Below the pieces are notes generated by a model that saw only the letters and a program-made list of their open reading frames with translations, searched no databases and had not been told where the DNA came from. A program made the translations under genes and the position numbers. A stretch of 33,694 nt of DNA, from NCBI GenBank assembly GCA_009377575.1, contig WHTU01000036.1, positions 855 through 34,548 on the forward strand. The letters run 5' to 3'. This stretch comes from Nitrososphaeraceae archaeon (GTDB lineage Archaea > Thermoproteota > Nitrososphaeria > Nitrososphaerales > Nitrososphaeraceae). Shown here in pieces: positions 1 through 33,694 of this stretch. Each line of letters opens with the position of its first letter. Within the stretch, counting starts at the first letter, position 1.

Positions 1-94
1 ATACACCAAGTGGTACTCCTTTACCATCTACCAGAATACTACGTTTTGTACCCGATTTAGCTCTGTCTGTGGGATTTGGTCCTGTGCTTTTTTC
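1..94 (-). pseudogene. IS5 transposase, start of catalytic half (partial, other frame)
   Basis: On the minus strand, in a frame different from the upstream transposase part, the sequence reads GEKSTGPNPTDRAKSGTKRS and continues ILVDGKGVPLGV to the window edge. This is the conserved opening of the IS5 DDE domain. Relative to the upstream frame it is +1 (equivalently -2), and the change of frame falls at the homopolymer run GGGGGAAAAAA. Programmed slippage at such a run is known for several IS families, but a simple indel in a decaying copy is equally possible. The catalytic residues are outside the window. Confidence 0.7.
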
Positions 95-458
95 CCCCAA
101 GAGGTGCTTTTGTAATGACACCATCCATAGCCTGCCATTTCCAATCGATCCCAGTTTTTTTATCGTACTTAGCCAATCCATCGATCCACATTCGCTTGAA
201 AATACCAGCCTTTCTCCACTCCTGGAATCTGTCATGTACTGTACTTGAAGCACCAAGACTTCTAGGTAGAGCATTCCACTGACAGCCTGTACGTAGTACG
301 TAGAAAATAGCACTCATAGCCTTCCTGTCATCCATTCTTGGACGACCAGTCTTCCTCTTCTTCTTCCTACGTATTGCCTGCAGCAATGGAATGATCCTAT
401 CCCATACAACGTCAGGTATGCAGTACGAGGAATCAACTCCAGTAACCTCTGATATCAA
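57..458 (-). CDS. IS5-family transposase, N-terminal part (OrfA-like)
   Basis: This 133-residue protein looks like the N-terminal half of an IS5-family transposase. It shows the family's early WDRIIPLL block, then GRPRMDDRKAMSAIFYVLRT and GCQWNALPR, followed by a helix containing VHDRFQEWRKAGIF. In intact IS5 transposases this helix-turn-helix region precedes the DDE catalytic half. The start is a TTG at 456-458; no better start is visible. The frame stays open past the G5A6 run at positions 88-98, but the family motif following APLGG (EK.TGPNPTDR) lies in a different frame. The catalytic half is therefore either reached by frameshifting or separated by an indel. The rest of the element lies beyond the left edge of the window. 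Family assignment is confident; activity is doubtful. Confidence 0.85.
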   Translation of the reverse strand: MISEVTGVDSSYCIPDVVWDRIIPLLQAIRRKKKRKTGRPRMDDRKAMSAIFYVLRTGCQWNALPRSLGASSTVHDRFQEWRKAGIFKRMWIDGLAKYDKKTGIDWKWQAMDGVITKAPLGGKKHRTKSHRQS

Positions 459-535
459 TACAAATTGAGAAGAGAAAGCGGTACAGCTTAGCTTTATCGA
501 TTAAATGCAGTTTGCATAAAACTCAATTAAAATCA

Positions 536-558
536 ACCACTTTTCGGATGGGTTCTTA
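536..558. repeat. candidate outer end of the IS5-type element
   Basis: Upstream of the transposase start, on the outward side, the minus strand carries AACCCATCCGAAAAGTGG beside a CTAA/TTAG motif. A sequence at this distance (about 100 bp) from the OrfA start is where an IS5 terminal inverted repeat and a YTAR-type target would sit. The partner end is outside the window, so this is a position-based guess. Confidence 0.35.
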
Positions 559-597
559 GCTAAATTAAACTATAACAAGTTGAATTAGAACAGTCAC

Positions 598-1345
598 CTA
601 TGATAGAGGTAAATTCATAATGGTATATCTGAGTTCACTGCCTTGTGGTGGAGGAGTAGTGCATCGTATTGTGAAGAAGCCACTGAGAGAGCCTAATGCC
701 TCACATTGACTATTTGAATCAGTGTCTCCTACATTAATTACTACTGCGTTTGGACCTGAAACAGCTTCATCGATTATGATAAAATCTGTTTCCATTCCAT
801 CGGGGTTCCAACCAAATGAATCTCCTATCGCATCATCATGCAAAAATCTTGAGATCATAAATGTTGGATCTAGATCGTTACTAGTCACAGTTCCATCGGC
901 TATTTTTCCTGAAGTAATAGCATTATTTGCAATTTGGCTATTATCTATCTGTTTCATATTGTACACGGCAGAAGGTGTAGGTCCATCAATTATAGTATTG
1001 CTAGGATTCCGAGTTGTAATTGTAACTATATAGTCTGTGCCGGATTTTTCGGGTTTGCAATATATGATAATTCTAGTCTAGTCTTTATACCTGCAGGTAC
1101 ATTAACAGGATTAGCCACTATATGATACCTGACCAGCACCAATTCCTACAGCTTCAACAAAGAGTGCTGCAGCTACATAAGTACCTGGAGGAAAGGCGAC
1201 CTGTACCTTTTCGATAATGCCCGATGTGCTCACCCCACAGAATGAGGATATAAAATGGGAGCATATTCTTGGAACAATACAGTTATTACGAAAATTTCAG
1301 TTGGTTCTGTGCGATAAGCATACTGGAAATACCCTGACGGATTTG
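598..1345 (-). pseudogene. frameshifted paralogue of the 352-residue secreted protein
   Basis: The last 122 codons (598-966) are intact and closely match the C-terminus of the protein at 25980-27038, including KIADGTV.SNDLDP, FGWNPDG, ETDFII and PPPQGSELRYTI. Homology continues upstream but in changing frames. TDYIVTITT is in the main frame, while RLELSYIANPKNPA is in another. ANPVNVPAGIKTRLE, VEAVGIGAG and IEKVQVAFPPGTY follow, matching LNPVSIPEGTKIRLE, VEREGIGHG and IKFIDITFPAGT of the intact copy. At least one frameshift lies near 1040, with others further up, and the N-terminal membrane segment is not found. This is a decayed duplicate; the 122-codon tail alone is unlikely to be a functional exported protein because it has no signal peptide. 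Confidence 0.8.
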
Positions 1346-1387
1346 AAAGTGAATCGGCCTTCGAACCTTGACCCACATTAGTATTCG

Positions 1388-1757
1388 CTACAAAACTTCA
1401 ATACTCTGGTATTTGATGAAAGAGGTCAACGTTGCATCGCCATCATTACTGTCATTATCATTGCCGTTGCTACTGCCATTGCCATTATTATCCTTATCAA
1501 CACCTTTATCCTCTGCTATGAATATTCCTAAGGTCTGAGCAATAACTTTGCCAGAAGGATCCTGTCAATCTGAGTTCTGCCATTGAAGAGTGAGGTCATA
1601 TGTGTCTGTCTCATCCTCTTCTTCTTCTATACTATCACTTATTATGAATATTGTAAATGTCGATTTGCTGCCAGATCATGTAGTATGAGGATCGGTATAG
1701 GTAAACCGTGAGCCCAGTATACTTCCTGGTTGATCACAAAATGAAGCAGAGGGACAA
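1388..1757 (-). pseudogene. stop-interrupted fragment of an unrecognised gene
   Basis: One minus-strand frame reads through this interval as protein-like sequence (CDQPGSILGSRFTYTDPHTT, then SGSKSTFTIFIISDS, an EEEEDETD acidic run, QDPSGKVIAQTLGIFIAEDK, and a low-complexity NGNGSSNGNDNDSNDGD stretch) and ends at a TAG at 1388-1390. Two in-frame TGA codons interrupt it, both where tryptophan (TGG) would fit (PHTT-TGA-SGS and QNSD-TGA-QDPS). The fragment stops where sequence homologous to the discoidin gene begins (about 1758). I do not recognise the family. The acidic Asn/Asp/Gly composition fits an extracellular protein. It reads as an inactivated gene truncated by rearrangement. Confidence 0.55.
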
Positions 1758-2021
1758 GGGATCTAGTAAGAATACCTGCAGTGTAGATATTGCATGGTTC
1801 TTAGGTAAAGTTAGAGAATTCAAATTTGATATATCTATATCAAATGATGGTACGTCATTTACAAAGGTACGCAGTGGTACAAGCAGTGGAACTACAACAG
1901 CTTTTGAGAAATATATACTACCAGCAGGCACAGAAGCAAGATACATAAGAATTACTGTGAATGGTAACGATGTAACGACTTATGGAAACACCGCGGAGAT
2001 AGCTGTATTTGGATCGGCCGG
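1758..2021 (+). pseudogene. fragment of a discoidin (F5/8 type C) domain gene
   Basis: This stretch is almost the same, base for base, as 31417-31686, the second discoidin domain of the intact 643-residue exported protein. It encodes CSVDIAWFLGKVREFKFD, then VRSGTSSGTTTAFEKY and LPAGTEARYIRITVNGNDVT, and ends in EIAVFGSAG. It lacks two codons present in the right-hand copy. The frame is open from a GTG at 1708 to a stop at 2208, but the first 17 codons come from the opposite strand of a different broken gene and the last 60 or so (TLAGSDAEAYEKFDVSYSEK onward) match nothing I know. There is no signal peptide and only about two thirds of one domain. I regard it as a duplicated gene scrap, not a functional protein. 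Confidence 0.75.
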
Positions 2022-2211
2022 CGAGTCGTCTCCCACTCTTGCCGGTAGCGACGCTGAGGCGTATGAGAAATTTGACGTAAGCTATTCCGAAAAACTGATT
2101 GTTCAGTCGAACAGATGCAATAATCACCTCGAGAATCATAGATTCTACTCGGTTATAGATTTTCCTCATAACGATGAAAACATAAGGAACTCGCTTACTC
2201 CCAATTAAAAG

Positions 2212-2219
2212 AATATAAG
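2212..2219 (+). promoter_or_regulatory. TATA-like box upstream of the first C5-epimerase gene
   Basis: AATATAAG, preceded by an A-rich stretch, lies about 70 bases before the ATG at 2285. It implies transcription from roughly 2240 and a short leader. The call rests on sequence resemblance only. Confidence 0.35.
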
Positions 2220-2284
2220 TAGCCATGGCTCTAATTCTAGGTGAAGTTTACTAGATTCTGAGGAAGCTAAGAGAATTCAGGAGA

Positions 2285-3694
2285 ATGTCAACAACCTATA
2301 CACCTGCAATATCGTTGTGCGCTGTGTTAGTCATTACGTCTCTGTATATGGCTAATCAAGAGGTTTCTCAGACGGTGGATTCTACTGTTAGGATCATTCC
2401 AGATAATTCCAGTATTCCTTTCGTAGATTATGGGTATCATGCTGAGACTTACATTGGTCGTCAGAGGAATCCAGTTAGTATTGCTCACTCAGCTCTCGAG
2501 CACCATGAATCTTATAATAGAAGTCATGATAATGTCTATTTGCAAAAATTTCTCAATAATTCCGATTGGCTAGTAGAGAATACAGTTTCCCACGGTAACT
2601 ACTCTCTATTTGAATATCAGTTTCCTTGGCCTAGATACGATCTATTGCCTCCATGGCACTCAGGTATGGCACAGGCCCTTGCTTTAGAAGCGTTGATCAA
2701 AGCCTATGATGTTACCAATGACAAACGATACCTCAATACTTCGAAACAGCTATTAAATGCCTTCTTTATTGAAGTTAAGGATGGAGGAGTCACCTATAAA
2801 ACGCCAAATGACGGATGGTGGTATGAGGAATATGCTAAACCTGGAGCGATAGAGTCAAGAGTATTGAATGGACACACATTCGCTTTGTTAGGAATTCACA
2901 AATATTATGAATATACCCAGGATCCCGTTGCCAAATACCTTTTTAACCAAGGTATTCTTACTTTAAAGAAGAACCTTCCATCCTATGAATTTACCTTGGG
3001 AGGGGGACAATATTCAACTTATGATATTCTGAATAACGAGGTAGCTGCACCCATATTTTACCATATTGCTCAGACAAGCCATCTTGGTCAATTATACGAA
3101 ATCACAGGAGAAGAAATCTTTAAGACCTATCACGATAAGTGGACTTATTTCAGTCTACCCGAAGGTATTGCACAAGCACTAGGAACTTATCACGATCCAA
3201 AAAAAATACAACTAAGTCTAGTTACAGCAGATGAAGATTTTGTTCCAGTAGAAGAGAGCCGCCTAAAGATACAAAACACTGAAAATAGCAGCGGTAATGG
3301 CAATATGCCTGCTAAGTTTCGCATTGAAGGAGATGGGGGTAACAAAACTGCTCAGTTTACAGCATCACAGAGATTCAACTACATAGGCAAGAATATTTCT
3401 GTTACCCTGGGAGATCAGATTAAATCATTCACTAACTTGAACATTTCGTTTGTAGTAATTAGAGAAGGACATAGTGAGAAGAATAATGTAATATTCCTTC
3501 ATAGGCCTATAACTGACGGATGGAATGACGAGATCAACTATTTCATCGGAATTGGCAGTAATTCGTCTAAATCGGTCTCTGTACGGGATCTTTTCGGACA
3601 TGCTGACGAATACATGATAATCAGACAAATAGGTATAGAAGTTCCTGAAAATGCATGTGTTAATTCCATGGAATTTGAAGTCGAATTTAACTAA
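2285..3694 (+). CDS. exported D-glucuronyl C5-epimerase-family protein with C-terminal extension
   Basis: The 469-residue product begins with a hydrophobic segment (residues 8-22) that should act as signal or anchor, so it probably works outside the cell. Residues about 45-290 match the C-terminal catalytic domain of D-glucuronyl C5-epimerases, which convert D-glucuronate to L-iduronate within a polymer such as heparosan. Visible blocks shared with vertebrate GLCE are PPWHSGMAQ (GLCE has PGWYSAMAQ), WWYEEY (residues 178-183), RVLNG (192-196), STYD (244-247), YH...H..QL (from 259) and EEIFKTYHDKW. These include the tyrosines at the positions thought to be catalytic in GLCE (here Y180, Y246, Y259). 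Residues about 300-469 form an extra beta-rich region I do not recognise. A paralogue without that region lies at 5233-6168. Family confidence is high; the true substrate is unknown. Confidence 0.88.
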   Translation: MSTTYTPAISLCAVLVITSLYMANQEVSQTVDSTVRIIPDNSSIPFVDYGYHAETYIGRQRNPVSIAHSALEHHESYNRSHDNVYLQKFLNNSDWLVENTVSHGNYSLFEYQFPWPRYDLLPPWHSGMAQALALEALIKAYDVTNDKRYLNTSKQLLNAFFIEVKDGGVTYKTPNDGWWYEEYAKPGAIESRVLNGHTFALLGIHKYYEYTQDPVAKYLFNQGILTLKKNLPSYEFTLGGGQYSTYDILNNEVAAPIFYHIAQTSHLGQLYEITGEEIFKTYHDKWTYFSLPEGIAQALGTYHDPKKIQLSLVTADEDFVPVEESRLKIQNTENSSGNGNMPAKFRIEGDGGNKTAQFTASQRFNYIGKNISVTLGDQIKSFTNLNISFVVIREGHSEKNNVIFLHRPITDGWNDEINYFIGIGSNSSKSVSVRDLFGHADEYMIIRQIGIEVPENACVNSMEFEVEFN

Positions 3695-3947
3695 CAACAA
3701 AAAAGCAGTATGTATCGAGGTAACAGAGTGATGCGTGCTAATGTACTGATAAATCTTAATACACTTAACTCGACAATATCGCATGATTTTGTATAAGCCC
3801 TAGCCTAAAATTTCAAATCACGAAGGTCTGTCTGAACATCATTGAACTTCTAGTGGTTATGATCCCACTTCTGACACGTGAAAACATTAGAAATATATGC
3901 ACTTTCCAGATCACCGAGATAAAGTTACTTATTGGATAGGTAAATGA

Positions 3948-3953
3948 TTTTTT
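3948..3953 (+). terminator. T6 tract, possible archaeal terminator
   Basis: A run of six T on the plus strand lies in the gap between the convergent C5-epimerase and CHRD genes, about 250 bases after the former's stop. Archaeal termination commonly uses oligo-T tracts without a hairpin. The distance makes the assignment weak. Confidence 0.25.
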
Positions 3954-3987
3954 CTATCCCTGCTTTTAAAACTTTGTCGATGAGGCT

Positions 3988-4596
3988 TTATGCGCCATCG
4001 TTATTGCTATTGTCACTGTTTTCCTGGTTGTTCACTTCTAGGATCTCTTCTATAGTACCTCTAATCTCTCCGTCTGGATTCGCTACCGTGTGTACGTTAA
4101 CATATGTTCTCCCTTGCTCCATAAGGGTTATCAAGCTACTGATATTCTGCCCAAGATTCTGCCAAACCAACGCCTCTTGTTCTGGTAATTCGGCCTCAAC
4201 GTCTTCAATTGTAAAATCACCATCAGTCAGACTTCCATCTACTTCATCCGTAGGTTCATCGTCATCATACAAGGTTACCAAGATTGGCCCATTTCGCATT
4301 GGATTTCCCCAATGGATGTGTGCAGAATCGACTCCCTCAATGCCTTGAACTTCTAAGTCGTATGACACCTCATCGCCGTCTTCATTCAGTGTTAATGTTG
4401 CTTGACCTGATGCATTTGTAATAACCGGAGGTATTTCAGCTTGCCCAGTAAGATTCGCTGTAAATTCTTGCTCCTGTCCTTCTCCTGTATCATCTTGTGC
4501 ATAAGCTACGTCAGTTACCGGTATAACTCCAATCTGTGTAAAAACTGTAAAGCTCAGTGTAATTAGCATGATCAAAAAGATTATATTGCATCTCAT
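3988..4596 (-). CDS. secreted CHRD-domain protein
   Basis: The 202-residue product starts with a clear signal peptide (hydrophobic core to about residue 20, cleavage plausible after DVAYA, residue 33). The mature protein is one CHRD domain (chordin-type, PF07452), from about residue 42 to 185. Diagnostic features are FTANLTGQAEIPPV at the start, GQATLTLNEDGDEVSYDL, the histidine pair in AHIHWG, and YVNVHTVANPDGEIRG near the end. The tail is rich in Asn and Asp. CHRD domains occur in exported proteins of bacteria and archaea, but their biochemical role is not established. The gene is convergent with the first C5-epimerase gene. A TATA-like box about 27 bases before the ATG suggests a leaderless transcript. 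Confidence 0.93.
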   Translation of the reverse strand: MRCNIIFLIMLITLSFTVFTQIGVIPVTDVAYAQDDTGEGQEQEFTANLTGQAEIPPVITNASGQATLTLNEDGDEVSYDLEVQGIEGVDSAHIHWGNPMRNGPILVTLYDDDEPTDEVDGSLTDGDFTIEDVEAELPEQEALVWQNLGQNISSLITLMEQGRTYVNVHTVANPDGEIRGTIEEILEVNNQENSDNSNNDGA

Positions 4597-4618
4597 TAAG
4601 GTGAGTAGATGAATAGAT

Positions 4619-4628
4619 CTATAAAAGT
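4619..4628 (-). promoter_or_regulatory. TATA-like box of the CHRD gene
   Basis: The minus strand reads ACTTTTATAG, centred about 27 bases upstream of the ATG at 4596. With the usual archaeal TATA-to-start spacing, transcription would begin at or next to the start codon, giving a leaderless mRNA. Confidence 0.5.
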
Positions 4629-4683
4629 ATTAAGCAAGATAACAGTGCTTCAGCCTATGCACATGAATACCTAATTGTTGTAC

Positions 4684-5010
4684 TTACACAGATAGGTTAC
4701 ATTTCTGATTACCTACATGGGTTACACTTTGCTGCTTAGGTCCTTTATCTATAGTGGATGTAATTAATCTTTGTAGAAACATCTCTGATGGAGTAAGACC
4801 ATTGATTCCGCCATGTTCCCTAGCTTCATTGTATGCTTTAACAAACATATCATACCTTAGTTTACCATCATCAATGTTTGGTATATCTTCTAATGCTAGA
4901 AATTCATTCTTTACTATCTTGTTGTATGCTTCTATTTTCCCCTGCAGCTGTGGATAGGAATTTGGAATTCGTTTATCCTTGATATGATTATGTACCTGTC
5001 TGGAAGTACA
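4684..5010 (-). pseudogene. C-terminal remnant of an integrase-type (rve/DDE) transposase
   Basis: The minus strand encodes an uninterrupted tail typical of IS481/IS3-like transposases with an rve fold: SRQVHNHIKDKRIPNSYPQL, QGKIEAYNKIVKNEFLAL, then FVKAYNEAREHGGINGLTPS and EMFLQRL, ending at a TAA at 4684-4686. The order (P.L.GK.E..N...K.EF, then YNE..H.GI.GLTP.E) is that of the last catalytic block and the C-terminal end of such enzymes. The N-terminal helix-turn-helix and first catalytic aspartates are missing and no start codon is suitably placed. It is a dead fragment just upstream of the second C5-epimerase gene. Confidence 0.75.
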
Positions 5011-5232
5011 ACACCTAATATTGGTGTTATACAGTGTATGAGAAAATTATTTTGTGTTGCTACTTCTAAAGGAATTCGAACACATCTGTGTAGTTGCTAC
5101 TTTGTGACCGACAACGAGAATTTCATCATATAGGATCAATACCATGTTGTGTGTGTGGTTACATTCTTCTAGAAGATCCATAGAAGGCAAATCCTTTATG
5201 TAGCTGGTATTAAGAATAATGAGGATAGCACA

Positions 5233-6168
5233 ATGAAGCGTCTAGTTGTCATAGTTGTAATATCTTTGGGCATTGCATTGGTTATTACTACTCATACAGC
5301 TAATGAATGGATATTCAACACAGCATATTCTGCAAATATCATCAGGTATGATAATTCTAGCGTTCCTATTGTGGATTATGGATATAAAGGTGATATTTAC
5401 ATAGGACCTCAAAGAAATCCAATTACTGTTGCTCAGAAAGCCCTTGATTTTTACGATGGATACAATAGGACTCTGCAGAAGTTTCTCAATAATTCGGATT
5501 GGCTGGTAGAGAATGCAGTTTCATACGGCAATTACTCCCTTTTAGAATACCAATTTTTTTGGCCGGTATATGATGTGGAGCCGCCATGGCGGTCAGGTAT
5601 GGCACAGGGTCGCGCTTTAGAGGTCCTGATCAAGGCACATGAAATTACTGGTGATAAGAAATACCTTGATACTGCAAAAATGTTATTAAATGCATTTTTT
5701 GTTGAAGTCAAAGATGGTGGAGTCACTCGTAAAACTCCAAATGATGGATGGTGGTACGAGGAATACGCTTCATCGTCCAATGCTACGAAAGAAACAAGAG
5801 TACTTAACGGAATGGGATTTGCCTTGTTGGGTATTCAGAAGTATTATCAATATACTGGAGACGCGGCTGCAAAATTCCTTTTTGATCAGGGAGCAATTGC
5901 TGTAGCAAAAAGCTTACCGCGGTATGAATATGTCGACTATGAATATACTGAAGGAGCATATTCAACTTATGATATTCTTAATAATACAAGACCTGCTCCT
6001 TTAGCCTATCATAATATTCATGTAACCCAATTAGGCAAGCTCTATGATATTACAGGAGAAGAAATCTTTAAAACCTATCATGACAAATGGAGCAACCCCA
6101 AGTTGCCTGAAGTTATAGAAAAACAAGAAGAAAAAAAGCAGAGAAGTAATGCAACACAAGTAAAATAG
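5233..6168 (+). CDS. exported D-glucuronyl C5-epimerase-family protein, short form
   Basis: This 311-residue paralogue of the protein at 2285-3694 has an N-terminal hydrophobic segment (residues 4-20) that should export or anchor it. The epimerase domain occupies about residues 45-290. It shares the GLCE-like blocks PPWRSGMAQGRALE, WWYEEY (173-178), RVLNG (189-193), STYDILNN (244-251), AYH...H..QLGKLYDITG and EEIFKTYHDKW, so the likely catalytic tyrosines (Y175, Y246, Y259) are present. More than half of the positions agree with the longer protein by eye. It ends in a charged tail (EKQEEKKQRSN) and lacks the 170-residue C-terminal region of its partner. GAGG stands about 10 bases before the ATG. 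It would act on D-glucuronate (or a related uronate) in an external polysaccharide; substrate unproven. Confidence 0.88.
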   Translation: MKRLVVIVVISLGIALVITTHTANEWIFNTAYSANIIRYDNSSVPIVDYGYKGDIYIGPQRNPITVAQKALDFYDGYNRTLQKFLNNSDWLVENAVSYGNYSLLEYQFFWPVYDVEPPWRSGMAQGRALEVLIKAHEITGDKKYLDTAKMLLNAFFVEVKDGGVTRKTPNDGWWYEEYASSSNATKETRVLNGMGFALLGIQKYYQYTGDAAAKFLFDQGAIAVAKSLPRYEYVDYEYTEGAYSTYDILNNTRPAPLAYHNIHVTQLGKLYDITGEEIFKTYHDKWSNPKLPEVIEKQEEKKQRSNATQVK

Positions 6169-6276
6169 ATCCCGATATTATTCTTTTGAGAGGTCTTCAA
6201 TTTTAGATATTAAGTAATAGCAGGATATCATTAATCTGTGAACCTTCTGCACAATAATAATAAAATGATTCTAGAT

Positions 6277-6313
6277 TATGTAAAAGTAAATGTTATATAA
6301 TCTATGTAAAAGT
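6277..6313 (+). promoter_or_regulatory. direct repeats flanking a TATA-like box
   Basis: Two exact copies of TATGTAAAAGT (6277-6287 and 6303-6313) are spaced 26 bases start to start and enclose TTATATAA (6293-6300). This sits about 50 bases before the ATG at 6351. The arrangement fits a promoter with repeated operator half-sites, though in AT-rich sequence the repeats could be coincidental. Confidence 0.4.
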
Positions 6314-6350
6314 TTAAAGTATTCATTGGTGATCGCATAGCTAAGATTTG

Positions 6351-6623
6351 ATGAATCAATCGATCTTTCAAAGCTATTTAGATTATCCAGCTATTAAGGA
6401 GGTTCTTTTATTTAGTATCCGGACAAAATCCAAAGTTATACAACCTATTTTGAAATCTTTGCCTAAAGACGAATACGTATACGTACGTCTTACTCCTGGC
6501 CGAGCCAAACTCCTCGTCAGTAGTTCAGTCCTTGACTCGGGAGCCAGACAAGTCCAATTGGTTATTGCATGGCAACAAAATCAATTTTTGCTGGAAGGAA
6601 AAGATCCTGATGAACATAGTTGA
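6351..6623 (+). CDS. small protein of unknown function
   Basis: An open frame of 90 codons starts at ATG 6351 (a TTG directly before it is also possible). The product is soluble-looking, without signal peptide, membrane segment or cysteine pairs. It has an amphipathic first half (IFQSYLDYPAIKEVLL) and a beta-like middle (YVYVRLTPGRAKLLVSSS). I recognise no family. It stands alone between the second C5-epimerase gene and the glycan locus, in the same direction, and has a promoter-like region of its own. It may be a genuine small gene, but evidence is limited to an open frame and a promoter-like upstream region. Confidence 0.45.
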   Translation: MNQSIFQSYLDYPAIKEVLLFSIRTKSKVIQPILKSLPKDEYVYVRLTPGRAKLLVSSSVLDSGARQVQLVIAWQQNQFLLEGKDPDEHS

Positions 6624-6816
6624 TCCTAACCTAACTGGGCACAGGAAAAAACATGACAGCTCATACTCAAAAAGGGGAATGCATTAAGTTATTACAATTC
6701 ATCAATACCGATATTGATGGTTACAAAACTAAACTGATGTAGACATCGGTGGCCTGGTTAGCCGAAATAAGTTGATATAAGTCGAAAGGTGCTAGTGCAC
6801 CCCTTGGAGACGGGAA

Positions 6817-6825
6817 GACTTATAA
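6817..6825 (+). promoter_or_regulatory. TATA-like box of the first SDR gene
   Basis: GACTTATAAT lies about 45 bases before the ATG at 6866, placing a transcript start near 6848 and leaving a short leader that includes GGAG. Confidence 0.45.
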
Positions 6826-6865
6826 TCGAATGTATAAGACCTAGTACCCTAAATTGGAGAACGAG

Positions 6866-7882
6866 ATGCTAATTGATGTAAAGGGTACATCAGTTCTGGT
6901 GACCGGAGGATGTGGATTTCTGGGTTCGGAAGTGGTTAAACAGCTTTCTCGGGGTGGCTCTCAGGTTACAGTTTTTGATAATCTATCTTCTGGCAGGGAG
7001 TCCTATATACTGGGACAGCCAGGCGTGAGCTTCATAAAAGGAGACTTGACTGACGAAAGTGCGATGATTGAGGCGATGAAAGATGTTGAGTACGTTCTTC
7101 ATCTTGCAGCTCTTCCTTTTATTCCTGATTCTTATTATTATCCAAGAGACTTTTTTACTACAAACGTCAACGCTACGATAGGCCTTGCTTTGGAGGCAAT
7201 CAGAAAGAGAATCAAACGATTTGTGTACATATCCTCGAGTGAAGTGTATGGAAGTGCAAAATATACGCCGATGGATGAGAATCATCCTACATTACCACAG
7301 TCAACGTATTCTGTGAGCAAACTAGCGGCAGAAAGAGTTGTCTACACTATGCATCGAGAACACGATTTACCAGTAGTTATAATCAGGCCATTTAATTCAT
7401 TTGGCCCGAATATAACACAGCCTTACATCATTCCAGAGGTTGTCAATCAGCTCATAAACGGGAAAAAAGATGTGAAGCTTGGAAACATACACAGCAGAAG
7501 GGACTTTACTTTCGTCTCCGATACTGCTAGGGGAATAATTCAGGCAATGATCACAGATGGAATCAACGGCGAGACTATAAACATCGGGACGGGAAAATCA
7601 GTCCAGATACGAGAGCTAGTTGGAATCATAGCTGACATTATGTCGCATGAGCCCTCGATTACAATAGATGCGTCTAGAATAAGGCCCGATGACGTCGAGA
7701 CATTGATATGTGACTACAGCAAAGCAAATAGGCTGCTAGGTTGGTCTCCGACTGTAAGCCTCAGGCATGGGTTGGAAGTCACTATTGATTGGATTAGAAA
7801 GAATGGTGTTGCTATAAAGACCTCATTTCGAGGATGGCCCGCAACATATAGGGGATCATTTGATAACAACTTCGCAGAGTAA
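6866..7882 (+). CDS. SDR-family nucleotide-sugar 4,6-dehydratase or 4-epimerase
   Basis: This is an extended short-chain dehydrogenase acting on a nucleotide sugar. It has the NAD-binding TGGCGFLG motif near the N-terminus, an LHLAA segment, a serine-rich ISSSEVYG strand, the catalytic Y-x3-K pair in TYSVSKLAAE, and the substrate-side RPFNSFGP and RRDFTFVSDTARG blocks. The latter resemble 4,6-dehydratases of the LegB type as much as UDP-glucose 4-epimerases, so the exact reaction is open. I chose ATG 6866 because GGAG lies 7 bases upstream; a TTG at 6854 in the same frame is the alternative. Its stop abuts the next SDR gene, which probably acts in the same pathway. Cytoplasmic, first gene of the glycan locus. 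Confidence 0.85.
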   Translation: MLIDVKGTSVLVTGGCGFLGSEVVKQLSRGGSQVTVFDNLSSGRESYILGQPGVSFIKGDLTDESAMIEAMKDVEYVLHLAALPFIPDSYYYPRDFFTTNVNATIGLALEAIRKRIKRFVYISSSEVYGSAKYTPMDENHPTLPQSTYSVSKLAAERVVYTMHREHDLPVVIIRPFNSFGPNITQPYIIPEVVNQLINGKKDVKLGNIHSRRDFTFVSDTARGIIQAMITDGINGETINIGTGKSVQIRELVGIIADIMSHEPSITIDASRIRPDDVETLICDYSKANRLLGWSPTVSLRHGLEVTIDWIRKNGVAIKTSFRGWPATYRGSFDNNFAE

Positions 7883-8860
7883 GTGGGGGGGCCAAATGTC
7901 GTGATTGATTGGAATACTAAAAATGTCCTAGTTACGGGAGGCGCAGGATTTCTGGGTTCTTTTGTGACTAAACTTCTCCGACGCAAAAATGTGAAGAAAC
8001 TAATCATTCCACGCTCCAAGGACTGCGATCTTACTGATGTTTCAAACTGTAAGAGAATAGTCAAAGGTGTTGATATTGTATTTCATCTCGCCGCAAAAGT
8101 TGGAGGTATTGGACTTAACCTTGAAAGGCCAGCAGAGTTATTTTATGATAATTTGATAATGGGCGTGCAGCTTATGAATGAAGCAAAACTCGCAGGAGTG
8201 CAGAAGTTCATCGCCCTGGGAACTATATGCAGCTACCCTAAGTTTGCAACTGTTCCCTTTTCGGAGAATTCTATATGGGATGGCTATCCTGAGGAAACAA
8301 ACGCTCCGTACGGTCTTGCGAAGAAAATGCTCTTGGTTCAATCCCAAGCATACAGAAAACAATATGGATTTAAATCAATAGTTGTCTTTCCAACTAACCT
8401 CTATGGACCAGGAGACAATTTCGATCCTAGTTCATCTCATGTTATTCCGGCCTTAATTATGAAAGTGTACAAAGCTAAAGAATTGAAAAAGAATTTAATC
8501 ACTGTGTGGGGGGATGGAAGTCCCACCAGAGATTTCCTGTACGTGCAGGATGCCGCCTCTGGGGTAGTTAAGGCCGCCGAAAGATTTGATGGACAGGATC
8601 CCCTAAACCTAGGGTCCGAGGAGGAAATATCCATCAAGGAGCTAGTGCTTAAAATTGTGAACCTTATGGACTTCGCAGGAAAAATCATCTGGGACACTTC
8701 CAAGCCGAACGGGCAACCAAGGCGGTGCGTAAGCAATCAACGCGCAAGCGCGCTTATAGGATTTAAGCCCAAAATCGGTATGGAGGAAGGCCTCAAGAGA
8801 ACTATTTCGTGGTTTGAAAATAACATGAGTCGAAATGCTGATCGGTTATATTGGAAGTAA
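7883..8860 (+). CDS. GDP-L-fucose synthase-like SDR epimerase/reductase
   Basis: The product resembles GDP-4-keto-6-deoxymannose 3,5-epimerase/4-reductase (GDP-L-fucose synthase). Visible are TGGAGFLG (residues 18-25), FHLAAKVGGI, the cysteine-containing TICSYPKF (C116, where the family's catalytic cysteine lies), Y143-x3-K147 in APYGLAKK, NLYGPGDNFD followed by SHVIPALI (with the family's histidine), VWGDGSPTRDFLYV and NGQPRR. A GTG at 7883 directly follows the previous stop. Another GTG at 7901, about 10 bases after a G7 run that could serve as ribosome-binding site, is perhaps the better start. Together with the upstream SDR it could form a deoxyhexose pathway, but the upstream enzyme is not a typical GDP-mannose dehydratase, so the sugar is uncertain. 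Confidence 0.85.
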   Translation: MGGPNVVIDWNTKNVLVTGGAGFLGSFVTKLLRRKNVKKLIIPRSKDCDLTDVSNCKRIVKGVDIVFHLAAKVGGIGLNLERPAELFYDNLIMGVQLMNEAKLAGVQKFIALGTICSYPKFATVPFSENSIWDGYPEETNAPYGLAKKMLLVQSQAYRKQYGFKSIVVFPTNLYGPGDNFDPSSSHVIPALIMKVYKAKELKKNLITVWGDGSPTRDFLYVQDAASGVVKAAERFDGQDPLNLGSEEEISIKELVLKIVNLMDFAGKIIWDTSKPNGQPRRCVSNQRASALIGFKPKIGMEEGLKRTISWFENNMSRNADRLYWK

Positions 8861-8981
8861 TTCTGATAGTGTTACTTTATGCAACTGACGAAGCATTGTT
8901 ATTGACATCATATTTTATCAAGAATTCAAAGATTGGTAACAATTGTTTTGGGGGGAACGAGATAGTCACTACGAGGGCAAA

Positions 8982-10217
8982 TTATTGCGGCTCTGAGACC
9001 AACGCTTCATAGTACCGCAGAATCTTTGAAAATACTATTTCCTCATCATATTCGCTAGCCCTAATCTTTGCGTTCTCGCCTAGTCTTAATCGTAAGGAAT
9101 CGTTATTGGCAAGTAGTCGCATAGCATTTTCAAGCGCTATGGGATCATAAGGATTCACAAATAAACCTTCTCGATCATGCGCGACCAGTTGGTGATTAGC
9201 AGCAATATCACTACAAACAATTGCCCTTCCAGAGGCCATAGCTTCTAATAATGCTGTTGATAATCCTTCTGTGTAGGAGGGAAGTACGAAGATGTCTAGA
9301 GCCGCTAGGATCCTTCCAATGTCATATCTAACACCATAAAAAATTACCTTATCTTCAATAGCCCTCTTTACGGTGTATTCCTTTAGTTCGTGTTCTAATT
9401 GTCCAGCTCCAACTAATACTAATTTTATGTTTGAATAATCTTGGGCCATATTTGCGAAGGAATCCAAAAGCGTAGTTAGATTCTTTTCGGGGGAGAACCT
9501 TCCAATATATCCTATGACCCTCGTATTCTCGTCATCTGTTGTTATTCCTAATTCGTTGCGTATTTCATCTCGGTTTTTCTTAGAAAATTTGAAATTCCTT
9601 AATTTTATCGGTATCGGCATAACGTCAATCCTTTTGGTTGACAATATCAACTGCTGGAAGTACAGCCCAATTGCAGGATTTACGACCAATATCCTGTCTG
9701 CATTCTTGACTACAAAAATGTCCAAGTGACGTTCAAACCAGAGTAGAATTTTTCTAAATCTTCCACGAATAACTGATTCGAGAGTTATGTGTCGGATGCC
9801 ATGTGAAGATATTATAACAGGAATTCTCAATAACTTGCCTGATATCACCGCAGCAAGACCGGAATAACCTGTATCTTGTGCATGTACCAATTTTATAGCA
9901 GATTTTCTGTTAATCAATAAAATCTTTAGGGACCAAAGAACTGTCATAACTAATCTTGAGAGCAGGTAGACGGGATATGGGGGATATAAGAAGATTACTT
10001 TTTTATGCTTTCCATTTTTTACATCAGAAATCTCTAATGATGGGTTCATGTCAAATTTTGATAGCTGCTTAGTCTTTATGCTTGCGAAGCCACTTCCCAT
10101 CAAAGTCACAATATGGGTCCTGCTTGCAAGCCATTTTCCAAGAGAGGCAGCGAACCTTCCCTCACCGCTATAAGGAATATCAAATATTCTCGCAGACGTA
10201 ATAATGCAAATATGCAA
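8982..10217 (-). CDS. GT4-family glycosyltransferase
   Basis: This 411-residue retaining glycosyltransferase has the two Rossmann-like halves of GT-B enzymes. The N-terminal half has the YSGEGRFAASLGKWLA loop and SSHGIRH. The C-terminal half has GYIGRFSPEKNLTTLL, LVLVGAG, then VLPSYTEGLSTALLEAMASG, which contains the E-x7-E motif that binds the donor sugar nucleotide. It should act at the inner membrane face, adding a sugar to a lipid-linked glycan. It is transcribed opposite to the SDR genes and converges on them with about 120 bases between stops. Specificity cannot be read from the sequence. Confidence 0.92.
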   Translation of the reverse strand: MHICIITSARIFDIPYSGEGRFAASLGKWLASRTHIVTLMGSGFASIKTKQLSKFDMNPSLEISDVKNGKHKKVIFLYPPYPVYLLSRLVMTVLWSLKILLINRKSAIKLVHAQDTGYSGLAAVISGKLLRIPVIISSHGIRHITLESVIRGRFRKILLWFERHLDIFVVKNADRILVVNPAIGLYFQQLILSTKRIDVMPIPIKLRNFKFSKKNRDEIRNELGITTDDENTRVIGYIGRFSPEKNLTTLLDSFANMAQDYSNIKLVLVGAGQLEHELKEYTVKRAIEDKVIFYGVRYDIGRILAALDIFVLPSYTEGLSTALLEAMASGRAIVCSDIAANHQLVAHDREGLFVNPYDPIALENAMRLLANNDSLRLRLGENAKIRASEYDEEIVFSKILRYYEALVSEPQ

Positions 10218-10563
10218 TATTATTATTCACCCTTCCCTAAAGAAGAACTAACAGTTAACTTTTAGCATGATTTCATAACCAACTTTTTGTCGACATGAAT
10301 AATAGCGTTTCCACAGTGTAGCTTTGATTAATGCTCTTGATAACCGTGCGAATTTGTTTATGAAGAGCTGACCATAAAAAGCCGTTTACTAAAGTTTGGA
10401 CTCTATGGAAAAAGGCATATCTTCGACTTGGTCAGTTGTTTTCAATCCTCGAGATTGTGATACGAGTCTTGCTACTAGTCACCATCCTCAGGTCAAAATC
10501 CCAGCAAACAAATTTGATATTCAATTGTCAATATTCCATAACGACAGCCAAATTCATTTTATA
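10218..10563. other. intergenic stretch with no recognised feature
   Basis: About 350 bases between two minus-strand glycosyltransferase genes. All frames are short, and I see no RNA gene, clear promoter or repeat. It is long for a spacer within an operon, so the downstream gene at 8982-10217 may have its own promoter here. Confidence 0.5.
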
Positions 10564-11667
10564 CTACTTTAACAAATTAACATAGATTTTGTATAATTCT
10601 GGTTCCATCATTTTCCAGTTGTACTTCTGGAGAAACGCATTGCGCCCATTCTCCCCCAAACTTCTTCGGAGGTCAATATTGTCTCTCAAGCTAATTATTG
10701 CCGCTTTAATCTGATCTGAGTCGTTATAATTGACCAAAATTCCACATTCTGCCTCCTCTAGCAAGTCGGACCCGATGTTAGTAATTACTGGCAGGCCGAA
10801 CATCATTGCTTCAAACATTTTGTTTCCCATGGAATAGCTACTTATCGGATCACTTAAATCATACAGTACCATCATCGCGTCAGAACGTGCTTGTAACGCC
10901 GAAATATCACTAGGTTGGAAGAAGCCATGATATTTGACATTTGGGAGTTGCAGGATCTCATCCAGTATGTCTTTGTGTATAACTCTGCCGGCAATATCTA
11001 ATTGCACTCGGTCCAGATCCCTTATCGCAAGAGCTACCTCTTTGAGTCCACGAGTTCGAAGAATAATGCCTGTGTAAAGAAGCCTCAAACTCTTATCGTC
11101 ACGTTCCGAATATACTTTGTGACTCATATTTCGATCCTCAGAGCAATTCATTACTATGGCACAAAGTTTTGGTCTTTTGCCGAATGTTTCCAATAGTTTT
11201 GCAGAGACATTTATTAGCGCGTCAGACTTGCTCCCAATCAATTCCTCTAATGAATTTACGATAGAGTATAGTCTATTAAATTTAGTTGGAATATACGTCA
11301 TTGCATACCTGTCACATACGTCAAAGACCAGTTTGCTTCGGGAGATCACCTTATATAAAAAAGCTGGAATAGCGCTATCGAGATCGCAAGCATGCACAGC
11401 CTTTGGCCTGAACACAAATAACAACTGATATAATACCCAGATCCAGTATAATGGAAAGTACACAAATAAATAGAGCTTTCCGTAAGGCGCTCTTAGATTA
11501 AAGAGTTTGAGTCGTACAATGTAGTTATCGACTATCTTTTTTGAAAGTCCTTCTCGGTTCCATCCAAGTACTGAAATCGAGTACCTTTTTGTTAAGGATC
11601 TAACCATTTTTCCAACTCTTGGATTGTATATTATCGAATTTGATCTTACAATAACTATATCAACCAA
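10564..11667 (-). CDS. GT4-like glycosyltransferase
   Basis: A 367-residue GT-B glycosyltransferase. The N-terminal half has IYNPRVGKMVRSLTKRYSIS, then a hydrophobic amphipathic stretch (LYLFVYFPLYWIWVLYQLLF, about residues 64-83) likely to hold it at the membrane, and VHACDLDSAIPA. The C-terminal half has LLYTGIILRTRGLKEVA, YHGFFQPSDISALQARSDA, MGNKMFEAMMFGLPVI (phosphate-loop glutamate region) and a typical YNW...PEL.K.Y end. It resembles the GT4 proteins of capsule and exopolysaccharide clusters. It is divergent from the GT4 gene at 11936, with 268 bases between the starts. Donor and acceptor are unknown. Confidence 0.88.
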   Translation of the reverse strand: MVDIVIVRSNSIIYNPRVGKMVRSLTKRYSISVLGWNREGLSKKIVDNYIVRLKLFNLRAPYGKLYLFVYFPLYWIWVLYQLLFVFRPKAVHACDLDSAIPAFLYKVISRSKLVFDVCDRYAMTYIPTKFNRLYSIVNSLEELIGSKSDALINVSAKLLETFGKRPKLCAIVMNCSEDRNMSHKVYSERDDKSLRLLYTGIILRTRGLKEVALAIRDLDRVQLDIAGRVIHKDILDEILQLPNVKYHGFFQPSDISALQARSDAMMVLYDLSDPISSYSMGNKMFEAMMFGLPVITNIGSDLLEEAECGILVNYNDSDQIKAAIISLRDNIDLRRSLGENGRNAFLQKYNWKMMEPELYKIYVNLLK

Positions 11668-11887
11668 CTATGATAATTCAACCAGTTTTCATTTCATGTG
11701 AATCGAGCACTTAATAAACAAACCGGAGCTTACCTTCTAATTTCATCTAATATAATGTGATTTTGCTGCATAGATGGCGCGTGCTTCTCCAAGTTCACGC
11801 AATTAGAGACAACACACGTGGCTTCTATGGTAGCAATAAAGTATTTTCGATGGGTGTAGTTTAAGCGGCGTACTTGATAGGTAACGC

Positions 11888-11897
11888 TAAAATATCA
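11888..11897 (+). promoter_or_regulatory. TATA-like box of the 11936 glycosyltransferase gene
   Basis: CTAAAATATC lies about 44 bases upstream of the ATG at 11936, in the divergent intergenic region. It predicts a leader of under 20 bases. Confidence 0.35.
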
Positions 11898-11935
11898 TTC
11901 GGTGGTCAATATCAAGCGAAAACGTTAGGACGCGC

Positions 11936-13312
11936 ATGAAGCCACATATACTAATAATCGCACAATATTTTCCCCCGGATGTAGCGGGTACGAGTACAAG
12001 GGCATACAATGCCGCTAGAGGACTGCGGAGCCAAGGGTGTAGAGTTACGGTGTTGACTGCGTTTCCACATTATCCACATGGAACCATTCCTGAAAAGTAC
12101 AGGCGTAAAACTTGTAGTGTTGAAGATCACGAGGGAATCAGGGTAATAAGAACATGGGTTCCCGCAATTTCGCATTATACTATTGCCCGGAGGATAGCTC
12201 TTCACGGTTCATTCATTCTGTCTTCCTGGCTAACAGGAGCGCTCCGAATTAGGAATGTCGATGTAATTATGTCAATGAATCCCAGTTTTTTTTCCTTTTT
12301 TCCTGCTTTTATGCTTAAGATGTTATACAAGAAAGATATTGTCCATAATGTAGACGATCTCTGGCCAGAGGTATGGTACGACCTGGGGATTGTTAAATCT
12401 CGAAATTTTAAATGGGTTCTTGATTGGATCGCTAGGCATTCATATAGAGTGCCTGTTGCCATTACTCCCATAAGTCATAGTTATGTTCACACCTTAACTC
12501 ACAAATATCATATACAAGAGGACAAGATTTTCGTCATAGAACATGGAGTGGACACAAGCAGATTTTACCGCACTGACAACATAGCAGCACGAAGCCTAGA
12601 AGGTATCATTAAGCATGACGCTGATTATAAAGCTGATATGACCGGAACTATAGTTACGACTAAACAACCTAGTCTGGCGCCCCAAGGCAATCTAACTGTT
12701 ATGCCGGCTTCGAGCAAAGCGACTGAAAACTGCGAATCTGAATTAAACACTTTGATCCTATACTCAGGTGCGTTGAGCATAGGCTATGATTTCGAACCCG
12801 TTATAAAAGCTGCTAAAGTTCTGAATGAAAAACGAGTAAGATTCATCCTACGAGGAGCAGGGACGTCAGCCAACGACGTAGAAAATCTCAAATTAATGAT
12901 AAAGCAGTTAGAAGTAAAAAACGTACAGATCAAAACCGAGAGGTTACCACCTGAGGAGTTGGTGAACCTATTGAATCAGGCGGACATTTTTCTTCTTCCG
13001 ATGAGCTTTGTCGGTTTTGATATGGGCCTTCCTACGAAAGTATTAGAATACCAGGCATTAGGAAAACCCATTGTTTGTATCTCAAATGGCGAAGCCGCTG
13101 ATTACATCTCTAAAACACGAAGCGGATTGGTATCCCGAGATAGGGATCCAGATAAGATAGCAGGGCTGATCCTCAAATTAGTAAATAATAAACAGCTAGC
13201 CACAGAGTTGGGAAATAACGGCTATTTGCATATTCAACAAAACCTAACGTTGGAGAAAATTGGACAACGATTTATGACAGTAATTGGGACAAGATGTCGT
13301 TACCGACGTTGA
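11936..13312 (+). CDS. GT4-family glycosyltransferase, WbuB-like
   Basis: The 458-residue product starts with the GT4 pattern IIAQYFPPDVAGTSTRAYNA and a VLTAFPHYPHG loop. It also carries VDDLWPEVWYDLGIVKS, a signature of the WbuB-like group (aminodeoxysugar transferases of O-antigen and capsule loci). The C-terminal half has LILYSGALSIGYDF, FILRGAG and FLLPMSFVGFDMGLPTKVLE followed by QALGKPIV. About 60 residues (roughly 215-275), rich in Thr, Ser and Lys, form an insertion between the two halves not usual for the family. Start at ATG 11936. It is followed by the GT2 gene in the same direction with 134 bases between. Specificity is unknown; the WbuB resemblance is only to the family. Confidence 0.9.
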   Translation: MKPHILIIAQYFPPDVAGTSTRAYNAARGLRSQGCRVTVLTAFPHYPHGTIPEKYRRKTCSVEDHEGIRVIRTWVPAISHYTIARRIALHGSFILSSWLTGALRIRNVDVIMSMNPSFFSFFPAFMLKMLYKKDIVHNVDDLWPEVWYDLGIVKSRNFKWVLDWIARHSYRVPVAITPISHSYVHTLTHKYHIQEDKIFVIEHGVDTSRFYRTDNIAARSLEGIIKHDADYKADMTGTIVTTKQPSLAPQGNLTVMPASSKATENCESELNTLILYSGALSIGYDFEPVIKAAKVLNEKRVRFILRGAGTSANDVENLKLMIKQLEVKNVQIKTERLPPEELVNLLNQADIFLLPMSFVGFDMGLPTKVLEYQALGKPIVCISNGEAADYISKTRSGLVSRDRDPDKIAGLILKLVNNKQLATELGNNGYLHIQQNLTLEKIGQRFMTVIGTRCRYRR

Positions 13313-13403
13313 AAATTTAATAACATTCTATGAAAGATCTGCTCGCTAGACTTATTTCGTTTCTTTCTTTGGAGAATTCTTAAATCCAATATCCTGGGAA
13401 AGT

Positions 13404-13413
13404 CTTAAATATT
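13404..13413 (+). promoter_or_regulatory. TATA-like box of the GT2 gene
   Basis: CTTAAATATT stands about 35 bases before the TTG at 13447 and 60 before the ATG at 13471, giving a short leader for either start. Confidence 0.4.
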
Positions 13414-13446
13414 AAAAGTGATGCTTATTCGATCGCGCAGGTCATC

Positions 13447-14460
13447 TTGTCTGACAACAAAGCAATAGGGATGAATGAAGCATTGAGGTTACGAAAGGAA
13501 AAGGAAATGAGAGAAAGCTACACAATAGAGGACGTTCAGAAAACCAGTGTAGAGGTCATCATTCCAACTTTGAATGAAGAACTGACCATCGGTGGATTAA
13601 TAGACAGAATCAGGAGTCTCGACGTTCCGGTCAATACGTCAATTTTGGTTATAGATGGTGGTTCTACAGATGGCACCATAGAAGTGTGTAAAAGGAAAAA
13701 CGTGCGACTGGTTACACAAAGAGGAAGAGGGAAGGGAAAAGCAATGCGTGAAGCTGCTGATGAAACAAGTGCAGATATCATAGTATTCATTGATGCTGAT
13801 GCGACCTATCCCCCTGAAGACATGCCGCTGCTTCTGCAACCTCTACTGGAACATAAGGCTGATATGGTCGTCGGCTCGAGGATTGCCTCAAAGAGAGAGA
13901 AGGGAGCCATACAACGGTTCAATGTTCTGGGAAATAAGATATTCAATAAAGCAATCAATTTTGCGATGGGATCGTCGGTTACTGATTCACTCTCTGGCTA
14001 TCGTGCCCTCCACACAAAGACCTTTAAGGAGCTAGTTCTCTTTAGCGACAGTTTTGAAATTGAAGTTGAGATGACAGTCGAGGCCCTTGCAAGGGGCCTG
14101 AGAATCTCTGAAGTTCCCATTGGTTATGGTGTCAGAACCGGGGCACCAACTAAGCTCGACCCATTCAGAGACGGTATTAAGATTGCTAGATCGTTGCTCT
14201 TTATTTTGATGAATGTAACTCCTCTAAAATTCTTTGGCTTGATTTTTTTAGGCTTTATTGTAGTTGGATTTTACCCTGCATACTTTGTCCTACATGAGAA
14301 AATAACAGTTGGAGAGATAACTTCTATTCCTGCAGTGGTGCTTTCCTCTTTGCTTTTTGTAACCGGAGCTATTGCCCTTGTGGTAGGCATACTATCGGAG
14401 CTCGTTGTAAGGTCGAGAAGAAGGTTAGAATATCTCATTAGCAAAAAGCTTGATTCATGA
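13447..14460 (+). CDS. GT2 polyprenyl-phosphate sugar synthase (DPM1-like) with two C-terminal membrane helices
   Basis: This glycosyltransferase of family 2 resembles dolichol-phosphate mannose/glucose synthases, which load one sugar from a nucleotide onto a polyprenyl phosphate for use outside the membrane. Motifs: VEVIIPTLNEELTIGGLI, DGGSTDGT, the metal-binding DADATYPPED, VVGSR, and SGYRAL. Two hydrophobic helices at about residues 256-275 and 288-315 anchor it, as in archaeal AglD/AglJ-type enzymes. A TTG at 13447 opens the frame; ATG 13471 (after AATAGGG) is an equally good start and would remove eight residues. Its sugar-phospholipid product would suit a membrane GT-C-type enzyme, for which the giant protein at 21170 is the only candidate here (inference). 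Confidence 0.9.
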   Translation: MSDNKAIGMNEALRLRKEKEMRESYTIEDVQKTSVEVIIPTLNEELTIGGLIDRIRSLDVPVNTSILVIDGGSTDGTIEVCKRKNVRLVTQRGRGKGKAMREAADETSADIIVFIDADATYPPEDMPLLLQPLLEHKADMVVGSRIASKREKGAIQRFNVLGNKIFNKAINFAMGSSVTDSLSGYRALHTKTFKELVLFSDSFEIEVEMTVEALARGLRISEVPIGYGVRTGAPTKLDPFRDGIKIARSLLFILMNVTPLKFFGLIFLGFIVVGFYPAYFVLHEKITVGEITSIPAVVLSSLLFVTGAIALVVGILSELVVRSRRRLEYLISKKLDS

Positions 14461-14778
14461 GTATCTCATGTAACTGTCGTTTAAAGCGCTAAATCGATTT
14501 TCTATATTTTAAGAAATAAAGGTAGAATAGTAAATACAGTGGCTGGAATCGTGTATGTCGTTCCCTAATCGTATCAACGTGTGTCGTTTTTAATACAGCC
14601 GTAGGCACGAACAATATCGCGTGTAGCATTCCAAGTCTTGGAGCTCGTAAGCGGGGGGGCGTAACTCAGCTGAGGCGAGTGTAATATCCGTACTAGGATA
14701 GTTTAGAATATCAGTAGAAGAAGGGCGGAATAGATTATTATTATGTCCCAGTCAGATCCAGACTAGGAAAGGGAATAA
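14461..14778. other. intergenic stretch with no recognised feature
   Basis: No convincing gene or RNA was found between the GT2 gene and the open frame leading into the FkbM gene. It contains a G7 run near 14655. Confidence 0.4.
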
Positions 14779-14928
14779 GCACTGCACAAAAGTATATTTC
14801 TTGGATTATTATCTCTTTACAAATTTCTCTTAAGATACAATCTTAACAGCCTTGTCCCACGTGCTGTAACGAGAAAGCTAGTTCGGTCTCGGTTCGAGGG
14901 TGTACTCTATAATGTAGATGGTCATCAG

Positions 14929-15684
14929 ATGTATCTTAACGAAGGACTCTTCAGTCTTTCTTTGGGGCAACCCTTTGAAGCTACGGAAACAAGTATCATA
15001 AAGGCACTTGTAAAAAGAGGAGATTTCGTTGTAGACATGGGTGCCAATATAGGATATTACACGTTACTTCTGGCCAGGCTGGTCGGCCCGAATGGTAATG
15101 TATCAGCTTTCGAACCTAGCCCTACAAACTGTGAGATATTGAAGAAGAACGTGGAGATCAACGGTTATCGCAATGTAGAAATTAATCAAAAGGCTATCTC
15201 CGACAAATCTGGCAAAGCAAGATTGCATCTCTCTGTTAACCCAGCGGATAACCGAATTCGACGCGACCATCCCGAGTCTGGGGAGGGAAAAAGTGACTAC
15301 GTAGACGTCGAAACAGTTAGCTTAGATGATCACTTTTCTACAAGAGATAAGAGTATAAATTTTATCAAGATGGATATACAAGGTGGCGAATATTCAGCCG
15401 TGCTAGGCATGCAAAGAGTACTTGCAAACAATAAGAATATCAAGATAATGGCAGAGTTCTCGCCAAAACTCCTATATGAATTCGGCGCAAGGCCCTCAGA
15501 CTTCCTTCATATTTTGCAGCAAAAGGGGTTCCTTATTTATTGCTTTGATGAGAAAAGTTCTAAAATAGCTCTGACAACACCAGATGGCCTTTTGATAAAA
15601 TATCCAGAGAAGAATGATGATTATACAAACCTTCTACTAACCCGAGAGCACCTAGATGAAGATGTAATAAATCTAACGGTATGA
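14929..15684 (+). CDS. FkbM-family methyltransferase
   Basis: A SAM-dependent methyltransferase of the FkbM group, probably O-methylating a sugar of the glycan. Motif I is VVDMGANIGYYTLLLARLVG (residues about 34-53). FEPSPTN follows, and then IKMDIQGGEYSAVLGM, the usual FkbM acidic post-motif. The first ATG in frame is 14929. However, the same frame is open for 50 codons upstream (from 14779) and reads like the family's N-terminus (SLVPRAVTRKL, then FEGVLYNVDGHQMYLNEG), yet holds no ATG, GTG or TTG; only a CTG at 14782. The start was probably lost by mutation, lies at a non-standard codon, or the gene is truncated. An ATGA overlap at its end leads into a 65-codon frame. Confidence 0.88.
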   Translation: MYLNEGLFSLSLGQPFEATETSIIKALVKRGDFVVDMGANIGYYTLLLARLVGPNGNVSAFEPSPTNCEILKKNVEINGYRNVEINQKAISDKSGKARLHLSVNPADNRIRRDHPESGEGKSDYVDVETVSLDDHFSTRDKSINFIKMDIQGGEYSAVLGMQRVLANNKNIKIMAEFSPKLLYEFGARPSDFLHILQQKGFLIYCFDEKSSKIALTTPDGLLIKYPEKNDDYTNLLLTREHLDEDVINLTV

Positions 15685-15878
15685 CTGTACCGATGGTGGC
15701 ACGTTCATATTCGAGATATGCCCGATATTTTCCAGCTTTTTCAATGCTAAACTTCATTTCGCATTTCGCAATGAAGAATTTAATTGAAATAACTATCTCA
15801 AGGACTTGGCACACATCAGATTTTGAGGTATTTAACTCGAGTACGACCATGATATCATATGCACTCGAAAAATCCTAA
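15681..15878 (+). other. short open frame overlapping the FkbM stop; doubtful gene
   Basis: An ATG overlaps the FkbM TGA (ATGA, 15681-15684), the arrangement of translationally coupled genes, and opens 65 codons. The product (YARYFPAFSMLNFISHFAMK in its middle) has no known family. On the opposite strand the same bases also give a protein-like string (KFSIEKAGKYRAYLEYE) resembling a glycosyltransferase C-terminal helix. The interval 15685-16054 may therefore be debris of another gene. Neither reading is convincing. Confidence 0.2.
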
Positions 15879-16054
15879 TGATATGGGTTTTGCGTTAAGC
15901 CTCAAAGGTTTATTCATTGGTAAACTTCGTAGGGATAGGTTTTTGAAACTGAACAGGTCTTTTCCGGAATGAAATTTTCTATGTTTCCTGGGTATATTGA
16001 AAGTTGAAATGTTACAAACATTCATTAAACAAAAAGGATATCTGTTTTGAATTA

Positions 16055-16786
16055 ATGTCTAAGGGAGTAAAATCTTTTTTTGAATCCCATTACCACAGAT
16101 ATGTAGATAGACCAGATTTCTATTTATCGATAGCAAAAGAAATAAAGAAAGTACTGCCCGATGGAAGACGCTTGGCCTTTCTAGACGTAGGGTGCGGTGA
16201 TGGTGGTTTCATAAAGGCAATGATAGAACAAGGGATTGAAGCAGATTACTTAGCAACAGATCTCTCCTTAAATATGCTTCTAAAGGCCTCAGCTAACCTT
16301 GTTAATTACGATGTGGATTTATTTCAAGCCGATGCCTTCCAATTATCGTTGAAGGAATCTCGAAAATTTGACATAATACATATCGATTCGGTATTACACC
16401 ATCTCATCGGAAAAACCAGGGGAGAAAGCTTAGAACTAGTTAAAAAAATGTTAAACACACTCCTAGATAGACTTTCTAGCAATGGGATTCTGATCGTTGA
16501 AGAAGTATATTATGATTCATATTTACTCTCAACTATCACATCATTTTTTGTATTTTACGGTTTGAAGTTGATCAACTTTTTAAATCTAGATCTAAGTTTT
16601 ACCAGAGAAATAAGGCCAGGACTGGAAGTAAATTTCTTGCACGAAAGACAACTTATAAAGATCCTGGACCATTTTGGTACTTCTATAACTTTACTAAATA
16701 AAGAAATCTGGGAGCTTCCCAGTGTATATCAATTGTTTCTACTTAAAGAACGTGGACATATTACCTATACAGCAAAAAGAAACTGA
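16055..16786 (+). CDS. class I SAM-dependent methyltransferase
   Basis: A Rossmann-fold methyltransferase with motif I in FLDVGCGDGGF, an acidic ATDLS at the end of strand two, ADAFQL, and DIIHIDSVLHHL before the post-motif region. ILIVEEVYY follows as in UbiE/Methyltransf_11-type proteins. A hydrophobic stretch (LLSTITSFFVFYGLKLINFL) in the C-terminal half may contact membrane or lipid substrate. I chose ATG 16055; a TTG at 16004 would add 17 residues that look unrelated. It lies in the glycan locus, so methylation of a glycan or lipid-linked intermediate is plausible, but small-molecule methylation cannot be excluded. It converges on the UDP-GlcNAc 2-epimerase gene with only 23 bases between the stops. 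Confidence 0.85.
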   Translation: MSKGVKSFFESHYHRYVDRPDFYLSIAKEIKKVLPDGRRLAFLDVGCGDGGFIKAMIEQGIEADYLATDLSLNMLLKASANLVNYDVDLFQADAFQLSLKESRKFDIIHIDSVLHHLIGKTRGESLELVKKMLNTLLDRLSSNGILIVEEVYYDSYLLSTITSFFVFYGLKLINFLNLDLSFTREIRPGLEVNFLHERQLIKILDHFGTSITLLNKEIWELPSVYQLFLLKERGHITYTAKRN

Positions 16787-16809
16787 AATTGTGCATGGTG
16801 CTAGTAAAT

Positions 16810-17925
16810 TCATATTTTTTTGTTTATCTCATTTTTTCGTAGAAGTATTCTCATTATTTTGTCGGAAGCATACCCTGCTCCATACGGTGATTTACGAATA
16901 CTAATTCTTTTGGGCTGATCCGAATGCCATTCTAAATGTATGCTGCTGGAGATATGTTTCCGACTGATGGATAGGAGTTTGACAATTCCCGAAGCGACTG
17001 CTTCAGGTCTTTCAGTAGAGTCCCGTATTACAAAGACTCTCTTTAATAGAGAAGGGGAAGTAGCTTCCTCCTGGATGCCTCCCGAATCGGTTACCACAAA
17101 TCTCGAATTCTTCAATAGTACCAGAAAGTCGAGATAACCCTGCGGCGACAGTATTTGGATGTTTTTCGAAGCCAGCTTATTGGAGTAATTGTTTGCTCGT
17201 AACCTTTCTTGGGTTCTGGGATGTATGGGTATGACTAAAGGGACATTTGATCTGATCAGCCCTTCAAGGATTTCGCCAAGAATTCTAGGGCTGTCAACAT
17301 TTTCAGCTCTGTGGATAGTAACAAGCACATATTCTTTGAATCTGATATTGTTCATTACTTTTGATTTCTTCATAGCTATGGGGAGATGCTCTCGAACAGC
17401 ATCGATAATCGTGTTACCAGTTACAAAGATCTCCCCGTGAACTTTTTCCATCTCCAGGTTCACTCTAGACGTCTCGGTAGGTGCAAACAAGATATCAGAA
17501 ATATGATCTACCATACGTCTGTTATGTTCCTCTGGCATTCTCCAATCGTAACTTCGCAAACCCGCTTCTACGTGTGCAATTGGAATACCGACTTTTACTC
17601 CAGTTAATGCAGCAGAGACGACGCTATTGGTATCTCCTTGTATAAGGAGAATGCTCTTTTTAGCGATCTGCCTAAATGGTCGTTCTAATTTTGACATTAT
17701 CTCTCCAATTTGCGCGGCAGGCGAGTTTGACCTTAATACGAAGCTCCTGTACGGCTTGGGCAGCTGAAGGTCCTTCAACATCTGCTTTGACAAAAGGTAG
17801 TCATAGTGCTGCCCAGTATGCACGAAATGTACCCTTAAACCACCGGCCATTAACCTCCTTATCACAGGTGCCATCTTGATGATTTCTGGACGTGTTCCAG
17901 TAACAACTATATAATTATCAAACAT
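16810..17925 (-). CDS. wecB: UDP-N-acetylglucosamine 2-epimerase (non-hydrolysing)
   Basis: This enzyme interconverts UDP-GlcNAc and UDP-ManNAc in the cytoplasm, the first step towards UDP-ManNAcA. It has the full family set: GTRPEIIKMAPVI at residues 10-22, HTGQHYD, GDTNS (D98), HVEAGLRS (E120), MPEEHNRR (E132/E133), TIHRAEN (H205), and DSGGIQEEA near the C-terminus. These cover the acidic residues and histidine known to be important in bacterial WecB. At 371 residues it is of normal length. The dehydrogenase gene for the next step lies immediately upstream on the same strand, 28 bases away, so the two form an operon. Confidence in function is high. Confidence 0.94.
   Translation of the reverse strand: MFDNYIVVTGTRPEIIKMAPVIRRLMAGGLRVHFVHTGQHYDYLLSKQMLKDLQLPKPYRSFVLRSNSPAAQIGEIMSKLERPFRQIAKKSILLIQGDTNSVVSAALTGVKVGIPIAHVEAGLRSYDWRMPEEHNRRMVDHISDILFAPTETSRVNLEMEKVHGEIFVTGNTIIDAVREHLPIAMKKSKVMNNIRFKEYVLVTIHRAENVDSPRILGEILEGLIRSNVPLVIPIHPRTQERLRANNYSNKLASKNIQILSPQGYLDFLVLLKNSRFVVTDSGGIQEEATSPSLLKRVFVIRDSTERPEAVASGIVKLLSISRKHISSSIHLEWHSDQPKRISIRKSPYGAGYASDKIMRILLRKNEINKKI
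16815..16837 (+). terminator. double oligo-T tract after the methyltransferase gene
   Basis: T7 (16815-16821) and T6 (16832-16837) on the plus strand begin about 28 bases after the methyltransferase stop. They overlap the lysine-rich 3' end of the opposing wecB-like gene. Oligo-T runs suffice for archaeal termination, so this may end the plus-strand transcript. Confidence 0.4.
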
Positions 17926-17953
17926 AGTAACGATTAGAAATGCTCATGTTAAA

Positions 17954-19339
17954 TTAACCATCCAGACCGGGAGCAGTATAATAGGTACGCTTAGATCCGA
18001 TAAACTCCTTTTTTCTTAGCTTCCGCGCTGCATCTACTATTATACAAGAAGGCTTGAAATCATTGGGGGACAGTGAGGCGTACGCGTCATGACCAGTGAC
18101 GAGGATTATACAATCACAGTTTTTCAGCAGTGATTTGAGATCAGAACTTCTCATCCCGAAGGTTTCCTTGCATATCGGGTCATGGACAATTATCTCTGTA
18201 TATCCTCTCTTTCTAAGTTCTAAGATTATTCTTTTAGTTGGAGAATTTTGAATGTCATTTACGTTGGGCTTATATGCTGTCCCTAATATTCCGATCTTAA
18301 GCTTATTTGCCTGCTTAGCCGGAGATATAATCTCCAGCTTTCTAACCATCAAGTCTACCACGTACCTAGGCATGGAGTCATTTATCGATCTGGCCTTCTC
18401 AATTAAAGAGGCGGAGATCCTGCTCTTGGATAAAAGAAGATAGGGGTCTTTAGGGAGGCAAGGGCCGCCCACCCCTGGGCCCGGATTGTGTATATTAACC
18501 CTTGGATGGGTATTGGCAATTTGAATGACCTCGGTAACATCGACATTATAATGCTGGCAAACCATCGCTAGCTCGTTTGCAAACGCAATATTAACATCTC
18601 TATAAGCGTTTTCGGCAAGTTTTGAGACTTCAGCGGTCTCAAAGCTACTACATACTAGTTGGGCATCGGTGAAGTTGGAATAAAGAGTCTTGGCCGCCTC
18701 ATAACTTTCGCTATCTGTGGCGCCTATTATCCGAACCGTATCAGAGATTCCATTTAATGCCTGACCAGGTGATAATCGTTCGGGACAGAAAGCTAGAAGA
18801 AAACCTGATCCGAGTTTTTTACCTGTTGCCTTCTCGAGAATAGGTACGACTAGGCCAGACATTGTCATTGGAGGGATACTGCTTTCGATGATTAACAGTT
18901 TTTTTGAATTCACACAGTGGGAGGCAATCCCATTTACAGCTTTAGAGAGATAGCTAAGGTCTGCACTTAAATCTCGACCCAGGGGGGTCGGAACACACAC
19001 AATTATTATATCCGCAGCCGAGAGCGACTGATACGATGAACCGAACATAATTCTATCCGTAGACAACCCTCTTACTAATAGATTCTTTATCTCATCTTCC
19101 TGTATTGCTGTAATGCCTTTGGAAAGTTCGTCTAGTAAACTGGAATTCGTATCATAGCCTATTACGTTGTAGCCAACTTTCGCAATTGTAAGTGCGGTTG
19201 GTAATCCGACCTGGCCCAAACCCACAACGCCGACCTTGACATCTTTTGTTTTTATTCTAGTGATAATGTCATGTGCTGATGTGTTACCTGCTATTTGTGA
19301 CATAGATGGGCCATTGATTGGTTTGATATCTGAAGACAT
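17954..19339 (-). CDS. wecC: UDP-N-acetyl-D-mannosamine dehydrogenase
   Basis: A nucleotide-sugar 6-dehydrogenase that oxidises C6 of the sugar with two NAD+. The NAD-binding motif is VGVVGLGQVGLPTAL (residues 36-50). VCVPTPLG and IESSIPP follow, then FCPERLSPG, and GPGVGGPCLPKDPY with the catalytic Cys294. ILGTAYKPNVNDIQNSPT lies in the C-terminal UDP-binding domain. The FCPER-G pattern and the adjacent 2-epimerase gene favour UDP-ManNAc as substrate, giving UDP-ManNAcA. UDP-GlcNAc or UDP-Glc dehydrogenase activity is the alternative. The N-terminal 35 residues before the Rossmann fold are longer than usual; a start at M13 is possible. AATTATACATAAG just upstream (about 19351-19363, minus strand) resembles a TATA box but is rather close to the ATG. 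Confidence 0.9.
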   Translation of the reverse strand: MSSDIKPINGPSMSQIAGNTSAHDIITRIKTKDVKVGVVGLGQVGLPTALTIAKVGYNVIGYDTNSSLLDELSKGITAIQEDEIKNLLVRGLSTDRIMFGSSYQSLSAADIIIVCVPTPLGRDLSADLSYLSKAVNGIASHCVNSKKLLIIESSIPPMTMSGLVVPILEKATGKKLGSGFLLAFCPERLSPGQALNGISDTVRIIGATDSESYEAAKTLYSNFTDAQLVCSSFETAEVSKLAENAYRDVNIAFANELAMVCQHYNVDVTEVIQIANTHPRVNIHNPGPGVGGPCLPKDPYLLLSKSRISASLIEKARSINDSMPRYVVDLMVRKLEIISPAKQANKLKIGILGTAYKPNVNDIQNSPTKRIILELRKRGYTEIIVHDPICKETFGMRSSDLKSLLKNCDCIILVTGHDAYASLSPNDFKPSCIIVDAARKLRKKEFIGSKRTYYTAPGLDG

Positions 19340-20040
19340 GAACTTCTAACTTATGTATAATTGAGAAACCTACAGCCACCTTTATGTATTAGCTCGGCTA
19401 TAGTCGAACGTTCAATATTACAATAGATAAGAACGCTCTGATCCTTTGCTGAGGACTGGACCAATTTCGATACCGTATACGATCTCCGCTTTCCTTCCAG
19501 GCTTATATTTTGAAGTAATCCGTCAGTGGTCAAGACAACAACATTTCCAATGGTTGTTCTCCACTATTAAGGCGATGAATCTTCTTTAACCCATAGTGAT
19601 AAGAAGATACATCCGAAGATTGAGAGAATAGGATAATTAACTTGAGGGTATTCCGCGTACCCCTTCGAGGCATGGCTGAAATAAAATAGCATCATCAATA
19701 TCTGTAAAGAGTATGTAATATAAAAATTAATCTTAAAGGAATAGACACATCTTCATCAATTTTAATATCAACCCAATCGGCCGCTAGACACGCTCGAGGA
19801 GTCAAGGGTTAATGGTACTTTGGCTGCTGATAAACTCTGTAACCTCACTCCACCTATGATGGCCCTTTAGATAGAATAGTTTCCAATGTAGCAACAACTT
19901 CTCCTTGCACTACTTCCAGGACTTGGTCCTCTTCCTTTAGGAAGGTGACACATAACAGAAAAGAGGATCTAAGTTAGGACTTCCCGCAGATATTCCATTC
20001 GTTCGGCCATACAATTGCACTATCACGCTAATAACATTAT
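19340..20040. other. 700-base region between divergent genes, possibly gene debris
   Basis: No recognised gene lies between the UDP-ManNAc dehydrogenase and the glycosyltransferase at 20080. A 60-codon minus-strand frame (19351-19533, start TTG; GLLQNISLEGKRRSYTVSKL inside) is open at its 5' end for another ten codons (TTIGNVVVL) and could be the tail of a lost gene, but it matches no family I know. The rest holds only short frames. The region must contain the promoters of both neighbours. Confidence 0.35.
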
Positions 20041-20079
20041 TTGAGATGCACAAACAACAGCTTTTTATATCCTTTCGCT

Positions 20080-21192
20080 ATGAACGAGTTAAGTGTGAAT
20101 TCGGCAACGATCTTATTTTTGTTGCTCTATCCTCTCCCTTTCCCGGGAGCTGCGTGGTCAAGGGTGAGCTTCTTTGCAAAGTATCTAAACGATGACAGCT
20201 TCTTTAATGTAAAGATCTATGGAGCTTTTACTCCTAGGTCACTCAGTAAGGCAGGCAGAACTACTTGGAATGGAATCCATCTCATTAACTGTTTTCCCGC
20301 TGTAGCACTTATCGATCCTATTTCGTTTGCGATCAATTACATATCCAGTATTATCGTTTCCTTTTTCATTTTCGCCTACCTAAGGCCAACATACGTCTTT
20401 ATCTCTGTACCACGCATAGGAAATTCCATTGGTTGTTATGTCTCCGCAAGGGTTTTAGGCCTAAGAGTCATTACTGACTATAGGGATGAATGGGAAGATT
20501 TTCTAATTGATAGAAGTAAATCTAGCCTAACAAGACGCACGTACTTATGCCTAAAAAACTCTATGACTCAAAAATATAACAAAAACTTTCTAGTAGTCAT
20601 GACAACGGGATCATTCGCAGCGGGTTCAAATGATCTTCTAATTGTGTATAGTGGATATATCGGTGGCTATTACAGAATAGATCTGATCATACAAAGCCTT
20701 CATCCTGATCTAAAGTTTTTGATAGTCGGAAGAGGATTCGGCATCAATGAACTATTTAAACAATTAGCTGCTCCTAGTATTAAGGATCATGTTATATATC
20801 TAGGAGTCAAAGAAAGCCCAGAGAGTGTTGCCCAGATTCTATCAATGTGTGATACAGGTATCGTACCTTATGATTCGAACCCCCTATGGAAAAGATCTAT
20901 ACCGGTCAAGTCTTTAGAATATATTGCTTGTGGATTGCCTATTTTTGCGACAGTATTTTCTGATTCAGAACTCGGCTCTCTTATAAGAGAATATGAGCTA
21001 GGAATGTCTGCAGATCCTGAGGATGTTCAGGCCATAACTAAAGTATTAAACAACTTGATTCTTTGTAGCGATTATAGATCAAAAGCAAGGATTGCGGGAG
21101 TTAAGCTTGCCCAAAGTACATTCGACAGATACCATATTGCACATAAGCTCAAACAGGTTATTGTGACAGATGCAGGCCGATTTAAGAAGTAG
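20080..21192 (+). CDS. GT4-like glycosyltransferase, central linker shortened
   Basis: A GT-B glycosyltransferase. The N-terminal half starts with LYPLPFPGAAWSRVSFFAKY and contains TDYRDEWEDF. The C-terminal half has IVYSGYIGGYYRIDLII, FLIVGRGFG, and MCDTGIVPYDSNPLWKRSIP followed by VKSLEYIACGLPIFAT. Between the halves, right after VVMTTGSFAAG, the usual 40 or so residues containing the NG.D loop are absent, so the protein goes directly from the end of the N-domain to the first strand of the C-domain. This looks like an in-frame deletion and may impair activity. I prefer ATG 20080; a TTG at 20041 would add 13 residues. Its 3' end overlaps the giant membrane protein gene by 23 bases. Confidence 0.8.
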   Translation: MNELSVNSATILFLLLYPLPFPGAAWSRVSFFAKYLNDDSFFNVKIYGAFTPRSLSKAGRTTWNGIHLINCFPAVALIDPISFAINYISSIIVSFFIFAYLRPTYVFISVPRIGNSIGCYVSARVLGLRVITDYRDEWEDFLIDRSKSSLTRRTYLCLKNSMTQKYNKNFLVVMTTGSFAAGSNDLLIVYSGYIGGYYRIDLIIQSLHPDLKFLIVGRGFGINELFKQLAAPSIKDHVIYLGVKESPESVAQILSMCDTGIVPYDSNPLWKRSIPVKSLEYIACGLPIFATVFSDSELGSLIREYELGMSADPEDVQAITKVLNNLILCSDYRSKARIAGVKLAQSTFDRYHIAHKLKQVIVTDAGRFKK

Positions 21193-24100
21193 TAGTAATA
21201 GTAGTAGCCCGTCAACTATTATTCTAACAATTGTGGTTGGTACAATTTTTTCTTCCCTTACTCTCGTAATAATAGATTCCTGGATAAAATATTTTCTATT
21301 TGGGTTTGAGATCTTGGCGATTACCATCATCTTTCTTGTTATTACAACGTCGGAATCGTCGCGATTTGAAAAAAGTCTTGATAGATTGTCGTCGTGGAAA
21401 TTAGGCTGGAGGTTCTCTAGCGAGACTATTCCTAGTATACTCCTAATAGGAATGTCTGTCGTGTTACTCATTTTACTCATTTACAGGATTGACGGTGGAC
21501 TTATCCAGCTGTTCTTTGCGATGGCTTCAGCATGTATCCTTGTGGGGTATGCTGTTCTAAATATTATGAGGATGCAGAAATATTTCTCCAAAATAGAATT
21601 TTTTCTCGTTAGTTTTCTGACCAGTATCGGGGTCACCGGTTTTTTATCTATTGTTCTAGCCTTCAGCGATAGCGCAGAACTAGGACTCTGTTTCTCTTTT
21701 CTCGTAATTGGCATTATATCCTTTTTGGCTACCATTAAAATTAACAGAAGACCAAAACTTGAGATTCAGCCCCGTTCTTTGTCAAGGAACGTCGACGTCT
21801 TGGCAATCGGAGCGTGCATTTTATTTTATATTGTATTTACTGTAGTGGCTTATCCTAATGCAGCTTCGTTGATAGGTAGTGATATCTCTAGGCATTACGC
21901 CGATTCCGTCACACTAGTTAGAACCCCCGGTGCGTATTCACAGTCAGCTTATCTTTTGTTTCACTCTTTTCAGGGATCTGTTTTCCTTTTGGCCGGACAG
22001 AATGAGTCTATCCTTATATTTCTATCCTCCTTTGCATTTCTTAACATCTTCTTACCTATATCTGTGTACACAGCTGCAAAAAGGTTTCTTGGATCTGTGG
22101 ACGTCAGAATACCGGCCCTTGCAACAGTATTTTACACCTTCTTAAGCAATTTGTCATTTATTTACTTTGCAAATCTTTATCTAACCAGTCAAGGAACGGG
22201 ATCAAACGAATATTTACTTATCGTAAATGAAGTAGCTGAAAAGTCCTATTTTGGCATAATTAATCATCTTCAGCCTTTTGTATTCTTAGTACCTCTAACC
22301 GTCTCAGTTATAGGGGTAGTAACTATCCTTGCTATGCTAAAAAACTCTTCTATGCCAAAATATAGATACATAGGCCTCTTTTCATTTATCGTAGCTTCAC
22401 TGGGTCTAATCCATCTGCCAGAAATTGCTCTATTCGGAGTACTGGTATCCATATTCCTAATTTTGTATTCGAAGACATTCATTCGGAGTAGGGACGCTCT
22501 GATTGCAACAGCAATTGGCTTTCCTATAGCAATGATATCATTCGTCATAATTGATATTTCAGTATTCGAAAGAGATACAATTATTTCCAATATTTCTGTG
22601 CTGGGTGCATTTCTATTACCTACTATTGCATCTATAGCGGCCCTGGTCTACAATTACAAGAAACTAAAATTGAGACTCATACCTAGCCATCTATACACAC
22701 TTATTTCTAACAGACTCGAGGTCGTTACTGTTTTAGTTACAATCTTATACATGACAGCTATAATTTTGTGGTTCTTTATAGAAGATTTCAAAACATCTTC
22801 TCTTATTGAAATTGGTGTAGTCCCCACGTTCCTTTACCCAGTCGTACTAGGCATAGTCGGTTTACTTGCAATTTTTTCAATTCGAAATCTAAGAAACCAG
22901 CAGCAACGTTCTGTGATACTATTTCTACTATTCGCAATACTATTTCTATTCATAATGGGAAAGGTAATTTCTTTTGTCAATGTCAGCTTCGTTCAAATGC
23001 CTTACTGGGAGAAGAGGGTGCCAATTCTGATGTTCGTATTCGCCTCAATGTTAGCACCTATTCCAGTGATCCGTTTGTGGGACCGGGTCAGTTTAAAACG
23101 AAGAAATTCGATTATAACTACTGGCATAATAAGTGCAGTAATAGGTTCAATATTTTTAAGTGGATTTTCATCACTTGCCACGCAAATCGAATATTGGTAC
23201 ACCAGAGCAAATGGACCACAACGTCTCGATGTAGGTGACATTGATGCGACAGAAAAACTAATGAAAATTCTAGACGAACAACCAAGTTCAGCTACTATCT
23301 CGCCTTCAGAATTTTCGCGACATGTGCTTAGCTTTACAACGTCTGCATATCAGCTTCCAAGGCAGGATATCCTATTTAGCTCCAAGTTACCTGAGGTCCC
23401 CTTGATGATTTTGGGAGGCCTACCATATGACAGAGTGTATCTATATATTCATGATAGGGATCTCAGTAACTTGGATACTTATTCAAATAGTTGGATCAGT
23501 AAGAATTTACTTCCTTCCCTACCGCTGGTGTACGAAAATGAAGATGTGAGGATCTTCAACGCAACTGGTTTAAAGTTCCCCCAATCAGAATCAGAAACAG
23601 CAGTAGCCATTCCTGCTAAGGCACTATCAGATAAATGGCTGCATGCTTATGATGCGGTATCAAAATCATCAAAGAATTACACAGAAATCCTTGATCAAGA
23701 TTCCTCTCTCGAAATTTATAATAACATCATACTTACACATGACCCGGTTCCATCTTTCTCTCACCATGTAGATTTTACTTCAAAAAACATACCCCAGGAC
23801 TTCTGGAAGATAACAGGTCAATGGGAACAGAAAGACGACGGTCTACATGGGTTCGGCAACTATACTGATGCTGCTCGGAACAAGAACCTGCTTATTTCTG
23901 ACTTTACCACAGATAGAGATAACATGACCTTCTCTGCATTATTTAAGACCGATGATAAGGCAATAAATCGAGATATTGCTACTTATGCTGCTTTTCTTCT
24001 CCCGTGGAAAGATCAAACAGATATTGACATGGCTGGGATCGCTTTTGAAGGCAATGACATTTATGCCTACTTTGCCTCTATTGTAAATTCCAAAGTAACC

Positions 24101-25501
24101 TTTTATCCCCAATTTCCGTACTCGGCTCCCCTAGTTACCGGTCTAAAATGGGATGGTGACTCTCTAATTAATATGACCGTGATCAGGAGTAGTGAGGTAG
24201 AGGATCTCTATATCAATGGAACGAAGTTCTTAAGTAGACCCATTGTGAATAAATCTCCTGGTTTCGTTGGGATAGGCATATTTGGGGCAAATAATATTAT
24301 CATCAAAGAATTTAGTGTTTCTACCAAAGAGGATGCTCCATTATCTTATCGTAGCTATTATGACTATGTTGCCAATGGTGGCAATTTGACCGTTTATAAT
24401 ACGAACGGCTACGGAGCGATATTCGATATGTTCAACGAAATGGGGCCCCTCGAGCAACAAAATGATATGGACAGGACTGGTCATTTGCCATTTGCCAGAG
24501 AATATGTTAGCCACAATGCTTCCAAGGAACCCATAAATACACAGTTAGAGACAGGTATATACGATATTAAAACAGATCTCTCTTCAAGTTCTGAGGACAA
24601 TGGAAATTTACTGTCAGATATCAATTTCTTTGAGACAAAGGTAAAAAAGGGCAATATCAGATATGTAGATGTATATTCATTAATTAATAGCGGTTCGCTA
24701 TCAGAGAAGGAAAAAACCTCTGCATTGGCGAATATTACCAACACATTATTGGAAAAGGATTATCGTCGAACAGATTTTAACTACCGAAAGATTCCTATGA
24801 TCTTTCAGAACATGCAAGCGGAAGGAAGCCTTTACATGAATACAAGCTTCGTAGCCTTCCCTAGTGCTGAGAACGCCAAATTAGTAGACATAAGAGGCAG
24901 CAGTGAGAACTCTAACCAGTTTCAAATTGGTTCAAATTTAACATGGCTAAAATTAAGTGGTTACAACAATGCTTCTATTCGTTTTGATAATGTTACACTT
25001 CCAGGTACCGGTGGTGGTCTGTATGTCGATCTAATCTTGGGAAAAGATCAAACAATCGTGGTGGATTTTGATCGGAATGCCCTTGTACAGGCAGGGACTT
25101 CAAATGGCTCAGAAATCGAATACGAAAATGTGACTTCGATCACCTTAAAAAGTAGCCAACCAATGGAGATTGTAGCTCGAACACCAATTGTTAATTTGGA
25201 CGGAAGTACACATTTTGGAAACCTCTACGGAGGTATCCTTACTGGGATAGCCGGACAAGATGCGATCTTTGATGGGAGGATCTCATTCTCAATACTTGCT
25301 TCGGACACGTATACTCTAGCCGATAATGCTTCCTTTGATGGAAGGTTTGATACAGGATTGATAAGGCATGATGAATTTTCGCCGCTAATTACAAGCTCTT
25401 TTGTATTTGATATATTTTCTTACTCACCAGTTGTTATTGCAATACTTGCTATTCTAATTGCATTAGCCGCGATTTTTCTGTTATACAAGAGAATCTTTTG
25501 A
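21170..25501 (+). CDS. giant polytopic membrane protein with extracellular LamG-like region
   Basis: This 1443-residue protein has about 15 hydrophobic helices in residues 1-675, a large extracellular part (about 690-1415) and one final helix (about 1419-1438) with a short KRIF tail. After helix seven a loop (SLIGSDISRHYADSVTLV, near residue 233-250) recalls the acidic first loop of GT-C transferases. Within the external part, residues about 860-1050 read as a concanavalin/LamG-like beta sandwich (DFWKITGQWEQKDDGLHG, then NMTVIRSSEVEDLYINGT and GFVGIGIFG). YDYVANGGNLTVYNTNGYG (about 1063-1081) resembles a class I amidotransferase-like strand-loop. There are many N-glycosylation sequons (NXS/T). 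The start overlaps the upstream glycosyltransferase, so the two are co-translated. A role as GT-C transferase, polymerase or exporter is inferred from topology and context only. Confidence 0.8.
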   Translation: MQADLRSSSNSSSPSTIILTIVVGTIFSSLTLVIIDSWIKYFLFGFEILAITIIFLVITTSESSRFEKSLDRLSSWKLGWRFSSETIPSILLIGMSVVLLILLIYRIDGGLIQLFFAMASACILVGYAVLNIMRMQKYFSKIEFFLVSFLTSIGVTGFLSIVLAFSDSAELGLCFSFLVIGIISFLATIKINRRPKLEIQPRSLSRNVDVLAIGACILFYIVFTVVAYPNAASLIGSDISRHYADSVTLVRTPGAYSQSAYLLFHSFQGSVFLLAGQNESILIFLSSFAFLNIFLPISVYTAAKRFLGSVDVRIPALATVFYTFLSNLSFIYFANLYLTSQGTGSNEYLLIVNEVAEKSYFGIINHLQPFVFLVPLTVSVIGVVTILAMLKNSSMPKYRYIGLFSFIVASLGLIHLPEIALFGVLVSIFLILYSKTFIRSRDALIATAIGFPIAMISFVIIDISVFERDTIISNISVLGAFLLPTIASIAALVYNYKKLKLRLIPSHLYTLISNRLEVVTVLVTILYMTAIILWFFIEDFKTSSLIEIGVVPTFLYPVVLGIVGLLAIFSIRNLRNQQQRSVILFLLFAILFLFIMGKVISFVNVSFVQMPYWEKRVPILMFVFASMLAPIPVIRLWDRVSLKRRNSIITTGIISAVIGSIFLSGFSSLATQIEYWYTRANGPQRLDVGDIDATEKLMKILDEQPSSATISPSEFSRHVLSFTTSAYQLPRQDILFSSKLPEVPLMILGGLPYDRVYLYIHDRDLSNLDTYSNSWISKNLLPSLPLVYENEDVRIFNATGLKFPQSESETAVAIPAKALSDKWLHAYDAVSKSSKNYTEILDQDSSLEIYNNIILTHDPVPSFSHHVDFTSKNIPQDFWKITGQWEQKDDGLHGFGNYTDAARNKNLLISDFTTDRDNMTFSALFKTDDKAINRDIATYAAFLLPWKDQTDIDMAGIAFEGNDIYAYFASIVNSKVTFYPQFPYSAPLVTGLKWDGDSLINMTVIRSSEVEDLYINGTKFLSRPIVNKSPGFVGIGIFGANNIIIKEFSVSTKEDAPLSYRSYYDYVANGGNLTVYNTNGYGAIFDMFNEMGPLEQQNDMDRTGHLPFAREYVSHNASKEPINTQLETGIYDIKTDLSSSSEDNGNLLSDINFFETKVKKGNIRYVDVYSLINSGSLSEKEKTSALANITNTLLEKDYRRTDFNYRKIPMIFQNMQAEGSLYMNTSFVAFPSAENAKLVDIRGSSENSNQFQIGSNLTWLKLSGYNNASIRFDNVTLPGTGGGLYVDLILGKDQTIVVDFDRNALVQAGTSNGSEIEYENVTSITLKSSQPMEIVARTPIVNLDGSTHFGNLYGGILTGIAGQDAIFDGRISFSILASDTYTLADNASFDGRFDTGLIRHDEFSPLITSSFVFDIFSYSPVVIAILAILIALAAIFLLYKRIF

Positions 25502-25583
25502 CTTCAGTTATCATGTCAGCCCTCATGCAAGAGGAAGTCTACAGTAGCGCCTCTGTATGGCATCGTAAAACTTTATTCATAAA

Positions 25584-25599
25584 GTGCCCGACAGGGCAC
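25584..25599. other. perfect 6-bp stem, 4-base loop hairpin
   Basis: GTGCCC-GACA-GGGCAC is an exact inverted repeat in otherwise AT-rich sequence, 83 bases after the stop of the giant membrane protein gene. No oligo-T follows, and archaea rarely need hairpin terminators. It may be an RNA stability element or part of a lost repeat. Confidence 0.35.
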
Positions 25600-25641
25600 C
25601 TCCAAGTCATAGTAAAGATACACTAGCAGTGTAGCACACAC

Positions 25642-25737
25642 TCACTTAGTAATCTGAAACGATCTAATAATTTCTCGGGCTAAGGGTAGGTAGTCATCAT
25701 ATCTTGAAGGGTCGGTAGCATAGTTTATTCTAAAACA
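25642..25737 (-). pseudogene. C-terminal fragment of a PDZ/PsbP-like exported protein gene
   Basis: The minus strand encodes RINYATDPSRYDDYLPLARE and then IIRSFQITK before a TGA at 25642-25644. This is the same ending as in the proteins at 28923-30101 (RINFATDPSRFDDYLALARE) and, less closely, 27544-28683. Only about 30 codons remain; upstream of them the homology stops at about 25737. It is the 3' scrap of a third family member. Confidence 0.85.
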
Positions 25738-25741
25738 TTAG

Positions 25742-25891
25742 AAAGTCGCAGATACTGACAGTGAAACTCAGGACGTAATATTTGGAGAAGGATTTGGAGG
25801 AATTACAGATCTCAAAGCTGGGCCGGCTGATGGATATTTGTATGCACTATCAATCGGAACAGGTACGATATACAGGATACTCCCAAATTAG
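25742..25891 (+). pseudogene. C-terminal fragment of a glucose/sorbosone dehydrogenase-type gene
   Basis: In the plus strand one frame reads DTDSETQDVIFGEGFGGITD, then LKAGPADGYLYALSIGTGTI and YRILPN before a TAG at 25889-25891. FG.GFGGITDL..GP.DGYLY.LS...G.IYRI is the standard last blade of the six-bladed propeller in PQQ-type glucose/sorbosone dehydrogenases. Only about 48 codons are left, without a start. The fragment abuts the PDZ-gene fragment on the opposite strand. Confidence 0.75.
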
Positions 25892-25979
25892 AGAAATACT
25901 TATACTTATAGTATCCTTAACTCATTTTATCTAAATCAAGAATATTAAATAAATAATGAGATGCACCAGAATAGGTTCC

Positions 25980-27038
25980 TCATGACAGTGGTAGATTTAT
26001 AATGGTATATCTCAGTTCACTGCCTTGTGGTGGAGGAGTATTGCATCGAATTGTAAAAAATCCAGTAAGAGATCCTAGTGCCTCGCACTGACTATTTGAA
26101 TCAATGTCTCCTACATTAATTAGTACTGCGTTTGAGTCTGCAACAGCTTCGTCGAATATGATAAAATCAGTCTCTATCCCATCAGGGTTCCAACCAAATG
26201 AAGCTCCCTGCGTATTATCAAGCAAAAATCTCGAGATCATTAACATGGGATCTAGATCGTTACTGCTTACAGTGCCATCGGCTATTTTTGAACTGGTAAC
26301 AGCATTATCAGCTATCTGTCCAGTACTTATCTGCTTCATATTAAGCGAATTAGATGCTGTAGGACCATCTATTATCGCTCCTCCTGCATCCTTTGTAGTA
26401 ACTGTAACTTTGTAGCCAGTACTAGGTACAGTGGGATTGACCAGATTAAAGAACTCTAATCTTATCTTTGTTCCTTCAGGTATACTTACAGGGTTAAGAA
26501 CAGTATATGATATCGTTGTACTGCTCGCTAGAACTGCATTACCATGTCCTATTCCTTCTCTTTCTACCCACCGAGGAGGCGCACCTATAAGAGTACCAGC
26601 TGGGAATGTTATGTCTATGAATTTGATAGTACCTGTAGTTGATGTTACAAAGACAATATCATAATAAGACTGAACACCCACAATGTTGTTTGTTTGTCTT
26701 GCCCAAACACCAGAGAGGGCTGCCTGAGTGGTGAAATCACTTCCTCCATCTTGACTTATTGTTGATGGTGCTTCAGCGGTTGGCGATGGCCTTGTCAAAA
26801 GGGATACTATCTGCGGAGTGGTATGGTAACTACTAGTATCGGTTCCCTCTGTTTTTGTTTGTTCGGAGATACTAGGAGTAGGAGCAGCCGCTACCAATCC
26901 AGGATTAATAAAGATGACAATGAGCGACGATATGACCATAAGAGCAATAACGAATGTGATACCAAGTCTTGTCGTAATCGTCGTTTTTACACACACTGAC
27001 TTCAATACTGCAGGTAACGCAGTTGGTGAATAACTCAT
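25980..27038 (-). CDS. exported protein of unknown function (intact paralogue of the left-flank pseudogene)
   Basis: This 352-residue protein has an N-terminal membrane segment (about residues 24-47, LGITFVIALMVISSLIVIFI) followed by AAAPTPS, so it is exported and either anchored or processed. A Ser/Thr-rich linker leads to a beta-rich domain (about 105-225; TSTTGTIKFIDITFPAGTLI, VLNPVSIPEGTKIRLEFFNL). Next comes a segment with the repeated pattern QIADNAVTSSKIADGTVSSN (about 235-255), seen in fibre-like and surface proteins. A conserved end (FGWNPDGIETDF, CEALGSLTGFFTIRC with two cysteines, PPPQGSELRYTI) follows. I cannot name the family. A decayed copy lies at 598-1345. It is transcribed in the same direction as the two PDZ genes but separated by 500 bases. 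Confidence 0.8.
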   Translation of the reverse strand: MSYSPTALPAVLKSVCVKTTITTRLGITFVIALMVISSLIVIFINPGLVAAAPTPSISEQTKTEGTDTSSYHTTPQIVSLLTRPSPTAEAPSTISQDGGSDFTTQAALSGVWARQTNNIVGVQSYYDIVFVTSTTGTIKFIDITFPAGTLIGAPPRWVEREGIGHGNAVLASSTTISYTVLNPVSIPEGTKIRLEFFNLVNPTVPSTGYKVTVTTKDAGGAIIDGPTASNSLNMKQISTGQIADNAVTSSKIADGTVSSNDLDPMLMISRFLLDNTQGASFGWNPDGIETDFIIFDEAVADSNAVLINVGDIDSNSQCEALGSLTGFFTIRCNTPPPQGSELRYTIINLPLS

Positions 27039-27367
27039 AGTGTTACGAGTATTGTCAATTTTAGATCTTATTTGAATTTGGAACCACTAGTCACTCCTAT
27101 TTATGTTGGAATTGTTCTTTAAGATTCAGAAAATAAAAGGAAACATGTCCATATATACTTCCTATGTACTGTTTCCTTCAAGGGTTTGTATCGATAAGAA
27201 GAATCTATTATAATTAGAAAGTGCGCAACAGAAATACAATCCTGCTATACCGGTAAAGAATATCACAGACAACTAGAAAGAGGGAACATTGATTGATATC
27301 CACTTCCGGTCAGAAGTCGAAGTTGTGATATAGTTTAGGAATTAATATAGTAATAATCAAGGGGCCT

Positions 27368-27459
27368 TTAGCCAGATATTTGAACGCACTGACCGTTTTC
27401 GTCACAGGCTTTCTTTACTACACCGCTGCTACCGACCCGTGATCTTCTTCCACCTACAA
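27368..27459 (-). pseudogene. short gene-tail remnant ending in a two-cysteine motif
   Basis: Within the 500-base gap on the minus strand, a short frame reads FVGGRRSRVGSSGVVKKACD and then ENGQCVQISG before a TAA at 27368-27370, with a stop just upstream of the first residue. The CDENGQC pattern and basic-Ser-Gly run look like the C-terminus of a real small protein. No start codon is placed to express it. I see no other feature between 27039 and 27543. Confidence 0.35.
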
Positions 27460-27543
27460 ATCATCAAGCGTGGTTCATATTATACAAAGGAATTATCATA
27501 GTAACACCGTATTTTGACGTATCTGAACTATCACGACTCGATA

Positions 27544-28683
<1,140 letters not shown>

Positions 28684-28922
28684 AACTAGAGGAGAGAGAA
28701 AGCGCTCTACTATATTTTTAACTGTACGAATCTATTTGTTCTAGAATTGATAAATCAACAACGCTAGGAATTACTTTACAGTTCAGTCATTCGTATTGTG
28801 CCATAATCAAGACATATGTTCGCGGATTCGTCTGAAGTGACGAGAGTTATTTATGTGTGCAATCATAAAGCCTCTATGCATTTACTGTAATACTATAATA
28901 CTACAAAAAGGAGAGATGATAA

Positions 28923-30101
28923 TCACTTGGTGAACTGAAAAGATCTAATAACTTCTCTCGCTAGTGCCAGGTAGTCGTCAAATCTAGAAGGATCGGTGGC
29001 AAAGTTGATTCTATAAATACCCCCGTCCTTAACAGTGAAGGCGTTTAGTTGCTTCAAAGTACGATTCCCATCTGAATAGTCATAGAATACTGATTCGTAA
29101 CCTGGAAGATTTGAAACGGTAGTAAGGGTGATATCAAGATTGCGCTTAGCTGCGGTATCTTCCTGCTCCTCGGTAGCGAGATCGTCTAGCCCCCTATTTG
29201 CTGTCGTCGCGGTTACTACGAAGATGCCGGCAACGGGCACTGTATCGTCGCCAGCCCTAACACGCTGAGGTGAAAAAAACTTTACTACCTCCTCTCTTGA
29301 TTCAGATCCTAAAACCTCCCAATCGGAAGGATATTTGATTCTTATCCCTTCATCGGTATCCTCATACCACAGAAACCTTGGTAGGGCCCCAATTGTTACT
29401 TGTACGTCGCTTATTTGACCATCCCTGAGTACAGCTAAACTAATATTATCTCCCACTCTTTTCTCGTTCCGTAGATAGTTTAAAAATGCTTCATTAGTTC
29501 TGATAAAAGTGTCATTTCCGTCTACTTTTAGAATTATATCTCCACCAAGTTTTATAGTATCTCCAGCAACATTCGTAGTCAGGTTTCCACCCCTAATACC
29601 AGCGAACGCAGCAGGACTTCTAGGCTCTACTTCTGTGACTATTATTGCATAAGTCGTATCATTCAGTCCGAATAATTTGGCAACTTCTGGGGTAACATGA
29701 TACCTTGATAATCCAGTGTATGGAATCTGCAAGCTTCCAGGTGGAGGACCAGTAGAGGTATTAATATAAACAGGAGTAGTTGCAGTAGTGGAATTACCAA
29801 GTGTAGTATCGTTCTGAAAAGTGTTTTCAGATGTAACAGTGTCGACCAGAGAGGAATTCAAAATAGCAGACGAATTGGAACCTGTAATAGAACCGCCAAT
29901 ATTGTGAAGAGAGTCCAAGTCCGCGTTAGAGTTTGTACCAGCATCTACTATCGTCGCATAAACGCGATCCTCAAGTAGGACTGTTTCATGATGATTAAAA
30001 CCGATCATCAAAGCCAGAGGAATGATAATTAAAGAAAGAGCGAACATAGTCAAATATGGTGATGAGGAAATTATAGACACAGAATAACAAAGAAAGAACA
30101 T
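28923..30101 (-). CDS. exported PDZ-domain protein with PsbP-like C-terminal domain
   Basis: A 392-residue paralogue of the protein at 27544-28683. The N-terminal hydrophobic segment (about residues 15-35, LTMFALSLIIIPLALMIGF) exports or anchors it; a start at M19 is also possible. After a Thr/Asn/Ser-rich linker with many NXS/T sequons comes a PDZ domain (about 125-245: IPYTGLSRYHVTPEVAKLFG, VEPRSPAAFAGIRG, GGDIILKVDGNDTF, ISLAVLRDGQ). A PsbP-like domain (about 250-391) opens with DEGIRIKYPSDW and closes with FDDYLALAREVIRSFQF. No protease domain is present. A third copy survives only as a 30-codon scrap at 25642-25737. It may monitor or bind extracytoplasmic peptides; the function is inferred from domains. 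Confidence 0.9.
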   Translation of the reverse strand: MFFLCYSVSIISSSPYLTMFALSLIIIPLALMIGFNHHETVLLEDRVYATIVDAGTNSNADLDSLHNIGGSITGSNSSAILNSSLVDTVTSENTFQNDTTLGNSTTATTPVYINTSTGPPPGSLQIPYTGLSRYHVTPEVAKLFGLNDTTYAIIVTEVEPRSPAAFAGIRGGNLTTNVAGDTIKLGGDIILKVDGNDTFIRTNEAFLNYLRNEKRVGDNISLAVLRDGQISDVQVTIGALPRFLWYEDTDEGIRIKYPSDWEVLGSESREEVVKFFSPQRVRAGDDTVPVAGIFVVTATTANRGLDDLATEEQEDTAAKRNLDITLTTVSNLPGYESVFYDYSDGNRTLKQLNAFTVKDGGIYRINFATDPSRFDDYLALAREVIRSFQFTK

Positions 30102-30604
30102 ATACTATTAAACATTACTGCTATTTTGAAAAAAGTAAAAATTAATCGGACCAGACAAGTTGTAAAAAGCTGATAAGCTGGTCTTTGCCTTACACAAATT
30201 TAAGCCTGCAAGTTGTTAGTTCGCAAGAAGTAAAGCGACACTCCTGAATCATCGCACGATAACTCGACCCTAACCCAGTGTATGATGATAAACAAATCTT
30301 GAAAAAGCCTGAGAAACTGGACTTGTAGGATGCAATAATCTCACGGCCAGAGAGGGGAGCTAAGCAGAAAAACTGCAAGATGGGCGGCGTATTGTCTCTA
30401 TTAATTTAGAAATCAAACCCCAAAATCTCATAACTTCGGTCGATATTTATAATAGCCATTTAACTAATTCTTATAATATTTGGTACCTAAGAAATAGGAG
30501 ATACAGATATTACTATAAGAAGTTAAAGCAGATTCTGAAAATCTTCGTATATACCAGTTCTTCTATTCCCTAATTAATTGATCCATTTTTCAAGCCGCAA
30601 AATT
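30102..30604. other. divergent intergenic region with promoter-like AT tracts
   Basis: About 500 bases between the outward-facing PDZ gene and the discoidin gene. The left part should hold the PDZ-gene promoter. The right part has several AT boxes (TTTATAAT near 30450, CTTATAATATT near 30471, GTATATACC near 30548). No gene is evident; a 62-codon minus-strand frame at 30190-30378 has no support. Confidence 0.5.
30547..30555 (+). promoter_or_regulatory. TATA-like box of the discoidin-protein gene
   Basis: CGTATATACC lies about 55 bases before ATG 30605, placing a transcript start near 30575 and giving a leader of about 30 bases for that start. Confidence 0.4.
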
Positions 30605-32509
30605 ATGTTAACTGCAAGACAGGCTGCCCCAATAATGTTCATGATTTTACTATTTTCTTCCTTGTCATTTAGCACGAATCCAACTGAAGTAAAAGCTCGT
30701 CCGCTTACAAATCTGGACGTTCAGAATGGCAGGGCAAATATCCCAATGGCCATTCCTGTTGATAGCAATGTGAATACCGAATCACTTAGTATTGACTCAC
30801 CTCTTGGAACGGTTAATAATCCAGAAAAAAATTTGGTCTCCTCAGGCTCTGAAAACCCCTCATCATTGGCGACTTGTAATAAGCTATCGGTTTCTTCTGT
30901 TTCAGCAAGCGGCAACGATGGAAATGTACCGGCCAATGTACTAGATAACAATCTTAACACAAGATGGTCTGACAACGGTGTTGGTTCATGGATTCAGCTT
31001 GATTTAGGTTCAAAGAAAAGCATATGCAGTGTTGATGTTGGGTGGTATCGAGGCAATTTAAGGCAGAATAACTTTGTCATATCAGTGTCAGATAATGGGA
31101 ATACGTTTACTAATAAATTTACAGGTACAAGCAGTGGCAGTACCACATCTCCTGAGAAGTACACATTACCTGCAGGTACGGAAGGCAGATATGTAAGGAT
31201 TACAGTAAACGGAAACACAGAAAATAACTGGGCTAGCTTAACAGAGATAGCGGTGTTTGGATCATCTGGTTCATCTGGCAGTTGTACCAAACAGCTACCT
31301 ACTGCCATATCTGCGAGTAATTTCTGGGGTCCTAATTCCCCCTCCAAAGCCATAGACAACAATTTTGATACAAGATGGGCAAACAAAGGTGTTGGTTCAT
31401 GGATTCAGCTTGATCTGGGATCTACTAAGAATATCTGCAGTGTAGATATTGCATGGTTTCTAGGTAAAGTTAGAGAATTTAAATTTGCAATTTCAGTTTC
31501 TGTATCCACTGATGGTACGTCATTTAAAAACGTACGAAGTGGTACAAGCAGTGGAACTACAACAGCATTTGAGAAATATACACTACCAGCAGGCACAGAA
31601 GCAAGATACATAAGAATAACAGTCAATGGTAACGATGTGACGACTTATGGAAACGCAGCGGAGATAGCTGTATTTGGATCAGCCGGAACTTTACCTCCTC
31701 CACCACCACCTCCCGGAGGCGGCGATGCCGGTACCAACGACAAGTTTGGAATTAAAAAGATCTATGCCACCAAATCTGGCGGCGAACAATGGTTTATGAA
31801 TATGCAAGACCCCAGTAACGATCCAAGAACAAGTGAGCCATCAATGTCAAGGAATAGCGACGGATCATGGAGGGTGACCAGTGGGCAAGTGAGATACGGG
31901 GTATTCACGTCTTCAGGATATCTTCCGGATCAGGTCGAAAAAGACCATTCGGTTATAGCTTCAAGAGGGTACATGCAGTCTCCTAATGATTGGAAGAACG
32001 TAGAGATGACAGGACAGATAAAGTACAATTCGGGCGGCGATGACGAATGGACCTGGTATGCAAGAGGTGGAAGGCATACTGGAAGTGGATGGGAAGACGG
32101 ATGTGAAGGTGTTGCATTAAAAGGATCGTTAGCATACACTGGAGGCCAGGTGAGATGGGCTAAAGAACAGTGGCATGTTAGCTATGTCTTCCAGCCGTGG
32201 AAAAATTCGCCCGCAGATGGAGATGGAAAATTCGTAGGCTTCAAAGTGGCCATATATAATATGCAGCTTAATGGGAAGACAGTAGTAAAGATGGAATCAT
32301 GGATAGATCCAAACAACAACAACCAGTGGCAGAAGGTCTACGACTTCATAGATCAAGGTGGATGGGGAAACGAAGGTGGAGAGTGCAGAGGAGCATCTGA
32401 CCAGATCGTTACATGGGGAGGACCAATAGCGTCGTTTAGATGGGACGATGGCAATAGCATAGACATAAAGAATCTTAGCGTAAGAGAGATCGTTCAACCA
32501 AGCCAGTGA
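30605..32509 (+). CDS. exported protein with two F5/8 type C (discoidin) domains and a large C-terminal domain
   Basis: Starting at ATG 30605 (a TTG at 30578 adds nine residues), the product has a signal peptide (PIMFMILLFSSLSFSTNP, cleavage near VKA). Counting from the TTG, two discoidin domains lie at about 100-233 and 236-370. Each has the pattern LDNNLNTRWSDNGVGSWIQL / IDNNFDTRWANKGVGSWIQL, then LDLGS, and ends YIRITVNGN...EIAVFGS. A PPPPPPPGGG linker joins them to a 250-residue C-terminal domain rich in Trp and Gly (GQVRYGVFTSSGYL, EWTWYARGGRHTGSGWEDGC, WHVSYVFQPWKN), which reads as a beta-sandwich of the carbohydrate-active or lectin kind. Discoidin domains usually bind glycans or membranes. 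Glycan binding or lyase-like activity of the C-terminal domain is a guess. Confidence 0.88.
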   Translation: MLTARQAAPIMFMILLFSSLSFSTNPTEVKARPLTNLDVQNGRANIPMAIPVDSNVNTESLSIDSPLGTVNNPEKNLVSSGSENPSSLATCNKLSVSSVSASGNDGNVPANVLDNNLNTRWSDNGVGSWIQLDLGSKKSICSVDVGWYRGNLRQNNFVISVSDNGNTFTNKFTGTSSGSTTSPEKYTLPAGTEGRYVRITVNGNTENNWASLTEIAVFGSSGSSGSCTKQLPTAISASNFWGPNSPSKAIDNNFDTRWANKGVGSWIQLDLGSTKNICSVDIAWFLGKVREFKFAISVSVSTDGTSFKNVRSGTSSGTTTAFEKYTLPAGTEARYIRITVNGNDVTTYGNAAEIAVFGSAGTLPPPPPPPGGGDAGTNDKFGIKKIYATKSGGEQWFMNMQDPSNDPRTSEPSMSRNSDGSWRVTSGQVRYGVFTSSGYLPDQVEKDHSVIASRGYMQSPNDWKNVEMTGQIKYNSGGDDEWTWYARGGRHTGSGWEDGCEGVALKGSLAYTGGQVRWAKEQWHVSYVFQPWKNSPADGDGKFVGFKVAIYNMQLNGKTVVKMESWIDPNNNNQWQKVYDFIDQGGWGNEGGECRGASDQIVTWGGPIASFRWDDGNSIDIKNLSVREIVQPSQ

Positions 32510-32532
32510 GGAATTTTTGAGGAGCAGTAGTA

Positions 32533-32560
32533 GAGGTAGCACTAGCAGTAGTACTACCTC
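32533..32560. other. inverted repeat after the discoidin gene
   Basis: GAGGTAG (32533-32539) and CTACCTC (32554-32560) form a 7-bp stem with a 14-base loop, beginning 24 bases after the stop. A T5 tract lies just before it. It may mark the transcript end, but AGT-rich simple sequence makes chance pairing likely. Confidence 0.3.
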
Positions 32561-32739
32561 ATTCTCACTGACTGACTGAAATTATGCTGACACGATTGGT
32601 TTGATATAGGTAAGGAACTAGAGATTTTCTTTAAATTCCAATTATTTGTAATTTCTGCCGTTGGATTTGTCAGATTGATTCGTACCTCAAAGGAGTGGAG
32701 GTGCTGCTAATCAGTTAATCTGACTGTTAAAAAAGAGCA

Positions 32740-33144
32740 TTAAATTAACCAGTAATATCTTATAATGCATCGAACTTCTATCATCTTGCTGCAAAGTCTT
32801 GCCAAAGCCATTCTAAAACAGGTAAATTCATAGCAGTAAACTCTCGAGCAGAAGAGTTGGAATATCTCATCGGCGGCACACTGAATTCGTCGATGCAATA
32901 GGGGCAGTCCGTTTCTCACTATCCCTGCATGACACCTTCTATATCTGAGTATCCTTTTACCATTCCAAGTACTCCAAGATACGGGTGGCTCATCACGCTG
33001 CTCATACACCATCTTAGTTACGTTTTCACCGGACACTCTTGATTGCATATAGTATCTTACAGCATTTGGTTTCATACATACAGTGCAAGTCATCCGTGGA
33101 CTGCGTCTCTCTCTTCTTCTCGTAATGGGAATTTCAATTTGCAT
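32740..33144 (-). pseudogene. possible broken cysteine-rich (zinc-ribbon-like) gene
   Basis: A minus-strand frame of 134 codons contains CTVCMKPNAVRYY near its start. Its second half reads poorly, while in another frame the same region reads DCPYCIDEFSVPPMRYSNSS and then AREFTAMNLPVLEWLWQDFA before a stop. One C-x2-C pair in the first part and a second C-x2-C in the shifted frame would make a four-cysteine zinc ribbon if joined by a frameshift near 32910. I do not recognise the family. It may be a decayed gene or a coincidence. Confidence 0.3.
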
Positions 33145-33278
33145 TTCTTATTCTACTTCTCATACCTTTAGTTATCACAAGTACAGTCGGATAGTAGCCG
33201 CCACTTTCCATGCGTGCACCCTTTGCTTGCTTAGTTCCATTCTAGTCCTCTCATCTAATGCACCCACGGTTTCAGCAT

Positions 33279-33694
33279 TTATCTCAGCAAACTAATCCAA
33301 TAATTTACAGTTATGTAGCTTTGGTTGGTCTTTTGTGAATTCATAGACAGCATGTTCTGCATTGTCGGCATTCTCTGCAACAACCGTGGCTTACGATCCC
33401 GATAAAGACAGAAAAGGGGTTTATCTGATCCGACGTGACCTGTCTTTTTTACAGCGTCAGTTCCTATATTACTCACTCTGGTCTGATTCTCGGGATTGCG
33501 TGTATCAGTACCTGGCCTCTGGATTATGGTTCTCTCCGCATCCGGTTTCCCACTAACCGGGTAGCCCACTACATCAAAGGCATGACTGTCTCCTTTCGCC
33601 TCTATCTTGGTGACCTCTTCTGCTCCACGGAACGCTGTAGTAGCTTTATTGAGGACTAAGATATTCTGTGCTAGACCTAAAATCTTCTTGGTGT
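33279..33694 (-). CDS. partial unknown gene entering from the right edge, apparently frame-broken
   Basis: The minus-strand frame is open from the window edge (TKKILGLAQNILVLNKATTA, then FRGAEEVTKIEAKGDSHAFD and VVGYPVSGKPDAERT) down to a stop at 33279. The first 90 codons look like real protein. The last 50 or so (KPRLLQRMPTMQNM) do not, whereas another frame over 33300-33390 gives ATVVAENADNAEHAVYEFTK and then DQPKLHNCKLLD before a stop. A frameshift near 33400-33440 would reconcile them. I recognise no domain. The N-terminus lies outside the window. Confidence 0.4.
   Translation of the reverse strand, partial: TKKILGLAQNILVLNKATTAFRGAEEVTKIEAKGDSHAFDVVGYPVSGKPDAERTIIQRPGTDTRNPENQTRVSNIGTDAVKKTGHVGSDKPLFCLYRDRKPRLLQRMPTMQNMLSMNSQKTNQSYITVNYWISLLR

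Follow-up and report, generated by a model that had tools for sequence, protein, structure and literature searches.

Animal GLCE (Hsepi), which turns D-GlcA into L-IdoA in heparan sulfate, is a type II Golgi protein; C5 inversion of uronates is also carried out by the alginate mannuronan C5-epimerases AlgG/AlgE, whose fold differs from the GLCE type. The catalytic set of human GLCE, as listed in PMC13308652, comprises E499, Y500, N510, Y560, and Y578. Among bacteria, Bermanella marisrubri RED65_08024 is described in PMC4432689 as converting GlcA to IdoA in vitro (Raedts 2013). Among archaea, Agl32 of Halobacterium salinarum has been characterised as a glucuronyl C5-epimerase, but its active site is not that of GLCE; it has none of the GLCE catalytic residues, shows an AGE-like overall fold, and works on lipid-linked glycan ahead of its delivery across the membrane (PMC13308652). 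The first-pass annotation of the DNA studied here knew of no characterised archaeal member, a statement that seems right for the GLCE fold but not for archaeal C5-epimerases as a whole, given Agl32.

We analysed a stretch of 33,694 nucleotides (hereafter, the window) from a soil ammonia-oxidising archaeon of the Nitrososphaeraceae, where two GLCE-family genes lie in one glycan-assembly island (Table 1). A search of the source genome for archaeal SSU rRNA gave no match, and the taxonomic placement is based on kinship with other genomes. Both open reading frames and their quoted motifs were recovered as annotated, although the interval they span (2285–6168) also holds a CHRD gene and an integrase-like remnant. 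The profile search that had been proposed for them, with PF06662 (C5-epim_C), gave 138.7 bits (E 2e-40) for copy 1 and 138.8 bits (E 1.9e-40) for copy 2, far above the curated cut-off of 23.3 bits. Against PDB sequences, copies 1 and 2 match 6hzz at E 2.2e-16 and 1.7e-16, respectively, and the GLCE crystal structures 6hzz, 6i01, and 4pw2 match both at about 1e-15 to 2e-16; human and zebrafish GLCE are the nearest solved structures by sequence (identity to vertebrate GLCE about 26–29%), and that search returned no second family of comparable strength. Both copies are genuine members of the C5-epim_C/GLCE catalytic-domain family. Across the order, PF06662 matches of about 20–33 bits, mostly in frames of about 700 aa, were attributed to another kind of alpha/alpha-barrel protein and excluded.

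All five human catalytic residues are present in each copy: in the alignment to 6hzz, E499, Y500, N510, Y560, and Y578 correspond to E182, Y183, N195, Y246, and Y259 in copy 1 and to E177, Y178, N192, Y246, and Y259 in copy 2. The catalytic tyrosines that the first-pass annotation had recognised are indeed kept, together with E499 and N510, and homology suggests that both copies are catalysts.

The AlphaFold model of copy 2 (mean pLDDT 90.7) superposes on human GLCE with substrate at an rmsd of 2.5 Å over 219 columns, and the best eight matches of its PDB fold search are all GLCE, the top non-GLCE match being about six orders of magnitude weaker. For copy 1, the ranking is the same and the superposition weaker (5.7 Å); its pLDDT is mostly 90–99 over residues 40–290 and below 50 from residue 300. 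The models thus place both copies in the predicted GLCE alpha-helical catalytic fold, with the weaker superposition for copy 1. The fold neighbours past GLCE are GH76 and AGE-type enzymes, Pfam profiles also give a weak match to PF07944 (GH127), and proton abstraction is common to uronate lyases and epimerases, all of which could be counted for a polysaccharide lyase or hydrolase that uses the same alpha/alpha-barrel scaffold to cut instead of epimerising; we consider this very improbable, as the GLCE catalytic residues are all conserved, the gap just mentioned separates the GLCE matches from the hydrolase ones, and the gene context is biosynthetic, not degradative.

As regards topology, the export segments noted earlier are found as one N-terminal hydrophobic segment per copy (Kyte-Doolittle 1.65 in copy 1, the weaker of the two, and 2.41 in copy 2), each a helix in the AlphaFold models, and this hydrophobicity suggests that both proteins are exported and outward-facing. 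The modelled catalytic domain begins after only about 35 residues, the PDB alignments begin at GLCE chain residue 311, and the beta-hairpin and beta-sandwich of the three-domain animal GLCE are absent N-terminal to the helical domain in both copies. The C-terminal domain of copy 1 weakly resembles the C-terminus of the C329 paralogue from the same genome (E 3.4e-7) and a 418-aa protein (L043:12723-13976) whose gene neighbours a GLCE gene in a further relative (E 2.8e-5; phmmer against 1312 neighbourhood proteins).

The two copies are 61% identical and sisters in the tree, with dN about 0.23–0.25, dS about 1.0–1.5 (close to saturation), and dN/dS about 0.17–0.23. Both are under purifying selection, which argues that function is retained in both. 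The fold can nevertheless outlive the complete catalytic set, since some paralogues in ammonia-oxidising archaea, C329 and C321 of the same genome among them, no longer have at least E499 and Y500 in the alignment; that the window proteins are, likewise, catalytically degenerate carbohydrate-binding proteins is most improbable, for both have the complete set and a dN/dS of about 0.2.

The novelty claimed for such an enzyme outside animals does not stand: in addition to the Bermanella enzyme described in PMC4432689, an alignment-based scan of genome contigs found 293 bacterial and archaeal relatives (a single-sequence scan of the same contigs found none), and the GLCE-type family is common in bacteria. 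We retrieved 80 related loci with patterns including GWWYE[EL][YFL]A; since these cover E499 and Y500, the frequency of both residues in the 80 loci is high partly by selection, N510, Y560, and Y578 being outside the patterns. In at least 50 of these loci, an assigned polysaccharide-assembly gene (GT4, GT2, Wzx, WbaP, WecB, DegT, or sugar dehydrogenase) lies within 10 kb of the family gene.

The surface-glycan island of the first-pass annotation is likewise found, with wecB, a wecC-like gene, GT4 genes, and a two-domain discoidin protein; of its discoidin exoproteins, the one at the far end of the window has two PF00754 stretches, whereas the F5/8 ORF ahead of copy 1 is partial. The CHRD-domain gene is not obviously part of the epimerase system. 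The 1443-aa protein, without a match in Pfam and NCBIfam searches, recurs by GLCE genes in Nitrosopolaris (homologues in L041 and L042) and is a candidate for polymerising or exporting the glycan or for transferring lipid-linked sugars. The 352-aa protein has a homologue (L036:6003-6998, E 8.6e-45) in the C329 island of the same genome, which also contains two GLCE genes. The window's wecB and wecC-like genes are more than 10 kb away from both GLCE genes, and the island may produce several glycans.

Table 1. Features of the window, with the matches on which each assignment is based.
Feature	Position	Strand	Details
F5/8 ORF	1708-2208		matches part of domain only
GLCE-family copy 1	2285..3694	+	469 aa; anchor residues 5-23, catalytic domain 36-290, extra C-terminal domain 300-469
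Copy 1 C-terminal domain	3182..3691	+	phmmer similarity only weak
CHRD-domain exported protein	3988..4596	-	PF07452 E 4.8e-30; N-terminal hydrophobic segment; between the copies
Degenerate integrase-like remnant	~4600-5240		reading of broken frames
GLCE-family copy 2	5233..6168	+	311 aa; anchor residues 4-22 and catalytic domain only
NAD-dependent sugar-nucleotide epimerase/dehydratase (SDR)	6854..7882	+	PF16363 1.1e-60; best NCBIfam LegB/RmlB-like, under cut-off
SDR, GDP-L-fucose-synthase-like	7883..8860	+	PF01370; NF047922 274 bits, under cut-off 500
GT4 glycosyltransferase	8982..10217	-	PF00534 4.3e-36
GT4-type glycosyltransferase	10564..11667	-	PF13692 6.6e-13
GT4 glycosyltransferase	11936..13312	+	PF00534 3.7e-23
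GT2 glycosyltransferase, membrane segments at C-terminus	13447..14460	+	PF00535 6.7e-27; hydrophobicity
FkbM-type methyltransferase	14929..15684	+	PF05050 7.1e-20
SAM-dependent methyltransferase	16004..16786	+	PF08242 4.3e-13
WecB, non-hydrolysing UDP-GlcNAc 2-epimerase (to UDP-ManNAc)	16810..17925	-	TIGR00236 320.9 bits, cut-off 210
WecC-like UDP-HexNAc 6-dehydrogenase (predicted UDP-ManNAcA synthesis)	17954..19339	-	TIGR03026 above cut-off
GT4 glycosyltransferase	20041..21192	+	PF00534 5.5e-13
1443-aa protein, ~16-17 membrane segments, large extracellular-type C-terminal part	21170..25501	+	hydrophobicity
352-aa exported protein	25980..27038	-	Pfam search without family match
Exported F5/8 type C (discoidin) protein	30578..32509	+	PF00754 2e-37, two stretches

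The WecC-like protein scores 333.5 bits with the UDP-ManNAc dehydrogenase model versus 185.7 and 159.2 bits with the UDP-glucose dehydrogenase models, and its top PDB match is 4r16, a hypothetical UDP-ManNAcA dehydrogenase. In the source genome (99% complete), every typable PF03721-family UDP-sugar dehydrogenase favours UDP-ManNAc over UDP-glucose dehydrogenase models, as do the dehydrogenases of three further genomes in which the catalytic set is complete, and UDP-HexNAc-type dehydrogenases are present in all four; these specificities are profile-assigned, with no dehydrogenase passing a substrate-specific equivalog cut-off. For the short C332/C338 proteins, HexNAc models are best but weak, and the dehydrogenase type is not confidently called.

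A heparosan-like system, as the first-pass annotation suggested, would turn D-GlcA into L-IdoA in an exported GlcA-containing polymer, like GLCE in heparan sulfate. The conservation of all five human residues, two Sulfotransfer_3 genes found in the genome outside the window, and the use of GlcA by the nearest characterised relatives (animal GLCE and, in the account of PMC4432689, the Bermanella enzyme) are in its favour, and this last observation, which includes the human enzyme, also speaks against an N-acetylated substrate. Heparosan, however, needs UDP-GlcA, and profile searches of these four genomes found no UDP-glucose-dehydrogenase-type enzyme in any of them; the heparosan-like reading is, therefore, unsupported. 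Moreover, no sulfotransferase occurs in the window, none was found by PF13469 in three relatives, and the sugar dehydrogenases adjoining family genes are of the UDP-HexNAc type in five cases out of five, so that we regard such a system as unlikely.

Evidence from other loci points to N-acetylated sugars. Of the 80 loci, 14 encode WecB near the family gene (a raw co-occurrence count, not a measure of enrichment over polysaccharide loci in general), as do the window and two relatives among the ammonia-oxidising archaea, with smallest gaps of 9 bases. In L105 (Actinomycetota), at a distance of about 5 kb, the family gene is accompanied by a run of five genes that encodes a HexNAc dehydrogenase, a UDP-GlcNAc-3-dehydrogenase-like oxidoreductase, a hexapeptide acetyltransferase, a DegT aminotransferase, and WecB, which we take to be the set known for UDP-ManNAc3NAcA (Wbp pathway). 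In the relative Ns. viennensis, the N-glycan includes a di-N-acetylated hexuronic acid, HexA(NAc)2, together with Hex(NAc)2(CONH2) (PMC12153357). It is the recurrence of WecB, the HexNAc-type dehydrogenases, the L105 run, the lack of a UDP-glucose dehydrogenase type among the four genomes, and this N-glycan that lead us to favour an N-acetylated substrate. Another uronate, of the GalA or mannuronate type or methylated by the island methyltransferases, would involve identical chemistry, and the SDR and methyltransferase genes could yield unusual sugars; we found no specific gene for such substrates, WecB/WecC and the literature favour N-acetylated sugars, and we rate this option as quite unlikely.

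We, thus, propose, with a probability of about 50%, that both proteins are active, membrane-anchored, outward-facing uronyl C5-epimerases, most likely acting on an N-acetylated hexuronic acid of a surface glycan. Anchored in the membrane and facing the cell exterior, they would act on hexuronic residues already in the surface glycan or in a flipped lipid-linked oligosaccharide, presumably on polymer and not monomer if GLCE is a guide; the five active-site residues shared with the animal enzyme would abstract and re-add the C5 proton, inverting the D-uronic residue to its L-form. From the precursor genes, we hypothesise that the likeliest target is ManNAcA, or one of its di-N-acetyl or amidated relatives, supplied by the island WecB and WecC-like enzymes, and that the products would be L-GulNAcA-type residues (for example, ManNAcA to L-GulNAcA). 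The distance of wecB/wecC, the possibility of several glycans from the island, and the weak hydrophobic segment of copy 1 count against this explanation.

C5 epimerisation of the GLCE type, with all catalytic residues in place, would now extend to ammonia-oxidising archaea, and a testable link is drawn between N-acetylated hexuronic acids and the GLCE family. L-gulosaminuronic acid is reported from the cell walls of Halococcus (PMC4187196), and PMC4432689 reports it from a biofilm polysaccharide of bacterial origin and calls the C5-epimerase of that polysaccharide unknown; our literature search identified none for L-gulosaminuronic acids. More tentatively, many prokaryotic GLCE-family proteins might be epimerases of N-acetylated mannuronates (ManNAcA/ManNAc3NAcA to L-GulNAcA/L-GulNAc3NAcA) and not glucuronyl epimerases. 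If this were true, an enzyme type would be supplied for L-gulosaminuronic acids, and the heparan sulfate epimerase would appear as one specialised branch within an old family of surface-glycan enzymes. Should the link to N-acetylated hexuronic acids hold, many prokaryotic proteins would lose their default annotation "D-glucuronyl C5-epimerase", and there would be a biocatalyst lead for rare L-uronates.

Compared with known systems, the window copies share with vertebrate GLCE (6hzz, 6i01, 4pw2) a homologous catalytic domain, the five catalytic residues, and a membrane anchor; they differ in lacking the N-terminal beta-hairpin and beta-sandwich domains, in the GlcA-polymer supply, not found by genomic profile searches, and in the extra C-terminal domain of copy 1. 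Bermanella RED65_08024, compared by its description in PMC4432689, is likewise a prokaryotic GLCE homologue. Agl32, also compared by description, is an archaeal uronate C5-epimerase for surface glycans, the role proposed here; the retention of all GLCE residues argues against membership of the window copies in its family. AlgG/AlgE come close in the proposed role, as they invert C5 after polymerisation from manno- to gulo-uronate, with the difference that their substrate carries no N-acetyl group.

Both epimerase-like proteins of the window, copy 1 (469 aa) and copy 2 (311 aa), are real members of the D-glucuronyl C5-epimerase (GLCE) family lying within a surface-glycan island (see table). Their only strong relatives in the PDB are human and zebrafish GLCE, and the alignment shows that each copy keeps all of E499, Y500, N510, Y560 and Y578 (human numbering), the residues given as catalytic (PMC13308652). 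The predicted model of copy 2 (pLDDT 90.7) brings up eight GLCE chains ahead of anything else in a fold search (E about 3e-11 to 2e-10), superposing mostly at 2.5 Å over 219 columns; the first match after them comes at 8e-5. For copy 1, the catalytic domain is modelled as confidently as that of copy 2, and the last 170 residues are not confident. The first-pass annotation had described an exported GLCE-like pair and had taken the gathering of the tyrosines in one cleft as its structural test; because GLCE chains lead the fold matches of copy 2, the GLCE-like assignment stands up to that test, at the level of the fold only. The pair is very probably catalytic.

Features of the window and their positions
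Feature	Position	Strand	Remark
IS4/5-type transposase fragment	57-458	-	PF13340
122-aa ORF	601-966	-	partial copy (C-terminal part) of the 352-aa protein
Copy 1 ORF	2285-3694	+	PF06662 match, 2e-40
Integrase-like remnant	about 4600-5240	-	broken; between the two epimerase genes
Copy 2 ORF	5233-6168	+	PF06662 match, 2e-40
1443-aa polytopic membrane protein	21170-25501	+	no Pfam or NCBIfam match
352-aa exported protein	25980-27038	-	
Two adjacent exported proteins	27544-30101		PDZ domain combined with a PsbP-like domain

A single N-terminal hydrophobic segment is found in each copy, weak in copy 1 and strong in copy 2. Such a segment is common to most members from ammonia-oxidising archaea (AOA) and to the nearer bacterial relatives, and is missing from many KSB1 and Calditrichota members. 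The simplest reading is that the window pair are anchored enzymes predicted to face outward.

The two copies, 61% identical, are sisters with 99% support in a tree of 97 sequences; dN/dS between them is about 0.17-0.23, with dS near saturation. A CHRD gene lies between them together with the integrase-like remnant. The genome itself (3.89 Mb in 380 contigs, 99% complete; the window is on contig C299) holds three further clear family members, a pair on contig C329 and one on contig C321, all of which have lost E499 and Y500. Around the C329 pair, we found another island with an SDR, a GT4, a flippase, a discoidin protein and a member of the 352-aa exported family. The same protein is present in two relatives, Candidatus Nitrosopolaris wilkensis and Nitrososphaerales archaeon TH526, and from this kinship we infer that the host is an AOA relative of Nitrososphaeraceae type; a search for a 16S gene in the genome gave no hit.

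Counting as clear members those scoring over 60 bits, the family occurs in 10 of 49 genomes of the host's family, in none of the 32 other genomes sampled from the order, and in 6 of 349 sampled phylum-wide. One scan outside the host group returned 293 relatives, 80 of which were kept. Most of the 80 come from bacteria (among them Bacteroidota, KSB1, Calditrichota, Actinomycetota and Cloacimonadota), the others from Geoglobus, Thermoplasmata and Thermoproteota. Archaeal members are interspersed with bacterial ones in the tree, a scatter that fits horizontal transfer and does not prove it.

Several family loci carry divergent or rearranged members. At L040:5679-6614 (genome G016), the GLCE domain is naturally circularly permuted, profile positions 103-291 preceding 35-103 in one open frame; the N-terminal hydrophobic segment is retained despite the permutation, E499 is replaced by Leu, and Y500, N510, Y560 and Y578 are kept. 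In a Nitrososphaeraceae subfamily (L037:9420-10310, L044, L045, L047, L048 and L050), IFLQILAKP or a similar stretch replaces WWYEEYA, so that E499 and Y500 are absent, with N510, Y560 and Y578 kept; its gene adjoins a histidine-kinase gene in L037 and L047. A second divergent subfamily (L049:8961-9914, L051:9394-10317 and L052:14335-14979) has lost E499, Y500 and Y578. The Nitrosopolaris member L042:9625-10527 (same as L063) combines N510S and Y578R with an internally duplicated ILEYxFPYPxY-like stretch and is flanked by pieces of the gene for the 1443-aa membrane protein; it looks like a decaying locus. That membrane protein, a candidate polymerase or lipid-linked-sugar transferase, was also found again near GLCE-type genes in Nitrosopolaris.

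As for the substrate, the island codes for a WecB scoring over the equivalog cut-off and for a WecC-like dehydrogenase, and UDP-ManNAc dehydrogenase models outscore UDP-glucose dehydrogenase models for all typable PF03721 proteins of the genome. Only two of the ten GLCE-bearing AOA genomes, G014 and G044, have a dehydrogenase preferring the AglM model, and neither has a family copy with the five canonical residues. WecB lies close to a family gene in 14 of the 80 external loci, in the window and in two AOA relatives, a plain count rather than an enrichment. At one family locus (L105), a HexNAc dehydrogenase, a UDP-GlcNAc-3-dehydrogenase-like oxidoreductase, a hexapeptide acetyltransferase, a DegT aminotransferase and WecB form a run that matches the UDP-ManNAc3NAcA gene set of the Wbp pathway.

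The glycan literature points the same way: the N-glycan of Ns. viennensis includes four Hex(NAc)2(CONH2) units as well as HexA(NAc)2 (PMC12153357), Halococcus morrhuae has been reported to contain gulosaminuronic acid (PMC4187196), and C5 inversion of ManNAcA has been put forward as the origin of L-GulNAcA (PMC3901696), through an epimerase termed unknown (PMC4432689). Given the WecB and WecC-like genes, the dehydrogenase typing, the L105 run and these reports combined, we favour an N-acetylated hexuronate over GlcA as the substrate, short of proof; the heparosan analogy of the first-pass annotation has weak support. The pair is an addition to a known, widely distributed family, and its interest lies in a testable shift of substrate.
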